Source: Hyphomicrobiales bacterium
Lineage (GTDB): Bacteria; Pseudomonadota; Alphaproteobacteria; Rhizobiales; Rhizobiaceae
Length of the DNA stretch: 64,000 bases
NCBI GenBank assembly: GCA_900473045.1
Contig: UCKS01000017.1
Coordinates: 188,069 to 252,068 of the forward strand
Reading direction: 5' to 3'
Positions 1 through 64,000 of the stretch are shown here, piece after piece. Position 1 is the first letter of the stretch. Each line of letters starts with the position of its first letter. The notes below the pieces were generated by a model. The model saw only the letters and a list, made by a program, of their open reading frames with translations. It was not told the origin of the DNA and made no database searches. Position numbers and translations under genes: made by a program.

Positions 1-539
1 TTGACGCGGATGCCGAACCTTGCGTAATCGCCGGCCATCTGCCGGGTCATGGCGATGACGGCATGTTTCGTGGTCGTGTAGGCGATCATCTCGCGGTCGT
101 AGAGCACGCCGGAGGAGGAGGACGTATTGAGGATGACGCCGCGACCCTGCGCCTTCATCGCCGGCATGACGAAGCGGGCGGCCATGAAATGGGCACGCAC
201 ATTCAGGCTCCAGGAGCGATCGAAGCCTTCGACCTCCACTTGTTCGAGGTCGCCCGCCACCTGAGCGCCGGCGTGATTGTGCAGGATGTCGACGCGGCCG
301 TGACGTTTCAGGACCGAAGCGATGCCGGCTTCGAGCGAGATGTCGTCAGTGACATCGAGAATAAGGCTTTCGGCGCTGCCGCCGGCATCACGGATCAGTG
401 CGACGGTTTCAGCGGCACCTTCGACACTGCGGTCGGCGACAGCCACATGGGCGCCTTCGCGCGCCATAATGGCGGCACCCGCCTGGCCGATGCCGGAACC
501 GGCGCCAGTCACGATGGCCACCCGGGCTTTCAGGATCAT
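1..539 (-). CDS. SDR-family oxidoreductase (3' end outside window)
   Basis: Reading the minus strand from 539 gives 179 residues of a classical short-chain dehydrogenase/reductase, cut by the window edge. Visible are the nucleotide-binding glycine motif GAGSGIG (residues 12-18), an HNHAG motif matching the family NAG box, a serine run NTSSSSG, and the catalytic pair Tyr154 and Lys158 in YTTTK. About 70 more residues are expected outside the window. The start overlaps the stop of the upstream permease by four bases (ATGA), so it is probably translated as the last cistron of the ABC transporter operon. A role in oxidising or reducing the imported substrate is inferred from position only. Confidence 0.88.
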   Translation of the reverse strand, partial: MILKARVAIVTGAGSGIGQAGAAIMAREGAHVAVADRSVEGAAETVALIRDAGGSAESLILDVTDDISLEAGIASVLKRHGRVDILHNHAGAQVAGDLEQVEVEGFDRSWSLNVRAHFMAARFVMPAMKAQGRGVILNTSSSSGVLYDREMIAYTTTKHAVIAMTRQMAGDYARFGIRV

Positions 540-1366
540 GATCTACTCCCGGCCTGCGCTTTTGTTTTCTTGTCCCGCATGAGCACGCGGGCAACTAGGA
601 TCATCAACAACGAGGCGACCAGGACCATGGTGGCGATCGCGTTGATTTCCGGTGTTACGCCACGCCTAATCGAGGCAAAGACGTAGATCGGCAGCGTCGT
701 CTTCGAGCCGGCGACGAAGAAGGCGACGATGAAATCGTCGAAGGAAAAGGTGAAGGCGAGCAGGAAGCCTGCCAGCGCCGATGGCAGGATCTGCGGCAGG
801 ACGATCTGGCGGAAGGTGGTGAATGGCGTGGCATAGAGATCGCTGGAGGCCTCGACGATATCGCGGCCGAGGCTGGCAATGCGGGCCTTGACGATCATCG
901 CGACCAGGGCCAGGGAAAACAGGCCGTGGGCTGCGATGATCGAGCCGTAGCCCAGGCCAAGCTGCGGTGGTCTTTCGCCCGGCCAGATCAAGGCGAGCGC
1001 GGGATTGAGGAAGGAGAACACTTCGATCAGCGCCACAAGCGTGGCAATGCCGATGACCACTCCGGGCACGACGATGGCGGCGGCAAACAGGCCGTCGAAG
1101 ATGGCACGGGCGCGGCTGCTGAGCCGCTGCATGCCGAGCGCTGCCATCGTGCCGAAAATCGCAGCAAGCACGGCGCTGCTGAAGGCGATCATCAGACTGT
1201 TCTGCAGCGCGGTGATCAGGAACGTGTTGCCGAGCGCCTTGCCGTACCACATGGTCGAGAAGCCGGTGAACTCGCTGGCGTTGCGGCCGGCGTTAAAGGA
1301 GAATAGCACGACCAGCGCAATCGGCGCATAGAGAAACAGATAGACGAAGGTGATCAGCGCGCGCAT
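536..1366 (-). CDS. ABC transporter permease, PotC type
   Basis: Inner-membrane permease of about 276 residues from the spermidine/putrescine (PotC-like) branch. It has about six hydrophobic segments. The EAA loop that contacts the ATPase lies near residues 160-190, beginning EASSDLYATPFTTFRQ. I chose the ATG at 1366 because it shares a base with the stop of the preceding permease (TGATG); the open frame reaches 1405 but the added residues are polar and overlap that gene. It pairs with the second permease to form the channel. The substrate (polyamine, opine or similar cation) is not fixed by sequence. Confidence 0.9.
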   Translation of the reverse strand: MRALITFVYLFLYAPIALVVLFSFNAGRNASEFTGFSTMWYGKALGNTFLITALQNSLMIAFSSAVLAAIFGTMAALGMQRLSSRARAIFDGLFAAAIVVPGVVIGIATLVALIEVFSFLNPALALIWPGERPPQLGLGYGSIIAAHGLFSLALVAMIVKARIASLGRDIVEASSDLYATPFTTFRQIVLPQILPSALAGFLLAFTFSFDDFIVAFFVAGSKTTLPIYVFASIRRGVTPEINAIATMVLVASLLMILVARVLMRDKKTKAQAGSRS

Positions 1367-2226
1367 CAGACGAGATCCACCTGTCTTGAGCCGGAGACTT
1401 TCCATGCGATCCGCATGGCGACGCTGAGCACGATCACCACCACGACCACTAGCGTCACCGCGATGGCCGAACCGAACGGCCAGTTACGCGATTGTAGGAA
1501 GAGATCGACCAGCGCATTGCCGATGAAGAATACCTTGCCGCCGCCGAGCAGCTGCGGGATCAGGTATTCGCCGAGCAGCAGGATAGTCACCAGCGCCACC
1601 CCGGTCATGACGCCGGGAAGTGACAGGGGCAGAGTGATACCAAGGAAGGTCGAAACGGGTTTTGCTCCGAGATCGGCCGAAGCTTCGAGCAGGCGGCGGT
1701 CAAGTTTTTCCAGGCTGACATAGATAGGCATGATCATCAGCGGCAGGTAGCCATAGACGATGCCGAGCAGCACGGCGCCGGGCGTGTTGAGCAGCCTGAT
1801 ATCCTCGATGCCGATCATGCCGAGCAGGTTGGGAATGCCGCGGGAACCCAAAATGTACATCCAGGCATAGGTGCGAACGAGCAGGCTCGTCCAGAACGGC
1901 ACGACCACCAGCGAAACCAGCGTCAGCCGGTATTTCGGATTGGACTTGATCGCCAGATAATAGGCGGCGGGATAGGCTACGATCAGGCAGAGGAAGGCGC
2001 CGGCGGGCGCGATCATCATGGTGTTCCAGAAGGCCGCCGCGCGGGAGGGGAGATTGGCGAACTGTGCAAATGTGAAGGCCGCCTGATATCCGCCTTCCGG
2101 CGCGCGCTCGCCGAAGGCGAAGACGACCATGGCCATGAAGGGCAGGACGAGGAAGACGCACAGCCAGAGCCCGGCCGGCGCTACGAGCGCGGCCGTGACC
2201 AGGTGTCGTTTTCTGTCGGTTGTCAT
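1366..2226 (-). CDS. ABC transporter permease, PotB type
   Basis: Second inner-membrane permease of the importer, about 286 residues from the start MTTDRKRH. It has an N-terminal membrane anchor, a periplasmic loop and an EAA loop beginning EASADLGAKPVSTFLG. In-frame ATGs also exist at 2235 and 2271. The open frame runs on to 2355, but its first residues translate the palindromic intergenic repeat, so that longer start is unlikely. No strong Shine-Dalgarno separates the candidates, so the exact start is uncertain by up to 15 codons. It follows the binding-protein gene across a 195-base gap containing the repeat. Confidence 0.88.
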   Translation of the reverse strand: MTTDRKRHLVTAALVAPAGLWLCVFLVLPFMAMVVFAFGERAPEGGYQAAFTFAQFANLPSRAAAFWNTMMIAPAGAFLCLIVAYPAAYYLAIKSNPKYRLTLVSLVVVPFWTSLLVRTYAWMYILGSRGIPNLLGMIGIEDIRLLNTPGAVLLGIVYGYLPLMIMPIYVSLEKLDRRLLEASADLGAKPVSTFLGITLPLSLPGVMTGVALVTILLLGEYLIPQLLGGGKVFFIGNALVDLFLQSRNWPFGSAIAVTLVVVVVIVLSVAMRIAWKVSGSRQVDLV

Positions 2227-2289
2227 GGGCTTCATTTGACTTTCGATAGCTGCGACTTCGCTCGAAGTCATGGACGGAATCGTGCCGCG

Positions 2290-2420
2290 AACATCCTCTT
2301 CTCCCCAGCGGGGAGAAAGAGCCGAACGCAGTAAGGCTATGAGGGGAAACCACACCCGGTGGGCTTCGCGCCCCTCATCCGGCCCTGCGGGCTACCTTCT
2401 CCCCGTCGGGGAGAAGCGAA
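2290..2420. repeat. RIME-like palindromic intergenic repeat
   Basis: This interval has two hairpins of the form CTTCTCCCC-3 nt-GGGGAGAA (2298-2319 and 2396-2416) flanking a conserved-looking block that includes CCCTCATCCGGCCCTGCGGG. The arrangement matches the mosaic palindromic repeats common between genes of Rhizobium, Agrobacterium and Brucella relatives. It lies inside the operon between the binding-protein gene and the first permease, where its hairpins could attenuate transcription or stabilise upstream mRNA. Confidence 0.75.
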
Positions 2421-2421
2421 A

Positions 2422-3582
2422 TCAAGCCGATTTGAACCGCGCCATGAGCTCGGCACGGGCCGGATCGGTCAGCGTCACCGCCGCACCGAATTCCAGTTTG
2501 GTCAGTGACGCTTCGTCCGGGTAGACGATTTTGTTGGAAGTGACGTCGGTCGGAAGCAGCGCCAGCACGCGGCTGTCTGTAGTGGGCGCACCGTTGGCGA
2601 TATGTTCCTTGACGGCGTTTTCCGGCGACATCAGGTAGTTGAGCAGTGCATAACCCGCGGGTTTGTTGGCGGCGCTTTTGGGAATTGCGTAGAAATCGGT
2701 CCAAATTTCACCGCCGTCGGCACCGAGGATGTAGGCGATTTCCGGCATGTCCCGGTTGAGCTGGGCGCCGTCATTGGTCCAGCACATGGTCATCCAGGCG
2801 TCCGTCGCCCGCATGCCCGGCTGGTAGTCGCTGTTGATGCCGTAGAGATGCGGCTTGACCTTAATCAACAGTTCCTCTGCCTTCGCCAATTCTTCCGGCT
2901 TGATCGAGTTGAAGGAATAGCCAAGCGACACCAACGCGCTGCCGATGGTGGTCAACTGGTAGTCATGCACCATGGCGCGGCCGTCGGCCTCGGTCATGGC
3001 GACTTCGAAGAAGTCCTTCCATGAGGTCAGCTTCGTCTTGATCTTGGAGGTGTTGACGGCCATGCCGGTCGTACCCCAGTTCTTCGGCAACGCGTAGGTC
3101 GTGCCGTCGATGGCGCCTTCGGAGGTGAAACGCGCCGATTCTGTGGCTTGCGAGAAAGCGGGAACCTTCGACATGTCGAGCGGGTCGATCAGGCCGAGCT
3201 TCACATAGGTGGAGATCGTATAATTGGTCGGCACGAACAGGTCCCAGCCGGTGCCGCCGGCCTGGAGCTTCGCCAGCATTTCCTCGTTCGAGCCGAAGAC
3301 GTTGACTTCGACTGCAACGCCGGTCGCCGCCGTGAAGGCTTCGAAGGTCGCCGGGTCATGATAGTTGGGCCAGGTGGCAAGCGACATGGTCGTACCGAGG
3401 TCTTGGGCGTAGGCCTTGGAACTGAACAGGCCGGGCTGGCGGGCAAGAACGGCTGTGGCAAGGCCAAGGCCGGTGACGCCGAGGAAGTGGCGGCGGGTGA
3501 CCGAGCCGCGCTTCAGGCGCATCCATTCGTCCGTGAGGTTTCCGGCTGATATTGGGGCATTTTCTCTGTACCACTTTGTCAT
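2422..3582 (-). CDS. ABC transporter substrate-binding protein (PotD/PotF-like), Tat-exported
   Basis: Periplasmic binding protein of 386 residues related to spermidine/putrescine binding proteins. The N-terminus carries a twin-arginine signal: Arg30-Arg31 in TRRHFLG, followed by a hydrophobic stretch and an AYAQ cleavage region near residue 58. The mature protein contains family-typical segments such as NVFGSNEEMLAKL and DLFVPTNYTI near the start and YLMSPENA near the end. It lies between the ATPase (41-base gap) and the permeases, as in PotA-D type operons. Export through Tat suggests folding in the cytoplasm first, which is common for rhizobial members of this family. Confidence 0.92.
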   Translation of the reverse strand: MTKWYRENAPISAGNLTDEWMRLKRGSVTRRHFLGVTGLGLATAVLARQPGLFSSKAYAQDLGTTMSLATWPNYHDPATFEAFTAATGVAVEVNVFGSNEEMLAKLQAGGTGWDLFVPTNYTISTYVKLGLIDPLDMSKVPAFSQATESARFTSEGAIDGTTYALPKNWGTTGMAVNTSKIKTKLTSWKDFFEVAMTEADGRAMVHDYQLTTIGSALVSLGYSFNSIKPEELAKAEELLIKVKPHLYGINSDYQPGMRATDAWMTMCWTNDGAQLNRDMPEIAYILGADGGEIWTDFYAIPKSAANKPAGYALLNYLMSPENAVKEHIANGAPTTDSRVLALLPTDVTSNKIVYPDEASLTKLEFGAAVTLTDPARAELMARFKSA

Positions 3583-3623
3583 GACTTTGTTCCCTTTTTT
3601 GTCTTGACGTGTACGGCCGTTCC

Positions 3624-4706
3624 TCAGGCCGGAAAAACATGCACTTTGCCGGGATCGAAAGTGAGAGCAACCCGCTCACCCGGTTCGACGAGATCGCTTT
3701 CCTGCACGCTGCGCCGGTCGGCGGTGACGAGGAAATCGCCAAGGCCATCGACGCTGATCTGGTATTCGGCGGTGGAGCCGAGAAAAATGCGATGAGTAAC
3801 AATCCCGGCCAGCGAACTGCCGTCACCAGTCGATTGCCGGACGAGGTCGATCGCTTCCGGCCTCAACGCCACGGTCGCAGCACCCGGTTTCAGGCAAGAC
3901 CGTGCCGCGATCGCCATTCCGTTCGCCAACCGCAGGGTGGCGCCATCGGGTTCGACGGTTACCGAAATCCGATTGGTCTTACCGACGAAATCGGCCACGA
4001 AGAGATCGGCTGGCCGGTCATAGATTTCCTGGGGCTTGGCCATCTGGACGATCCGTCCGGCATTCATCACGCAGACCATGTCGCTCATCGACAGCGCCTC
4101 TTCCTGATCGTGGGTGACCAGCACGAAGGTGATGCCGAGTTCGCGCTGCAGTGTCTGCAGTTCGATCTGCATGGCGGTGCGCAGCTTCTTGTCGAGGGCC
4201 GCTAAGGGCTCGTCGAGCAGAAGTACCGAGGGCTTGTTGACGATGGCGCGGGCAAGCGCCACGCGCTGCTGTTGGCCGCCAGACATTTCATGGATGCGCC
4301 GCTTCTCGAAACCGCCGAGGCGGACCATCTCGAGAGCCTCGCGCGCCCGGGCGGAAATTTCGGCTGCCGCCAGTCTCGGCCGGGCCTGTTTCAGGCCATA
4401 GGCGACGTTCTGCTGGACATCGAAATGCGTGAAGAGCGCGTAGTGCTGGAACACCATGTTGACGGGGCGGCGATAGGGCGGGACGCCGTTCATTTCGCGG
4501 CCGTCGATCAGCACGGTGCCTTCGCTCGGCTGCTCGAAGCCGCCGATCATTCTGAGGCACGTGGTCTTGCCGCAGCCGGAAGGCCCAAGCAGCGCCACGA
4601 AGGCACCCTTCGGCACGGCTAGATTGATGTCCGAAACGGCGGTCACACTGCCATAGCACTTGGTGACCGAACGGAACTCGATGTCGTTCGCTGGAGCGGC
4701 TGTCAC
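3624..4706 (-). CDS. ABC transporter ATP-binding protein, PotA type
   Basis: Cytoplasmic ATPase of 360 residues that powers the importer. The Walker A motif GPSGCGKTT is at residues 41-49, the signature MSGGQQQR is near residue 142, and the Walker B region VLLLDEP is near residue 164. The last 110 residues form a TOBE-like domain of the kind used for substrate-dependent regulation in PotA and MalK. It is the first gene of the minus-strand operon (ATPase, binding protein, two permeases, SDR) and faces the LuxR-type regulator across about 200 bases. Confidence 0.93.
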   Translation of the reverse strand: MTAAPANDIEFRSVTKCYGSVTAVSDINLAVPKGAFVALLGPSGCGKTTCLRMIGGFEQPSEGTVLIDGREMNGVPPYRRPVNMVFQHYALFTHFDVQQNVAYGLKQARPRLAAAEISARAREALEMVRLGGFEKRRIHEMSGGQQQRVALARAIVNKPSVLLLDEPLAALDKKLRTAMQIELQTLQRELGITFVLVTHDQEEALSMSDMVCVMNAGRIVQMAKPQEIYDRPADLFVADFVGKTNRISVTVEPDGATLRLANGMAIAARSCLKPGAATVALRPEAIDLVRQSTGDGSSLAGIVTHRIFLGSTAEYQISVDGLGDFLVTADRRSVQESDLVEPGERVALTFDPGKVHVFPA

Positions 4707-4810
4707 TTAAAAATTCCCCGCGGTTGTTTTTAGAATACCGGGCTACCTCGCGGCTGCCCGGTTTCTCACCGTCTGACCAGCAGCCTATTCAAAACGGCCA
4801 TTGGCGGTAT

Positions 4811-4828
4811 ATACCCCGAAAGGGGTAT
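4811..4828. promoter_or_regulatory. Palindromic operator candidate between ABC operon and luxR-type gene
   Basis: ATACCCCGAAAGGGGTAT is a perfect 7-bp inverted repeat with a GAAA centre. A related half-site, TATACCCTGAA, lies at 4857-4867. Both are in the roughly 200-bp divergent region between the ABC ATPase (start 4706) and the LuxR-type regulator (start 4906), so control of one or both by that regulator is plausible. As an RNA it could also form a tight GAAA tetraloop hairpin. Confidence 0.5.
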
Positions 4829-4905
4829 TTCAAGCCATTCAGTGCTGTGGAAGGTGTATACCCTGAAGGCAATTGCCATTCTTTTTTGCAGGCTGGGCAG
4901 GATAT

Positions 4906-5709
4906 ATGGGCATCGATCTGGAGGCACTGTTCAAGACGCTCGGGCCGATGGTCGGTGGCGCCCCGATCGGCGACGAGGAGGCGGGTCGTCTTTTCTGCAC
5001 GTTGATGCGTTCGCTGGTCAGTTTCGACTATGCCGTCGCCTTTGCCTACCGCGAAAAGGAGCGGCCGATCGATCTCTACAGCACCTTCACGCCGGATGAA
5101 CATGTCATTTTCGTCAGCCTGTATCAGGCCGGGCCTTTTTTGCTCGATCCGTTCTACCATGCGGCGCGCGAACCGAAGCCGGGTGTTTGGCGTATGCGCG
5201 AGCTTGCCCCGGACCGTTTCTTTTCAAGCGAATATTTCCGCAGCTACTATACGCAGACAGGGCTTGCGGAAGAGATCGGGTTCTTCATCGTGCTGGAGGA
5301 CGGTATCACCGTCGTCCTGTCGCTGATGCGGAGGGAACCGTCAGGTATGTTTCCTGCTGCCGACTTTGCCTTGCTGAAAAAGGCGGAGCCGCTGGTGGCC
5401 GGTATGGTGCGTCATGCCTGGCCTGATCTTAGTCGGCGTTTCGATACGGCCTTGGCCAAACGGGAGCGGGGCGGGCGCAAGTCTGCGCATCCGGCTGCCG
5501 ACCGGGTGTGGCGCAATCTCAACCTTACGGAAAGGGAAGCCTCGATCATCGAGCTTGTCCTGCAGGGGCATTCGTCAGAATCAGTCGGTCTGCGGCTCGG
5601 TATTTCCACCGGTACCGTCAAAGTTCATCGCCGTAACGTTTATCGTAAACTCGGCATCTCGTCGCAGACGCAGTTGCTGTCAATTTACCTCAAAAATCTT
5701 GGGCAGTAG
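4906..5709 (+). CDS. LuxR-family transcriptional regulator
   Basis: Predicted DNA-binding regulator of 267 residues. The last 60 residues form a LuxR/GerE helix-turn-helix: LTEREASIIELVLQGHSSE, then LGISTGTVKVHRRNVYRKLGI. The N-terminal 190 residues have no receiver aspartate pattern and do not look like an acyl-homoserine-lactone domain, so the signal is unknown. The ATG at 4906 is preceded by GGCAGGA at good spacing; the frame is open to an earlier ATG at 4873. The gene is divergent from the polyamine-type ABC operon and is the obvious candidate for its local regulator. Confidence 0.85.
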   Translation: MGIDLEALFKTLGPMVGGAPIGDEEAGRLFCTLMRSLVSFDYAVAFAYREKERPIDLYSTFTPDEHVIFVSLYQAGPFLLDPFYHAAREPKPGVWRMRELAPDRFFSSEYFRSYYTQTGLAEEIGFFIVLEDGITVVLSLMRREPSGMFPAADFALLKKAEPLVAGMVRHAWPDLSRRFDTALAKRERGGRKSAHPAADRVWRNLNLTEREASIIELVLQGHSSESVGLRLGISTGTVKVHRRNVYRKLGISSQTQLLSIYLKNLGQ

Positions 5710-5757
5710 AGCTGACAATATAGGCAGACGATTTTGATTTCTATATCACCTTACTTA

Positions 5758-5907
5758 TCAACTCCTGCTGAGCCAGCAAGCCGGTACGATATGTCGGCTG
5801 TTCCGTGTTATAACGGAAGGATTATTCTGGCGCGCCAGGTAGATCGACGCCGTCAGCCCTGCGGGCCCACCTCCGACAATGACGCAGTCATGAATGATAT
5901 CAGTCAT
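5758..5907 (-). pseudogene. N-terminal relic of a thioredoxin-reductase-like flavoprotein
   Basis: The minus strand from the ATG at 5907 reads MTDIIHDCVIVGGGPAGLTA and continues SIYLARQ. This is the FAD-binding N-terminus (GGGPAG dinucleotide motif) of an NAD(P)/FAD oxidoreductase of the thioredoxin-reductase-like group. After about residue 27 the sequence becomes unrelated, AT-richer DNA and stops at residue 49. The rest of the expected 300-residue enzyme is missing. I read this as a truncated relic whose break marks an old recombination junction near 5829. Confidence 0.7.
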
Positions 5908-6153
5908 TGGCGGGGTCGCAGGCAAGCGCCTTTCGAGCCGCCCGGCGGAGACGGGGTTGGTTCACAATTAGATAAGTCGCCGTCTTCGCCAGCCCGCCGG
6001 AATACCGTTTCTCCCTTCTTCCATGGGGCGGCGACAGACGAAATTTGATCGCTATGGTGCTGATTCCTTTTAGATAACACCAGTTTCGACCCTCGAAATC
6101 ATCAGATCTGCGTCAGACCCAATACTCCCCGCTAAAACACCTGAACAGCGGTT
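5908..6153. other. Intergenic, no gene recognised
   Basis: Together with the relic at 5758-5907 this fills the space between the LuxR-type gene and the MFS gene. The plus-strand open frame covering 5734-6048 is antisense to the flavoprotein relic and has no recognisable domain. It is probably the upstream region of the lost flavoprotein gene plus the 3' flank of the MFS gene. Confidence 0.5.
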
Positions 6154-7371
6154 TCAGGCATGCGCCAGATGCGGCTGGGATGCTTTCGGGAACGGCCGGA
6201 AGGTCATGGCGATCAGGAACGCGCCTATGCCGATGCCCCAAGCGCCGATATAGAGCCAGCTATAGGTGGCGAAGGTATCGTAGATCAGGCCACCGGCCAG
6301 GGGTCCTGTGGCCATGCCGAGGCTACCGGCCATCGCCGTTCCACCTATGACCGTGCCCATCATGCGCTGCGGGAAGTTTTCGCGCGCCAGAACCGCATAG
6401 AGCGGCATGACGCCGGCATAGATGAACCCGAACAGGGCGGCCACGGCATAGAATGCAGAGAGTTCGCGCACAAATACATAGGCGAGTGCTCCAAACGCCT
6501 GGATAAGCAAACCGATGACCAGGATGCGCTTGGCGCCATATCGGTCTCCAAGAAGACCGAAGGCGACCCGGCCGCCCATGCCGGCTAACCCTTCGACGCT
6601 ATAAATCGAGACGGCGGCGATCATCGGGACGCCGCAGCTGATGGCGTAGCTGACCGTGTGGAAGATCGGGCCGGAATGGGTGGCGCAGCAGAAGAAGTTG
6701 GTCAGCATCAGGACGATAAACTGCGGCGAGCGCAGTGCCTGTGCGGTGGTCATTCCAGCCTGCTGCCCCTCTTCGCCGGTTAGGTCGGCGCCTTCCTGCT
6801 TCGATACCGGCGGACTGCGGATCAGGAACGATGCGGGGATCATGATTGCGGCGGCGAGGGCTGCGATGATCAGCATAGACTGCCGCCAGTCATAGACTGA
6901 GACGAGCCAGGCTGCGAGCGGCGACATGGTCATCGGCGCCATGCCCATGCCGGCGGAGACGAGGGAAACGGCAAGGCTTCGATGGGTATCGAACCAGCCG
7001 GTGACGCAAGCCATCATTGGCGCGAAAATGGCCGCAGTGGCACCGCCAACGACAAGGCCGAAGACCAGCTGGAACTCAACCAGGGATGTTGCCCGGCTGG
7101 CGAGCGCGAGGCTGGCCGTCAAGATGATCGATCCAGTCAGCACTATGATGCGGGCGCCCCAGCGATCCGACAGTGCGCCCCAGATCATGCTGGCGAGCGC
7201 CATAGCAAGGAAGCCGATGGTCATGGCGCTGGAAATGCCGGTGACCGACCAGCCGGTATCGCGCGCGATCGGCAAGAGGAAGACTGGCAGGGAAAACATG
7301 GCACCGATGGCAAGGCAGCCGAGCAGGCCGCCGGCGGCGACAACGACCCAGCGATAGGAAGAAGCGTTCAT
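6154..7371 (-). CDS. MFS transporter (OFA/monocarboxylate-like)
   Basis: Integral membrane protein of 405 residues with about 12 hydrophobic segments. It has the MFS loop motif GALSDRWGAR between helices 2 and 3 and a second such loop, GLLGDRYGAKR, in the C-terminal half. The halves are joined by a charged loop near residues 190-215. The ATG at 7371 has GGAGA six bases upstream and starts MNASSYRW; earlier in-frame ATGs lack this. The general look is of the oxalate/monocarboxylate-type MFS branch, but the substrate is not predictable. No clear operon partner. Confidence 0.87.
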   Translation of the reverse strand: MNASSYRWVVVAAGGLLGCLAIGAMFSLPVFLLPIARDTGWSVTGISSAMTIGFLAMALASMIWGALSDRWGARIIVLTGSIILTASLALASRATSLVEFQLVFGLVVGGATAAIFAPMMACVTGWFDTHRSLAVSLVSAGMGMAPMTMSPLAAWLVSVYDWRQSMLIIAALAAAIMIPASFLIRSPPVSKQEGADLTGEEGQQAGMTTAQALRSPQFIVLMLTNFFCCATHSGPIFHTVSYAISCGVPMIAAVSIYSVEGLAGMGGRVAFGLLGDRYGAKRILVIGLLIQAFGALAYVFVRELSAFYAVAALFGFIYAGVMPLYAVLARENFPQRMMGTVIGGTAMAGSLGMATGPLAGGLIYDTFATYSWLYIGAWGIGIGAFLIAMTFRPFPKASQPHLAHA

Positions 7372-7557
7372 GTTCATCTCCATTTCAAGGAATGCGATGC
7401 TTCTGAAGCAGGCCGGTTCATCGGCCGGGTGTGTGGACGGCTTTCGCGTCCAATCGCCGGGTGGATAAGCCACGCAGCCGAAGCCTACGACGATATATGA
7501 ACCGCTGCAACGAGCGGCGCTGCATCCGGCTGAACCGGCAGCAGCGCCGAAGATTGC

Positions 7558-8037
7558 TTAGCGCACCAGCTTCTGTTCCGTCGCGGTCATCGGGTCGCCG
7601 AGATTGGGATCGCCCTTGCCTGTCGCGATCAGGTTTCGCAGGCTGCCGTCGATATAGGTGCTCCACCCGTCGGAACAGGCGTCATAGCATTCGTATTCAG
7701 GAACGAGGCCCTCGTGGGCGAAGCGGACTTCCGTCAGGCCGCCGGTTAGCGAGATGTCGAAGATGATCTCAGTGCCTTTCCACTCGGTTTGGTCTTCGGC
7801 GAAGCTGAAATAGTTGGCGAGGACCAGCCAGACGACCTTTCCGCCGGGGATCAGGTCGGTCACCTTGATCGTGCAGCGATGCATGTCCTGAAAGTGATAG
7901 TCGAACGTGCCGCCGGCGACGTCGGTCGGGCCTTCGATGGCCTCGGACCACCAGCCGCGGACGTTGTTAATGGCGGCAAAGGCAGCCTCTGGTGTTTGAT
8001 CGACGGTGAAGCTGGTGGTGAAACTGTGACTTGTCAT
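7558..8037 (-). CDS. SRPBCC (AHSA1/START-like) domain protein
   Basis: Soluble protein of 159 residues with a single SRPBCC hydrophobic-pocket fold, recognisable from FTVDQTPEAAFAAINNVRGWW at the start and the C-terminal helix WSTYIDGSLRNLIATGKG. The ATG at 8037 is chosen because GGAGACAACC precedes it; the frame is open to 8085. It lies downstream of a broken SRPBCC gene and an ArsR-family repressor on the same strand, an arrangement common in rhizobia, where such proteins are co-regulated with the repressor. Ligand unknown. Confidence 0.85.
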   Translation of the reverse strand: MTSHSFTTSFTVDQTPEAAFAAINNVRGWWSEAIEGPTDVAGGTFDYHFQDMHRCTIKVTDLIPGGKVVWLVLANYFSFAEDQTEWKGTEIIFDISLTGGLTEVRFAHEGLVPEYECYDACSDGWSTYIDGSLRNLIATGKGDPNLGDPMTATEQKLVR

Positions 8038-8115
8038 GGTTGTCTCCGTTTCATGGGTTGTGTTGAAAAGCGGAGGCGCGTTCAATTTGGCATCGCACTG
8101 AACGTGCCTGCTGTA

Positions 8116-8536
8116 TCAGGCCGGGATGATACGGTCATATTCGGTTTTCAGGCGGCTCCAGCCATCCCAGAACGGCTGTGTTGCACGCGGTTTTGCCGGG
8201 CGGCCAGAGTGGCGAGATGCATGTGCCAGCCGGCGCTGAGCATCAGACCGCGGCGCGGTCCGGCAAACGGCGATGGATGATCGTGAGAAGCACGTACTTG
8301 CCTCTCGGCTCCAGTTCAAAGGAACCGGTGTCGCTACCGTCCCAGGTGATGGCGAGCCTGTGGGTCGGATCGATCGTCATCGGCATATCGCCTGCTGCCA
8401 TCCACTGGCTGCGCAGGTCGCTCTGGGTCAGGTAGGCCCAAACCCGCTCGATCGGACCCGGCAACAGGCGCTCCATCTTCAGTGTGGCGGGCTCGATCAG
8501 CACGCCATAGGAACTGGCGGGAGCAAGCTTGTTCAT
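8116..8536 (-). pseudogene. SRPBCC domain protein, frameshifted and internally deleted
   Basis: The first part (from ATG 8536) reads MNKLAPASSYGVLIEPATLK and on through HRRLPDRAAV, then stops near 8243. The next stretch of the family, LMLSAGWHMHLATLAAR, is in a second frame. The C-terminus, PFWDGWSRLKTEYDRIIPA, is in a third frame and ends at 8116. A segment expected after residue 50 (a Trp-Arg-rich loop before HRLAITW) also appears missing. Two frameshifts plus a deletion make an active protein unlikely. It lies directly behind the ArsR-type gene and would have been the repressor's SRPBCC partner. Confidence 0.82.
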
Positions 8537-8577
8537 CGGTTGTCTCCTTCTGCTGCAAAGAGCGGGCGCTTCTGTGA

Positions 8578-8922
8578 TCAGGGTTTGGAGTTTTCGTCTT
8601 CAACACACAACAGCTGTTCGAGGGCATCCAGGCGGTCGGTCCAGAAGCGTTTGTAGAAGCCCAGCCACTCATGGGCGCTGGCAAGCGGCCCGGGTTCAAT
8701 TCGGCAATGATGGGTGCGCCCGCGCACATCACGCTGGATCATGCCGGCGCGCTCCAGAACCTTGATATGCTTCGACGCCGCCGCCAGCGAAATCGAAAAC
8801 GGCTCCGCCAGCTCAGTCACCGTCCGTTCTCCGCGCGCCAGATCGCGCAGCATCTGCCGGCGCGTGGCATCACCAAGGGCGTGAAAAACGGAATTCATTT
8901 GTAACGCTTGTTGTTCAATCAT
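8578..8922 (-). CDS. ArsR-family winged-helix repressor
   Basis: Small DNA-binding protein of 114 residues: MNSVFHALGDATRRQMLRDL is followed by the recognition-helix region SISLAAASKHIKVLERAGMI and a wing RDVRGRTHHCRI. It matches the ArsR subgroup usually paired with SRPBCC proteins. It has no paired-cysteine metal site of the ArsR/SmtB type, so metal sensing is unlikely. I place the start at 8922 (MIEQQALQ), although the frame is open to 8958. An inverted repeat overlaps this start, which suggests autoregulation. It heads the operon containing the two SRPBCC genes. Confidence 0.87.
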   Translation of the reverse strand: MIEQQALQMNSVFHALGDATRRQMLRDLARGERTVTELAEPFSISLAAASKHIKVLERAGMIQRDVRGRTHHCRIEPGPLASAHEWLGFYKRFWTDRLDALEQLLCVEDENSKP

Positions 8923-8970
8923 GTGGTTGAATATAGACGCGCGATTTTTAATAGTCAACTAAATGGTTGA
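8914..8970. promoter_or_regulatory. ArsR operator pair
   Basis: Two related inverted repeats: TTCAATCATGTGGTTGAA (8914-8931), overlapping the proposed start codon of the ArsR-family gene, and TCAACTAAATGGTTGA (8955-8970) upstream. Both have TCAA...TTGA arms with a six- to eight-base centre. Their position over the promoter and start of the repressor gene fits autorepression. Confidence 0.6.
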
Positions 8971-9167
8971 ACGATTCCGCAAGACGTCTAGCGCCGTTCC
9001 AGCATCGGTGGGTCGGAATGTGAGTTTCAGTTCGATTTGCGCCAGTTTTTCATTTCGCGTCACCCAATTATATCTATTCTGTTGACCTAAACTATTTCTC
9101 GCGGGCTAGGCGGGTCCCTCCGAAATGAAAAAGCGGACCAAATTCCCGCGATAATCAACAGCCTGTC

Positions 9168-9651
9168 AATCATGCTCTTCACCGGCTGCAGCAGGAAGGC
9201 TTCGTAGAGATCATTCCCCGCAAGGGCACTATCGTTCGCGCGGAATCGCTTTCTGAAATCTATCTGGCGCTCGTGGCGCGTACCGTGGTCGAGCCTTACT
9301 GCGCGGGTTTGTGCGCGGAACGGCGATCTGACGTCAATCTTGCCGACCGGGAAACGATCAATGCGAATTACCCGCGTCGCCGCACGACAGGCGATTAGGT
9401 TCGCCTCATGGCCCCCGACCGGCAGATTCATACGAAGATTCCGGAAATTTCCGGCAACAACCTGATCGCGGACTTCTTGCGATCGGTGCATGAGCGAGAT
9501 CTCCAGAATTTGGCTTATTCGGCTGTGGCAGTTGACGATTTCGGCCTGACCGGCGACGAACACGCCAGCAATCCTGGCCGCCACGCGCGACCGCGACAGC
9601 AAAGTCGCCAATGAAGCGATGCCGCGCCATATTATGTCCGCCATCGTCTAA
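9168..9651 (+). pseudogene. GntR-family (FCD) regulator, decayed
   Basis: The plus strand reads NHALHRLQQEGFVEIIPRKG, then TIVRAESLSEIYLALVARTVVEPYC. This is the end of a GntR winged helix followed by the start of an FCD ligand domain. The frame stops at 9398. The FCD domain resumes in another frame as HTKIPEISGNNLIADFLRSV (from about 9425), and the C-terminus ATRDRDSKVANEAMPRHIMS is in yet another frame, ending at 9651. The first helices of the DNA-binding domain are missing. An open frame on the opposite strand (9087-9644) has no family features and is antisense to this relic. Confidence 0.78.
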
Positions 9652-9890
9652 AGCCGTCATTATCGGTCATTATCTGCGGTCGACCGGCGGTGCGGTTTCA
9701 TCGCGATATATTGGCTAGAGTGCATTCTTAGCAAATCATCCCAGCCAGGGGGTCGCAAATGCGGGCCTGCGCCGAGAGCAGGGTGCGCTGTCGCTACCCG
9801 TTGAAAACCCTCCCCGCCACGCTAGCTGTTAATTATTGATGGTCGGAAGCTGCGATGGACCAGCTGTTCCACCACCATTGGAGAGCGCCG

Positions 9891-10397
9891 ATGCATTGCA
9901 CGATCAATGGAAACCGAACCGAGATGGTAATCGATCCCAGGACATCGCTTCTCGATTTTCTGCGGGATCATCTTGGACTGACCGGAACCAAGAAGGGTTG
10001 CAACCAGGGTGCCTGTGGGGCCTGCACGGTGCTTGTCGATGGCGAGCGCATCAACGCCTGTCTGGCATTTGCCGTCCAGTACCAGGGACGTTCGATCACC
10101 ACGGTCGAAGGTCTCTCCCGCGGCGGTGCGCTGCATCCGCTGCAGCAGGCGTTTATCAAACATGACGGTTTTCAGTGCGGCTATTGCACGCCCGGGCAAC
10201 TCTGTTCCGCTATTGCCATGGCGAACGAGATCGAGCGGGGCATTCCCAGCTTCGTCACGAAAAACCTTTCGACCGAAACCGCGTTGCTGGATCACGACGA
10301 GTTGCGCGAGCGGATGAGCGGGAACCTCTGTCGGTGCGGTGCCTATAACGGCATCGTCGAAGCCATCAGCGAGACCTTCGCGAAGGAGCCGGCATGA
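9891..10397 (+). CDS. Aldehyde/xanthine dehydrogenase-type [2Fe-2S] subunit (PaoA-like, no signal peptide)
   Basis: Iron-sulfur subunit of 168 residues of a molybdenum hydroxylase. The plant-type [2Fe-2S] cysteines are Cys37, Cys42, Cys45 and Cys57 ([10 protein letters not shown]...NAC). The second cluster is given by QCGYCTPGQ and NLCRCGAYN in the C-terminal half. The ATG at 9891 has GGAGAG upstream; the earlier ATG at 9855 adds only a non-homologous tail. Unlike the paralogue at 13862 it has no twin-arginine leader, so this enzyme is probably cytoplasmic unless it is exported with a partner. First gene of a three-gene operon. Confidence 0.9.
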
Positions 10398-11359
10398 ACC
10401 CGTTCGATTACCTTCAAGCCGATAATGCGTCAAACGCTGTCAAGCTCGCCAGCGCGGCCGCCGCCGGTAAATATCTCGGTGGCGGCACCAATCTCGTCGA
10501 CCTGATGCGCGAGACTGTGGAGCGACCGGATACGCTTGTCGACGTAACAGATCTGTCGCGGCGGATTGAGGCGCGCCCGGATGGCAGCGTGATGATCGGC
10601 GCTGCGGTGAAAAATACCGCCCTTGCGGCCGACCGGACGGTGCGCCGGAACTTTCCTCTGCTTTCGCGTGCTATCCTTGCCGGTGCCAGCGGCCAGATAC
10701 GCAACATGGCGACCGTCGGCGGCAATATCCTCCAACGGACGCGCTGCACCTATTTTTATGATGAAGCTTCCCGCTGCAACAAGCGCGATCCGGGCAGGGG
10801 CTGTGACGCGATTGACGGTTTCAACCGATATCACGCGATCCTCGGAGCTTCGCCATCCTGTGTGGCCACGCATCCGTCGGACATGTGCGTTGCGCTGGCC
10901 GCACTGGACGCGATCGTGCATCTCGAAGGACCGGAGGGAGTTCGAATGTTGAAGCTCGTCGATCTGCACCGGCTTCCCGGCGGAAGACCGGATATCGAAA
11001 CCGAGCTGCGTCCGCATGAGCTGATCACCGACGTCGAACTTCCGGCACTCTCGTTTGCTGCGCGTTCGACCTATCGAAAGGTGCGAGACAGGGCGAGCTA
11101 TGCTTTTGCGCTGGTCTCCGTGGCAGCAGCGCTCGACCTCGGTGACGACGGGAATGTCAAGGATGTGCGGGTAGCGTTGGGCGGGGTCGCGCACAAGCCT
11201 TGGCGCGCGCTGAAGATGGAGGCTGCCTTGCGCGGGCGGGCAGCGACTGAAGTGAACTTCCGAGCTGCAGCCGAGGGGGAACTCAGCGACGCGGCAGGTC
11301 TGCGCGACAATGCCTTCAATCGAACTCGCCAAGCGGACGATCGTTGCCGTCCTCGGTGA
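10394..11359 (+). CDS. Molybdenum hydroxylase FAD subunit (PaoB-like), C-terminus frameshifted
   Basis: FAD-binding subunit of 321 residues. It shows the FAD loop YLGGGTNLVDLM, the second loop ATVGGNILQRTRC, and a cysteine insert (RCTYFYDEASRC, GRGC) like the extra [4Fe-4S] site of PaoB. The start overlaps the preceding gene (ATGA). The last residues NRTRQADDRCRPR do not fit the family. One base earlier or later the DNA reads IELAKRTIVAVLGELAGATA and stops at 11381, giving the usual ATGA overlap with the next gene. So a one-base deletion near 11320 has replaced the normal C-terminal helix, or the base was miscalled. Confidence 0.85.
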   Translation: MNPFDYLQADNASNAVKLASAAAAGKYLGGGTNLVDLMRETVERPDTLVDVTDLSRRIEARPDGSVMIGAAVKNTALAADRTVRRNFPLLSRAILAGASGQIRNMATVGGNILQRTRCTYFYDEASRCNKRDPGRGCDAIDGFNRYHAILGASPSCVATHPSDMCVALAALDAIVHLEGPEGVRMLKLVDLHRLPGGRPDIETELRPHELITDVELPALSFAARSTYRKVRDRASYAFALVSVAAALDLGDDGNVKDVRVALGGVAHKPWRALKMEAALRGRAATEVNFRAAAEGELSDAAGLRDNAFNRTRQADDRCRPR

Positions 11360-11377
11360 ACTGGCAGGAGCGACAGC

Positions 11378-13687
11378 ATGAGCGTCCTCAAAGATACAGC
11401 ACAGAAGGCATTGCAGACCGCCATCAGCTTTGTTCCGGACCGCTGGCTGCCGGGTGCCGAACCGGACCCGATGCGGACCAAGCATGGCCTGATCGGTGCG
11501 CCGGTATCGCGCGTCGATGGCCCCCTGAAGGTCGAGGGCAAGGCCCGCTTTGCGGCAGAAGTTCCTTACGAGAATATGGCCTACGCGGCGCTTGCCTGCA
11601 GCACCATCTCACGCGGACGCATTGCAGCGCTCGAGACCGCCAAAGCCGAAGCTGCGCCCGGCGTGCTGCTCGTCATGACCTATCGCAACGCGCCGCGCAT
11701 GGCGCCCCCACCCGTGATGAACTCGGCACCGAAGGCGGCAGGTGCCAGTGACCTCCCAGTCATGCAGGATGCGGATATTCACTGGAACGGCGAGCCTGTG
11801 GCGCTGGTTTTGGCCGAAACGCAGGAACAGGCGGATTACGCCAAGTCGCTGATCCGCGTTACTTACGACCTGGAACCTGCCATCACGTCTTTCGACGTGG
11901 CGAAGACAAGGGCGCATCCGCCGGAGAACATTCTTGGGGAACCATCGTCGATCGAATTCGGCGATGCCGAGGCAGCACTCAATGGCGCGGCACATAGGGT
12001 CGACCTGATGTACAGGACGCCACGCTACAACCACAACGCCATCGAATTGCATGCCGCCACGGTCGCCTGGGAAGGCGACAAGCTCACGATCCATGATGCA
12101 ACGCAAATGGTGAACTCGACGGCGTGGACGGTGGCGCAGGTGTTCGGATTGAAAGAGGAGCAGGTCCGGGTTCTTTCGCCCTATGTGGGCGGCGGCTTCG
12201 GCGGCAAGTGCCTCTGGAACCATCAGATCCTGGCGGCTGCAGCGTCGAAGCTCGCAGGTCGGCCGGTGAGGATCGCTTTATCGCGTGAGGAGGTCTTCCG
12301 CATCGTCGGCGGGCGCACGACCACCGAGCAGCGCGTCGCGATCGGCGCAAAACCGGATGGAACGCTCGCGGCGCTTATTCACACCGGCGTCGCGGCGATG
12401 ACGACCCATAATTCCTGTCCGGAGCAGTTCACCTTTCCGGCGCGGCACCTCTATGCGGCCGATACGCTGAAGGTTGCCCAGGACGTCGCGGACATGGATA
12501 TGGTCGCCAACACCTTCATGCGGGCGCCCGGCGAATCCATCGGCACCTTCGCGCTGGAATGCGCCGTCGATGAACTCGCAGAGACGATGCAGCTTGACCC
12601 CATCGAACTGCGCCGGCGGATCGAGCCGGAAAAAGACCCGACCACCGGCCACGCATTCTCGTCGCGAAATCTGATCGAGGCTTATCGGCGTGGCGCCGAA
12701 AAGTTTGGCTGGGACAAGCGCGATCCAACGCCACGTGCGCGGCGCAAAGGCGAGTGGTTGATCGGCATGGGCTGCGCCACGGCCACCTATCCCTATTACC
12801 GCATGCCGGGCGGCGCAGCGCGGATCCGCCTGACGCGCGAGGGCCGGGCGATCGTCTCGACGGCCGTGCATGAGATGGGCATGGGAACGTCGACCGTTCA
12901 GCAACAGCATGTTGCCGCGCGGCTAGGCATGTCCTTCGATGCCGTGACGTTCGAGTACGGTGATAGCACGCTGCCGGCCGGCTCGATGGCAGGAGGGTCA
13001 TCGCAGACAGCGTCGATCTCGGCCACCATCATCGCGGCGACTGAAGCCCTGACGAAAGAACTGCTCAAGCTTGCCGGCAACGATTCGCCGCTTGCCGGGC
13101 TGAAGCCGGATCAGGTGGAGGCGCGCAACGGCGGACTTTGCAAGCGCGATGAGCCGGACCGTTTCGAAAGCTATGCCTCGATCCTGGGGCGTTCGCAGCG
13201 GCAGGAAGTCACGTGTGAGGCTTCGGGACCGCTTCCGCTCGAAGCACAGAAATATTCCATGCATTCCTATGGCGCGCAATTCTGCGAGATGCGGGTGAAT
13301 ATGGTGACCGGCGAAACGCGGGTATCCCGTTTCCTCGGCTCTTTCGATACCGGCCGTATCCTCAATTCCATGACGGCGACGAGCCAGTTCAAGGGCGGCA
13401 TCATCATGGGGCTCGGACTGGCGCTGACCGAGGAGACCAATTTCGATGCGCGCTTCGGTCGGATCATGAACCCGTCACTGGCGGAGTATCACGTGCCGGT
13501 GCACATGGACGTTCCCCGAATCGATGTGATCTGGAATGATATTCCGGATCCGCACAGCCCACTCGGGGCGCACGGCATCGGGGAAATCGGTATCACCGGC
13601 GTCGGGGCGGCTGTGGCAAATGCCGTCTACAACGCCACCGGAAAGCGCGTCCGGGAACTCCCGATAACCCTCGACAAACTGCTTTGA
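11378..13687 (+). CDS. Molybdenum hydroxylase large subunit (PaoC/XdhA-like)
   Basis: Molybdopterin-binding catalytic subunit of 769 residues. Family landmarks are GAPVSRVDGPLKVEGKARF near residue 45, VGGGFGGK near residue 270 for cofactor contact, MRAPGE near residue 385, GSSQTASI near residue 540, and the C-terminal GAHGIGEIGITG, which carries the catalytic glutamate. Its N-terminus has a 40-residue extension before the first domain, which the paralogue at 15448 lacks. It forms a three-subunit enzyme with the two upstream genes. Substrate is probably an aldehyde or N-heterocycle; sequence alone does not decide. Confidence 0.9.
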   Translation: MSVLKDTAQKALQTAISFVPDRWLPGAEPDPMRTKHGLIGAPVSRVDGPLKVEGKARFAAEVPYENMAYAALACSTISRGRIAALETAKAEAAPGVLLVMTYRNAPRMAPPPVMNSAPKAAGASDLPVMQDADIHWNGEPVALVLAETQEQADYAKSLIRVTYDLEPAITSFDVAKTRAHPPENILGEPSSIEFGDAEAALNGAAHRVDLMYRTPRYNHNAIELHAATVAWEGDKLTIHDATQMVNSTAWTVAQVFGLKEEQVRVLSPYVGGGFGGKCLWNHQILAAAASKLAGRPVRIALSREEVFRIVGGRTTTEQRVAIGAKPDGTLAALIHTGVAAMTTHNSCPEQFTFPARHLYAADTLKVAQDVADMDMVANTFMRAPGESIGTFALECAVDELAETMQLDPIELRRRIEPEKDPTTGHAFSSRNLIEAYRRGAEKFGWDKRDPTPRARRKGEWLIGMGCATATYPYYRMPGGAARIRLTREGRAIVSTAVHEMGMGTSTVQQQHVAARLGMSFDAVTFEYGDSTLPAGSMAGGSSQTASISATIIAATEALTKELLKLAGNDSPLAGLKPDQVEARNGGLCKRDEPDRFESYASILGRSQRQEVTCEASGPLPLEAQKYSMHSYGAQFCEMRVNMVTGETRVSRFLGSFDTGRILNSMTATSQFKGGIIMGLGLALTEETNFDARFGRIMNPSLAEYHVPVHMDVPRIDVIWNDIPDPHSPLGAHGIGEIGITGVGAAVANAVYNATGKRVRELPITLDKLL

Positions 13688-13861
13688 GCCTTGGCGCGCT
13701 TATCGAGTGTTGCTCGGTTCAATGGGAATTCTAACGTAAGCGTGAACACGAGGGATAGATTTGGCGCGAACTTTTCGCGGGCTCGACTGTTATGCGATCG
13801 AGCAGGACTGACTGTGCTTGAGCGAACACGGAGTGCGAACACAGGAATTGAGGAGCCGGAT

Positions 13862-14497
13862 ATGCAAGGTTCAATCCAACTTGAAATCTCCCGCAGGGTC
13901 TTACTGATCTCGTCGGCCGCGACGATCGCGGTGAACGGCGTGGTCACTCGTGATGCGGCAGCACAAGCGGCAGGGAGCCAGATGAACAATACCGAGGTGT
14001 CTTTCGTGGTCAACGCTGAAAGTCGGAAGCTCAACGTCGATAATAGAACCACGCTTCTGGACGCTTTGCGTGAGCATCTGCACCTCACGGGCACCAAGAA
14101 AGGCTGCGATCACGGTCAATGCGGTGCATGCACGGTCATGGTCGACGGCCGCCGCATCAACTCCTGTCTAACGCTTGTGGTCATGCACGAGGGGGACGAG
14201 ATCACGACAATCGAGGGGCTGGGACAGCCCGGTAACCTTCACCCGATGCAGGCCGCCTTCATCAAGCATGACGGGTTCCAGTGCGGTTACTGTACGCCCG
14301 GACAGATCTGTTCCTCCGTGGCGATGCTGGAGGAGATCAAAGCGAATATCCCCAGCCACGTCACCGAAAATCTCACCGCAGAGACGAAAACGACTCCCAC
14401 GGAAATCCGCGAGCGGATGAGTGGCAACATCTGTCGATGCGGTGCGTACTCCAACATTGTCGATGCGATTGCAGAAGTTGCGGGGACAAAAGCATGA
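13862..14497 (+). CDS. paoA: Aldehyde oxidoreductase [2Fe-2S] subunit with Tat signal
   Basis: Iron-sulfur subunit of 211 residues. A twin-arginine leader is visible (Arg11-Arg12 in [13 protein letters not shown], hydrophobic core, then RDAAAQAAG). After it come the [2Fe-2S] motifs [10 protein letters not shown]...SC and QCGYCTPGQ...NICRCGAY. This is the PaoA layout, in which the leader carries the whole folded heterotrimer to the periplasm. The ATG at 13862 follows GAGGAGCCGGAT; the upstream open frame to 13691 is not homologous. First gene of the second operon, 175 bases behind the first one. Confidence 0.9.
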
Positions 14498-15444
14498 GAG
14501 CCTTTACCTACGAACGGGCGTCTTCCATCGAGGCTGCAGCTAAGGCTGCGGCCTCCAACCCGGAAGCAAAATTCATTGCTGGCGGCACCAATCTGCTCGA
14601 CTTGATGAAGCTCGAGATCGAGACGCCGACACATCTAATCGACATCAACAGCCTCGGCCTCGATAAGATCGAGCCGACTTCAGAAGGTGGGCTGCGCATC
14701 GGCGCGTTGGTCCGTAACACGGACCTTGCCGCCCACGAAAGGGTACGTCGCGACTACGGACTTGTGTCCCGAGCGCTGTTGGCGGGAGCGTCGGGCCAGT
14801 TGCGCAACAAGGCGACCACTGCAGGAAACCTCCTGCAACGCACCCGCTGTCCGTATTTCTATGACACCAACCAACCCTGCAACAAGCGCCAACCTGGCAG
14901 CGGTTGTTCGGCTATCGGCGGTTTTAGCCGCCAGCACGCCATCACAGGTACCAGCGAGGCTTGTATAGCCACCCATGCGAGCGACATGGCCGTCGCCATG
15001 CGGGCGCTTGATGCCGTCATCGAAACCGTCAAGGCCGACGGCAGCCGCAGGTCCGTCCCGATCGCCGATTTCCACCGCCTGCCGGGCGACACGCCGGAGA
15101 TCGAAACCGTTCTTGAGCGCGGAGAGTTTATCAGCGCCGTGGTGTTGCCCCCACCGATTGGTGGCCGGCAGATTTATCGTAAGGTTCGCGATCGCGCATC
15201 TTACGCCTTTGCGCTCGTGTCCATTGGAGCCGTCATTCAGTTGGACGGAACCGGACGCATCTCTGTCGGCGGCGTCGCTCACAAACCTTGGCGTATCGAG
15301 CAGGCAGATGCTGAACTGCCGCAGGGCGCACGGGCGACAGCGAGTATTCTTCTCGCCGACGCCCATACGACCGAACAGAACCGATTCAAGGTCGACCTTG
15401 TCGAGCGCACGCTCGGCGCAATCATTGCCGAAGCAAGGGGTTGA
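14494..15444 (+). CDS. paoB: Aldehyde oxidoreductase FAD subunit (PaoB)
   Basis: FAD subunit of 316 residues, ATGA-overlapped with paoA. It contains [12 protein letters not shown] near residue 26, [13 protein letters not shown] near residue 108, and a cysteine-rich insert ([16 protein letters not shown]) that in E. coli PaoB holds a [4Fe-4S] cluster. It passes electrons from the [2Fe-2S] subunit to the acceptor. The C-terminal helix [19 protein letters not shown] is intact here, unlike in the paralogue at 10394. Confidence 0.9.
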
Positions 15445-15447
15445 GCC

Positions 15448-17643
15448 ATGCAGTTCGATACGCCAGCCACCACCAACCCGATAGACAACCTCAAGGTCGT
15501 CGGTCAACCGATCCCCCGAATCGACGGACAGCTCAAGACAACCGGGCGGGCAATGTATGCCTACGAATGGCACGATCCTAAGGTGCCATATGCCTACGGC
15601 TATCCGGTCGGCGCGGCGATCGCCAAGGGCCGTATCAAATCCATGGATGTATCTGCCGCAAAAAAGGCACCGGGCGTGCTCGCAGTGGTGACTGCGCTGG
15701 AGGTCGGTAAGCTGAAGAAGGGCAAATACAACACCGCCAATCTTTTCGGAGGTCAAGAGATACAACATTACCATCAGGCGATCGCAGTGGTGGTGGCCGA
15801 GACCTTCGAGCAGGCCCGTGCCGCCGCCGCGTTAATCAACGTCGACTACGCCGAAGACAAGGGATCCTTCGATCTCAAGGTAGCGATGGAGACCGCGGTC
15901 AAGCCCGAGACGGGAGAGCCGGATTCGGCAGTCGGTGATTTCGATGGTGCCTTCAAGGCTGCTCCCGTCGTTCTCGACCAATCCTACACGACGCCGGACC
16001 AATCGCATTCGATGATGGAGCCGCATGCTTCTATCGCCGTATGGGATGGCGACAAACTGACACTCTGGACGTCGAGCCAGATGATCGACTGGTGGCGGTC
16101 CGACCTCGCGACGACCCTCGATATCGACAAGGAGAAGATCCATCTGATGTCGCCGTTTATCGGCGGCGGTTTCGGAGGCAAGTTGTTCCTCCGGGCGGAT
16201 GCCTTGCTGGCGGCCTTCGGGGCCAAAGCTGCAAAGCGCCCAGTTAAGGTGGCGCTGCCGCGTCCGTTCGTGGTGAACAATACCACCCATCGTCCGGCAA
16301 CCATCCAGCGAATTCGCATCGGCGCGGAACGTGACGGCAAGATTACTGCCATCGCGCATGAGAGCTGGTCGGGCGACCTTCCGGGGGGAGGCCCGGAGAC
16401 TGCCGTCATGCAGACCCGACTGCTCTATGGCGGCGAGAACCGAATGACGGCGATGCGACTTGCGACGCTCGATCTTCCCGAGGGCAACGCGATGCGCGCG
16501 CCTGGAGAAGCCCCCGGCCTAATGGCCCTCGAGATCGCGATCGACGAGATTGCCGAGAAGGTCGGGATCGATCCAATCCAGTTCAGAATCGTCAACGACA
16601 CCCAAGTTGATCCCGAAAAGCCCGAGCGGCGGTTTTCCCACCGCGATCTCGTCGGGTGTCTGAAGCTCGGTGCGGCGCGTTTCGGGTGGACTGGGCGTGG
16701 CAGACCTGGTTCCAAGCGCGAGGGTGACTGGCTGATAGGCACCGGCGTCGCGGCCGCGTTTCGCAATAACCTCGTGCTGCCATCGGGAGCGAGGGTCCGG
16801 CTGGACAGTGAAGGGGTTGTCACGGTCGAAACCGACATGACCGATATCGGCACCGGCAGCTATACCATCATCGCGCAGACGGCTGCCGAGATGATGGGCG
16901 TCACCATCGACAAGGTCGGCGTTCATCTCGGCGATTCCCGTTTTCCGGTCTCGGCTGGGTCTGGTGGCCAGTTCGGTGCCAATTCCGCAACGTCCGGCGT
17001 CTACGCCGCCTGTGTCAAGTTGCGCGAAGGGATCGCGCAGAAGCTCGGGTTTAATTCGGAAGATGTTGTCTTCGAGAACGGAACGGTTCGCTTCGGCAAC
17101 CGGTCCATAGCCCTTGCCGAGGCGGCAGGTCCCGATGGTCTGGTCGGAGAGGATACGATGAAGTGGGGTGACCTGACCAAGACCCATCAGCAATCGACCT
17201 TCGGCGCGCATTTCGTCGAGGTCGGTGTCGATGCTGCCACGGGAGAGACCAGGATTCGGCGGATGCTGGCAGTTTGCGCCGCAGGGCGGATTCTCAATCC
17301 GGTCACGGCACGCAGCCAAGTCATTGGGGCAATGACGATGGGAGCAGGTGCGGCGCTGTCCGAAGAGCTTGCGATCGATACGCGCCGGGGCTTCTTCGTC
17401 AACCACGACCTAGCCGGTTACGAAGTGCCGGTTCACGCCGACATTCCCCATCAGGAGGTGATCTTCATGGACGAGACCGATCCGATGTCGTCGCCGATGA
17501 AGGCAAAAGGTGTCGGCGAACTTGGCCTCTGCGGCGTTGCTGCCGCCATCGCCAACGCCATCTACAACGCGACCGGCGTCAGGGTGCGGCACTATCCGAT
17601 CACGCTGGACAAACTGATCGGCGGTCTTCCGGATATCGCGTAG
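15448..17643 (+). CDS. paoC: Aldehyde oxidoreductase molybdenum subunit (PaoC)
   Basis: Catalytic subunit of 731 residues, close to the usual PaoC length. It has GQPIPRIDGQLKTTGRAMY near residue 24, IGGGFGGK near residue 240, MRAPGEAPG near residue 350 and the active-site glutamate in KGVGELGLCG near residue 692. It directly follows paoB. In the PaoABC family the cofactor is molybdopterin cytosine dinucleotide, consistent with the MocA-like gene at 18689. The expected role is oxidative detoxification of a broad range of aldehydes in the periplasm. Confidence 0.9.
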   Translation: MQFDTPATTNPIDNLKVVGQPIPRIDGQLKTTGRAMYAYEWHDPKVPYAYGYPVGAAIAKGRIKSMDVSAAKKAPGVLAVVTALEVGKLKKGKYNTANLFGGQEIQHYHQAIAVVVAETFEQARAAAALINVDYAEDKGSFDLKVAMETAVKPETGEPDSAVGDFDGAFKAAPVVLDQSYTTPDQSHSMMEPHASIAVWDGDKLTLWTSSQMIDWWRSDLATTLDIDKEKIHLMSPFIGGGFGGKLFLRADALLAAFGAKAAKRPVKVALPRPFVVNNTTHRPATIQRIRIGAERDGKITAIAHESWSGDLPGGGPETAVMQTRLLYGGENRMTAMRLATLDLPEGNAMRAPGEAPGLMALEIAIDEIAEKVGIDPIQFRIVNDTQVDPEKPERRFSHRDLVGCLKLGAARFGWTGRGRPGSKREGDWLIGTGVAAAFRNNLVLPSGARVRLDSEGVVTVETDMTDIGTGSYTIIAQTAAEMMGVTIDKVGVHLGDSRFPVSAGSGGQFGANSATSGVYAACVKLREGIAQKLGFNSEDVVFENGTVRFGNRSIALAEAAGPDGLVGEDTMKWGDLTKTHQQSTFGAHFVEVGVDAATGETRIRRMLAVCAAGRILNPVTARSQVIGAMTMGAGAALSEELAIDTRRGFFVNHDLAGYEVPVHADIPHQEVIFMDETDPMSSPMKAKGVGELGLCGVAAAIANAIYNATGVRVRHYPITLDKLIGGLPDIA

Positions 17644-17696
17644 CACGCTGGGCGGTGGGTGTTGTTGACGCCTAGAACTGTTAAAAAGGAACCGTA

Positions 17697-18617
17697 ATGC
17701 ACGAAGGCTCAGTTTTGCTTCCGACACCGGTCAGGGCGCTGTTGACCGACGACCCCGCGAAAATCCTCGGCTTTGCCGTCGAGCGTTTCCATCAGGGTTT
17801 CGACGTCGCGCTGGCAACCCTTGTCGAAATCCGGGGCGGCGCGGCTCGCACACTTGGATCCCACGTGGTGGTTGCAGCCGACGGGCGCTTTTGCGGTTAC
17901 GTCTCCGGCGGATGCGTCGAGGCGGCGGTGGCCGCGGAGGCTCTCCTCGCGATGGAGGCTGGCCAAGACCGTGCAGTGATGTTCGGCGATGGTTCACCCT
18001 TCATCGATATCGTTCTCCCATGTGGAGGCGGAATCTCTATAGCGATCCATCTCCTGCGGAACGTTACGGTGATAGAGCATGTTCTCGAATGTCTCGGCGA
18101 TCGTGAAGCAGCAGGATTAAGATACGCGCCCGAGCGGCAATCATTGGAATTCGCTGAAGCGCCCCCGCGAGCGTGCTGGAGGGAAGGAAAGTTTCTGACG
18201 GTGTATCGTCCACGCACGCGACTGGTCATCTCCGGACAGACTATTGAAGCAGAAACAGTCGCGCGGCTGGCAGAAGCTTCTGGCTACGAGGTCGTCCTTC
18301 CCTCTCAGGACGCGATCCATTTGGGTTTGAAGATCGATCCATACACGGCCATCGTCGTCTTGCATCACGACCTTGACCGGGAGGCGCCGATCCTCAGCGC
18401 CGCGCTGATGTCGGAAGGCTTCTACATCGGCGCACTGGGAAGCACGCGGACGCACCGGCGGCGTGTGGATCGCCTGAAAGCATTGGGGTATGGTGACAGT
18501 GATATGCACCGTATCAAGGCACCGATCGGCGTGTTCGGCCCGGCACGGGATTCAACCTCGCTTGCGCTATCGGTGCTGGCCGACATCGCTGCATCCCGGC
18601 TGATGGCGTATGCGTGA
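17697..18617 (+). CDS. paoD: XdhC/PaoD-family molybdenum cofactor insertion chaperone
   Basis: Protein of 306 residues with the XdhC/CoxI N-terminal domain (ATLVEIRGGAARTLGSHVVV, then GYVSGGCVEAAV) and a C-terminal Rossmann-like domain (AIVVLHHDLDREAPILSAAL, then YIGALGSTRTHRRRVDRL). Such proteins bind mature cofactor and insert it into the large subunit. The ATG at 17697 follows AAAGGAACCGTA. It is the only such chaperone seen for the two upstream operons, so it may serve both enzymes. Confidence 0.88.
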   Translation: MHEGSVLLPTPVRALLTDDPAKILGFAVERFHQGFDVALATLVEIRGGAARTLGSHVVVAADGRFCGYVSGGCVEAAVAAEALLAMEAGQDRAVMFGDGSPFIDIVLPCGGGISIAIHLLRNVTVIEHVLECLGDREAAGLRYAPERQSLEFAEAPPRACWREGKFLTVYRPRTRLVISGQTIEAETVARLAEASGYEVVLPSQDAIHLGLKIDPYTAIVVLHHDLDREAPILSAALMSEGFYIGALGSTRTHRRRVDRLKALGYGDSDMHRIKAPIGVFGPARDSTSLALSVLADIAASRLMAYA

Positions 18618-18688
18618 GCGTGCCAAAGCTTTACTTGTTTTGTAACGGGCGTACCGCAGCATAGGCGCGATGACCAAACAGGACCGGA

Positions 18689-19360
18689 GTGTTTCCGATA
18701 GAGACTGATCCAAAATCACGACCGGGTGGCGCAAGCAAAGAACTCGATCTCAAGACATCCGTCGCCATCATTGTTTTGGCTGCTGGCAAAGCGAGCCGCA
18801 TGGGTGAAGGCGGAGCACATAAACTTCTTGCCGATTTTGATGGCGTTCCTCTCGTCCGACGTGCCGCGCTGGCTGCGCTTAGTGCCGACGCAGCCACCGT
18901 TGTCGTCGTCACCGGCCATCGCCGCATCGAGATAGAAACCGCGCTCGCTCGTCTCGACGTTCACCTTGTGGAAAATCATGAATACGCATCGGGTGTGGCA
19001 AGTTCCCTGATTGCCGGCTTCGCGGCAGCAGGCGTGCGAGATTCTGGAGGAATACTGGTCATGCTGGCTGACATGCCGGGTGTGACGACCGCGGACCTCG
19101 ATGCGCTGATAGCAGCGTTCCGGACGTCGTCGGGCCAAGCGATCGTGCGCGCGGTTTCTCAGGGCAAACGCGGAAATCCGGTCATACTGCCACGGTCTTT
19201 GGGTGACGCGGTGATGCTGCTTGTCGGTGATGTCGGCGCACGGCACATCATCGAGACATCCGGGCTTCCGGTCATTGATGTGGATATCGGAGACGCTGCA
19301 CATTTCGACGTCGATACACCCCAAGAGGTGATCGCCGCCGGCGGTGTATTGCGGGGATAG
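18689..19360 (+). CDS. mocA: Molybdenum cofactor nucleotidyltransferase (MocA/MobA-like)
   Basis: Nucleotidyltransferase of 223 residues. The NTP-binding signature LAAGKASRMGEGGAHKLLADF is near residue 30, the metal-binding MLADMPGV is near residue 130, and GKRGNPVILPR follows. It belongs to the MobA/MocA group that attaches CMP or GMP to molybdopterin. Next to a PaoABC-type enzyme the cytidylyltransferase (MocA) reading is favoured. The start is a GTG at 18689 with GGACCGGA just upstream. It probably belongs to the same transcription unit as the chaperone gene, 71 bases before it. Confidence 0.83.
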   Translation: MFPIETDPKSRPGGASKELDLKTSVAIIVLAAGKASRMGEGGAHKLLADFDGVPLVRRAALAALSADAATVVVVTGHRRIEIETALARLDVHLVENHEYASGVASSLIAGFAAAGVRDSGGILVMLADMPGVTTADLDALIAAFRTSSGQAIVRAVSQGKRGNPVILPRSLGDAVMLLVGDVGARHIIETSGLPVIDVDIGDAAHFDVDTPQEVIAAGGVLRG

Positions 19361-20000
19361 TTTGGGCAAGTTTAAGAATGCCAAAGTTTTATACACAGCA
19401 CGTAGACTACTCATTGAGAAATCTGATCCTAATTAGTGTCGACACAATCATTTGGATGTACCTTGCGGCAATCCAACTGGCGCCTGCGCAGCGGCGTTGC
19501 TTGAGACTCTCGAAGGAGGGACAGTGCTAGCGGTGGAAGTGGCCGGTCGACAGCACCAGGGCGTTCATCAGAACCAACGGTTTGTCCGGACCTACTGAAC
19601 TCGATCACAACAGAAGCATTCTCAAGTGCTTGCCGGATCCGCTCAGATATTGGCAATGTTTTGAAAATTACTGTTATCTACACAACCGGGGTTACGGGTC
19701 GCCGGTTCAGATCCCGTTCAAGGCGATAGGTGTTGATTGTCGCATGAGTTTAAGCCATTTTTCTATTTCTCCGTGATCCAACCATTTTAAGAAACGCCTT
19801 TTACGATCGAACTATTGCACGAGATTTTGGTGGCTGACGCGAGAAAATGGGCTCAAATCCTACCAAAACTCGACAGCACGGAGAGGACCTGTTGCGGGGC
19901 GCATGTGAATGGTCCTTGCTTGCGACCTCGCGAAACCAAAAGCGCGCGCATTCGTTTCGCGAGAACCTGAGTCGTCATGCCGATCAAAGAGGAGTGGTCG
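19361..20000. other. 640-bp intergenic region, no gene recognised
   Basis: AT-richer than its flanks. Short open frames exist (for example 19429-19656 on the minus strand and 19582-19776 on the plus strand), but none has a recognisable domain or a convincing ribosome-binding site. The last 150 bases should hold the promoter of the NmrA-type gene. Confidence 0.5.
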
Positions 20001-20858
20001 ATGTACGTAGTTCTTGGAGCAACGGGAAATATCGGGTCCCAGGTCGTAGAAAGCCTAAAGTCAAAAGGCCAAACGGTTATTGCAGTCTCGCACGATGAGA
20101 CGAAGGCGAGCGCCCTTACGGACGGGAATGTCGAAGGCGTGTCGGTCGATGTCGCCAACGCCGATGCTCTTCGGGATATCCTGCGGAGAGGCTACCGGGC
20201 TTTCCTTCTCAATCCGCCAGCGGTCCCAACAACAGACACCAATGCGGAGGAACTCAGGACCGCCCGCGCCATCGCGAAAGCCGTGGAAGGCTCTGGCCTC
20301 GAAAAAGTTGTTGTCGCATCCACCTACGGCGCTCAGCAAGGTGACCGCATTGGCGATCTGTCGGTCCTGTGGGAATTCGAGCAGCTGATTGAAAAGGCCG
20401 GGGTCCCGACAGCGGTAAACAGGGGGGCTTACTATTACACGAACCTCGACGTGCTGATCGAGCCCGCCAGGAGGGGCGATCTGCCGACACCGTTCCCGGC
20501 TAACTTCGTCCTGCCCATGGTTTCGCCAATCGATCTGGGTAAGGCGGCCGCCTCCCGGCTCATGAGCCCAGTCGGCGATGTCGGACTAGAGTTAGTCGAG
20601 GGTCCGAAGCGCTATTCGTTCGCGGATGTCGCGGTCATCCTCTCAAAGGTCCTCGGTCGCGACGTCCGGTTGAAAAACATCGCCCGTGACCAGATCGAAG
20701 CGAGCTATCGCCAGCAGGGTTTCTCGGAGCCCGCTGCCGAAGCCTATACCCGGATGACAATAGCCACCCTGGATGGACCGGAATCGCCTGCGAATGCGGT
20801 TAGAGGAAGGGTAACGCTTGAAGAGCACATCACATCGTTTCCCGCCGTGAAGTCATGA
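20001..20858 (+). CDS. NmrA-family NAD(P)-binding protein
   Basis: Atypical short-chain dehydrogenase of 285 residues. The N-terminal dinucleotide motif is VVLGATGNIGSQV (residues 3-15). The tail has the NmrA/HSCARG-like features VVVASTYGAQ and EFEQLIEKAGVPTAVNRGAYYYTN. These proteins act as redox sensors or quinone/NAD(P)H-linked reductases. The catalytic Tyr-x3-Lys of classical SDRs is not apparent. The ATG at 20001 is preceded by GAGGAG at good spacing. Transcribed alone. Confidence 0.85.
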   Translation: MYVVLGATGNIGSQVVESLKSKGQTVIAVSHDETKASALTDGNVEGVSVDVANADALRDILRRGYRAFLLNPPAVPTTDTNAEELRTARAIAKAVEGSGLEKVVVASTYGAQQGDRIGDLSVLWEFEQLIEKAGVPTAVNRGAYYYTNLDVLIEPARRGDLPTPFPANFVLPMVSPIDLGKAAASRLMSPVGDVGLELVEGPKRYSFADVAVILSKVLGRDVRLKNIARDQIEASYRQQGFSEPAAEAYTRMTIATLDGPESPANAVRGRVTLEEHITSFPAVKS

Positions 20859-20891
20859 CCATCCTTCGAAGTTAGTCGAGTTATCTCAACT

Positions 20892-21134
20892 CTACTTCTT
20901 CCAGTAGTGGTCGATGATGTGCTGTCCGTTGCGCACACCCTTTGCGCCAATCTCGGGATCACCGCCCTGCAACGTATCGGGATCGCCGCCGCAGAGCCGT
21001 ACGAAAAGGACCTGTTGCGTGGCGAACGTTAAGTAGTCCTTGCTCGTAGGCTCGAATTCTAGCCCGGCCTCTCGGAACTTGTCCGCTACTTCGGCGGTCG
21101 CATCCTCGATGGCCTTGTAGACCTTGTCCAGCAT
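20892..21134 (-). CDS. Small hypothetical protein
   Basis: 80-residue open frame, mainly helical and charged at its start (MLDKVYKAIEDATAEVADKF), ending HIIDHYWKK. The frame is open for eight more helical residues upstream of the ATG, so the true start or a truncation is unclear. It converges on the NmrA-type gene. I do not recognise a family. It could be a surviving fragment of a longer protein. Confidence 0.4.
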   Translation of the reverse strand: MLDKVYKAIEDATAEVADKFREAGLEFEPTSKDYLTFATQQVLFVRLCGGDPDTLQGGDPEIGAKGVRNGQHIIDHYWKK

Positions 21135-21281
21135 CGCGCGCTCGGCCGCTTCTCTGATTTAATTGTACTTTCGCTGTCAGGTGTTGGGATGGGGCAGCTG
21201 CCGGTCATCTTATCTCCGCCCGGGTCAGTCTTGGCGATCTCGATGACCGCCCTACCTCCAGTCGGGAATAGGGAGGTAGAA

Positions 21282-21635
21282 ATGAAGGTCCAGAAATTCA
21301 GCTTGTCCGATGCCGAATTAGTCAAGTCTCCGGGTCAGGATGCCGATATCTTTGTCGGAAATCTGGTCGACGAGCGCCACGGTGGCCCGGTTACCATCGG
21401 ATACGGCCGCTACGCCCCTCGCCAGTCCCTGACCGAGACCATGGCCGTCCACGATACCATGATCATTCTAGAGGGCAGGCTCTCGGTTTCCACAGGGGAC
21501 GTGACCGTGACGGCGGGGGCGGGTGACATCGTCTACATGCCCAAGGGCGAGGCCGTGACGATCACGACGGAAGGCGAGGGCGCGCTGACGGCCTACGTGA
21601 CCTATCCGCACTGGGCGAAGGGGTACGAGGGATGA
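21282..21635 (+). CDS. Cupin protein, EutQ-like
   Basis: Single-cupin protein of 117 residues. Cupin motif 1 is around TMAVHDTMIILEGRLSV and motif 2 around AGAGDIVYMPKGEAVTI, resembling the EutQ/ethanolamine-utilisation cupins. Only one histidine is obvious in motif 1, so metal binding is uncertain. The ATG at 21282 follows AGGGAGGTAGAA; the frame is open to 21189. A 19-codon frame starting ATGA-coupled to its stop (21632) ends at once, perhaps the stub of a lost second cistron. Confidence 0.75.
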   Translation: MKVQKFSLSDAELVKSPGQDADIFVGNLVDERHGGPVTIGYGRYAPRQSLTETMAVHDTMIILEGRLSVSTGDVTVTAGAGDIVYMPKGEAVTITTEGEGALTAYVTYPHWAKGYEG

Positions 21636-22230
21636 CGGAAATGGCCGCCTCACCGAAAGGCTGGGCGACATTCGCCTGGCAGTCCGACTAGCCAATTCTA
21701 CCTCGTCGACAGGGAGGACGAGGCTTTCGAACCTCCCGTGGAGGTCACGCGGGAGGTGGAGGCAAGGTGCCTATCCGTGATGTCGTCGGGTATTACCGTC
21801 TACACGCAGTCCTGTCTGCAACAGCACATCCGGATCGCCATCTTTGACCGGGAGCCGGATCACCCGTTGGCAGACCCGATGAGTTCTCCGAACATCCGCT
21901 TGTGTAGTGTTGCACGATAACTGAGTGATCGTTGCCTCACTCCAAGGTTCTCGTACGCTTCCATGGTCTTTGTTCCTGGACGAACAGCGGCCACGACCGG
22001 ATAGGGATGATCGCGGGCGAGGCCGACGTTTCCAACTGACCAGTCGAGATATTTTCAATCCACGACCAACACCAGGGTCGAAAGTCCAATTCCGCTCAAG
22101 AACTGATTTCTGTGCGCTGTCACCTGAAGGATGCCCGTCGTATAATAGGCCGGCGGGCGCAGGGCGGAACTTTCACTCGTGCCCTCAGTTAGTTTCCGTC
22201 AAGAATTGGTATTAATTCCCCAAGGAACGA
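21636..22230. other. Intergenic, probable gene debris
   Basis: No complete gene is visible. A truncated cistron (MTEMAASPKGWATFAWQSD, 21632-21691) and a plus-strand frame at 21738-21920 may be relics, but no family is recognisable. The region leads into the decayed HWE kinase. Confidence 0.45.
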
Positions 22231-22816
22231 GCCTCTGACGTCACAACAGCTAACGAGATGGTGAATGATTTGACGGCCCGCCTAGCGGCTCTCGGACGAG
22301 CGCATGATCTCGTGCGCCCGATCCCGGGTTCACAAGGACATGCCACTCTTCTGGGCGACCTTCTTTCCGTTCTGCGGGCGCCCTACGAGGATCTTCGGTG
22401 CGTTCAAAGGTCGGATTCGGGTCGCCGTGCCACGCATGGGAGTAGGGGAAGCAGCGGCGACGTCATTGGCGCTTATCTTCCATGAGCTGGCGACAAACTC
22501 CTTGAAATACGGTGCCTTGTCTGAAGATACTGGGACTCTCGATCTCTCCGGATCAACCGAGGACAGCGAAGTGTTATTGACGTGAACGGAGCGAGGCGGG
22601 CCGGCTGTCGAGCCACCCGATGGCGAACAGAGGCATGGCAGCAAGCTGCCCAAACGCAGTGTATCGGAGCAACTCGGCGGGACGATCACCTATGATTGGT
22701 CGGAAAAAGGAGTGATGGTAGTGGTGAAGCTCAGCGCTGAGAAACTCGCCAGACAGAGAGATCGGCACTCGTCGGGGTCTGGCGCCTCACGGCTTTCGCC
22801 CCGTCCATGCGTTTAG
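22231..22816 (+). pseudogene. HWE-family histidine kinase, truncated and frameshifted
   Basis: Residues such as LAALGRAHDLVRPIPGSQGH, then IRVAVPRMGVGEAAATSLAL and FHELATNSLKYGALSEDTG, match the kinase core of the intact PAS-HWE kinase at 46571-47599 almost word for word. One extra base near 22396 shifts the frame, and a TGA at 22583-22585 sits where the intact copy has Trp (SWTERGGP versus a stop then TERGGP). Beyond it the frame still reads GGTITYDWSEKGVMVVVKL and ends at 22816. The PAS region and the phosphoacceptor His-box are missing. This is a dead paralogue facing a lone receiver gene. Confidence 0.85.
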
Positions 22817-23146
22817 CTGTCTGACGACATTATCGAAGCTGTAGGGCTTCGCAAAGAAGTGGGCGCCGGTTGGGAGGTCAATGTCCTCGGGTCGTATCCT
22901 GCCTGACGCTATGATAATTCCCGCTTCGGGAAATCGCTCCGCCACGGCGTGCGCGAGATCCACCCCGGATAACCGACCGGGCATTTGAATGTCCGTGAAA
23001 AGGAAGTGGATGGTCTGACCGTCGATAATACGGACGGCTTCATCGGCATTCGACGCCTCGACCACATCGAACCCCGCGTCCTCAAGGGCGTCGATGATCG
23101 TCAGTCGAATAAGCGGTTCATCCTCAACGACAAGAACTCTGTGCAT
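22787..23146 (-). CDS. Single-domain response regulator
   Basis: 119-residue CheY-like receiver. The acidic pair is in VVEDEP, the phosphoacceptor Asp is in LFTDIQMPG near residue 52, the switch residue lies in IIIASG and the conserved Lys is in FAKPY near residue 102. There is no output domain. The ATG is preceded by GAGGACAGC. It converges with the dead HWE kinase, whose former partner it may be. Single-receiver proteins next to HWE kinases are frequent in alphaproteobacteria. Confidence 0.88.
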   Translation of the reverse strand: MHRVLVVEDEPLIRLTIIDALEDAGFDVVEASNADEAVRIIDGQTIHFLFTDIQMPGRLSGVDLAHAVAERFPEAGIIIASGRIRPEDIDLPTGAHFFAKPYSFDNVVRQLNAWTGRKP

Positions 23147-23310
23147 GCTGTCCTCGAGACAATATTACATCACGCGTTCGGACTTCATCATGTCCGCACG
23201 ACGAGGGTAAGCGGACGTAACTCTTGTCTCCCGATTTAGTTCCTGGCTGTTCGGGCCCAATTGCTATCTGAGGCAGCATTGGGTAAAACGGTCTGCGGTG
23301 CATTGCTGCG

Positions 23311-23595
23311 CTACAAGATATTCCTGGTCTTCCCTCCCTTAACGGCGACGTGGACCAAAACAGCCGTTGAAAGAAGGATGGAGGACACGAGGACGGCGAT
23401 GGAGAGCAAGCCCCCATTCGTGATTTCCGCTTTTGCGTCGAAACCGGCATCTCTTGTCACTTTCAGTGAAACTTCTGCCTTTTGCCGTTCTGAAAGAAAT
23501 CGTGGCGTCGTTGGCAGCTCAGGACCATCCTTTCCCGACTTGACAAGCTCGCCATCGGAGTCGTCCTGCTGATTTGCCGTAAGCGATTGTGTCAT
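23311..23595 (-). CDS. Small membrane protein of unknown function
   Basis: 94-residue protein starting MTQSLTANQQDDSDGEL, with a polar, charged N-terminal 55 residues and one hydrophobic segment near residues 62-85 (LLSIAVLVSSILLSTAVLVH), then a basic tail GGKTRN. This suggests a single-pass inner-membrane protein. The ATG at 23595 follows GAGGGAGAAATA, a good ribosome-binding site; the frame is open to 23646. No family recognised. Confidence 0.5.
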   Translation of the reverse strand: MTQSLTANQQDDSDGELVKSGKDGPELPTTPRFLSERQKAEVSLKVTRDAGFDAKAEITNGGLLSIAVLVSSILLSTAVLVHVAVKGGKTRNIL

Positions 23596-23787
23596 TATTT
23601 CTCCCTCGTCTTGGATTAGCGCGAATTTGCGCAGTGGGATTGTCACTATAGATATTGAGCAACTGATCTGGCTTTTCGAGATTATCTTCGAAAGACGTCC
23701 TGGTATATGCTAGGCTCCACCAGCGAAACGCGAATACCGAAGCCGCGCAATTCGGCTATGCAGCTTGGAGTATAGGGCGAACTTGGG

Positions 23788-25437
23788 TCATATATCGAGA
23801 GCCGCACGGACTTTGCGGGCCAGATCGCCAAGCGTGGCGGGCTTTTGCAGGAATATGACCCCAGGATCCAGCACCCCATTATGAACGACCGCGTTGCGGC
23901 TATATCCGGTGGTAAACAAGACCGGCAGTCCCGGTCGTCTGGTCCGTGCCTCGTCCGCAAGTTGGCGACCATTCATCTGCGCCATCACAACGTCGGTGAA
24001 CAGCAGGACCACATCCGGGCGCTTTTCTATCGTAGCCAGAGCTGCGATGGGGCCATCGACTGCGATAACCGTATAGCCGAGTTCTTCCAGCATTCGCGCA
24101 TGGACCTCCCGGACACTGGCGTCGTCTTCGACAAGGAGAACGACTTCGCTCAAAGACCCCCGAGGCACGGTATCGTCTCTCAAATGCTGCGCAGCGTTGT
24201 CTGACCCATACTCACGTGGCAGGTAGATCTTCATGGTCGTGCCGACGCCGACCTCTGAGTAGATCTTCATATGCCCGCCCGACTGCTTGGCAAATCCAAA
24301 GACTTGGCTGAGACCAAGACCGGTTCCCTTGCCTACCGGCTTGGTCGTGAAGAACGGGTCTATCGCCTTCTCGATTATATCAGGGGGCATCCCGCAGCCC
24401 GTGTCGGTTACGGAAATCATCACATACTGGCCCGGCGCAACGTCGTGTTCCGCTGCGTAGGCGTCGTCGATATGGGTATTGGCCGTCTCGATCGTCAGTG
24501 TGCCGCCATTTGGCATCGCGTCGCGTGCGTTGACGGCGAGATTGAGGACAGCGTTCTCCAGCTGGTTGGCGTCTGCCTTCGTTCGCCATAGGCCGGCTGC
24601 GAGTACCGTTTCCTTCTGGATAATCTCGCCGAGCGTCGAGGCAAGGATTTCCGCCATATTGGAGACGAGCTTGTTGGCATCCACGAGCTCTGGCGACAAT
24701 GGCTGCTGCCGCGAGAAGGCAAGCAGCCTTTGGGTCAAGGTCGCTGCGCGGTTTGCCCCGTCCAGGGCCGCTTCGAGCAGTTTGGGTAGGTCTTCTAGTG
24801 CGCCCCGCGCGATCCTGCGCTGCGCCATGTTCAGGCCGCCGATGACCACGGCGAGCATATTGTTGAAATCGTGGGCGACACCACCGGTGAGGTGGCCAAG
24901 CGCCTCGATCTTCTGAGCTTGATGCAGCGCGCTTTCAGCAGCAATCTTTTCTTGCACGGCCGTCGCGACATGCTCCTCGAGGGTCGCGTTCAGATCTTTC
25001 AGCGCCGCAGCAGAGCGTTCCGCCGCGGCCCGCGCTTCCAGAATTTCTTTTTCATAGCGCCTCCGGTCGGTGGCGTTGAAAATGGTGATGCGGATGAACC
25101 GGACGTTTCCGCCGTCTGCGATCCGTGCAACAGCGTTGACCAGCACAGGCAGACGCGTCCCATCCGCCTTCACCATGTCGAGAGCGACTTCGTTGAAGGC
25201 GCCTTGCATTGTCACCAGCGGCGCGAAATGCGTCTCGAAATAGATCTTTCCCGGCATGGTGAGGAAATCGATGAACTTGCGGCCGACAATTTTCTCGCTC
25301 CCTGTACCCAGCCATGAAGCGAGCGTTCTATTGGCCAGCATGATGCGTCCGTCAGGTGCGGCTGAAATATAGCCACAAGGGGCGTTCTCGAAGAGATCCA
25401 CGAGATCATCGACATCAGCACCAATATTCGAGTTCAT
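23788..25437 (-). CDS. PAS-domain hybrid histidine kinase (PAS-HisKA-HATPase-REC) coupled to RsbQ-like protein
   Basis: 549-residue cytoplasmic hybrid kinase. A PAS domain occupies about residues 8-125 ([16 protein letters not shown]...[11 protein letters not shown]), followed by a coiled segment. The phosphoacceptor His189 is in GGVAHDFNN, the N-box is [15 protein letters not shown], and G boxes TGCGMPP and GTGLGLSQ are present. A C-terminal receiver has its Asp in LLFTDVVM. No membrane segment is seen. The start at 25437 overlaps the stop of the RsbQ-like hydrolase by four bases, so the two are translated together. In Bacillus, RsbQ activates a PAS-PP2C phosphatase (RsbP); here the PAS output is a kinase. 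Confidence 0.9.
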
Positions 25438-26231
25438 TCCGCGCCCACAAACGATCGGATCGCGTCGGTGGTCTCCTGGGGATGGCTGAGGTTCGGGCAG
25501 TGACCGGTCGCCTTCAGGAGAACGAGCTTGCTTTCCGGTAATTTGGCATGCAGGTAGTGCCCGACCGAGACCGGCGCAATTACGTCCTCGGCACATTGTA
25601 GTATGAGCGAGGGAACCGTGACCTCGTCGAGATCGGCGCGGTTGTCGGCAGTGAATGTCGCTCTTGCAAAATGCTTAGCGATTTCAGGATCCGTCTTGCA
25701 GAAACTGTTGGTCAGTTCTTCGGAAAGCTCCGGCTGTTCGGGATTGCCCATAATCACCGGCGCCATGGCCTGCGACCAGCCCATATGGTTGCTGTCCAGG
25801 AACTCAAGCAGTTCATCGACCTGCTCCTGGGTAAAGCCGCCATGGTAATCGCCATCGTTGATATAACGCGGCGACGGTCCGACTAGCACGAGCTTGGAAA
25901 ACATGCCCGGTGCCTTCAGCGAAGCAAGCACGCCCATCATCGCGCTGACGGAATGGCCGACGAAAATGCCGTCCTCGATCCCCAGTTCCTGCCCGATTTC
26001 GACGATGTCGGAAGCATAGCCCTCGAGCGTCGCGTATTTCTGAAAGTCATAAGTGGACAGATCGGAGCCGCCGGCGCCTACGTGATCGAAGGTCACAATG
26101 CGAAAGTCGTTCTCGAATTGCGGTGCCACGTGGCGCCACATGTTCTGATCGCAACCAAATCCATGGGCGAACAGCAACGTTCGAGTGCCGGTGCTTGTGA
26201 CTTTTACGTTGTTACGTTGGATAACCGACAT
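25434..26231 (-). CDS. RsbQ-like alpha/beta hydrolase
   Basis: 265-residue alpha/beta hydrolase of the RsbQ/KAI2/D14 group. It has LLFAHGFGCDQNMWRHV at the oxyanion region, FDHVGAGGSD, the nucleophile Ser94 in GHSVSAMMG, an acid in CAEDVIAP and the catalytic His in GHCPNLSHP. These motifs are the ones shared by RsbQ and the plant karrikin/strigolactone receptors. The start has AGAGGGG upstream. It is immediately followed, with overlap, by a PAS hybrid kinase, so it probably makes or presents a small hydrophobic ligand to that PAS domain. Confidence 0.87.
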   Translation of the reverse strand: MSVIQRNNVKVTSTGTRTLLFAHGFGCDQNMWRHVAPQFENDFRIVTFDHVGAGGSDLSTYDFQKYATLEGYASDIVEIGQELGIEDGIFVGHSVSAMMGVLASLKAPGMFSKLVLVGPSPRYINDGDYHGGFTQEQVDELLEFLDSNHMGWSQAMAPVIMGNPEQPELSEELTNSFCKTDPEIAKHFARATFTADNRADLDEVTVPSLILQCAEDVIAPVSVGHYLHAKLPESKLVLLKATGHCPNLSHPQETTDAIRSFVGAE

Positions 26232-26354
26232 CGATGAGACCCCTCTTTTGCCCCGAAAGCTAAAGGCTTGGCCGCGTTGCTTAACGTCAGGCTTTCATAT
26301 TCGCAGATACGCGCACTGGTCAAGCAAGCTCGCCCGTCCGCAGAGCGCTCAGGG

Positions 26355-27722
26355 CTACCGCCAAACGGGATTCATGCGGAGCGTCTTGTTCGGACGCAGC
26401 GTGACCTTCATGACCGGCTTGGGCGGTTGCGGTTCAACGGCGGCAAGCCGAACGCTTTGAAGCAGCACGGCGAGAATGGCGACCGCTTCCATGACCGCGA
26501 AAGCATTGCCGATACACACCCGTGGCCCCGCGCCGAACGGCATGTAGGCGTAACGATGCCGTGCGTTTGTCTGCTCTGGGCTGAAGCGGTCAGGGTCGAA
26601 CACCACCGGATCGGGCCATAGAGTGGCGTGGTGATGAACGGCATAGATCGGGACGATCAGCACGGTTCCCTCCGGGATCAGGTACTCGCCCAGCTGGAAA
26701 CCTTTGAGAGCTGTTCTGGTGATGATCGGTGCGGGTGGATAGAGGCGCATCGCCTCGGAAAACACCCGCCGCGTATAGACCAGCTTCGAAACGTCATCCG
26801 CAGTTACCGGCCGCCCTTGCGTACCTTCATCGATTTCGGCCAGGACTTTTCGCTCTACGTCCGGGTGACGGGCGAGGAGGTCGAACGTCCAGGCAAGCCC
26901 CAGCGCCGTCGTCTCGTGACCCGCGGTGATGAAAGTCATCAGGTTATCGACGATCTCCGCATCTGTCATCGTTCTCCCGGTTTCAGGGTCTGAAGCCGAC
27001 AGAAGCATGTTCACCAGATCGTGTCGGTCATCCGGGTTGTTTCGCCGCTCCTCGATGACGCTCTGGAGGCTGGAGCGCAAAAACGCGACGGCCGCCGTCG
27101 CCTTGCCGCGACCGGGATAGGGTATCCACTCGGGCGCGTGAACAAGGCCGAGCGCGAACGTCCAACCGGTGGGCTTCAGAAAATCGGATATACCTGTCTC
27201 GACCTTTCCCACATTGATGCCATGGCCGCCGGACATCATGGTCTCGACGATGATGTCAAACGTAGTGCGCATCATCTCTTGGCTGACATCGATCTCGCCT
27301 TGGCCCTTCTGCAGCCACCGGTCGCGCGTGCGCTCGGCCGCTGCAACCATTGTTGGCTGCAACTCAAGAAGCTTGTCGTGCCGAAAGACGCCTGCGACCG
27401 ATTGGCGTTGCCACTTCCAGTGCGCGCCGTCCGCCGTCAGCAGACCCTCGCCGAGGGCGGGTCCAAGAGCCCGTCGAACCTGATCACCTTTTCCGAGCGA
27501 GTCTGCATTCTTGACCAGCGCCTCGTGGATCAAAACTGGGTCTGCGAGATAGACTTTTATCTCCCCGGCGGTTTTCGTGAACACAAGTGGCTCTGTGAAG
27601 ATCGAAGGAGGCAGAGCGTCAAGTGGGTTGCGAACAATCGCTATCAGTGCGCCAAGCGTCGACTGTGGTGTCAGGGGAAAGTGCGTTTTCAGCTCGCTGT
27701 CATTCTCGATCGCCGTGTCCAT
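26355..27722 (-). CDS. Cytochrome P450
   Basis: 455-residue P450 without a membrane anchor. The I-helix motif is FITAGHETTALGL near residue 270, the K-helix is FSEAMRLYP (ExxR-type Glu-Ala-Met-Arg), and the heme loop is FGAGPRVCIG with the thiolate Cys near residue 407. It resembles the CYP102/CYP4-like and rhizobial fatty-acid or terpenoid P450s more than camphor-type enzymes. No ferredoxin or reductase gene lies next to it. It is divergent from a TetR-family gene, with inverted repeats in the 100-bp gap. Confidence 0.9.
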   Translation of the reverse strand: MDTAIENDSELKTHFPLTPQSTLGALIAIVRNPLDALPPSIFTEPLVFTKTAGEIKVYLADPVLIHEALVKNADSLGKGDQVRRALGPALGEGLLTADGAHWKWQRQSVAGVFRHDKLLELQPTMVAAAERTRDRWLQKGQGEIDVSQEMMRTTFDIIVETMMSGGHGINVGKVETGISDFLKPTGWTFALGLVHAPEWIPYPGRGKATAAVAFLRSSLQSVIEERRNNPDDRHDLVNMLLSASDPETGRTMTDAEIVDNLMTFITAGHETTALGLAWTFDLLARHPDVERKVLAEIDEGTQGRPVTADDVSKLVYTRRVFSEAMRLYPPAPIITRTALKGFQLGEYLIPEGTVLIVPIYAVHHHATLWPDPVVFDPDRFSPEQTNARHRYAYMPFGAGPRVCIGNAFAVMEAVAILAVLLQSVRLAAVEPQPPKPVMKVTLRPNKTLRMNPVWR

Positions 27723-27762
27723 GACTTGAATCCTTGATTGCCGCTCTGCGATAAAGTAACCA

Positions 27763-27804
27763 GTTTAAGGTAATCGTCCTAAACGAAGTAAGGTGCCTAC
27801 CTTA
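27763..27804. promoter_or_regulatory. TetR operator candidates between P450 and tetR
   Basis: TAAGGTGCCTACCTTA (27789-27804) is a perfect 6-bp inverted repeat around GCCT. A second, looser element at 27763-27784 has GTTTA and TAAAC arms and an internal AAGGTA resembling the first. Both lie between the divergent P450 and TetR-family genes, where such repressors usually bind. Confidence 0.6.
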
Positions 27805-27822
27805 GAATTGCAAGGGGCAGAC

Positions 27823-28503
27823 ATGGGTGCGGGCGACGACGGAAAGAAAACGACACGTGTCACCACGCGGGACCGAATACTGGAGGCTGCCCTGGGCCTC
27901 TTCAATGACAGGGGACCGGACCGGGTCACGACCGCGGAAATAGCGCGCACCGTCGGCATCAACGAAGGCAACCTCTATTATTACTTCAAAACCAAGGAAG
28001 CCCTGCTACAGGCCCTGTTCGAGAAGCTGGAGGGAGATGCGTCTGCTTTTATGGTGAAAGTGAGTGCGAATACCGCCACGGATCCCGGCATTTATTCGGA
28101 TTACATGCGACGCTGGTTTTCGATCATTTGGGTCCACCGGTACATTTTTCGCGATCTTCCCGGCGTCATCGCGACTGCGCCATCGCTCCGCGAGCCGACG
28201 CGTGCGCTCAGCATGGGGATGCGACTTGTCGTGGACGGGATGCTTCAGCAAATGACGGCCGCGAACTTGATAGACGTTCCGGTCGACGACGTGCCTCAAC
28301 TGCTTGCCAATGTCTGGATCGTATCGACGTATTGGGCGGTATTTCTCAGCCTGCAGGAAGGTATCGACGATCTGAGGCCAGAGCATCTTGACTGGGGACT
28401 GAAGCAGGTTGCAAGCCTGTTCAAACCATACCTGTCGGAGTTAGGGAAGGGAGAGCTACAGATCATGCTCGGTCGCTCCTTTGCGTTGGACAAGGCGCTT
28501 TGA
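27823..28503 (+). CDS. TetR-family transcriptional regulator
   Basis: 226-residue repressor. The N-terminal helix-turn-helix is TRDRILEAALGLFNDRGPDR...TTAEIARTVGINEGNLYYYFKTKEALL (residues 16-65), followed by a helical ligand domain. The ATG at 27823 follows AAGGGGC. A GTG at 27793 would place the start inside the operator and is less likely. Divergent from the P450, which it probably represses until a substrate-like ligand is present. Confidence 0.87.
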   Translation: MGAGDDGKKTTRVTTRDRILEAALGLFNDRGPDRVTTAEIARTVGINEGNLYYYFKTKEALLQALFEKLEGDASAFMVKVSANTATDPGIYSDYMRRWFSIIWVHRYIFRDLPGVIATAPSLREPTRALSMGMRLVVDGMLQQMTAANLIDVPVDDVPQLLANVWIVSTYWAVFLSLQEGIDDLRPEHLDWGLKQVASLFKPYLSELGKGELQIMLGRSFALDKAL

Positions 28504-28575
28504 TGGCCTCCAATTTCCCAGCCGGTATCGTCGCCTGCAACGCATCCGAACGGCGCGCGATCCTGACCGAAGCGG

Positions 28576-29190
28576 CTAGCGCCTTGGACGAGGGAGCATC
28601 TCGACGAACCGGTCGAACATGGCAACGTCGTATCGGAAAGGGTTTGTTTTGGTGTCTGTAATCGGAAGACCCTCCGGTAGCTCCCAGCGGACAAGTCCGG
28701 GCATGGTGTCTGCCAGCGTTTCGTACCAGTCGACAAGCGAGCTGCTCAGTCTGAGGTGCAGGTCGAAGTTGGGCCGAGATCTGCTCGCATCATGATCCCG
28801 TTGAGCCTGGGCCACATCAGGGCTCATTTTCTTGAACAGGTAGCGATCTGCAAAGCCAAGGCGCTGATTATAAAGTGCTTGCCGAGTGAACTTCAGCTGC
28901 GCGGTCCAATGAGGCTCTGCGACCTCTCCGATTTGCCACATTGCCCACATGAAATGCAGCTTCAGAGGATCAGTGTCGCAGACAGCGACACCTTGATCTC
29001 GCTCCATGGCGACAGCGTCCGACCAACGCCTGCAATTCCAGTCCGTCCATATCCGGGCGGCCTCTCCGGGGCCTGCTTGTCGATCGGGGCGCTTTTCGGG
29101 ATAGCTTTCCTTGATAAGGTACTGCGTTGCGTGGTGTCTGCACCACGTTGTTTTACCGGCTGCACTTATACCTTCAACGACGACAATCAT
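28576..29190 (-). CDS. P-loop nucleoside/nucleotide kinase-like protein
   Basis: 204-residue cytoplasmic protein with a Walker A motif at its start (VVVEGISAAGKTTW, residues 3-16), an acidic CDTDPLKLHFMW segment near residue 72 and a lid-like arginine stretch FADRYLFKKMSPD near residue 118. The layout is that of thymidylate- or deoxynucleoside-kinase-like P-loop proteins, but the substrate is unknown. It converges on the TetR gene and has no operon partner. Confidence 0.7.
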   Translation of the reverse strand: MIVVVEGISAAGKTTWCRHHATQYLIKESYPEKRPDRQAGPGEAARIWTDWNCRRWSDAVAMERDQGVAVCDTDPLKLHFMWAMWQIGEVAEPHWTAQLKFTRQALYNQRLGFADRYLFKKMSPDVAQAQRDHDASRSRPNFDLHLRLSSSLVDWYETLADTMPGLVRWELPEGLPITDTKTNPFRYDVAMFDRFVEMLPRPRR

Positions 29191-29792
29191 TTCTGCTCAG
29201 CGGTTTTTGCAAGGCGTGGTTCTAGGCCGACGACGTTTTTGCCGTAAATAGCAGGCTGATGCAACGCTAAGCAGCTGAGGGCGACTTCACTTGCGGACAA
29301 GAAGGCCCCAGTTTTTTGCAAAAGCGCTGCGACATCCGTCCGTTACGATCAGCGCGAACTGAGATGAGGCCCGGGCAGGGAATATTTGTTCTCGGTAGCA
29401 GTCGATCGAGATGCTGCAGCATCGTTACCAGCCCGCATGGTCAGGACGCCGAGATTGAACGCCGTGCGCTCTGGCCTCGACGGCGGGCGGGCGCAGTAAG
29501 GCCACGTACCCGCCTGTTTTGTTAGTGGTGGTTTGCTCTAACGAATATGCTGATCGCTGTTTCGCTCGCCATGCTCAGTCAAAAGGCTGTCAAATTCCGG
29601 CGCCAACAGATCATTCGGCGAATGCGAAGAAAACCGCGCGCGCCATCTGGGCGTCGGTCTCCCCGGTCAGAGCTGCACGGCAGGCCTTCAGCGCCAGCTC
29701 GCGCGCCGGATCCGCAGGGGTTCGCTATTCCATAAGGATCTGAAAAACCTGCATGACCGCGACAGCCGAGGTCCTGATCAGGGGGAAGGACT
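29191..29792. other. 600-bp intergenic region with a possible DUF982 relic
   Basis: On the minus strand, 29729 to 29611 reads ADPARELALKACRAALTGET, then DAQMARAVFFAFAE and a stop. This resembles the C-terminal half of DUF982, a small family restricted to rhizobia-like bacteria. A TAG closes the frame just upstream, so it is a fragment. Nothing else in the interval is recognisable. Confidence 0.4.
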
Positions 29793-32081
29793 TCACGCGG
29801 ATCCGCGGATCCTCACCGGAACACCCTTGTAGGCTGGCGTTCCGGATTTTCGGTCGTAATCCGACAGTGCAATGACATGGTTCATTTCGGCGTAATACCC
29901 AGCCACCGAGCCGGGCGGAATGTCATATGCAACAGCAGTAAACCCGGCCACGGTTTTTGCACCAGTTTCCGAAATCGCTTCGATGTCGATCAGCTCGCCG
30001 TCGGCAAGTCCGCGAATTTCCAGGTCCTTGCTGTTCATGAAGATCAAATCGCGACGACCGAAGACGCCACGATAGCGGTCATCAAGACCGTATATAGTGG
30101 TGTTGTACTGGTCGTGGCTGCGCAAGGTGGTTAGGACGAGCGCATCGGGGTCACGCAAGCGGGCGTCCTCATCCAGACCCGGCGCGACAAGAAATTCTGC
30201 TTTGCCGGACGGCGTATTCCATACCCGGTCCGAAGCTGCGACAGTGAGGCGGAAGCCACCGGGCGTTTTCACGCGGGTGTTGAAATCATGGAAATCTGGA
30301 AAGACGATCTCGATCTTGTCGCGGATCAGGCCATAGTCGCCGGCCATGTCCTCCCAATTGATGCCATGCCTTTCGCCAAGCGTTGCCCTGGCCATGCCGG
30401 CGACGATCCATGGCTCCGAGCGCAACTGGTCGCTCGGCGCCTTGAGGAACCCGCGCGACGCATGCACCATCGACATGGAATCCTCCACCGTAACGGACTG
30501 GCGTCCCGACGCCTGAATGTCCAGATCGGTGCGACCCAGAACCGGCAGGATGATCGACGTCTTCGCCAGCAGCAGATGCGAGCGATTGAGCTTTGTCGCC
30601 AAATGGATGGCAAGATCTAGCTTTCGCATACCCGCGAACGTCGCCTCGGGATCTGACATGGCGACGGCAAGGTTGCCACCGAGGCAGACCAGGGCTTTCG
30701 ACCTGCCGTCAATAATAGCGTCGATGGCCTCCACGGCATTGTGTCCCTTTTCCGAAGGCGGCCGAAAACCAAATGCTCTTTCAATGCCGTCGAGAAGGGC
30801 GGCATTCGGGATTTCGGTGATGCCAACGGTACGATCGCCCTGGACATTGGAATGGCCGCGAAAGGGGCATATGCCGGCGCCTGTCCGGCCGATATTACCC
30901 CGCAGCATGAGGAAATTGGCGAGTTGCTGGACATTCGCCGTGCCATGGGCATGCTGGGTGATGCCCATGCCATAACAAAGGATAACGTTCTTCGCCTTGA
31001 GATAGACATCGACCGCGCTGTCCAGCGCTTCGAACGACAGACCGGACTTTTCGACGATATCAGACCATTCCGTGCGCTCGATATCGGTCTTCAGTTCGTC
31101 CAGGCCAATGGTGTGGGCCTCGATGAACTCGCGATCGAGCACGCCCGCTCCACCGGACGCGATATCGACCGCGTCTCGCTCGAAGATACGCTTCATCAGG
31201 CCTTTGAGGGCTGCAAGATCGCCGCCTGTTCGAACCTGGTGATAGGCTGAGGCGATTGGCGTCGAGGACATCGTTGTCATCTCGATCGGGTCCTGCGGCG
31301 CGGCGAAACGCTCCAGTGCCCGCTCCTTGAGTGGATTGAATACGACAATCGGCACGCCACGGCGCGAGGCCTCATGTAATGTCGTCATCATACGCGGATG
31401 ATTGGTACCGGGATTGTGGCCGAACGAAAAGATGGCGTCGCAATTGTCGAAGTCCTCCAGCGTGACCGTGCCCTTTCCGACGCCGATCGACAGGGGCAGG
31501 CCGACGCTGGTGGCCTCATGGCACATGTTGGAACAGTCAGGAAAATTGTTGGTACCATAGGCGCGTACAAACAGCTGGAACAGGAATGCCGCCTCGTTCG
31601 AGGCCCTGCCGGAGGTGTAGAATTCCGCCATATCAGGGCTGGGCAGGCTGTTCAGTCCTGAGGCAATACGGGCGAATGCGGCGTCCCATTCGATCGGCAC
31701 ATAGCGGTCGCTCGCCTGATCGTAGATCAATGGATGTGTCAGGCGGCCTTGGTCTTCAAGCTTGTGGTCGGTCCACTGCCAGAGGTCGGTGACGGTATGA
31801 GCGGCGAAGAAATCTGGGCCGACGCGCTTGGCCGTGGATACCCAGGTGATCGCCTTGGCGCCGTTCTCGCAGAATTCGAAAGAACTGGTGTGCTTGGGGT
31901 CGGGCCAGGCGCAACCGGGGCAATCGAAGCCGTCGGGCTGGTTGGCTTTCAACAATGTCGCCGCGCCCTCGGCGATGATCTGCTGGTGCGCCAGCGTTTT
32001 CGCAACGGCCTTGAGCGCACCCCATCCGCCTGCCGGTGCGGTGTAGCTCTCGATCCCATCCGGACGCTTCTCGCTCATCAC
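29793..32081 (-). CDS. FdhF/YdeP-family molybdopterin oxidoreductase
   Basis: 762-residue protein of the formate-dehydrogenase-alpha-like YdeP family. The N-terminus has a GFDCPGCAWPDP...FCENG cysteine motif for an Fe-S cluster. The molybdopterin core includes FYTSGRASNEAAFL, NFPDCSNMCHEAT (putative Mo-ligand Cys), FGHNPGTNHPR, and a C-terminal cofactor-binding domain beginning VLTTLRSHDQYNTTIYGLDDR. It has no Tat leader, so it is cytoplasmic. In E. coli, YdeP is linked to acid resistance. Preceded by GGGAGAGTG and divergent from the MFS gene, with a shared box at 32132. Confidence 0.87.
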   Translation of the reverse strand: MMSEKRPDGIESYTAPAGGWGALKAVAKTLAHQQIIAEGAATLLKANQPDGFDCPGCAWPDPKHTSSFEFCENGAKAITWVSTAKRVGPDFFAAHTVTDLWQWTDHKLEDQGRLTHPLIYDQASDRYVPIEWDAAFARIASGLNSLPSPDMAEFYTSGRASNEAAFLFQLFVRAYGTNNFPDCSNMCHEATSVGLPLSIGVGKGTVTLEDFDNCDAIFSFGHNPGTNHPRMMTTLHEASRRGVPIVVFNPLKERALERFAAPQDPIEMTTMSSTPIASAYHQVRTGGDLAALKGLMKRIFERDAVDIASGGAGVLDREFIEAHTIGLDELKTDIERTEWSDIVEKSGLSFEALDSAVDVYLKAKNVILCYGMGITQHAHGTANVQQLANFLMLRGNIGRTGAGICPFRGHSNVQGDRTVGITEIPNAALLDGIERAFGFRPPSEKGHNAVEAIDAIIDGRSKALVCLGGNLAVAMSDPEATFAGMRKLDLAIHLATKLNRSHLLLAKTSIILPVLGRTDLDIQASGRQSVTVEDSMSMVHASRGFLKAPSDQLRSEPWIVAGMARATLGERHGINWEDMAGDYGLIRDKIEIVFPDFHDFNTRVKTPGGFRLTVAASDRVWNTPSGKAEFLVAPGLDEDARLRDPDALVLTTLRSHDQYNTTIYGLDDRYRGVFGRRDLIFMNSKDLEIRGLADGELIDIEAISETGAKTVAGFTAVAYDIPPGSVAGYYAEMNHVIALSDYDRKSGTPAYKGVPVRIRGSA

Positions 32082-32131
32082 ACTCTCCCTTTAGCATGCT
32101 TCCGCAACTCTAACATCGGACGGATCTATGA

Positions 32132-32155
32132 GAACCTAGACCCATGTATAGGTTC
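32132..32155. promoter_or_regulatory. Recurring operator, copy 1 (fdhF-like / MFS)
   Basis: On the minus strand this reads CYATACRDRGGTSTAGGTT-type sequence (CTATACATGGGTCTAGGTT). The element is also an inverted repeat GAACCTA-N10-TAGGTTC (32132-32155). It lies 51 bp before the fdhF-like start and about 80 bp before the MFS start. Matching copies occur at 37181 and 39573. Confidence 0.65.
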
Positions 32156-32233
32156 GGGTAGACGTCCATTGAATGTGCCTGAAACGCCATTCGCCATACC
32201 TTGACCCGATCACGTTGGCGATGGAGCAGGGTC

Positions 32234-33457
32234 ATGAAAAAAACAGAACAGATGCAGGTCGGGGTGGCGAGCCCCGCCCACAATGATGGGATCGGACAAG
32301 TCGCGCTGCTGGCCATGGCCGTTGCGGGCGGGATTGCTGTTGCAAACATCTATTACAATCAGCCGATGCTCGGCCTCATCGAGGCGGATTTCAGCCAGCA
32401 GTCGATCACCGGCATGGTGCCCACGGCAACGCAGCTCGGCTATGCATTGGGGCTCTTTCTGCTGCTGCCACTCGGCGACCTCGTTAACCGCCGTCGCATG
32501 ATCATCGGTCAATTCGTCGTACTGGCAGCCGCCCTCGCACTCGCAGCACTGGCGCCGACTGCATGGATGCTTGTTGCCGCTTCGATTATCGTTGGAGCCT
32601 GCTCGACGGTGGCCCAGCAGATTGTCCCCGTTGCCGCATCGCTGGCAGCGCCGGAAAAGCGTGGCGCTACAATCGGCACGGTCATGGCAGGCGTGCTGTC
32701 AGGTATATTGTTCAGCCGCACCCTGTCGGGCTTCGTCGGCGAACATGCGGGCTGGCGGGAGATGTTCTGGATTGGAGTGCCGCTGGCGCTGCTTGCCGCA
32801 GGTCTCATGTTCGCGGTCCTGCCGCATCATAGGCCGACATCGACTTTACGCTATCATCAGGCGATCCGGTCGCTCGGTCAGCTCTGGAAACGTCACCCAG
32901 CCTTGCGGGCTGCGACGATCATCCAGGCATTCCTGTTTGCATCGTTCACAGCCTTCTGGACTATTTTGGCCCTCTATCTCGCAGGGCCAAAATTCCAGCT
33001 TGGAGCGGATGTCGCAGGTCTTTTTGGGATCGTCGGTGCTGTGGGCATATTCGCAGCACCCCTGGCCGGCCGCGTCGCCGACACGAGGGGACCTCACTTC
33101 GTCGTCTGGATGGGCGCGGGCCTGACGATTGTCGCCTGGCTGATCTTCGGCGTCTGGGCATCGATCGTGTCGCTGGTTATCGGCGTGATTGTGCTCGATT
33201 TCGGGATACAGAGCGCCCTGATTTCCAATCAGCACATCATCTACGCGCTCGACGCCGATGCACGCAGCCGTCTCAATACGGTGTTTATGACAGGTATGTT
33301 CCTAGGAGGCGCCGTGGGTTCGGCAATGGCGACATTTGCCTGGGGGCAGGGTGGGTGGCTCTTCGTCAGCCTGCTCGGCGCCGCACTTGGCATCGCAGCC
33401 TTCGCGGTAAAGATCATTCATCATCGCCGGCCTTCGCCGACGGTTATCGGGCACTGA
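32234..33457 (+). CDS. MFS transporter (YgaY/drug-efflux-like)
   Basis: 407-residue membrane protein with about 12 hydrophobic segments. The first helix is followed by NIYYNQPMLGLI and the MFS loop LPLGDLVNRRRMI. A second loop, GRVADTRGPH, marks the C-terminal half. This NIYYNQP signature is typical of the small-molecule efflux group found in many proteobacteria. The ATG at 32234 is preceded by GGAGCAGGGTC. It is 10 bases before the FAD monooxygenase gene and likely co-transcribed with it. Confidence 0.87.
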   Translation: MKKTEQMQVGVASPAHNDGIGQVALLAMAVAGGIAVANIYYNQPMLGLIEADFSQQSITGMVPTATQLGYALGLFLLLPLGDLVNRRRMIIGQFVVLAAALALAALAPTAWMLVAASIIVGACSTVAQQIVPVAASLAAPEKRGATIGTVMAGVLSGILFSRTLSGFVGEHAGWREMFWIGVPLALLAAGLMFAVLPHHRPTSTLRYHQAIRSLGQLWKRHPALRAATIIQAFLFASFTAFWTILALYLAGPKFQLGADVAGLFGIVGAVGIFAAPLAGRVADTRGPHFVVWMGAGLTIVAWLIFGVWASIVSLVIGVIVLDFGIQSALISNQHIIYALDADARSRLNTVFMTGMFLGGAVGSAMATFAWGQGGWLFVSLLGAALGIAAFAVKIIHHRRPSPTVIGH

Positions 33458-33467
33458 GGGCGGGACA

Positions 33468-34583
33468 ATGAAACAGCTTCGGATCAGGATCGTCGGCGGT
33501 TCACTCGCCGGTCTCTTCGCCGGCAACATGTTACAGCAGGCGGGTCACGATGTTCGCATCTACGAGCGATCGAGGGACGGTCTTGCCTGCCGGGGCGCGG
33601 GCCTGGTCGGTCAGAGCGATCTGTTGCACATCCTCCGACTGATAGGATGCGAGCATGTGGCGCGAGTCGGCGTCGTTGCCAAGGAACGCATCTATCTCAA
33701 TCAGGACGGCAATATCGCCCAGGCTGTGAACATGCCCCAGACCCAGATATCCTGGGATGTCCTGTTCGAAACCGTCGCATCGCGTATCGCCCCCGAAACC
33801 TATTTCCTGGACCGGGACGTCGTCGATGTGCTGGACGGCGAGAACGGTGCGGAACTGGTTTTTGGTGATGGCACGCGCGAGACAGCCGATCTGGTGATCG
33901 GGGCCGATGGCCTCGGTTCCGTAGTGCGTGGTGCGGTCAATCCAAAGGACAATCAGAATCGTTATTCCGGCTATGTCGCCTGGCGCGGGTTGATCCCGGA
34001 GGCGAGCCTTCCGACGGCCGCTGCGCTGCTGCTCGACCGGTTTGCTTTCTATGTCCGGCCGGGCGTCCATGCGCTCGGCTATCTGGTCCCAGGTTCCAAG
34101 GGTGAGATGGATATTGGCAGCCGCCGCTACAACTGGGTCTGGTACCGCAAAGTGCTGCCAAGTGAACTTGCTGGCACCTTCACTAATCTCGATCATCGGA
34201 CGTATGCTTTCTCGCTGCCGCGTGGCGGTTTGTCGAACGAGCGACTGCAGGCCTTGCACACTGACGCTGCGCAGATGCTGCCGCCGCAATTCGCGCTGGC
34301 GGTCGAGGCCGAGCCAAGTCCGTCTATCCAGGGCATATTCGCCTACGAAGCCCCACGTATGATCGGCCGGTCGATCGTGCTGATCGGTGATGCCGCCTTC
34401 GTCGCGCGGCCGCACACTGCGATGGGCGTGTCGAAAGCGGCCGGCGATGTTATGGCCTTGAGCAACTACCTCGCGTTCGAGACTGATCTTCGCACTGCCC
34501 TCCGGCAATTCGAGGCTGAGCGCATCTCCGTTGGCCGGGAAATCGTCGCTTATGGTCGGCAGCTCGGTGCATCGGCAATTTGA
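33468..34583 (+). CDS. FAD-dependent aromatic monooxygenase-like protein
   Basis: 371-residue flavoprotein of the PHBH/UbiH fold. It has the N-terminal dinucleotide motif RIVGGSLAGLFAG (residues 7-19), the conserved DG motif LVIGADGLGSVVR near residue 140, and the GD motif IVLIGDAAFVARPHTAMGVSKA near residue 302. It resembles the dihydroxypyridine-hydroxylase-like branch. It follows the MFS gene by 10 bases, suggesting modification and export of one aromatic or heterocyclic compound. Ends before a strong bidirectional hairpin. Confidence 0.85.
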   Translation: MKQLRIRIVGGSLAGLFAGNMLQQAGHDVRIYERSRDGLACRGAGLVGQSDLLHILRLIGCEHVARVGVVAKERIYLNQDGNIAQAVNMPQTQISWDVLFETVASRIAPETYFLDRDVVDVLDGENGAELVFGDGTRETADLVIGADGLGSVVRGAVNPKDNQNRYSGYVAWRGLIPEASLPTAAALLLDRFAFYVRPGVHALGYLVPGSKGEMDIGSRRYNWVWYRKVLPSELAGTFTNLDHRTYAFSLPRGGLSNERLQALHTDAAQMLPPQFALAVEAEPSPSIQGIFAYEAPRMIGRSIVLIGDAAFVARPHTAMGVSKAAGDVMALSNYLAFETDLRTALRQFEAERISVGREIVAYGRQLGASAI

Positions 34584-34622
34584 GCGTCGATCGATCGTCT
34601 ATCACGTTTATGAATGAAATTT

Positions 34623-34658
34623 CGACCCGCCGGCATCAGCCAGCGGGTCGTTTGATTT
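34623..34658. terminator. Bidirectional hairpin terminator
   Basis: CGACCCGC (34623-34630) pairs with GCGGGTCG (34643-34650), followed by TTTGATTT. It sits between the convergent FAD monooxygenase and cNMP-flavoprotein genes, so it can end both transcripts. Confidence 0.65.
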
Positions 34659-34674
34659 GAGATGTCCGATTGCG

Positions 34675-36348
34675 TCAGCGCGGGATCTTCATCAGGCTGA
34701 GTGCAGCGTGGATCTGGGAGACAACGGCGGCACCTTCCCCGACTGCGGCCGCGACCCGCTTGGTCGATCCGGCCCGGACGTCGCCGATGGCAAAGACGTT
34801 CGGCAAGCTGGTCTCCAGCGGAAGAGGCTTGCGGGTGAAGCTGCAAAGCGCGTCGAAAGATTGTCCGGTGATGATGAAGCCTTTGTCATCGGTATGGACG
34901 CGGTCGCTGATCCAGCTGGCATTCGGATCGGCTCCGATGAAGAGAAAGAGATGATGAAGCGACAGCTGTCGCTCGCTGCCATCCAGCCGATTGCGCAGGG
35001 TGGCGGATTTCAGGCCGCCCGTGGGATCGCCTTCGATCGCATCCACTTCGCAGCGCATGTGCAGTTCGACATTGGGGAAAGCCTTGATGCGGTCGATCAG
35101 ATATTGCGACATCGTCTCTTCGAGCGCCCGCCGGACGACGAGATGCAGTTTCTTGACCTGAGGTGCCAGAAAAGCGATGGCCTGGCCGGCTGAATTGCCG
35201 CCGCCAACCAAGGCGATCTCTTCGCCTGCACAGAGTTTCGCTTCTATTGGAGAAGCCCAATAGGAGACGCCATTGCCCTCGAAGCTCTCGATGTTGGCTA
35301 TATCCGGGCGCCGGTAGTGCGCACCGGAGGCAATGACGACCGTGCGCGACGTCACGGCCTTTCCACCTGCGAGCTCCAGCGTCAGCACACCGGTATCGCG
35401 CTCGGGCGCAATCAGGCTGTTGACCGAGACTGGCAGGACCATTTCGGCGCCGAATTTAAGTGCCTGATTATAGGCGCGCCCGGCCAGTGCCTGGCCGGAT
35501 ATGCCTGTCGGGAAGCCAAGATAGTTTTCGATGCGTGAGGAAGCGCCTGCCTGCCCTCCCACCGAACGTTCGTCGATGACGACGACATCGAGCCCTTCGG
35601 AGGCGGCATATACGGCTGTGGCGAGGCCAGCCGGCCCGGCGCCAACGACGGCAACGTCATAAAGCTTGCCGGGCTTAAGTTCCGGAGTCATGCCGAGGCA
35701 TGCCGCTGCTTCCGCGTCGGTCGGGTTCTTCAGTACCGTTCCATTGGGGCAGACCATCAATGGCAGTTCGGATGCGAGGATGCCCAAGCGTTCGATCAGG
35801 GCACGGCCTTCGCCTTCGGTGGCGGAATCGAGCACGAGATAGGGAAAGGCGCTGCGGGCAAGAAACCCTTGCAAACGCGAAAGTGCGGCATTGCCGGTGG
35901 CGCCGATCAGAACCGAGCCCGCGCCGGCATCAATCAGCCCAACCCGACGCAGGATGAAGGCGCGCATGATAATCTCGCCGACATCTGCCGAACCGATCAC
36001 CAGGGCGCGAAGATGGGCTGCATCGAACGCAACCGCGGTGCAGCCGTTGGAGCCGGCCCGCGCGCCGGCCAGTGTCGGACGGCCCGAAAGTTGATTGACC
36101 TCGCCTGACAACTGACCGACACCATGGGTGGTGATCGGCGCCTCATGCGTCAGGCCTTCATGCCGGAAAACGTCCATCGATCCTTCAAGCACCAGCCAGG
36201 CAGGTGCTGCGTGATCGCCGACCTTGTAGACAAATTCGCCTGCTTCAAAATGCTGCGGCTCGCCACTGGCAAAACGTTTGGCCGTCTCGACCTGACGAGG
36301 GCTCAGCACCGGAAACATCTGGTGCTGTCTTGCGCTGAGGTCCGCCAT
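34675..36348 (-). CDS. cNMP-binding domain fused to thioredoxin-reductase-like flavoprotein
   Basis: 557-residue fusion. Residues 15-125 look like a cyclic-nucleotide-binding beta-roll (FEAGEFVYKVGDHAAPAWLVLEGSMDVFR). A linker follows, then a thioredoxin-reductase-like domain from about residue 235: FAD motif VVGAGPAGLATAVYAASEG, NADP motif LVGGGNSAGQAIAF, and C-terminal FAIGDVRAGSTKRVAAAVGEG. The redox CxxC of true thioredoxin reductases is replaced by GVSYWASPIEAKLC, so disulfide chemistry is unlikely. The ATG at 36348 follows AGGAGAAAAATTG. It is followed upstream by the UBP zinc-finger gene on the same strand. Confidence 0.88.
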   Translation of the reverse strand: MADLSARQHQMFPVLSPRQVETAKRFASGEPQHFEAGEFVYKVGDHAAPAWLVLEGSMDVFRHEGLTHEAPITTHGVGQLSGEVNQLSGRPTLAGARAGSNGCTAVAFDAAHLRALVIGSADVGEIIMRAFILRRVGLIDAGAGSVLIGATGNAALSRLQGFLARSAFPYLVLDSATEGEGRALIERLGILASELPLMVCPNGTVLKNPTDAEAAACLGMTPELKPGKLYDVAVVGAGPAGLATAVYAASEGLDVVVIDERSVGGQAGASSRIENYLGFPTGISGQALAGRAYNQALKFGAEMVLPVSVNSLIAPERDTGVLTLELAGGKAVTSRTVVIASGAHYRRPDIANIESFEGNGVSYWASPIEAKLCAGEEIALVGGGNSAGQAIAFLAPQVKKLHLVVRRALEETMSQYLIDRIKAFPNVELHMRCEVDAIEGDPTGGLKSATLRNRLDGSERQLSLHHLFLFIGADPNASWISDRVHTDDKGFIITGQSFDALCSFTRKPLPLETSLPNVFAIGDVRAGSTKRVAAAVGEGAAVVSQIHAALSLMKIPR

Positions 36349-36404
36349 CAATTTTTCTCCTGGCCTGGAACGTGTCAATAACGGAATTGCCGGTTCGAGA
36401 TGGT

Positions 36405-36710
36405 TTAGTAATAGCGAGGTATTGGTCCGCGCTGCGGGGTCTGGTCCGGTAATTCGACCATGGTCTCGTCAACGAAACACCATCCCCAGCCTTCCGGCGG
36501 ATCGTAACCTTCTATGATCGGATGCTGTGTGGCATGAAAATGTGCCGTGGCGTGGCGACCGGGGGATTGATCGCAGCAGCCGACATGGCCACACTCGCGG
36601 CAGAGCCTCAGGTGAAACCAGGCCTGTCCTGTTTCGAGGCACTCCTCACAGCCGAGGGTTTTCGGCCGAACAGTCTGAATCGTCGATGTGTGCGAACAAC
36701 CGTGCGACAT
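36405..36710 (-). CDS. UBP-type zinc-finger protein
   Basis: 101-residue protein that is almost entirely a UBP (ubiquitin-hydrolase-type) zinc finger: GCEECLETG, LRLCRECGHVGCCDQS and HATAHFHATQHPII supply the Cys and His ligands, followed by WGWCFVDETMVEL. In bacteria such stand-alone fingers are often encoded next to thioredoxin-reductase-like flavoproteins, as here. The function is unknown; it may be an adaptor recognising a C-terminal tail or a redox-active zinc site. Confidence 0.88.
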   Translation of the reverse strand: MSHGCSHTSTIQTVRPKTLGCEECLETGQAWFHLRLCRECGHVGCCDQSPGRHATAHFHATQHPIIEGYDPPEGWGWCFVDETMVELPDQTPQRGPIPRYY

Positions 36711-36743
36711 GGATTTCTTACCCCTTGTTGACGTCAGATATTT

Positions 36744-37115
36744 TCACTGTTTCAACGCCTGTTCCAGACACTGTACCAATTGGTCAAAATTCACCGGCTT
36801 GCCGAGAAAAGCAAATGCTCCGCCAGTCATCGCCGCCGCCCTTGTTTTGTCGTCGCTGTAGGACGTCATGAAGATCATTGGTGGCTTCAGCGCATCTTGT
36901 TCGTTCAGCACAGCCTGCAGCTCGAGCCCCGTGAGACCAGGCATCTTGACGTCCACGAGCATGCAATCGATCGAGGCGAGTTCCTGCGCAGCAAGATACT
37001 CCTCCGCGGATGTGAACAGCCGGCTGTGATAGCCGCAGGACAAAATGAGATCGTCAAGCGCTTCGCGGATCGATCGATCATCATCGACGATGGCTATGAC
37101 TGGTGTTTTGTGCAA
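36744..37115 (-). CDS. Single-domain response regulator (FixJ-type receiver)
   Basis: 123-residue receiver: acidic residues in AIVDDDRSIREAL, phosphoacceptor Asp in CMLVDVKMPGLTG near residue 55, switch Thr/Ser in IFMTSYSD and Lys in FLGKPVN near residue 106. There is no DNA-binding domain. The start is a TTG at 37115 (upstream AAGGCC); a stop closes the frame nine codons before it. A copy of the recurring operator lies 66 bases upstream. The receiver most resembles that of the neighbouring FixJ-like regulator and may compete for phosphate from the same kinase. Confidence 0.85.
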   Translation of the reverse strand: MHKTPVIAIVDDDRSIREALDDLILSCGYHSRLFTSAEEYLAAQELASIDCMLVDVKMPGLTGLELQAVLNEQDALKPPMIFMTSYSDDKTRAAAMTGGAFAFLGKPVNFDQLVQCLEQALKQ

Positions 37116-37180
37116 TTTCTTTGGCCTTGCCGTGTTGGATCAACAACCCGGTATATGCGCCTTCGAGACCGGTCCTTGTA

Positions 37181-37200
37181 CCATACAAGGGTCTAGGTTT
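37181..37200. promoter_or_regulatory. Recurring operator, copy 2 (receiver/UBP/flavoprotein operon)
   Basis: CCATACAAGGGTCTAGGTTT on the plus strand, differing at only a few positions from the copies at 32132 and 39573. It lies just behind the stop of the FixJ-like gene and 66 bp before the TTG of the receiver gene. It is thus in position to drive the minus-strand unit receiver-UBP-flavoprotein. Confidence 0.65.
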
Positions 37201-37206
37201 TTGCTC

Positions 37207-37848
37207 TCACAGACCAAGCAGCTCGGCCTTCCGGACCAGATCGGCGACCGAGCGCGCGTCCATCTTGCGCATGACATTGCCGCGATGCAGTTTGACCGTG
37301 ATTTCGCTGATGCCAAGGTTGAAGGCGATCTGCTTGTTCATCAGGCCTTGGACGACAGCCGCCATTACCTCGTGTTCGCGACGTGTTAATGTCTTGGCGA
37401 GTTCGGAAACGGCGCCATTTGCAGCAGACTGTTGGCGCAGGTCCCGATCTTTCTGGAAAGCTACAGCGACAGCATCGAGGATATCCTGATCCCGGAACGG
37501 TTTTGCCAGGAAATCCACCGCGCCGGCTTTCATTGCCCGCACGGTCATCGGTATGTCGCCATGGCCGGTCATGAAGATGATCGGCATCTGGTTACCGAGT
37601 TTTTCCAGATGTAGTTGGAAGTCGAGACCATTGGCGCCGGGTAGCCGCACGTCGAGCAGAATGCAGCCCGGTCGTTTGAGATCGGCCTTGTCCAGCAGGT
37701 CATGCGCGCTCTCGAAGGCCTTTGCTTCCGTTCGGACCGACAGAAAGAGATCGATAAGCGCCTCGCGGATCGAGGGATCGTCATCCACGATGTAAACGAC
37801 AGGCGTATCGTTGTTCGTGGTTTTGGCGGATTTTCTGGCATCATTCAT
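37207..37848 (-). CDS. FixJ/NodW-type response regulator
   Basis: 213-residue transcription factor. The receiver occupies residues 15-130 (YIVDDDPSIREAL, Asp in CILLDVRLPGANG, Thr in IFMTGHGD, Lys in FLAKPF). The LuxR-type DNA-binding domain covers residues 145-210: LTRREHEVMAAVVQGLMNKQ...LGISEITVKLHRGNVMRKM. The start overlaps the stop of the histidine kinase gene by eight bases, so the pair is translationally coupled. It is the best candidate for binding the repeated box at 32132, 37181 and 39573. Confidence 0.9.
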   Translation of the reverse strand: MNDARKSAKTTNNDTPVVYIVDDDPSIREALIDLFLSVRTEAKAFESAHDLLDKADLKRPGCILLDVRLPGANGLDFQLHLEKLGNQMPIIFMTGHGDIPMTVRAMKAGAVDFLAKPFRDQDILDAVAVAFQKDRDLRQQSAANGAVSELAKTLTRREHEVMAAVVQGLMNKQIAFNLGISEITVKLHRGNVMRKMDARSVADLVRKAELLGL

Positions 37849-39418
37849 GGACTGCCTCCATCGGCACGATCATTTCGAACAACGCCCCGCCTCCTGGATG
37901 ATTGCTGGCGGTTAGTGAGCCACCACGGGCTTCCAGCATGCTGCGGCAAATGGCAAGGCCCATGCCGAGACCTGTCTTTTTGGTGGTGCAGAATGGTTTA
38001 AACAGATTTTTGAGGACTTCCGGACTAAGCCCCGGGCCAGTGTCAAGAACACCGACCCGAATGCCCTGGCCGCCAGCCGGTTCGATCGTTACCGAGATCC
38101 GTCGAAGCTCTTCCGGCGTCGCGGCCATGGCCTGAATAGCGTTGGTGAATAGGTTGATCAGCACCTGCTGCAGCTCGATGCGGATAGCAGTGACATTGGT
38201 GATCGCAGGAGCCTCGCTCGTCTCGAATGTAATCCTATTCTTGGAAAGCTCGCTCTGCATCAAAGCCTGTGTCTCGTTGACGAGATTGGCCAGTGACATG
38301 GCCTCAAGGACCGGTGCGCGCTCGCTCAACATCGACCGCGTGCTCCGGATAATGTCGCTGGCGCGTTGGCTGTCGCGCGCGATCCGCTCGGCCGACCGGG
38401 AGACCGCAGCCAGATCCGGCGGATCACGGTCAAGCCAGCGCTGAAGGGTTTGGGCATTGACGACAATTGCACCGAGTGGCTGGTTGAGTTCGTGCGCTAG
38501 CGATGCAGACAGGGCGCCGACGGTAGCTGCGCGTGAGGCAAGCGCCAGCTCCGCCTGCGCCTCGAACAACGCCTTCTGAGCAAGTTCCCGCTCAGTGATA
38601 TCGAACATGCCGACAATGACGCGGTTGAAATTGCTAACGTCCACCGGAAAGCCGACCGTCAGCAAAACCAGCTTGGTGGTGCCGTCACTGGTGATGATCG
38701 TGCCCTTGCCCTCGAAATAGCTTTGATTGTCGAAGATCGCCACCATGAGGTCGAGAAAGGTCTCGTCATCGTGCGCGATGTAGCGGCGCATTGAACCGGC
38801 ATTCTGCGCACTGACATTTCCGAGAACCTCCAACGCAGCCGCATTGGCGGCAACTGTCGGGATGCGCGCGATGCAATCGGCAATGAAGTCCGGGTTGTCC
38901 CGCGCATAGGCACGCAGATCGACAACACCCTGCGACTTCAATCTCATCAACGACGCGCGCACCTCAGAATAATCACGCTCCCAAAGGGCGACACGGCTCT
39001 GTTCGAAAATTGTGCGATATCGTTCTTCGCTGCTCTGCAAAGCAGCATTGAATTTTATAAGGTCAAGACGCGCACGGTGGTTTCGGATGATCAGCGCACA
39101 AGTGATCGATATTGCAGCGACGGCAACAGTCAGGCGCAATATTGCCGCCAGGTCGGCGTCGGTGCCGTGGGCCGCGGCATAGGAGAGTATTGAGAGAACG
39201 ATACAGACCGCCGTCATCAGCAGCGTTCCCCTTTCCGTCAGCGTTTCCGCCGACAGAAGCAGCGTGATGACATAGAGCGTGGCAAGCGCACTGTGGATGT
39301 CGGTGAACGTATCGAGATAGAAGACTGTCGTTGCAAGAGCAAACGCGAACGAAAGAATGCCGATTTCGTAGCGTGCCGATAGTCGTCGTTTCGGGTTCAC
39401 AAGCACAAGCGAAGGCAT
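37841..39418 (-). CDS. Membrane sensor histidine kinase
   Basis: 525-residue kinase. Several hydrophobic segments lie in residues 15-115. A PAS-like region follows (FEQSRVALWERDYSEV...VGMFDITERELAQKAL, about 135-285). The phosphoacceptor His is in SLAHELNQPLGAIVVNAQ near residue 308, the N-box is INLFTNAIQAMAATPEE, and ATP boxes DTGPGLSPEV and GLGMGLAICRSM follow. The kinase core is the FixL/NodV-like HisKA type that pairs with FixJ-like regulators. No heme-PAS histidine pattern could be assigned, so oxygen sensing is not claimed. Confidence 0.9.
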   Translation of the reverse strand: MPSLVLVNPKRRLSARYEIGILSFAFALATTVFYLDTFTDIHSALATLYVITLLLSAETLTERGTLLMTAVCIVLSILSYAAAHGTDADLAAILRLTVAVAAISITCALIIRNHRARLDLIKFNAALQSSEERYRTIFEQSRVALWERDYSEVRASLMRLKSQGVVDLRAYARDNPDFIADCIARIPTVAANAAALEVLGNVSAQNAGSMRRYIAHDDETFLDLMVAIFDNQSYFEGKGTIITSDGTTKLVLLTVGFPVDVSNFNRVIVGMFDITERELAQKALFEAQAELALASRAATVGALSASLAHELNQPLGAIVVNAQTLQRWLDRDPPDLAAVSRSAERIARDSQRASDIIRSTRSMLSERAPVLEAMSLANLVNETQALMQSELSKNRITFETSEAPAITNVTAIRIELQQVLINLFTNAIQAMAATPEELRRISVTIEPAGGQGIRVGVLDTGPGLSPEVLKNLFKPFCTTKKTGLGMGLAICRSMLEARGGSLTASNHPGGGALFEMIVPMEAVHE

Positions 39419-39572
39419 CCCGGTTCTCGTGGTGATGTCGATTGCCTCATCAAGCCATCCCGGTTGGCAAAACGCAAACGCAAAATCGGCTTTTCCCGTG
39501 CAAACTCAGACCGATAGGTTGGCCGTCGCAGTAGCGTTAGGGAGGGCGTTTTTAGATGCCCAAATTTCCGAA

Positions 39573-39593
39573 ACTATACGGAGGTGTAGGTTC
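39573..39593. promoter_or_regulatory. Recurring operator, copy 3 (dps / histidine kinase)
   Basis: CTATACGGAGGTGTAGGTTC on the plus strand, the third copy of the box. It is about 84 bp before the dps ATG and 155 bp before the divergent kinase start. A weaker resemblance (GACCGATAGGTTGG) lies near 39510. Confidence 0.6.
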
Positions 39594-39676
39594 GACTAGC
39601 CAAGCATTGGATAGCATCGTGTCGTCCGCCGAAATAAAAAATCCTCATTAGCCCACACAATCCAAAGGAGACCATC

Positions 39677-40195
39677 ATGGACCGCACGCTCGCTGAGAAA
39701 CATCGCAAGTCGCCACTCGCAACGCCGACAACCCTCGGTGCCAACGCAACGACCGACATATCCGGCGCCCTGTCGGCGCTGCTGGCCGATGTCTTCGCAC
39801 TCTATCTGAAGACCAAGAATTTCCACTGGCACATGAGCGGGCCGCATTTTCGCGATTACCATCTGATGCTCGACGAGCAGGGCGAGCAGATCTTCGCAAT
39901 GACGGACGATATCGCCGAGCGGGCCCGCAAGATCGGTGGCACGACGATCCGCTCGATCGGTCATATTTCCAAGCTGCAGCGCCTGCTCGACAACGATGCA
40001 GATTTCGTGGCGCCGGCCGACATGCTGGCCGAACTTCGCGACGACAACCTGACGCTGGTTTCGTTGATGAAGGAAACCCACAATCTCTGCGACGAGCATG
40101 GCGATATCGCCACCGCCAGCCTGATCGAAAACTGCGTGGACGAAGCCGAGCGCCGCGCCTGGTTCCTGTTCGAAAGCACCCGCGCTGCCAAGTAG
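39677..40195 (+). CDS. dps: Dps-family DNA-binding ferritin
   Basis: 172-residue Dps protein. The ferroxidase-site motif is TKNFHWHMSGPHFRDYHLMLDEQGEQIF (residues 46-73), with a four-helix ferritin fold and a basic N-terminal tail (MDRTLAEKHRKSP) suited to DNA binding. It oxidises and stores iron using peroxide and protects DNA during stress. The ATG follows AAAGGAGACCATC. It sits beside the FixJ-type two-component genes and carries their candidate operator upstream. Confidence 0.93.
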   Translation: MDRTLAEKHRKSPLATPTTLGANATTDISGALSALLADVFALYLKTKNFHWHMSGPHFRDYHLMLDEQGEQIFAMTDDIAERARKIGGTTIRSIGHISKLQRLLDNDADFVAPADMLAELRDDNLTLVSLMKETHNLCDEHGDIATASLIENCVDEAERRAWFLFESTRAAK

Positions 40196-40263
40196 GCGCA
40201 CCACCTCTTCACCGTGCATGCCGGCCGCCGGCACTTGGGCAGCTGGAAATATCAGAAAAATCA

Positions 40264-40398
40264 ATGTTGAACGAACTTTCGCTTTCACGCCGCCAGGTCC
40301 TCTTGACCGGCGCCACGATGTCACTGGCCCTGGCTGTTCCGGCCTTGGCTGCAGAGAAGAAAACGCTACACACAAGGGATTTGACCCATGACTCATAG
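40264..40398 (+). other. Orphan twin-arginine leader ORF overlapping the hydrolase start
   Basis: A 44-codon frame reads MLNELSLSRRQVLLTGATMS, then LALAVPALAAEKKTLHTRD, and stops 11 bases inside the next gene. It is a textbook Tat signal peptide (SRRQVLL, hydrophobic core, ALAA cleavage site) with no mature protein. The downstream hydrolase is in a different frame; a single-base change would fuse the two. It may be the relic of an exported hydrolase or of another lost gene. Confidence 0.55.
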
Positions 40399-41230
40399 TT
40401 TCGTGACGACGAAAGACGGCGTTGAAATTTTCTACAAGGACTGGGGCCCGAAGGAGGCACAACCGATTGTGTTTCACCATGGCTGGCCTTTGTCGTCCGA
40501 CGATTGGGATACCCAGATGCTGTTCTTTGTCAGCAATGGTTACCGCGTCGTCGCACATGATCGCCGCGGCCACGGCCGTTCGTCTCAGGTCAGCAACGGT
40601 CACGACATGGATCACTACGCCGCCGATGCTTCAGCCGTGGCCGAGCACCTCGACCTGCGCAACGCCGTCCATATCGGCCATTCGACAGGCGGCGGCGAAG
40701 TCGCTCGCTACGTCGCCAAATATGGTCAGCCGCAGGGGCGTGTCGCCAAGGCCATTCTCGTCAGTGCCGTTCCGCCGCTCATGGTCAAAACCGCAGGCAA
40801 TCCTGATGGCACGCCGATCGAAGTATTTGATGGCTTCCGTGACGCTCTCGCCGCCAATCGCGCGGAGTTCTTCCTCGACGTCGCCTCTGGGCCATTTTAC
40901 GGCTTCAACCGGGAAGGCGCGAAGGTCTCTCAAGGCGTGATCGACAATTGGTGGCGCCAGGGCATAATGGGCAGCGCCAAGGCCCATTACGACGGCATCA
41001 AAGCCTTCTCGGAGACCGATCAGACGGAAGACCTGAAGGCGATCACCGTGCCGATTCTGGTCACACAGGGTGATGACGATCAGATCGTTCCCTACAAGGA
41101 TGCCGTGGAGCTCCAGGCCAAGCTGCTGAAGAACAGCACCCTGAAAATCTACAAGGGCTTCCCCCACGGGATGCTGACCACGCATGCCGACGTCATAAAC
41201 CCAGATCTGTTGGCCTTCGTCAGAGCATAG
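40388..41230 (+). CDS. Alpha/beta hydrolase, non-heme chloroperoxidase type
   Basis: 280-residue hydrolase starting [20 protein letters not shown]. It has the oxyanion region [17 protein letters not shown], nucleophile Ser in [15 protein letters not shown] near residue 99, acid in [12 protein letters not shown] near residue 229 and His in [10 protein letters not shown] near residue 258. This is the cofactor-free haloperoxidase/arylesterase group, active as an esterase or perhydrolase. Its own start is canonical for the family, so the enzyme is probably cytoplasmic despite the Tat leader just upstream. It ends before a clear terminator. Confidence 0.88.
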
Positions 41231-41254
41231 TCGTTTAACCCGCAAAATTTACTA

Positions 41255-41284
41255 TGGCGGTCAATCAGGCCGCCACATTTTTTG
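41255..41284 (+). terminator. Rho-independent terminator
   Basis: TGGCGG (41255-41260) pairs with CCGCCA (41270-41275), followed by CATTTTTTTG. It lies 25 bp after the hydrolase stop codon. Confidence 0.75.
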
Positions 41285-41713
41285 GGCTTTCTGGCATGAG
41301 CGACACATGTGAGTGTGTTGTCTGGCAGGCGTGGTTGTCTGAAAGGAGATGTCACTGTCGTTAAACTTAACGACTTCGTCACTGCCTGACTGCTTAATTG
41401 AAGTGAGCAGCGCAGATCGCGGTCGCAGGTTCGAGTCAGGACGTCCGCCAAAAGCTACGGAACTATAAATCCCACTACGAGTTTTGCCGGCGAGGATCGT
41501 AGCCGGTGCCAATCAGACATGAGGACGAATGGCGACCATGGGAAGTTATCCATTCTTCCGGTGTCACCAAAACGTCGCCGGCGACTGTCCAAGATCGACT
41601 GAGTTTCGTTGCTTTACGGGAGCGAACTCGCGCCTCACATCGATGGTGCCCCGACAAGGTTATGCATCAAGGGAACTGACCGATTGTAACTGCCTCCACA
41701 AGATGGGTTCAAA
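41285..41713. other. Intergenic, no gene recognised
   Basis: About 430 bp between the terminator and the FAD/NAD(P)-binding gene. It contains a short tRNA-like T-arm sequence ending CCGCCA at 41421-41450 that does not fold properly. No convincing coding frame. Confidence 0.45.
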
Positions 41714-43405
41714 ATGACGAGCATCGCCATCATCGGCTCCGGGCCGACCGGGATTTACACGTTAAAAAGCCTGATGGAGAGCGAAACGCCGCTTTCCGTG
41801 ACTGTTTACGAAGCCACCGCTGATCCGGGCAAGGGAACACCATATCATCCGCGCGCCAACGACCGGGCGATGCTTGCGAATATAGCCTCCATCGAGTTGC
41901 CGCCGGTCTGCGAGAGCCTGACGCGTTGGCTTCAGCGAAAAAGTCCGGCCGAACTTGCAATGCTTGGCATTCCGGTCGAAACGATTGGCGAACGGGAATT
42001 CTACCCGCGTGTCGTTCTCGGAGAGTATTTCGAGGCGCAGCTCAAGGCACTGTTGGCGAAGGCAGTTACGGGCGGGCACGTCGTTGACATCAAAGCCAGC
42101 CACCGGGTCGTGGATATCCAGCTCAGAGAGCGCGATATCCACGTGGACGTCGCAACCGCTGACGGCGTTACGGAGCACCAGGCGTTCGACCACGTCGTCA
42201 TGGCCACGGGCCATGACTGGCCTAAGACAACCGAGACCAAACCGGGGTTTTTCATCTCGCCATGGCCCGCGAAAAATCTGGACACGATCGGCGATGTCTC
42301 TGTCGGCGTACTTGGAACGTCCCTCAGCGGAATCGACGCGGTGGTCTCGGCTGCCACTTCCCATGGTTCCTTCCTGCTCGATGACGCCGGAATGATGCAG
42401 TATCACTCGGCATCCGGCCCTAGTTTTCACCTGACGATGATGTCTAGGAAAGGGCTTTTGCCGGAAGCCGACTTCTACTGTCCTATCCCATATGAGCCGC
42501 TTTCGATTTTCACGGACGCTGCGGTCGATAGTCTTGTGCAGACCGTTCCAGAAAAGCTGCTCAACGAAATGTTCGAGCTTTTTCGGGCGCAACTCTTCGC
42601 CAGCGATCCCGCATATTCCGAGCGCATCGGACTTGGCATGCGTACTGTCGAGACCGTGGCAGACGCGTATTTTGCCGAGCGGGAAACTTACGATCCTTTC
42701 ACCTGGGCTGCACTGAACCTCGGAGAGGCCAGGGCTAACAAGGCGACGCACACCACCGTCGCCTGGCGATATGCTATCCTGTCCATGCACGAAACCGTCC
42801 TCCGGGCGGTTCCGCATTTCAACGACGAAGACCTCAAACGCTTCCACAAATACTTCAAGACGCTGTTCGTGGATGATTATGCGACCGTGCCGCACCAGTC
42901 GATCGAACGGCTGCTGGCGCTCCACCGGGCAGGGAGGCTCTCAGTCCTCAAACTCGGACCGGATTACAAGCTCGACAAAGATAGTGTCGAAAAAGGAGCC
43001 GTGATCGAGATCGGCGACGATCGGCATGCGTTCACAGCGTTTATCGACGCAACAGGTCAGCATGCCGTCTCGGCCTGGGATATCCCATTTCCAAGTCTGA
43101 TCTCGCAAGGCGTAGTTCGCGAGGCGCGGACAGAGAAGGCTTCGACGGCATTAGCAATGGCTGACGATACGGCCACCGTCGCGACGGGCGGTATCGATCT
43201 CGATAGCCAATTCCGGCCGAAGTTCGAAAAGCCGCTGAGCCATAACCTCTATTGCGTGTCTATACCGTTTCTCCTTCACAAACTGCCGTTCGTCCAGGGG
43301 ATTACGAGCGCGGAGGAGCTCGGACGCCTTGTCGCGAATGCCATTCTCGACGATGTCGCAGGCAATAAGTTTCGCCTTGAGGTGGTGCGGAAAGTGGTCG
43401 CATGA
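41714..43405 (+). CDS. FAD/NAD(P)-binding protein (NAD_binding_9-like)
   Basis: 563-residue flavoprotein. The N-terminal dinucleotide motif is IAIIGSGPTGIYTLKSL (residues 4-20), then GKGTPYHPRANDRAMLANIAS. A second nucleotide-binding segment, VSVGVLGTSLSGIDAVV, is near residue 195. A late motif FIDATGQHAVSAWDIPF precedes the C-terminus. This matches the large family of uncharacterised FAD/NAD(P)-binding proteins related to hydroxyacylglutathione-like and siderophore-type monooxygenases. No partner gene is intact beside it. Confidence 0.8.
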   Translation: MTSIAIIGSGPTGIYTLKSLMESETPLSVTVYEATADPGKGTPYHPRANDRAMLANIASIELPPVCESLTRWLQRKSPAELAMLGIPVETIGEREFYPRVVLGEYFEAQLKALLAKAVTGGHVVDIKASHRVVDIQLRERDIHVDVATADGVTEHQAFDHVVMATGHDWPKTTETKPGFFISPWPAKNLDTIGDVSVGVLGTSLSGIDAVVSAATSHGSFLLDDAGMMQYHSASGPSFHLTMMSRKGLLPEADFYCPIPYEPLSIFTDAAVDSLVQTVPEKLLNEMFELFRAQLFASDPAYSERIGLGMRTVETVADAYFAERETYDPFTWAALNLGEARANKATHTTVAWRYAILSMHETVLRAVPHFNDEDLKRFHKYFKTLFVDDYATVPHQSIERLLALHRAGRLSVLKLGPDYKLDKDSVEKGAVIEIGDDRHAFTAFIDATGQHAVSAWDIPFPSLISQGVVREARTEKASTALAMADDTATVATGGIDLDSQFRPKFEKPLSHNLYCVSIPFLLHKLPFVQGITSAEELGRLVANAILDDVAGNKFRLEVVRKVVA

Positions 43406-43490
43406 GACGTGCGCCTCTACCTTTGGTTTAAGCGGAACAATAGCCTTGTCCGATGGTTGTGCTTTTTCTTCCAGCCAAAGGAACATGCAT

Positions 43491-43805
43491 ATGGTCATGA
43501 GAGTCGACAAGCTGCAGGCGTCCCTGCCAGCTCCTAATCGTGCAGACCCCAAACCCGCCGCCCTGCTGGAACTGCTCGGCGGAAAATACGGCGAAATGTC
43601 CACACTCGGGAACTACGCGCCGGAAGAGATGTTCGAAATCGCCGAGAAACTTTACAAGGCGTCCCGAAATCGACATCGGTGGCCCGCAACGGCCCCCGAT
43701 GTTTTCCGATTTGCCTCCGCCGTCAAAACCGATCGTCCTACTTTCGTTATCTACGCCTCACAGGGTCAGACCTGTTCGGTGACGAGAAGGGTCGACAGCG
43801 CGTGA
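43491..43805 (+). pseudogene. Truncated manganese-catalase N-terminus
   Basis: MVMRVDKLQASLPAPNRADP followed by ALLELLGGKYGEMSTLGNY is the characteristic opening of a dimanganese catalase, including the Glu of GEMST that binds manganese in the family. After about residue 45 the sequence (APEEMFEIAEKLYKASRN...) no longer matches, and the frame stops at 104 residues instead of about 280. The remaining metal ligands are absent, so it cannot be active. It overlaps the end of the phytochrome relic on the other strand. Confidence 0.65.
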
Positions 43806-46257
43806 GAAAGCGAGTCTTTCGACATGGACTTCTTTGCTACGGGTACTTTCGAAAACCTCTCTGGTATCCCGGTGCCATCGCTATAGCCGGTCGCGAACAT
43901 AAAGGGGATCAGTCTACGCGTGAGCTCGTCAGCCACGCCCTCAGACGTTTCTCCACTGAGGTTGAGGTCGAGGATTGCAAGGTCCGAGATGGTCTTCCCG
44001 ATCATCTCGATTGCCTGGGATGCCCGCGACGCCGTCATGACTTCTGCGCAGGAAAGTTCTTTGAGCATCTCTTCAACATCCATGGCTATCAACGACTGGT
44101 CTTCGACAAGCAAGACTTTCAGACCGGTTAGGAGAGTTGGCGCCAACCCAGTGCTCAGCTGAAGCGGAGGTGCCGATAACACCAGGCGAAGATAAGCGTC
44201 CGGGACGGAGAACAGCGCCTGCAAACCGGACGGCGGGCAATCGATGTGAACACTGCCTCCAAGATCGCCCGATACCGTTCTTTCGATGAGGCTGGATCCG
44301 AACCCTTTGCGTGTCGGCCTGCCAACGATGGGTCCGCCGCTCTCCTTCCAATCGATGAGGCAATCGCCACTCCCTTTGAGCGACCATCGGACGTCGAGGG
44401 TTTCCTCCCGGCTGTGACAAGCAACCGTACTTGGCGGCGTTGGTCATCATTTCGTGCAGCACGAGGGCAACGCACTGAACGCCCGCTTGAAAAAGCCGAC
44501 CGGCGGTCCGTCGATCTTGAAACGCTCCGGCAATTGCTGGAACCGATGCATGCTCGCTTCAGCATCGATCAGCCCGCGAAGTTCTCCGCCGTCGCGTCCC
44601 CGATAGGATTGGTCATGCGCGAAAGACAGTGCGCGCAGCCTGCCTTCAAACGACGTCGCGAACTCCTCGATGCTGGTGGAATGAATGCCGGTCTGTGAGG
44701 CGAGGGATTTCACAAGGCCATGAACGTTCTTGACCCGATGAGTGAGCTCCGCATGCAGCAGCTCGCGCTGTGCCTCGGTTCTCGCTTTTTGTTCGTCGCT
44801 GGCATCGCGGTGAAAGAGGATCAAATCTCGGAAATAACTGCGCACACCCTGCGCGACCGTCAGATTGTCGTCTGTCAAGGGCAGCGAGCGGCCACGAACG
44901 TTTTCCTTCCACGTCTGGAAACTCGCGCGCGGGTTAAGATCCGCAGGTTTAGTCCCATTTGCCTTCTGCTTTGCCGGATTGCCGGCCATTCGACCTCATG
45001 AGCATGTTCGCTGCGAAAGTAGATGAGGTAGGTCGCGGGCCTGATAGTAATCGGTATCAGCAAGGCACCTGCGACCGTGCGACCGATGATTTCGGTTTCG
45101 TTGAGATGCAAACCAAGACGGTGGGTTTCCCAGATATCGTACGAATTGCCCGAGCGTTGGGCTGCGACCAGGAGGGCAGGGATTTCCTCAGCGCCGAGGA
45201 CCGACCCCAGATAGGTCCATGCCCCCCAAACGCCGACGCCATCGCTCGGAATGAGTGAGGCGAACTCCTTGATCTTCTGCTGCATCAGAATTTCGACGGC
45301 GTCGTTCGCATCGATGCCATTGACAATGGCCATCATTCGCCTGCGTGAATACTCCGCGGCGCGCTTGACCGTTCGCGCCTCGGAAGCGGCAATCTGGGCG
45401 AGAAGTATTGAGCGAAGAGTTCGGTCGCGACACGTAAGGGGACGTACAAAACTTTCGGTGTGTCGTGATGGCTGGCAATCATTCCCCAGAGCTCACCGTT
45501 GACCACGACCGATACCGACATGGATGAAGCAACGCCCATGTTTCTGAGGTACTGGCAATGGATCGGGGAGGCGCTGCGAAGATGCGCGAACGACATATCG
45601 ACGGGAGGCCGCCCCTCGGCGAGCGGTGGTGTCAGCTAAACGGGCGTATAGTCCGGGGATATCGGAAAACGGAAAGTGGTGCCCGAGCAGGCTATGCAGC
45701 CTTGATGATTTGGTTTCAGCAACCACCTTGCCGTCGCCGTCTGCGAGAAACTCGTAGACCATGACGCGGTCGTAACCGACCGTTGCTCGCAGCAGTTTTG
45801 CGACGGAAGACACGAGATCACCGACCTCGCTCTCCTGGTCGAGCCTTCTAACGAGCGTCTGGGTAAGGCTTAGCGCCACTTCCGTATCGGCTCCGGATGC
45901 CGCAGTCTCGAATTCGAGTATCAGGCGCCCGGCGAACCGGTGGATCGTAATATCCACCATGATGGCCGCGATACCCACCGGGATGTTGACCATAACGCCT
46001 TCCGCCTGCGTGCTTCCGGACCGCGCAGCAACATTGCCGATATCATGTGCCAAATCGTGCCCAAGCACTGACAGGTGTACGCCTACTGCCTTTTCAGGCG
46101 GTACACTGATAAACTCGAAACAATTTGCCGAGCCATAGGCGACCAGATGCGCTGCTGGATCGATGACGAGCATCGCCCCATGCGGCTGCACGGAGCCCGG
46201 AATATGAATTGGTTCTCGGTCGCAATTCGTCAAACTCACGGATCGGCTATCGGTCAT
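43766..46257 (-). pseudogene. Bacteriophytochrome-HWE kinase-receiver (Agp2-like), multiply frameshifted
   Basis: Reading the minus strand in successive frames gives a whole phytochrome kinase in order. From 46257: LTNCDREPIHIPGSVQPHG, including the N-terminal chromophore Cys, and GAF up to LLGHHFPFSDIP. From about 45610, in a new frame: DMSFAHLRSASPIHCQYLRN. From 45336: PHY domain AGALLIPITIRPATYLIYFR. From 44989: HWE kinase ELTHRVKNVHGLVKSLA. From about 44462: LHEMMTNAAKYG. From 44224: a receiver VLLVEDQSLIAMDVEEML with Asp in LAILDLNLS. At least five frame changes and a deletion in GAF rule out a full-length product. The receiver part remains an open 152-residue frame. Confidence 0.88.
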
Positions 46258-46570
46258 GATACGCGCTCACTGGTCAACCAAATGACAGCGGATTGTCCTG
46301 CGCGGTTTCTGTCCAAACCTTTATAAGCCGCAGCTTCTCATTTCCATGACTGCCGCAGGCAACATGAGTAGCGGAAATGTTGCTCCGCGCATAGGCCGAT
46401 ACTTCCACGGCGAGCATCAGGTCCGATTGGACAAGGTGCGGGACCGTCTGATTTGAAGACGCGGCATCACAGGATGCCCATACGGTCTGCCCGCAAAAGA
46501 ACTCATAATGGGGTAACGGCCGCGACAGCAAACTGAATAGCCAGAACAGCAATTCTGGGCTAATGCTCTG
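46258..46570. other. Intergenic between phytochrome relic and HWE kinase
   Basis: About 310 bp of divergent upstream DNA. A minus-strand frame crosses it (to 46274) but has no recognisable domain. It should contain the former phytochrome promoter and the promoter of the PAS-HWE kinase. Confidence 0.45.
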
Positions 46571-47599
46571 ATGAATCCATCCAAAGCAGAGTTGTTCATG
46601 CCCTTTAGCGACCCTCAACATCCACTGTGGCAAGCAGAAAACCTGCGTCGCGCCATTCATGCGGCCGGCGTTGCGCTCTGGTCATGGAACGTCAGCGACG
46701 ATCGTTTTGCGATGGATGAGCAGGCCTTCAGACTCTGGGGGCTGGTCAAAACAGATCAGGTCAAATTCGAAGACCTCTCGGCCCACATCCATCCGGCCGA
46801 CCGGGACCGGGTGCGCGCCGCATTTACCGCAACCCGCGGGATCGTCGGAGCCTACGAAATCGATTTCCGCATCATGGTAGGCGAGGAAATCCGATGGATA
46901 TCGGCGCGTGGCCTCGGCGACGACACCGCTCTCCACGATGGCCAGATGTTCGGAATTTTCCTTGATGTCACCGGGCGCAAACAGGCCGAGGAAGGCCACG
47001 AACTGCTGGCTGGCGAGATGAGCCATCGGGTGAAAAACCTTCTTGCGATCGCCATGGGGCTAACCCAGATCACATCGCAATCGACGACAACTGCCAAGGA
47101 AATGGCAACCGAACTGACAGGGCGGCTGGCCGCACTCGGTCGAGCGCATGATCTTGTCCGTCCCCTTCCGGGAAATCAGGGACACGCGGCATTGCTGGGC
47201 GATCTACTGACTGTTCTTCTTTCTCCCTATGACGACCTCGGTGCTTTCAAGGGCCGCATTCGGGTGGCCGTCCCCCGTATGGGAGTGGGAGAGGCCGCAG
47301 CGACGGCTTTGTCATTGATCATTCACGAGTTGGCGACGAACTCCCTGAAGTACGGCGCGCTGTCTGTGGACACAGGAATTCTCGACCTTTCAGGCGTCTC
47401 GGACGATTATGGGGTCACGCTCTCCTGGACGGAGCGCGGCGGACCAGCGATCACGCCCCCAATTGACACTCAGGGTTATGGCAGTAAGCTCATCAATCGA
47501 AGTGTGTCCGGCCAGCTTGGGGGGACGATCACCTACGACTGGTCGGCCGACGGCCTCGTCATCGTTCTTCGACTGAAGGCTGACAAACTGGCGCAGTAG
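46571..47599 (+). CDS. PAS-HWE histidine kinase
   Basis: 342-residue soluble kinase. The PAS domain spans about residues 25-140 (GVALWSWNVSDDRFAMDEQA...GIFLDVTGRKQAEEG). The HWE phosphoacceptor region is EMSHRVKNLLAIAMGL with His near residue 152. The N-box is IHELATNSLKYGALS, with Trp-x-Glu in SWTERGGPAI, the HWE hallmark, and a final glycine segment GYGSKLINRSVSGQLGG. An alternative start at 46598 (MPFSDPQH) is possible. A decayed near-copy of its kinase core lies at 22231-22816. No receiver is fused; the receiver at 47930 could be a partner. Confidence 0.88.
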   Translation: MNPSKAELFMPFSDPQHPLWQAENLRRAIHAAGVALWSWNVSDDRFAMDEQAFRLWGLVKTDQVKFEDLSAHIHPADRDRVRAAFTATRGIVGAYEIDFRIMVGEEIRWISARGLGDDTALHDGQMFGIFLDVTGRKQAEEGHELLAGEMSHRVKNLLAIAMGLTQITSQSTTTAKEMATELTGRLAALGRAHDLVRPLPGNQGHAALLGDLLTVLLSPYDDLGAFKGRIRVAVPRMGVGEAAATALSLIIHELATNSLKYGALSVDTGILDLSGVSDDYGVTLSWTERGGPAITPPIDTQGYGSKLINRSVSGQLGGTITYDWSADGLVIVLRLKADKLAQ

Positions 47600-47645
47600 A
47601 GGTCAGATGTACGGGGACCAAAGGGCTAACACTCTGGGTCACGGC

Positions 47646-47816
47646 CTATGTGCGAGGGAGTGGTCTCGCTGGTTGGCTCTTTGACCGACGGCAGCGTTCC
47701 GAACAGAATGCAACATCATCCCAGCTCTTCGCCCACTTGCGCCGCCATGCAAACGGCAAGCCGCATTGCGTGCAGGTCTTTACGGGAAGATCCGCCTTCT
47801 TGAGCATTTTTGGCAA
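47646..47816 (-). CDS. DUF2256 zinc-ribbon-like protein
   Basis: 56-residue protein matching DUF2256: LKKADLPVKTCTQCGLPFAW, then RRKWAKSWDDVAFCSERCRR, with two CxxC-like pairs likely to bind zinc. I place the start at a TTG (47816) because GGAGGACAGCCA lies directly before it at ideal spacing. An ATG three codons later (47807) is the alternative, and the frame is open to 47852. Function unknown; in other bacteria it is often near photolyase or cryptochrome-type genes. Confidence 0.75.
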   Translation of the reverse strand: MPKMLKKADLPVKTCTQCGLPFAWRRKWAKSWDDVAFCSERCRRSKSQPARPLPRT

Positions 47817-47929
47817 TGGCTGTCCTCCTTCCCATTTAGTGCTTTCAGCCACGTCGCTAGCCGAGCTTGAACCGTCCGGCTTGCGCAGATCGAATGGCAG
47901 AGATTACTCTCGGGCAGGCGCCTAGTCGT

Positions 47930-48370
47930 TCAAACTACAGCTATTGCCCTGGAAATAATTGCGGCGACGTCTTCGGCACTGAAGGGCTTGGACAATTGCA
48001 GCGCGTCAGCGACCCCGGACCCGGTGCGGCCGGTATCCCCGCCACTGGCAAAGACAATACGAACGGCCGGCCATCGCTCTCTGACCTGCCGTGCGAGATC
48101 AGATCCCGACATGCCGGGCAGGCCAACGTCCGTGAGCAACACGTCTACGGTTTCCTTTTCGAGGATGCCGAGTGCGTCCTCGGCCGACCCGGCCTCCTGT
48201 ACAGAATGGCCAAGCTCCTCGAGCATATCGACCGTTGACATGAGGATGAGCGGTTCGTCTTCGACCACGAGTATCCGCACCGGTAACGACGCTTGCGATG
48301 GCTGGGCCTGCGCAGTTTCCTGCGATCTAAGCCGGCGCGATTCGGTGCTGTGCGGCGTTCCCGAGCACAT
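47930..48370 (-). CDS. Single-domain response regulator
   Basis: About 146 residues: a short Ser/Gln-rich lead, then a receiver beginning RILVVEDEPLILMSTVDML, with the Asp in VLLTDVGLPGMSG, the switch region IVFASGGD and the Lys in LSKPFS. The ATG at 48370 follows GGAAGGTTCGGC and overlaps the 3' end of the hybrid kinase by 44 bases, implying coupled translation. The frame is open further upstream to 48448. It probably accepts phosphate from the hybrid kinase in front of it or from the HWE kinase nearby. Confidence 0.83.
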   Translation of the reverse strand: MCSGTPHSTESRRLRSQETAQAQPSQASLPVRILVVEDEPLILMSTVDMLEELGHSVQEAGSAEDALGILEKETVDVLLTDVGLPGMSGSDLARQVRERWPAVRIVFASGGDTGRTGSGVADALQLSKPFSAEDVAAIISRAIAVV

Positions 48371-49082
48371 GCCGAACCTTCCGGGCGAGTGCTTCACGCG
48401 TATAGGGCTTGGACAGCAATTCGACGCCAGCGTCGAGCCGGCCGCCATGAACTATTGAATTTTCCGTGTAGCCTGACGTGAACAAGATGGCCATACCGGG
48501 AAACAGGGCTTTGGCCTTTCGGGCGAGTTCCGTGCTGCGCATTGGGCCAGGCATAACGACGTCGGTGAAGAGCAGATCGACATGCACGCCGCTGTCGATG
48601 ATCGTGAATGCGGATTGAGCATCCCGCGCCTTCAGCACGCGATATCCAAGATCACCGAGCAGCGCCACCGATGTCTCGCGCACAGCGTCATCGTCCTCGA
48701 CGACAAGAACTGTTTCCGTACCACCCTTCGTGGGAACAATGGTCATATCGACCAGACTGTCCTCGACCTGCATTGTCCGGGGCATGTAAATCTTCATCGT
48801 CGTGCCGTGACCAACCTCGCTGTAAATCTTGAGATGGCCGCCGGACTGTTTGAGGAAGCCATAGACCATCGAAAGCCCGAGACCGCTTCCCTTGCCCTCC
48901 CGCTTGGTGCTGAAAAATGGTTCAAGCACGTGTTCGAGGACCTCTGGCGCAATGCCGGAGCCCGTGTCCGTCACCGCCACCAGCACATACTGTCCAGGTC
49001 GAACATCATCGTGAGAGCGGGCATACTCGTCATCGAGCACGGCGTTTGCCGTTTCGATCGTCATCCGCCCGTAGCCGTCCAT
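48327..49082 (-). CDS. Hybrid kinase, 3' part: ATPase domain plus receiver (separated by frameshift)
   Basis: Continuing the kinase from 51106 in a different frame, this piece reads AMDGYGRMTIETANAVLDDE, G boxes DTGSGIAPEV and GKGSGLGLSMVYGF, then a receiver VLVVEDDDAVRETSVALL with Asp in [10 protein letters not shown] and Lys in LLSKPYT. From the ATG at 49082 it is 251 residues. That ATG has GGGAGGGTGCG in front of it, so re-initiation after the upstream stop is physically possible. The frame is open to 49154. It lacks the His-box, which is in the other part. Confidence 0.75.
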   Translation of the reverse strand: MDGYGRMTIETANAVLDDEYARSHDDVRPGQYVLVAVTDTGSGIAPEVLEHVLEPFFSTKREGKGSGLGLSMVYGFLKQSGGHLKIYSEVGHGTTMKIYMPRTMQVEDSLVDMTIVPTKGGTETVLVVEDDDAVRETSVALLGDLGYRVLKARDAQSAFTIIDSGVHVDLLFTDVVMPGPMRSTELARKAKALFPGMAILFTSGYTENSIVHGGRLDAGVELLSKPYTREALARKVRHVLGNAAQHRIAPA

Positions 49083-51106
49083 CGCACCCTCCCGTTGATC
49101 GCAAGGTTGAGGATCGCATTCTCCAACTGGCTCGGGTCGATCAAAGTGTTCCACAGTCCACCGGAGATGACGGTCTCGAGTTCGATCTCTTCGCCGAGAG
49201 CCCGCCGCAGCATATCGTCCATGTTCTGGATCAGCTTGCGGACATTGACGACTTTCGGTTCGAGCGGCTGTCGGCGGCCGAATGCCAACAGTTGCGAGGC
49301 AAGCTTGGAGCCGCGCGAGACGCCGGCGAGCGCATTTTGAACCTTGAGCTCCGCGCGCGTGTTTCCGGCGACATCCTTGGACAGGAGCTGGAGATTGCCG
49401 CTGACCACCTGAAGGAGGTTGTTAAAATCATGCGCGACGCCGCCCGTCAGATTGCCCAGCGCTTCCATTTTTTGAGCCTGACGCAGCGCGACTTGCGCAG
49501 CCTCGCGCTCCGCAGATTCACGCTCCAGCTGGAGCAGCGTGGCACGCAGCTCCTCCGTCCTTTGATCAACCCGCTGCTCGAGCGTGTGGTTAAGAGTTTG
49601 CAGCTGATCTTCGGCACGTTTTTGATCGGTGACATCGAAGCCATCAACGAAGATGCCAGCGACGTCGTCAGCCTCATCGAAAATCGGTTGGTAGATCAGA
49701 TTGATGAACCGCTCGTCCGGGTCATCGTCGCCCGTTCGATGGAGCAAGACGGGCATGTTACGGCCTACATAGGCCTGACCTGATTCAAACACACCATCCA
49801 GCAACTCGAAAAAGCCCTGGCCGGCGACTTCCGGAAGCGCGTCCCGCACGCTCAAACCTACAAGCTCGCGATGCCCGACCAGTTGCAGATAGGCGTCGTT
49901 CACAAGCTCAAATACGTGATCCGGCCCGCGCAGGATGCACATGAAGCTTGGCGCCTGCTGGAACAGCCCGTGAAGGCGATCGCGCTCGGCCGTCCGCAAT
50001 TCGATCTCGGAAACCAGCTGGCGGTTCAGCTGTCCGAGTGCCACGGCTGCCTCATCGCGCATTTGGGCGGCTTCTGCCAAGGCGCCGGCACGCCGCCGCT
50101 CGGTAGCGAAGGCTTCGGCACTTGCAAGGCGCGACGCGATCTGGCCGACAACCAGTTTAAAGAAATCCAGATAGTCGTCATTAATGCGGCGGTGAGGGTT
50201 GATGCCGCTGACGAGCACGCCTTTTGGTCTGTCTGCCCCTTGTCCGACAAGTGGTACGATCGCAGCCTGAATTGCTGGCTTTTGCCATGCACCGGTTGGC
50301 ACGTCGGCAAAGCCACTGATATCCACCAGCTCTGGAACCTGACGTTTCCAAGGGCCTTGCAGATCCCAGACACCACCGTTGCTGGCCAATTCGGCTGGAG
50401 CCAGAGGATGATCTTCCACTATGCCGTTGGCCCAGACGCGTTTTGCGCTGCCATCGTCGTTGAAGAGGTAGAGGATGCTGAAGGGGAGGTCCAAACAGTT
50501 CTCTGCCAACATCTTAGATGATGCGGTGCAGACATCGTCAGTGCTGTCAGCAATCGCCAGCGCCGATGCCAGCTGTCGCATAGTGCCCATGCGTCGCTCG
50601 CTGATGACCCGTTCTGTTTCTTCTGTCACCGCACAAAACACGCCCTCAACCACACCACTGTCGCCGATCAGCGGACTGTAAGAAAACGTGTGATAGGTTT
50701 CTTCGGGAAAGCCGTCGCGTTCTAGCAGGAGGAGAAGGGCACGATCCCATGTCGCCTGACCTGTTTCGTAGACAGTCGCAAGACGGCCTTTTACATCGTC
50801 CCAAATCTCGGCCCAAAGGACCTTGGTCGGGACGGCAAGCGCGTTCGGGTGCTTTTTGCCCAATGTCGGTCGGTATGCATCATTGTAGAAAAAGTTGATA
50901 TCCGAACCCCATCCGAGCCACATCTCGAAACGGGATGTCAGCAGCAGTCGAAGCGCCACCTTCAAGGCATCGGGCCAAGCTTCAGGAGGGCCAAGGTTGG
51001 TTTTCGACCAGTCGTGCTGGCGCATCATCTGCGCCATTTCGCTGTCCCCGACAAAGATCTCTCGATAACGCTCAAACGGTTCTGCGGCCATGAGTTCCCA
51101 TCGCAT
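49061..51106 (-). CDS. Hybrid kinase, 5' part: PAS-GAF-PAS-HisKA (separated by frameshift)
   Basis: 681 residues with a PAS-like N-terminus (WSKTNLGPPEAWPDALKVAL...FFYNDAYRPTLGKKHP), a GAF domain (about 185-335: LASALAIADSTDDVCTASS...GVLVSGINPHR), a second PAS (QQAPSFMCILRGPDHVFELV), a coiled coil and the phosphoacceptor His in [14 protein letters not shown]. The family N-box LNLAINARDAM is broken: LNLAING runs into RVRWTATGG and a stop, while a one-base shift continues AMDGYGRMTIETAN. So the kinase is cut exactly at the ATP-binding N-box. An ATG at 51091 is an alternative start. Confidence 0.78.
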   Translation of the reverse strand: MRWELMAAEPFERYREIFVGDSEMAQMMRQHDWSKTNLGPPEAWPDALKVALRLLLTSRFEMWLGWGSDINFFYNDAYRPTLGKKHPNALAVPTKVLWAEIWDDVKGRLATVYETGQATWDRALLLLLERDGFPEETYHTFSYSPLIGDSGVVEGVFCAVTEETERVISERRMGTMRQLASALAIADSTDDVCTASSKMLAENCLDLPFSILYLFNDDGSAKRVWANGIVEDHPLAPAELASNGGVWDLQGPWKRQVPELVDISGFADVPTGAWQKPAIQAAIVPLVGQGADRPKGVLVSGINPHRRINDDYLDFFKLVVGQIASRLASAEAFATERRRAGALAEAAQMRDEAAVALGQLNRQLVSEIELRTAERDRLHGLFQQAPSFMCILRGPDHVFELVNDAYLQLVGHRELVGLSVRDALPEVAGQGFFELLDGVFESGQAYVGRNMPVLLHRTGDDDPDERFINLIYQPIFDEADDVAGIFVDGFDVTDQKRAEDQLQTLNHTLEQRVDQRTEELRATLLQLERESAEREAAQVALRQAQKMEALGNLTGGVAHDFNNLLQVVSGNLQLLSKDVAGNTRAELKVQNALAGVSRGSKLASQLLAFGRRQPLEPKVVNVRKLIQNMDDMLRRALGEEIELETVISGGLWNTLIDPSQLENAILNLAINGRVRWTATGG

Positions 51107-51383
51107 TCCAAAAAGACCACACTTAGGCGGTCAATTACGCTTTTCCAGCCCTAGGAAGCATGACATTGCGTGCGATTGTAATCTAGAATCGATTGCGCCT
51201 CTTGATTTAGCCATTTGAGTCCGAGCACGTTTTCCGAATATCCAAACTATCAGCGAGCGGCCACGTACACAGGATGAAGGTTCATGTCTGGAAAACCGTC
51301 GTTTTCCGGGCTGTTCTTCACAGCAAGACGGACGGCGTCAAAGTAAGTTGGTTGCGTATCTTTAATGTCGAGGAGACGTTGAT

Positions 51384-52295
51384 TTATGCACCGGGCGAAT
51401 ACCCATTCGCAAATTCGCGTGCAGCTTGAATGAATGCGCTAAAGGCGGCGGGTGGGTTCTTTCTGCCAGGGTAATACAGCGCAAGCGGTGCCAGGGAAGG
51501 TGTCCAATCCTCGAGAACGCGCACTAGCCGACCTGCCGCAATGTCATCGCGCACATCCGCCTCCATAACGTATCCGAGCCCAACTCCATTTTGAGCCGCT
51601 ATCCTGACTAGGCTTGGCTCGTCCAGCGTGATCGAGCCTTTCACATCAATCTGAAGAGCGTTCCCGTCCTTTTCAAATTTCCAACGCAACAAGGCGTTGT
51701 TGGGAAGACGGGCGCGGATGCACCGAAACCGATATAGGTCGGCCGGAACGGCTGGCGTGCCATGAGTGCGCAGGAAATCCGGCGATGCGACGACTGCATT
51801 GCTGCGATCGAGACCGAGTGGCAGAGCGATCATGTCGTTTGGAACCAGATCAACCGTCCTTAGGCCCAGGTCGAAGCCGGCCGCGACGATGTCGACGAGT
51901 TTACCCTCCGTGACCAGATCAACATGCACGCGTGGGTAACGCCGCATGAACGACAAGATGAGCGGTTCCATTACCTCCCGAGCCGCCGACGCAAATGCGT
52001 TGATGCGCAATGTTCCTGTCGGAGTATCCTGAAGCGACTGAGCCGCGAGCATGGCATCGTGAATGTCGGTCATTGCCGGTCCAATTCGCTCGACAAAGGT
52101 CGTTCCCCCGTCGGTGAGCGAAACGCTGCGCGTCGTCCGGTTGAACAGGCGAACGCCTAGGCGCTGCTCGAGCTTTGCGATGGCGCTGCTCAATGCGGTC
52201 GTGGACATGCCGAGCTCGAGTGCCGCTGCCCGAAACGAGCTCAGGCGGGCAATGCTGAGAACGGCGTCCAGATCGACAAGTAAAGATCGCGTCAT
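51384..52295 (-). CDS. LysR-family transcriptional regulator
   Basis: 303-residue LysR regulator. The N-terminal winged helix is [49 protein letters not shown] (residues 13-61), followed by a periplasmic-binding-like effector domain ([20 protein letters not shown]...). It is divergent from the NTF2-like/SDR pair about 140 bp away, which it probably controls. The effector is unknown. Confidence 0.9.
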
Positions 52296-52433
52296 TATCC
52301 CTCTTTTCGAAATTCCTCATCCTGCTTTGTCCTAGTTATCATGTCAATCATTCGGCCTTAGATTGACCTCGTCGGTCCCAAGAGGGTCGAGCCCGCTGGC
52401 GGCAAAGGCTGGAAACATGATTGGAGGACCAAA

Positions 52434-52763
52434 ATGACGATCAAGCTACCCAAGGCCATCGAAGCCTATTTCGAAGCCGACCGGATACGCAGCCCGGATG
52501 CGATCGCTGCCACATTCACAGAAAACGGCATCGCGAAAGACAAAGGCCTTACGCACCGAGGCCATGATGCCATCCGCGCATGGATGGCTGATGAAGCTCA
52601 GCAATACAGCTACACGGTCGAGCCGTTCCTGATCACTAGTGAAAACGACAAAACCCTGGTGACGGCCCACGCCCTCGGTAACTTCCCAGGAAGCCCCATC
52701 GACCTGCGCTTCTTCTTCGTCCTCGTGAACGACAAGGTCGCCGAACTGGAGATCACCGTATGA
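52434..52763 (+). CDS. NTF2-like (SnoaL-type) protein
   Basis: 109-residue protein of the NTF2-like cone fold: [20 protein letters not shown], then [22 protein letters not shown], ending [17 protein letters not shown]. Members act as small isomerases, cyclases or stress proteins. Its stop overlaps the start of the SDR gene (ATGA), so the two work as a pair. The ATG follows GGAGGACCAAA. Substrate unknown. Confidence 0.8.
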
Positions 52764-53539
52764 CACAGTTTCTCACCTTGCAGGGTCGTCGCGCCCTGAT
52801 CACCGGCGGCACATCGGGCGCCGGCGCTGCAACCGTGACGCTATTCAGGGAGCTTGGCGCCCGTGTGCTGACCAGCGCTCGCACTAAGCCGGCAGATTTC
52901 TCCGGTGCGGCATTCGTTGAAGCTGATCTGACCACATCGACGGGGGTTCAAACCGTCGTTGACGCGGTGGACCGGCAGCTGGGCGGCCTCGATATTCTTG
53001 TGAACATGCTGGGCGGTTCTTCGGCACCTTCTGGCGGCTTTGCTGCGCTCACAGACGAGGAGTGGGACAAGGAATTCGACCTCAACTTCTTTCCGGCAGT
53101 CAGGCTCGATCGTGCCCTTATCCCCGGCATGCTCGCTCAGGGAAGCGGCGTCGTCATCCACGTCACTTCAATCCAAAGAAAACTTCCGCTGCCGGAGGCG
53201 ACGACCGGTTACGCTTCGGCCAAGGGAGCCCTCAACACCTACAGCAAGAGTATCTCCAAAGAGGTGTCTCCAAAGGGGGTGCGGGTGGTACGGGTTTCTC
53301 CCGGCTGGATCGCTGATCCAGGGGCCAACGGTCTAGCCTTACGCATCGCCGAGGAAGCGGGCATCGAGTACGACGCCGCAGTGCAGGTGATCATGAACTC
53401 ACTGGGCGGCATACCGCTCGGACGACCGGCCGCGCCGGAAGAGGTCGCAGACCTGATCGCGTTCCTTGCCTCGGATCGAGCAGCGTCTATTACCGGCACC
53501 GAGCATGTGATCGACGGCGGGACTGTTCCGACCGCTTGA
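52760..53539 (+). CDS. SDR-family oxidoreductase
   Basis: 259-residue short-chain dehydrogenase. The nucleotide motif [12 protein letters not shown] is near residue 15, NMLGGSS replaces the usual NNAG near residue 82, a serine lies in VTSIQRK near residue 135, and Tyr and Lys in [16 protein letters not shown] are near residues 152-156. The C-terminus [14 protein letters not shown] is typical. It is co-translated with the NTF2-like gene and divergent from the LysR gene. Likely reduces a carbonyl group, identity unknown. Confidence 0.9.
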
Positions 53540-53565
53540 GCATTTAGGCTATCTAATCCCATCGC

Positions 53566-53597
53566 AGATCAGGCGGGTGCATCCCACCCGCCGATCT
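53566..53597. terminator. Long hairpin at convergent gene ends
   Basis: AGATC plus GGCGGGTG (53566-53579) pair with CACCCGCC plus GATCT (53585-53597), with one bulged A. It lies between the SDR stop and the MarR-type gene end, overlapping the last codons of the latter. There is no strong T-run, so termination strength is uncertain. Confidence 0.4.
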
Positions 53598-54036
53598 GGG
53601 AGTAGATCGCGTCACGCAGATGCCGCACGTCGCGGTTCAAGGCAGCGAGTTCCGGCGCTGTCTGGGTCGAGGCTGCAAGCAAGGTGTCGCTGAGGCAGCC
53701 AGCTTTGTGTTGCAACGCACGACCCTGATCTGTCAGCCCAACCAGTACCTGTCGTTCGTTGTTCAGGTTGCGTGTCCGACGTAAGTGTCCGGCTGTCTCC
53801 AGGCGCTTCAAAAGTGGCGTGAGCGTGCTGGACTCGAGAGCAAGCCGATCGGCGATAGAACCCACGGTTTGCTCGTCTTCCGCCCAGAGAACATTCAGGA
53901 CGAGATACTGCGGATAGGTCAGCTCAAGCTCGTCGAGAACGGGTTTGTAAGCGCGCTGAACGGCGATGCCGGCAGTGTAGATCGCATAGCAAAGCTGGTC
54001 GCGCAGAGGTGGGGGATCGTTATGGCGTTGGGTCAT
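53569..54036 (-). CDS. OhrR-like MarR-family regulator
   Basis: 155-residue MarR regulator. The N-terminal LRDQLCYAIYTAGIAVQRAY holds a single Cys near residue 16, at the position of the organic-peroxide-sensing Cys of OhrR. The winged helix is TYPQYLVLNVLWAEDEQTVG...LALESSTLTPLLKRLETAGHLRRTR. It is divergent from a secreted alpha/beta hydrolase and GMC oxidoreductase rather than from an ohr gene. Repeats with TATCGCAATA arms in the gap are its likely binding sites. Confidence 0.87.
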   Translation of the reverse strand: MTQRHNDPPPLRDQLCYAIYTAGIAVQRAYKPVLDELELTYPQYLVLNVLWAEDEQTVGSIADRLALESSTLTPLLKRLETAGHLRRTRNLNNERQVLVGLTDQGRALQHKAGCLSDTLLAASTQTAPELAALNRDVRHLRDAIYSQIGGWDAPA

Positions 54037-54085
54037 TTTGAACTCCTGTAAACATCCATATAATCGAACTTATCTCGAAAACCAA

Positions 54086-54166
54086 TATTGCGATAAGAAT
54101 CATGTTGACGTACAGGTCCAGATGTGAAATTTTATAGATATCGCAATAATAGTTATCGCGACAATA
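54086..54166. promoter_or_regulatory. MarR/OhrR operator candidates
   Basis: TATTGCGATA (54086-54095) and TATCGCAATA (54139-54148) are exact reverse complements separated by 43 bp. A related TATCGCGACAATA follows at 54154-54166. They lie between the OhrR-like gene and the hydrolase gene. The last copy ends 15 bp before the hydrolase start, so repression would block that promoter. Confidence 0.6.
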
Positions 54167-54180
54167 ATAAGGAGAAAGCC

Positions 54181-54978
54181 ATGACACGCAAGTCCATCAC
54201 CACTATTTCGGCGATCGCAGTTGCAGCCACACTGTCGGTTGCGCTACCGGCAGTGAATGCCGCCGCCATCATTCCTAACGATCAATCCGTACGAAACGTT
54301 GTTCTGGTTCACGGCGCGTTTGCAGACGGTTCCGGCTGGAAGGGTGTCTACGAAAATCTGACCAAACGCGGCTATCGCGTCTCCATCGTGCAGAACCCGT
54401 TGACATCCCTTGCAGACGATGTCGCCGCCACCAAGCGTGCGCTCGAACGACAAGATGGTCCTGTCATTCTCGTTGGCCATTCCTGGGGTGGCACGGTCAT
54501 CACGGAGGCTGGCATTGATGAGAAGGTTGCAGGCCTCGTCTACGTCTCCGCGATCTCCCCCGATGCCGGAGAGACGACGGCTCAGCAATACGAAGGCTTT
54601 GCACCAGCTTCTGAATTCGTCATCGAGACCACTAAGGATGGTTTTGGCTATGTCAGCCCGGAAAAGTTCAAGGCGGGTTTCGCGCATGATGGCAGCGACG
54701 CCGATGTTGCGTTCATGAGGGACGCGCAGGTTCCGATCAACATGTCGGCGTTCGGCACAAAGCTCGAAAATGCCGCCTGGCGCACCAAACCCAGCTGGGC
54801 CGTTATTGCCACCGAAGACAAGGCCTTCGATCAGGCGATGCTGATCCACATGGCTGAGCGCATCAAGGCTAAGATCACCAAGGTTTCGGCAAGCCACGCC
54901 CTGTTCATGACGCAGCCGGCGGTCATCTCCGACACCATTGATCAGGCCGCCAAGGCCGCGTCGGCGAAAAAGCAATGA
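54181..54978 (+). CDS. Secreted alpha/beta hydrolase
   Basis: 265-residue alpha/beta hydrolase with a Sec signal peptide (MTRKSITTISAIAVAATLSV, then ALPAVNAAAI with a likely cleavage after NAA). The mature enzyme shows VVLVHGAFADGSGWKGVY, nucleophile Ser in LVGHSWGGTVITEAG near residue 103, an acid in IATEDKAFD and a His in SASHALFMTQP. It matches the group of small esterase-like hydrolases often induced by organic hydroperoxides or chemicals. The ATG at 54181 follows AAGGAGAAAGCC. It is divergent from the OhrR-like regulator. Confidence 0.87.
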   Translation: MTRKSITTISAIAVAATLSVALPAVNAAAIIPNDQSVRNVVLVHGAFADGSGWKGVYENLTKRGYRVSIVQNPLTSLADDVAATKRALERQDGPVILVGHSWGGTVITEAGIDEKVAGLVYVSAISPDAGETTAQQYEGFAPASEFVIETTKDGFGYVSPEKFKAGFAHDGSDADVAFMRDAQVPINMSAFGTKLENAAWRTKPSWAVIATEDKAFDQAMLIHMAERIKAKITKVSASHALFMTQPAVISDTIDQAAKAASAKKQ

Positions 54979-54988
54979 TCGACTTCGC

Positions 54989-55020
54989 GTCATCGGGAAG
55001 GTCGAGACCCTCCCGATGAC
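54989..55020. terminator. Hairpin between hydrolase and GMC genes
   Basis: GTCATCGGGA (54989-54998) pairs perfectly with TCCCGATGAC (55011-55020). No T-run follows, so it may be a partial terminator or mRNA-stabilising hairpin between the hydrolase and GMC oxidoreductase genes. Confidence 0.5.
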
Positions 55021-55166
55021 GCTTAAACAAATCTGTTAAATAGACCGCAGGCCCGAGCGAAATGACGGAAGGGCGTCGGATCCTCCCAGGATCCATGAGC
55101 AATTGCTCGTCTCTCGCGACCACGACTTCAGCAAATTTACCAGAATTAATTCACGGAGGAACTGAC

Positions 55167-56798
55167 GTGAAACTGTATACCCATGACAAAAATGGACCCG
55201 AAACCACGTCTCACCCGCATGACGAAGTCGGTGATGTCTACGACTTCATCGTATGCGGCGCAGGCTCTAGCGGCTCGGTTGTCGCAGCGCGGCTGGCGGA
55301 GGATGGAAACGCGGCCGTTCTGTTGATTGAAGCGGGCGGAGGTGATGAATCCGAGACCGTATCCAACCCTGCGCAATGGCCACTCAATTTCGGATCGAGC
55401 CGGGACTGGGGCTTTGTTGGACAGCCGACACCTGGCCTGGAAGGCCGACGACTTCCTCTCAGCATGGGCAAAGGACTTGGCGGCGGTTCGAGCATCAACG
55501 TCATGGTGTGGGCCAGGGGACATAAGGAGGACTGGAACCACTTTGCGGCAGAGGCCGGGGACGACGCCTGGGACTATCAATCGATCCTTGGCTACTATCG
55601 TCGGATCGAAAACTGGCAAGGTGCTCCAGATCCTAATCGTCGCGGGGTAGGTGGGCCTGCATATGTGGCGCAGCCTCGGTCTCCCCAGCCCGTGGCGGAA
55701 GCGCTTTTGAGCGCCGCGTCAGCGATGGGCATTCCGGTCTTCGATTCGACGAACGGCGAGATGATGGAGGCCTCTGGCGGCGCATCGATCGCTGAACTAC
55801 GGATCCGCGAAGGCAAGCGGGAAACCGTGTTTGAATCCTACGTTGATCCGCTGTTGCCGCGCCCCAATTTGACGGTGATAACCGAGGCGCTGGTGACGCG
55901 TCTCATATTCGATGGCAACCGGGTGAGAGGAGTTGAAGCTCTAATCGATGGTCGGCGACGCCAGTTCATGGCGCATTGCGAAACCGTGTTATCGCTGGGG
56001 GCGATCAACACGCCGAAAGTCCTGATGCAGTCGGGTATCGGCCCGGAAGACGAGCTAAAATTGCATGGTCTTCCGGTTGTCCAACATTTGCCGGGTGTCG
56101 GTCGCAATCACCAGGATCATCTCGCTTTCGGCTGCACATGGGCCTACCGAAAGCCGCAAGCAGTCGGCGGTAGCGGATGTGAGGCAAACATCTACTGGAA
56201 GAGTGATGCGCGGCTATCCCAGCCGGACATCCTGCAGTGCCAGTTAGAGTTCGCAGTTCCGTCGCCCCTTGAGACCGGTCTTGAAACGCCAGAGCATGGC
56301 TGGACGATGTTCAATGGTCTTGCCCAGCCGAAAAGCCGTGGTCGCTTGCGGCTCTCTGGTCCTAACATAAACGATCCCCTCCTGATCGACCCGAACTCCC
56401 TTAGCGAGCCGGAAGACATGGCCGCCGCTTTGGCCGCAGTCGAGTTGTGTCGTGAGCTTGGAAACAGCGAGGGCTTTTCCCCGTTGGTGACAGGCGAAAC
56501 AGCTCCAGGTGCGCGCGATGGATCAGGCATGATCGATTTCATCCGACGCTCGGCCGTTACCTATTGGCATCAAACCTCCACCGCCAAGATGGGACGCGAC
56601 AACATGTCGGTCGTCGACAATGAGCTTAAGGTCTATGGCATCGAGGGTCTTCGAATTGCGGACGCGTCGATTATGCCGCGGATCACTACCGGCAACACGA
56701 TGGCGCCCTGTGTTGTCATCGGTGAGCGGGCGGCCGATCTGATCGCAAATTCACATGGACTAAGCGCTCAGCGCAAACTCGTCGCTCCGTTTGTCTGA
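55167..56798 (+). CDS. GMC-family FAD oxidoreductase
   Basis: 543-residue GMC enzyme (choline dehydrogenase/alcohol oxidase type). The N-terminal FAD motif is FIVCGAGSSGSVVAARLAED, with GMC signature 1 near LSMGKGLGGGSSINVMVWARG, signature 2 GAINTPKVLMQSGIGP, and the catalytic His in VTYWHQTSTAKMG near residue 488. The start is a GTG at 55167 with GGAGG seven bases before it; the upstream open frame to 55062 is not homologous. It may be in the OhrR-controlled unit with the secreted hydrolase. Alcohol substrate unknown. Confidence 0.9.
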   Translation: MKLYTHDKNGPETTSHPHDEVGDVYDFIVCGAGSSGSVVAARLAEDGNAAVLLIEAGGGDESETVSNPAQWPLNFGSSRDWGFVGQPTPGLEGRRLPLSMGKGLGGGSSINVMVWARGHKEDWNHFAAEAGDDAWDYQSILGYYRRIENWQGAPDPNRRGVGGPAYVAQPRSPQPVAEALLSAASAMGIPVFDSTNGEMMEASGGASIAELRIREGKRETVFESYVDPLLPRPNLTVITEALVTRLIFDGNRVRGVEALIDGRRRQFMAHCETVLSLGAINTPKVLMQSGIGPEDELKLHGLPVVQHLPGVGRNHQDHLAFGCTWAYRKPQAVGGSGCEANIYWKSDARLSQPDILQCQLEFAVPSPLETGLETPEHGWTMFNGLAQPKSRGRLRLSGPNINDPLLIDPNSLSEPEDMAAALAAVELCRELGNSEGFSPLVTGETAPGARDGSGMIDFIRRSAVTYWHQTSTAKMGRDNMSVVDNELKVYGIEGLRIADASIMPRITTGNTMAPCVVIGERAADLIANSHGLSAQRKLVAPFV

Positions 56799-56813
56799 TC
56801 CTGACAGTTGGGA

Positions 56814-56848
56814 CTTAGCGCTTTGTTTTACATAGCGCTAAGTTTTCT
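56814..56848 (+). terminator. Rho-independent terminator of the GMC gene
   Basis: CTTAGCGCT (56814-56822) pairs with AGCGCTAAG (56834-56842), followed by TTTTCT. It lies 15 bp after the GMC stop. Confidence 0.75.
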
Positions 56849-56996
56849 GAACTGGACCATCGTGGTTCGTACCCTTTCAAGGCGAAGACGCCGAGCCAAG
56901 TAGTTCACGGGATTTCGGCCTTGAGCCGCGAGGAGCCGCCGGTCTGATCCGTAGTGGAACGCCTCGCCCGCGCCGATCGGACGAGGTGCTTGAAAC

Positions 56997-57842
56997 CTAC
57001 GGCACCCTGACGGTGACCCGCAAGAACGAGGCGGGGATCGTCGTGGCGTCATTGGTCCTGGCCTGGTTTTGCCGGTTGAACAGCAGATCAAGCTCATTGT
57101 GCAATTCCTCGTCCTTTCCCGTCTTGGCCGCCGCCTCGAAGGCATTCATGGTCGGACCATAGAAATTGCGGAACTGTCCGAGGAAATGCGTAGCCGGGCC
57201 CGGGTGATTGAATGTGAAAGTATCTTTCTCACAAGTGATGTTACGAGGAGGAATGCCAGCGGCTTCGAAGCGCTCGATCACATTGGCTTCCACGCCCCAG
57301 GTCATCGGACTGACGAAGCCTTCCGGCGGTGGCGGTGAATAGGCCGAGCTGATCCTGAGTATCTGCGCCACTAGGGTAGGGTCGCCGGGGATCCAGTTTC
57401 CCATGACGATCTTGCCGCCGGGCTTGGTAACGCGCACCATTTCTTTCGCTACATCGCCTGGCCTAGGTGCGAACATAGCGCCGAAGATCGAGATGACGGT
57501 GTCGAATCCCCTGTCTTTGAGGTTGACCAGATCGCTCGCGTCGCCCTCTTCAAAGCGAATGTTGGAAAGCCGTAGGGCCGTGGCACTGGCATTGCCGGCG
57601 GCAACAAGATTGCGGGCGATGTCCACGCCCACAACATTTGCGCCGGCCTGCGCTGCGGGTATCGCCGTCGTACCGTCCCCGCAACCGAGGTCCAGCATCT
57701 TTATGCCATTCTCGACGCCGAGCGATTTCACGAGGGCCTCACCGCTCTCGCGCATTGCAGCTGCGATACGCGTGAAGTCACCCTTTTCCCAGAGCGCCTT
57801 GTTGGCGTTGGGAACGGCAGTGGTGGTCAGATTGGCATCCAT
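56997..57842 (-). CDS. Class I SAM-dependent methyltransferase
   Basis: 281-residue methyltransferase. The SAM motif I is MLDLGCGDGTTAIPAAQAG near residue 50, with an acidic motif II VVGVDIARNLVAAG and GDASDLVNL. Motif III/IV is FDTVISIFGAMFAPRPGDVAKEM, and KPGGKIVMGNW follows. It resembles UbiE/COQ5-like methyltransferases. The ATG at 57842 follows GGAGACCCCC; the frame is open to 58016. It is 37 bases behind the HxlR-type gene on the same strand and is probably co-transcribed with it. Substrate unknown. Confidence 0.88.
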   Translation of the reverse strand: MDANLTTTAVPNANKALWEKGDFTRIAAAMRESGEALVKSLGVENGIKMLDLGCGDGTTAIPAAQAGANVVGVDIARNLVAAGNASATALRLSNIRFEEGDASDLVNLKDRGFDTVISIFGAMFAPRPGDVAKEMVRVTKPGGKIVMGNWIPGDPTLVAQILRISSAYSPPPPEGFVSPMTWGVEANVIERFEAAGIPPRNITCEKDTFTFNHPGPATHFLGQFRNFYGPTMNAFEAAAKTGKDEELHNELDLLFNRQNQARTNDATTIPASFLRVTVRVP

Positions 57843-57879
57843 GGGGGTCTCCTTTCGTGGTTTGAACGAGATCAACCAA

Positions 57880-58647
57880 TCACTGGCTCGACCCGCCAGA
57901 TAGTGCTGAAAATGGAGCGAACCGATACAGATTGTGAAGCGGCGGCTCTGGCTGGGCCCGGTGCTCCGGAGCGGCGGCATAGCTGCTACGCACCATCCAT
58001 GTATCCAGCGTGGCAATCAGCTTGCGGTCGCCGATCAAGACGAGAGAGTTCGCATCTATTTCACTGCGCAGAGTTGACCATCCCATCCAGGCTGAGGTCA
58101 TAGCCTTCAGATCGGCTCTGATAAATAGATCGACGTCGTGGCCTGGATCGAGCAGGCAGAGATCGACCGGCTGCCCCGGACGGGCCACGAGCCAATAGTG
58201 CCGCTCGCTCTCGATCAATTCCGGATAGGTGAACTGGATGACCGTCGTCGTGCCGCGCGGAAAGGCGTTGGTATCGATCTTCTGGCGCATATTCCACATC
58301 AACAAACGCGCATCGAGTTTGTTGAGCGAGACTTCCTTGTCGATATTTCGATGCGCCCATTTGCCTAAAGCCTGCACCACAGGCTTCAATTCATCGGCCA
58401 TGGGGGTGGTGGTGTAGCCCGGCTCACCGGCATCACTTATAACACGACGAACCAAGCCATGGTGTTCCATTTCTTTCAGGCGTTTCGACAGGAGAGTAGG
58501 AGAGATACCGGGTACGCCGCGGCGGATCTCGTTGAAGCGCGTAGCGCCGTGCGACAGTTCACAGAGGATCAGCAGTGTCCAGCGTGGTTCGATGATGTCG
58601 CAAGCTTTGGCCACGGGGCAAAAGCTGTCATAGCAGTCGGAAGACAT
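57880..58647 (-). CDS. HxlR-family regulator with C-terminal SCP2-like domain
   Basis: 255-residue protein. The N-terminal 105 residues are an HxlR winged helix: CPVAKACDIIEPRWTLLILCELSHGATRFNEIRRGVPGIS...LLSKRLKEMEHHGLVRR, with Cys5 and Cys10 that could be redox-sensitive, as in HxlR/HypR relatives. The rest (ERHYWLVARPGQPVDLCLLD...FIRADLKAMTSAWMGW) looks like an SCP2 sterol-carrier-type ligand domain, an arrangement known in this regulator subgroup. It precedes the methyltransferase gene and probably controls it. Confidence 0.83.
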   Translation of the reverse strand: MSSDCYDSFCPVAKACDIIEPRWTLLILCELSHGATRFNEIRRGVPGISPTLLSKRLKEMEHHGLVRRVISDAGEPGYTTTPMADELKPVVQALGKWAHRNIDKEVSLNKLDARLLMWNMRQKIDTNAFPRGTTTVIQFTYPELIESERHYWLVARPGQPVDLCLLDPGHDVDLFIRADLKAMTSAWMGWSTLRSEIDANSLVLIGDRKLIATLDTWMVRSSYAAAPEHRAQPEPPLHNLYRFAPFSALSGGSSQ

Positions 58648-59272
58648 GATTACCTCCCAAAGAAACCAATCTTAGTACGGCATTCGATGACGTCCAGTCC
58701 TGAAAGTGTAGCACTTCTGGCAGCCGCGCGTTAGCTGTGTCATTGCCGAAAGCAAGTTCCTTATGACGGCTATGTGCGAGACTTTGGTTATGATGAACAG
58801 CAATACCGAAGTACCGCAACCGGACCTACAGCGTAAAACATTGCGCCGGTCGAGGCTGCAAATACCTTCGCCTTTCAAATGTCTCATTGTGCTGCTTACG
58901 CCGCACCGCTCATCGCTCGGTTAACGGTAAATGTCGGGCCGAGCGGTTGATTATAGCCTAAAGTAGCGCCTTCTTAAAAGCGCTCTTGTGGGGAGAGCAA
59001 AAGGTTCCCCTTGGGAAGGATCCTTCCCAACCGCCATCCTTGGAGCACGGGGTTGGCGCTTGGTTTAGTCCGCGCCTACGCGCGCGTGGATGAAAGCATG
59101 GCCCTCATTGGTGTCCTGCATTCACGTCAGCGTTTAAACACGCGACCCGTAAATGCTTTACCTCCACAGCGTAGAAGGTTCCAAGGTTTCCCCAACCGAG
59201 TGTACTCCAAATCCAAAATCATATGCCGGTGACCTTCTTCGTGTGCCTGCGTGAAAAAACCATGCCCGTTGA
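58648..59272. other. 625-bp intergenic region with a perfect palindrome
   Basis: No convincing gene. A perfect 20-bp palindrome lies at 59011-59030. The frame 59011-59232 has no domain and starts inside that palindrome. The region separates two minus-strand units and may contain the promoter of the HxlR operon at its left end. Confidence 0.5.
59011..59030. promoter_or_regulatory. Perfect 20-bp palindrome
   Basis: TTGGGAAGGATCCTTCCCAA is self-complementary over all 20 bases and contains a BamHI-type GGATCC centre. It has no T-run on either side and lies about 240 bp past the end of the dehydratase gene. It could be a regulator site or a resolution/recombination site. Confidence 0.35.
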
Positions 59273-61057
59273 TCAGTGGTTGTGCCGCGGCAGCTTTTCA
59301 GCAAGCTTGCGGAATTCCGGGGCGCCATCGATGACTGCCCCATCGGACAGCTGGGTCACGGTACGGCGGTAAAGCATTTGCCAGGGAGTGGCATCCTCCG
59401 GAACGGCGGGAATGCCCTCAGCCATGCGCCGTTCGACTTCGTCCGGATCGACAAGCATGTCGCAGCGGCCGTTGTTGAAATCTATGCGAATAATGTCGTT
59501 CGTGCGCACATAGGCAAGGCCCCCGCCGGCAGCGCTTTCGGGTGAAGCGTTGAGGATTGACGGGCTGTCGGCAGTGCCGGACTGGCGGCCGTCGCCGATC
59601 GTCGGCAGGCTGAGAATTCCCTTTTTGATCAGATGATCCGGCGGCTGCATGTTGACCACTTCGGCCGATCCCGGCCAGCCGAGCGGGCCGGCGCCGCGGA
59701 TCACGAGGATCGTCCGCTCATCGATGTCGAGCGACGGGTCGTTGATGCGTCTATGATAATCCTCGGACCCATCGAAAACCACCGCCTTGCCGTCGAAGAC
59801 GCCTTCGTTACCCGGCTCACTGAGATAACGTTCGCGGAAGCCGGCTGAGACGACGCTCATTTTCATGATGGCGAAATCAAAAAGATTGCCTTTCAGGACC
59901 AGGAAGCCCGCGCGCTCCTTGAGCGGCGCATCGAAGGGCAGGATGACCTCACGGTCGCTCGCCTCCCGGTTCTCCAGATTTTCCGTCATGGTCTTGCCGG
60001 TCACTGTCGGACAGCCTCCCTCCAGCTTGCCGACCTGCAGCAGTTCCCACATGATGGCCGGCACGCCGCCAGCTCTGTGAAACCGTTCGCCTAGATAGGC
60101 GCCTGCAGGCTGCACATTGGCTAGCAGCGGAATATCAAAGCCATACGTCTGCCAGTCGTGGTGATGCAATTCGACCCCGGCATGCTTGGCCATTGCGGCG
60201 AGATGCGGCTGCGCATTGGTCGAACCGCCGATCGCTGAATTCACCCGGATGGCATTGAGAAAAGCCTCACGGGTGAGGATATCCGACGGCTTGATGTTCT
60301 GCTGCACCAGTTCCACAGCCCGCCGCCCGGTGCGATAGGCCATCTGGCCCCGTTCGCGATAGGCGGCCGGAATGGCCGCGCAGCCGGTGAGTGACATGCC
60401 GAGTGCCTCCGCCATGGCATTCATCGTCGAGGCGGTGCCCATGGTGTTGCAATGGCCGATCGACGGTGCAGAATCGAGCGCAGACTGCAGGAATTCCTCC
60501 CGCGTGATTTCCCCTGCCGCATATTTGCGCCGCGCCCGCCAGATGACCGTGCCGGATCCGACCAGATCGCCATCATGCCAACCGTCGAGCATCGGGCCGC
60601 CGGAAAAGACAATTGCCGGAATGTCGACGGTCGAGGCAGCCATCAGCGCCGAGGGGGTAGTTTTGTCGCAGCCGGTGGTCAGCACGACACCGTCCAGCGG
60701 ATAACCATAGAGAATTTCGACCAGACCGAGATAGGCGAGGTTCCGGTCGAGTGCCGCTGTCGGGCGCTTGCAGTTCTCAAACAGAGGATGTGTAGGGAAC
60801 TCGATCGGGATGCCGCCGGCATCGCGAATGCCGTCGCGGACGCGCTTGGCAAGCTCGATATGGTGACGGTTGCAGGGATTGATATCGCTGCCACTTTGAG
60901 CAATCCCGATGATCGGTTTGCCGGAGCGCAGCTCTTCCGGCGTCGTGCCGTAATTCATGAATCGCTCAAGATAGAGCGCCGTCATGTCCAGGTGATCGGG
61001 ATTGTCGAACCAGTCCTGCGAGCGCAGACGACGCCCACCGTTATTATCCTGAGCCAT
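59273..61057 (-). CDS. IlvD/Edd-family sugar-acid dehydratase
   Basis: 594-residue dehydratase of the pentonate type (L-arabinonate/D-xylonate dehydratase group). Key segments are IGIAQSGSDINPCNRHH with a cluster Cys near residue 62, TTGCDKTTPSALMAA with the second Cys near residue 130, SIGHCNTMGTASTM with the third near residue 203, and a C-terminal GLAYVRTNDIIRIDF. These hold an [Fe-S] cluster plus Mg2+ used to dehydrate an aldonate to a 2-keto-3-deoxy acid. It overlaps the next dehydrogenase gene by 14 bases, so it is the last cistron of the operon. Confidence 0.9.
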   Translation of the reverse strand: MAQDNNGGRRLRSQDWFDNPDHLDMTALYLERFMNYGTTPEELRSGKPIIGIAQSGSDINPCNRHHIELAKRVRDGIRDAGGIPIEFPTHPLFENCKRPTAALDRNLAYLGLVEILYGYPLDGVVLTTGCDKTTPSALMAASTVDIPAIVFSGGPMLDGWHDGDLVGSGTVIWRARRKYAAGEITREEFLQSALDSAPSIGHCNTMGTASTMNAMAEALGMSLTGCAAIPAAYRERGQMAYRTGRRAVELVQQNIKPSDILTREAFLNAIRVNSAIGGSTNAQPHLAAMAKHAGVELHHHDWQTYGFDIPLLANVQPAGAYLGERFHRAGGVPAIMWELLQVGKLEGGCPTVTGKTMTENLENREASDREVILPFDAPLKERAGFLVLKGNLFDFAIMKMSVVSAGFRERYLSEPGNEGVFDGKAVVFDGSEDYHRRINDPSLDIDERTILVIRGAGPLGWPGSAEVVNMQPPDHLIKKGILSLPTIGDGRQSGTADSPSILNASPESAAGGGLAYVRTNDIIRIDFNNGRCDMLVDPDEVERRMAEGIPAVPEDATPWQMLYRRTVTQLSDGAVIDGAPEFRKLAEKLPRHNH

Positions 61058-61970
61058 TATTTCCCTCCCTCAGTCCCGGATTCATCGCTTCCAGATGCAG
61101 CAGCAAGCCGCTGTGGTCCATGTCTCCGCCGCCGGCCGCCACGAAATCGCAAAACTCTCGGCGCACCTGCTCGGTCAAAGGCAGGTCCAGCGAAAACAAA
61201 TCGGCCATGGCCTTCACCGCATCGAGATCTTTCAGCTGGAATTTCGACGGCCCTCCCGGCACGAAATTGCGCGTCACCATGCGCGCACCGTGCAATTCCA
61301 GGATCCGGCTCTCGGCAAAACCGCCGCGAATGGCTTCGCGGAATTTTTCGCGCGATGCCCCGCCGGCTTCGGCGAGCATCATCGCTTCGGCGACAGCCCC
61401 GATGGTGATGGCAACGATCTGCTGGTTGGCCAGTTTGCAGATCTGTCCGGCACCGGACGGCCCGACATGGGTCACTCGGCCAAGGGCCGCAAACACATCG
61501 GCGAGCCCATCGACCACATCCGCGTTGCCACCGGCCATGATGGCCAGCGTTCCCGCCTGGGCGCCGAGCACGCCACCAGAAACCGGCGCATCGACATGCG
61601 CAATTCCGAGCGCCTTCAGGCGGGCCGAATGGTCCTTGGCAATTGGCGGTGAGATCGAGCTGCTGTCGACCACAACGGTACCTTCCAACAAAACCTCGGC
61701 CACGCCAGCGTCAAACAGCACCGCGTCGACGGCCTTTCCGTCGCTCAGCATGGTGAAGACGATGTCGCAATCCTTGGCCGCCGCGGTAGCGGTGTGAGCA
61801 ACCACCGCACCATCCGGAACCAGAACTTCGGCCTTGGAGAGATCGCGATTCCAGACGGTGACCTGATGACCGGCGGCGAGTAGCCGCCGGGCCATGGGGG
61901 CACCCATCAGCCCTGTGCCGAGGAAGGCGATCTTACGCGGTCGCCCATGCTTCAGACCCGTTTCGCTCAA
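61044..61970 (-). CDS. 3-hydroxyisobutyrate dehydrogenase-family oxidoreductase (LtnD/GarR-like)
   Basis: 308-residue beta-hydroxyacid dehydrogenase. The N-terminal NAD motif is IAFLGTGLMGAPMARRLLAAGH (residues 14-35), the substrate-binding DAPVSGGVLGAQAGTLAIMAGG is near residue 127, the catalytic Lys is in GAGQICKLANQQIV near residue 182, and KDLDAVKAM is near residue 250. In aldonate pathways this family includes L-threonate dehydrogenase (LtnD) and tartronate-semialdehyde reductase (GarR). Neighbours favour an LtnD-type role, but it is not certain. Start overlaps the DenD-like stop by four bases. Confidence 0.87.
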   Translation of the reverse strand: MSETGLKHGRPRKIAFLGTGLMGAPMARRLLAAGHQVTVWNRDLSKAEVLVPDGAVVAHTATAAAKDCDIVFTMLSDGKAVDAVLFDAGVAEVLLEGTVVVDSSSISPPIAKDHSARLKALGIAHVDAPVSGGVLGAQAGTLAIMAGGNADVVDGLADVFAALGRVTHVGPSGAGQICKLANQQIVAITIGAVAEAMMLAEAGGASREKFREAIRGGFAESRILELHGARMVTRNFVPGGPSKFQLKDLDAVKAMADLFSLDLPLTEQVRREFCDFVAAGGGDMDHSGLLLHLEAMNPGLREGNNGSG

Positions 61971-62950
61971 AGTTCCCCTCCCAGTTCATCCTCGATATGC
62001 ACGCGAATGATCTCATCAAAGGAGGTTTCGGCAGTAAAGCCAAGCGCTTTCGCGCGCGTGGCCTCGAAACCGGGAGCCCAACCGGCGACCATCTTGATGA
62101 TCATCTCGTCCGGCTCATGGCGGATCAATGCGACTGCCTTGTCGCCGGCCACCCGGCGCAGCGCCTCGATCTGTTCACCCACGGTGGCACTGAGGCCCGG
62201 CATGGAGAGAGCCCGGCGTGGTCCGACCTTCTCCAAATCGATGGTTGCCCCATGAATGAGGAAACCGACGGCCGAGCGCGGCGAGGTGTGCCAATGGCGA
62301 ACGTCGTCGGCCACCGGCAAAATTGCTTCCTTGCCAACCAGCGGCTCGCGCAGGATATTGGAGAAGAAGCCGGACGCTGCCTTGTTCGGTTTGCCGGGAC
62401 GGATGCAGATCGTCGGCAAGCGGATGGAAATGCCGTCAAAAAAGCCGCGGCGGCTGTAGTCGGACAAAAGCAATTCGCAGATCGCCTTCTGGGTGCCGTA
62501 ACTGGTCAGTGGCGTCGTGTGATGGTCATCCGGTATCGGATAAGGCAGCGGCGCACCGACAACGGCGATCGACGACGTGAAGACGACACGCGGCCGGTAT
62601 CCGTCCACACCGTTCGCAACACGGACTGCATCGAACAGATAGCGCGTGCCGTCAAGATTGATCCGATAACCCTTCTCGAAATCGAGTTCGGCCTCACCGG
62701 AGACGATTGCCGCTAGGTGGAAAATCACATCAGGCTTGGTCGCGACAAGGGTTTCGGCTTCGCCGGGTGCCGATAAATCGGCCGCCTTGGCATGAACCTT
62801 GCCGGTAAAGCCCTCCGGCGCCTCCGGGGTCACGACGTCCACCAAGGTCATCTCGGCAATCGGCTGGCCGCCGAGCTGGCCGTCCGTAGAAAGCTTGGCC
62901 GCGAGTTTGCGGCCGACCATGCCGGCCGCGCCGATGATCAGGATATGCAT
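61967..62950 (-). CDS. denD: D-erythronate dehydrogenase-like SDR
   Basis: 327-residue extended SDR. The Rossmann motif is ILIIGAAGMVGRKLAAKL (residues 3-20), DVIFHLAAIVSGEAE is near residue 72, the catalytic Tyr is in TSYGTQKAICELLL near residue 148, and the C-terminal helix is FDEIIRVHIEDELGGEL. It matches DenD-type D-erythronate 2-dehydrogenases. The ATG at 62950 follows GGGAGGAGAGACCTG; the frame continues far upstream to 63763, but that part is antisense to the FAD oxidase. It is the first gene of the minus-strand operon. Confidence 0.85.
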   Translation of the reverse strand: MHILIIGAAGMVGRKLAAKLSTDGQLGGQPIAEMTLVDVVTPEAPEGFTGKVHAKAADLSAPGEAETLVATKPDVIFHLAAIVSGEAELDFEKGYRINLDGTRYLFDAVRVANGVDGYRPRVVFTSSIAVVGAPLPYPIPDDHHTTPLTSYGTQKAICELLLSDYSRRGFFDGISIRLPTICIRPGKPNKAASGFFSNILREPLVGKEAILPVADDVRHWHTSPRSAVGFLIHGATIDLEKVGPRRALSMPGLSATVGEQIEALRRVAGDKAVALIRHEPDEMIIKMVAGWAPGFEATRAKALGFTAETSFDEIIRVHIEDELGGEL

Positions 62951-63030
62951 CAGGTCTCTCCTCCCGGGATTCGCCCACCCGGATGTCCTGAAAAAACACC
63001 TCAACAAAGGGTCGGCAAAATTTTGTTTGT

Positions 63031-63049
63031 AAGGTTGTCTGATAACCTT
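63031..63049. promoter_or_regulatory. GntR-type operator in divergent promoter
   Basis: AAGGTTGTCTGATAACCTT has 6-bp inverted arms (AAGGTT/AACCTT) around GTCTGAT. The core TTGTCTGATAA resembles operators of FadR-subfamily GntR repressors. It lies 81 bp before denD and 109 bp before the FAD oxidase, so it could control both. No intact GntR gene lies in the window. Confidence 0.6.
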
Positions 63050-63157
63050 ATATGGTCCACTTGAAAACAGAATTTTGGAACGCCTACGGAAAAATCTCCT
63101 GCCCTTCGAAAGAGGACAGACGGTCTCGAAGCGGCGGTCCGGAGGAAAGGCAAGGCA

Positions 63158-64000
63158 ATGAGGGCCGACGTCATCAACATATCTGCGGGTCTGCAGGCAT
63201 CCTTGTGCGCGACATTGACCAGCGACATTGTGCTGACGGACCCAGATGAAATGCTGCGCTTCTGCCGGGACTGGCATGGCGATGTGACCAGTGGCGCTGT
63301 TGCGGTGCTGCGCCCGCGCACAACCGAAGACGTTGCCGCCGCAGTTCGAGCCTGCCGCGACCTCGGGCTTTCGATCGTGCCTCAGGGCGGGAATACCGGA
63401 CTGGTTCTGGGCGGCATTCCCGACAAGCCGGGGAGCCAGGTGGTTCTCAGCCTCGAACGCATGGCCACCATCCGCAACATCGACGCGGATGATTTTTCCG
63501 CCGTTGTCGAAGCCGGCTGCATCCTGTCGGAGCTCAAAGACCGGGTCGCTGAAAAGGACATGTATTTCCCGCTGGCGCTCGGCGCCCAGGGCTCCTGCTG
63601 CATCGGCGGCAATGTCTCCACCAATGCTGGCGGCATCAACGTCCTGCGCTATGGCATGACGCGCGAGCTGGTATTGGGAATGGAAGTTGTGCTGCCCGAC
63701 GGCACGATATTCAATGGCCTGTCGACCCTGCGCAAGGACAATCGCGGTATCGACCTGAAGCAACTTTTCATCGGCGCGGAAGGTACGCTCGGCGTCATCA
63801 CTGCCGTGTCGATCAAGCTGATGCCTTTCCCGGATCAGGTAGCGACCGCCCTGCTTGGGCTGAACTCTCTTGGGGATGCCATCAAACTCTATCGACGCGC
63901 CCGGCGCGAATGCTGCGACCTGATGTCGGCCTTCGAATTCATGCCGCCGCTGGCCTTCGTTCTGGCAAGGGAAGCGATCCCCGATCTGCCGATGCCGTTT
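63158..64000 (+). CDS. FAD-linked oxidase (GlcD / D-2-hydroxyacid dehydrogenase type), partial
   Basis: 281 residues are present before the window ends; about 470 are expected. The PCMH FAD-binding domain shows VLRPRTTEDVAAAVRACRDL, VPQGGNTGLVLGG near residue 77, a conserved ALGAQGSCCIGGNVSTNAGGI near residue 145 and FIGAEGTLGVITAVSIKLMPFP near residue 205. It resembles D-lactate/D-2-hydroxyglutarate dehydrogenases. The ATG at 63158 follows GGAGGAAAGGCA. It is divergent from the DenD-like operon with a shared operator, which suggests oxidation of a hydroxy acid in the same pathway. Confidence 0.9.
   Translation, partial: MRADVINISAGLQASLCATLTSDIVLTDPDEMLRFCRDWHGDVTSGAVAVLRPRTTEDVAAAVRACRDLGLSIVPQGGNTGLVLGGIPDKPGSQVVLSLERMATIRNIDADDFSAVVEAGCILSELKDRVAEKDMYFPLALGAQGSCCIGGNVSTNAGGINVLRYGMTRELVLGMEVVLPDGTIFNGLSTLRKDNRGIDLKQLFIGAEGTLGVITAVSIKLMPFPDQVATALLGLNSLGDAIKLYRRARRECCDLMSAFEFMPPLAFVLAREAIPDLPMPF

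Follow-up and report, generated by a model that had tools for sequence, protein, structure and literature searches.

Our study reports on a sequence box, TATAC-N4-GTNTA, that occurs three times in one gene block of the window, the whole 64,000-nucleotide stretch of DNA that was analysed. We propose, with a probability of about 0.82–0.85, that the response regulator encoded at 37207–37848 on the minus strand has this box as its operator. The initial annotation had named the box as a candidate operator of the block's own regulator, and this is supported by the co-occurrence of the exact box with the regulator across genomes and by the AC-N4-GT dyad of StyR/TodT type that the box contains. As far as sequence comparison can tell, the reality of the box rests on the confinement of its exact copies to this locus in the own genome, on its co-occurrence with the regulator and on the positions that it keeps in relatives. 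Regulators of the FixJ/NarL class abound in soil bacteria and in those associated with plants, and to our knowledge few of them have a known site. With a site recognisable in the sequence itself, target genes of the subfamily become predictable across many genomes, and the three boxes offer three ready test promoters in this genome.

Gene content of the block

The block begins with the gene of an FdhF/YdeP family molybdo-oxidoreductase (29793–32081, minus strand), whose product scores 934.5 bits against TIGR01701 (cut-off 582.15) and 989.9 of 1473 bits, under the cut-off, against the YdeP equivalog. Divergent from it are the genes of an MFS transporter (32234–33457, plus strand; PF07690) and, 10 bp downstream, an FAD-dependent monooxygenase (33468–34583, plus strand; NF005566, PF22607). 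On the minus strand, a sensor kinase gene (37841–39418; PAS-like domain, HisKA, HATPase) overlaps by 8 bp the regulator gene, which encodes a receiver and a LuxR-type (GerE) helix-turn-helix (PF00072 and PF00196). On the same strand lie genes for a single-domain receiver (36744–37115; PF00072), a UBP-type zinc-finger protein (36405–36710; PF02148) and a cNMP-binding, thioredoxin-reductase-like flavoprotein (34675–36378; PF00027, PF07992), the last followed by a terminator-like stem (34650–34623). The dps gene (39677–40195, plus strand) encodes a PF00210 protein that stays under the cut-off of the NCBIfam Dps model; an alpha/beta hydrolase gene (40388–41230, plus strand; PF00561), also a neighbour in relatives, may be a later gene of the dps unit.

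The closest solved structure to the regulator is StyR (1yio, E 7.1e-55), with FixJ (5xso) at 1.4e-37. Its score against the NCBIfam FixJ equivalog, 202.9 of 255 bits, lies under the cut-off, as does that of the kinase against its best-matching model, the FixL equivalog (168.8 of 850 bits); with 49.9 of 251 bits against the EvgA equivalog, an EvgA orthologue is excluded. The description of the regulator as FixJ-like holds at the level of the NarL/FixJ class, does not extend to FixJ itself, and is narrowed here to StyR-like. The kinase, of 525 residues, has four N-terminal helices with a membrane-spanning look. Its predicted structure (mean pLDDT 77.2, pTM 0.39) finds as its best Foldseek matches 4gcz (blue-light photoreceptor) and chimeric LOV-histidine kinases; the modelled fold points to a PAS-like sensor joined to a kinase module and does not indicate the signal. 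In the single-domain receiver, D55 and K106 are retained in all 60 aligned sequences; a FixT-like Fe-S receiver was considered, and among its cysteines Cys51 is present in 55/60, Cys116 in 38/60 and Cys27 in 13/60.

The box in the window and in family genomes

Box 1, GAACCTATACATGGGTCTAGGTTC (32132–32155, minus strand), is a near-palindrome between the divergent fdhF/YdeP and MFS-FAD monooxygenase genes; box 2, TGTACCATACAAGGGTCTAGGTTT (37177–37200, plus strand), lies in the interval between the regulator stop and the receiver start; box 3, GAAACTATACGGAGGTGTAGGTTC (39570–39593, plus strand), occupies the interval between kinase and dps. The three similar boxes of the initial annotation are all present as 24-mers, with 14 of the 21 named positions invariant by hand count, and their edges lie 49–51, 66, 84 and 155 bp from listed ORF starts, in agreement with the 50–155 bp given there. 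Together they read YATAC-N4-GTSTAG, with right halves GTCTA or GTGTA; TA-x-AC / GT-x-TA with its N4 spacing is present in boxes 1 and 3, and box 2 has CATAC.

A scan of the window with an IUPAC pattern at up to three mismatches returned exactly the three boxes (0.07 expected from shuffles), the pattern having been built from the same three copies that the scan recovers. A fairer test compared the best triple of 21-mers across the intergenic segments of the window with first-order resampled segments: the real triple has 14 invariant positions, and 14 or 15 were reached in 12 of 12 resampled sets. The mutual similarity of the boxes is therefore at chance level and was set aside as evidence by itself.

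The genomic distribution is more telling. Against the concern that the box might be common genome-wide and unlinked to these genes, the 6.8-Mb genome of this bacterium has no exact copy outside this cluster, which contains all three, and has two further places at three mismatches each. Across the family, the exact box occurs in 4/247 genomes, precisely the four whose best regulator match has at least 86% identity (next 69%). The core YATACNNRGGTNTRGG, with no mismatch, gives 3 matches in the own genome against 0 in the reversed control, and 24 against 3 in 19 chosen genomes, with at least one match in 13 of them. Two genomes of the same genus (G103, G234) have neither the box at up to two mismatches nor a regulator match at E 1e-60. 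At up to two mismatches, 67 places in 52/247 genomes are found, by hand count no more than in the reversed control, so that a copy is informative only when exact or nearly so.

Conservation of the box in related loci

Among aligned close relatives, the place of box 2 is kept with 0–1 mismatch in 9/9 and that of box 3 with 1–4 mismatches in 8. The box also precedes the MFS gene with fdhF adjoining in three loci (L045, L146, L158), and in two more with no fdhF annotated beside it (L159, L164); in L159 virB11 occupies the fdhF place, yet the box before the MFS gene remains. The initial annotation had linked the molybdo-oxidoreductase, exporter, flavoprotein with zinc finger, and Dps in one candidate response, and this agrees with 83 related loci, where receiver (50/63), fdhF/YdeP (12/16), MFS (6/12) and dps genes (10/20) have an upstream box far above the level of other genes (71/1058), in counts that rest on a matrix trained on sites later scored with it and on loci many of which are akin (over ten from Bradyrhizobium). 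The kinase (HK) genes stand at 34/82, and the reversed control gives 0 or 1 per gene class. Regulator genes rarely have an upstream box of their own (6/95), and flavoprotein genes never do (0/9).

With a matrix made from the three window boxes and a threshold of 14, 35 sites against 3 reversed were found in 14 loci with regulators at 65–74% identity, and 24 against 2 in 64 loci at 63% or less; at low thresholds in distant loci the control was not beaten (252 against 277 at 8, 104 against 88 at 10). The core ATAC-N4-GT lies in the 170 bp that span and follow the regulator end in 48/79 loci against 2.7 expected, and in a sister clade only 3 of 14 regulator rows retain it between regulator and receiver genes.

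A -10-like element, GCATATA (37152–37158, minus strand), stands 18 nt past box 2 in the receiver promoter, at a position conserved in relatives. In 47/50 receiver promoters the slot about 18 nt past the box scores higher for such an element (GCATAAG) than other slots, by a matrix trained on sites later scored with it. This near-fixed spacing suggests class II activation, which we regard as reasonably probable. The idea that all targets share one -10 spacing was rejected: with the same matrix the boxes of the HK, dps, fdhF and MFS genes show none, and the spacing was seen at the receiver gene only. From alignments, GGATAG (39609–39614, plus strand), inside the conserved stretch CTAGCCAAGCATTGGATA, may be the -10 of dps, and TAGAGT (32107–32112, minus strand) that of fdhF. 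A sigma-70 consensus scan of 31900–40500 gave 3 sites against 2.7 expected, none of them at the boxes, and no Rfam element in 28000–44000 exceeded its gathering score.

These data bear on three other explanations of the box. The likeliest of them, to which we give only a small share, is that the box is mainly the operator of a different FixJ/StyR-type paralogue, or that several paralogues share one site type. There are many such regulators, a second one at 61% identity, encoded on another contig (C52) of the own genome, might bind the box too, and related sites adjoin regulators down to about 55% identity. Yet none of 25 further family genomes with only a distant regulator (E 1e-60 or better, best 69%) has the exact box, and at the C52 regulator (L155) the highest-scoring site nearby, with 15.6, does not precede a called gene. 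It is distinctly improbable that the box and the -10 form the promoter of an alternative sigma factor, although the near-fixed spacing of the -10-like element and the uniform box orientation (50/50) at the receiver gene would fit it: the box is a dyad, it occurs in both orientations at dps, fdhF and MFS genes and between divergent genes, and no sigma factor is among the 10 block proteins scanned. That the three copies resemble one another by chance, as the resampled triples would allow, we consider hardly credible given the places kept in relatives, the co-occurrence across genomes and held-out scans that did find the site in relatives. We retain the block's own regulator as the predicted binder of the box.

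Relationship to known two-component systems

The printed site of StyR/TodT is ATAAAC-N4-GTTTAT (as given in PMC5874301), and the high-affinity StyR site is placed about -40 relative to the start site in the cited passages of PMC2442086 and PMC5874301; the first of the StyR recognition residues Lys175, Val176 and His179 (numbering as in the cited part of PMC5874301) is kept in the regulator, whereas V176 is replaced by Leu and H179 by Gly, in an alignment with hand-counted positions. By its letters, TATAC-N4-GTNTA is a variant of this site: the window site is likewise a dyad, AC-N4-GT with TA flanks, but has TATAC for TAAAC in its left half and GTCTA or GTGTA for GTTTA in its right. StyS/StyR and TodS/TodT serve aromatic catabolism, whereas the predicted targets in the window look like stress and redox genes. 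The TodS and StyS kinases are large hybrid proteins, in place of which the window has a membrane kinase of 525 residues.

EvgA of Escherichia coli has ydeP and the MFS pump operon emrKY under its direct control and also regulates the oxalate genes frc and oxc, according to the cited parts of PMC8174306 and PMC4283999. Its likeness to the window regulator lies in the same broad class and in boxes that precede YdeP-family and MFS genes, to which some relatives add EmrA/EmrK-type adaptor and oxalate decarboxylase genes. The systems differ in the large periplasmic domain for which EvgS is described, and no AraC-type or glutamate-decarboxylase protein is among the 10 block proteins scanned. With FixL/FixJ/FixT the block shares a kinase, a GerE-type regulator and a single-domain receiver, but the predicted targets differ; FixT is an Fe-S-binding receiver acting in feedback control in the cited account (PMC7078487). 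The NodW/NwsB literature consulted yielded nothing as the source of a known box, and in the open-licence literature, with subscription papers mostly outside it, no paper was recognised as describing the box or the regulon; the stress-response circuit is apparently new to the literature.

Model of the regulatory circuit

Our comparisons suggest a model in which the membrane kinase would phosphorylate the regulator, a dimer of which would bind the dyad TATAC-N4-GTNTA. From a position at about -40 to -44, the bound dimer would activate the receiver-UBP-flavoprotein unit and dps in class II fashion, and perhaps also the kinase-regulator operon (autoregulation); fdhF/YdeP and the MFS-monooxygenase pair would likewise be activated. 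Once induced, the lone receiver would act as a competing acceptor of phosphoryl groups and so dampen the response.

As the role of the circuit we suggest protection from acid or organic-acid (oxalate/formate) stress and from redox stress. Some relatives have boxes ahead of genes for oxalate decarboxylase and for a formate/nitrite channel; these recall EvgA targets and make an acid/oxalate–formate response plausible; as the specific role of the predicted regulon we offer it tentatively. It would supply a testable function for genes such as YdeP, for whose role in acid resistance no explanation had been proposed before a 2014 suggestion, according to the cited passage of that paper (PMC4283999). 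More speculative still is the wider view of an undescribed kinase/regulator/receiver system, widespread in Alphaproteobacteria and relatives, that with its own operator TATAC-N4-GTNTA might sense organic-acid (oxalate/formate) or acid stress and turn on a portable set of defence genes (YdeP-type oxidoreductase, exporters, Dps, oxalate decarboxylase, formate/nitrite channel), as an analogue of EvgSA that arose independently and has the induced lone receiver for its built-in brake. The own genome has no oxalate decarboxylase. Around the regulator, oxalate decarboxylase (TIGR03404 over cut-off) is found in 9/83 loci, compared with 4/101 whole family genomes, and only 2 of 11 homologues near the regulator have a box directly upstream. 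In one family genome (G100) the box precedes an oxalate decarboxylase gene on another contig.

Proposed operator of the regulator

The initial annotation described a box occurring three times in the window and proposed it as the operator of the response regulator encoded at 37207-37848 (minus strand). The copies, taken here as 24-mers reading YATAC-N4-GTSTAG around the dyad, at 32132-32155 (minus), 37177-37200 (plus) and 39570-39593 (plus), are present in the sequence as described. Because our search pattern was derived from these copies themselves, its shuffle statistic is weakly informative. With the choice of intergenic 21-mers left free, the best triple has at least 14 invariant positions in 12 of 12 first-order resampled sets, as it does in the window; the case for the box therefore rests on comparison with other genomes.

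This comparison supports the proposed pairing, and we regard the window boxes as the predicted operator of the window regulator. Of the 247 family genomes drawn for the search, four contain the exact box (the window's own genome, G000, and G175, G127 and G169), and a regulator search of the same draw returns these four as its top genomes, with identities of 100, 93, 90 and 86%, the next standing at 69%. The chance of this four-of-four coincidence, calculated by hand, is about 7e-9, a value to be read with the relatedness of the genomes in mind, G000 and G175 being of the same genus. The exact box adjoins the regulator in G175, G127 and G169, and two further members of the genus in this draw, G103 and G234, have neither the exact box nor a close regulator. 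Looser matches are uninformative, since the 67 places found with up to two mismatches in 52 of the 247 genomes do not exceed the reversed control in a hand count. Across the 6,776,767 bases of the own genome, five places match the pattern at three mismatches or fewer, against 22 for the reversed pattern; the five are the three exact window copies and two others, both at three mismatches. The core YATACNNRGGTNTRGG, with no mismatches, occurs there only at the three window boxes (reversed, 0), and in 19 chosen genomes at 24 places against 3 reversed, with seven of the 24 in G100 and none in 6 of the 19 genomes. No regulon with this box is described in the literature searched.

The closest solved relative of the window regulator is StyR, and the consensus ATAAAC-N4-GTTTAT is given for StyR, TodT, TutB and TmoT in the account of PMC5874301. 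The window boxes share the spacing and the AC/GT core of this site type, but deviate mainly at one position per half, with TATAC or CATAC in place of TAAAC on the left and GTCTA or GTGTA in place of GTTTA on the right. The DNA-contacting helix reads EITVKLHRGN in the window regulator and EVTVKVHRHN in StyR, so that of the contact residues Lys is retained, Val is replaced by Leu and His by Gly. The altered contacts alongside an altered site are at most suggestive.

Downstream genes and promoter layout

The comparison covered 79 loci that encode relatives of the regulator in named species genomes, together with seven plasmid loci and further genome stretches. Predicted targets were counted with our own gene calls and a refined matrix at a score of at least 15, partly trained on the sites then counted; the 83 loci used were the window, these 79 and three further genome stretches. 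A box precedes 50 of 63 receiver genes (window copy 36744-37115, minus), 12 of 16 fdhF genes (29793-32081, minus), 6 of 12 MFS genes (32234-33457, plus), 10 of 20 dps genes (39677-40195, plus) and 34 of 82 kinase genes (37841-39418, minus). The proportions are 5/21 for the alpha/beta hydrolase, 2/10 for the monooxygenase (33468-34583, plus), 6/95 for the regulator, 0/9 for the flavoprotein and 0/1 for UBP. No gene class has more than one such box in the reversed control. Other genes are preceded by a box in 71 of 1058 cases; the 59 of these 71 that were scanned include 15 AraC-type regulators, four formate/nitrite channels and four HlyD-type adaptors.

Alignment of 50 receiver promoters on the box reveals a further conserved, -10-like element, GCATAAG, commonest at 18 nt beyond the 24-mer (exactly 18 in 24 of 50, within a searched range of 15-22 nt). 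In 47 of the 50 its score at 17-21 nt exceeds the mean of the other slots, as measured by a matrix whose training set was these 50 promoters. The box centre is thus predicted to lie about 34 bp upstream of the -10 centre, near -44. In dps promoters a stretch resembling CTAGCCAAGCATTGGATA is conserved downstream of the box, which would place the box near -40; a strong StyR site at about -40 is described in PMC2442086. The receiver-type -10 matrix finds nothing at the same offset at the kinase, dps, fdhF and MFS boxes.

Distribution in the wider family and on plasmids

A matrix built from close Rhizobiaceae sites gives 51 matches, counted per strand, at a threshold of 11 in 61 distant loci (L054-L114), against none reversed. 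A second matrix, built solely from the three window boxes and applied to 64 loci with regulator identity of at most 63%, gives 24 matches against 2 in the control at a threshold of 14, 104 against 88 at 10 and 252 against 277 at 8. Of 79 loci, 48 have the ATAC-N4-GT core in the 170 bp around and beyond the regulator end, where tiles of the same loci predict 2.7. On a tree of 87 regulators, 55 carry the core at this place and the label requires 11 changes against 26.1 when shuffled, a low count favoured by near-copies among the sequences. The absences carry weight: the core is found in 3 of 14 rows of a sister clade and in none of a clade of eight. Seven Bradyrhizobium loci (L060, L062, L068, L072, L081, L082 and L084) have a mostly palindromic box 144-168 bp ahead of a gene for an AraC-type regulator in the vicinity of the kinase. 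The myxobacterium Pyxidicoccus fallax has two strong boxes (L098, 8983 and 13238), each 88 bp before a gene for 285 residues, the second product being an alpha/beta hydrolase.

In close relatives the box positions are kept past the regulator stop, in the kinase-dps gap and ahead of the MFS gene where present. Among the relatives compared, a box of the MFS type is absent from L147, L160 and L161, and more of the positions are missing in L162 and L163. The block, whole or partial, is plasmid-borne in Pararhizobium, Rhizobium leguminosarum, R. ruizarguesonis, Agrobacterium and Neorhizobium, and two of these plasmids are typed as conjugative. On R. leguminosarum pRL9b4, virB11 stands in place of fdhF, of which none is annotated, and the box ahead of the MFS gene is retained. 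In Agrobacterium sp. CGMCC 11546 (L160) a box at 3904-3922, readable on either strand, lies some 170-190 bp before a run of cytochrome c, 2Fe-2S and molybdopterin-protein genes.

Oxalate and formate genes

As described in PMC8174306 and PMC4283999, ydeP and emrKY are under direct EvgA control in E. coli, frc and oxc, which are oxalate genes, also come under EvgA regulation, and a cycle of oxalate and formate involving YdeP is suggested. The predicted target set of the window system is similar, and because of this resemblance we would guess at a role for the predicted regulon in acid or oxalate-formate stress. Oxalate decarboxylases (TIGR03404) score above cut-off in 9 of 83 loci around the regulator and anywhere in the genome in 4 of 101 genomes of the own family, a rough comparison with loci drawn from several families; the own genome has none. 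Two more homologues fall under the cut-off, one truncated by the locus end. A box lies immediately upstream of 2 of these 11 homologues, and in Agrobacterium pusense it precedes a small gene ending 1 bp ahead of the decarboxylase gene. In G100 the box ahead of the decarboxylase lies on contig C14, and the best regulator match on C16. The C14 box, near 2083 of locus L151, stands between the decarboxylase gene and a divergent gene whose product resembles, by eye, an outer-membrane porin. All four formate/nitrite channel genes in these loci have a box, all being closely related, as do 2 of 3 pyruvate-oxidase-like genes.

Features of the neighbouring genes

The kinase begins with four helices, membrane-spanning in appearance, with a conserved DT.T stretch, followed by a PAS-like domain and the kinase core. 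Its best structural match is 4gcz and its best NCBIfam match FixL, under cut-off; the N-terminal third, containing the four helices, has no Pfam match at E 0.001. Two loci (L165 and L178) have box-preceded reading frames that start with a stretch similar, by eye, to this N-terminal region. Among 60 aligned relatives of the receiver, 55 keep Cys51 and 38 keep Cys116. The alpha/beta hydrolase is annotated as a single longer gene (972 bp) in L158, L159, L161 and L164 and as two genes in L160. A 44-codon reading frame in the window (40264-40398), with a twin-arginine-like SRRQVLL, shares the first 11 bases of the hydrolase gene in a different frame.
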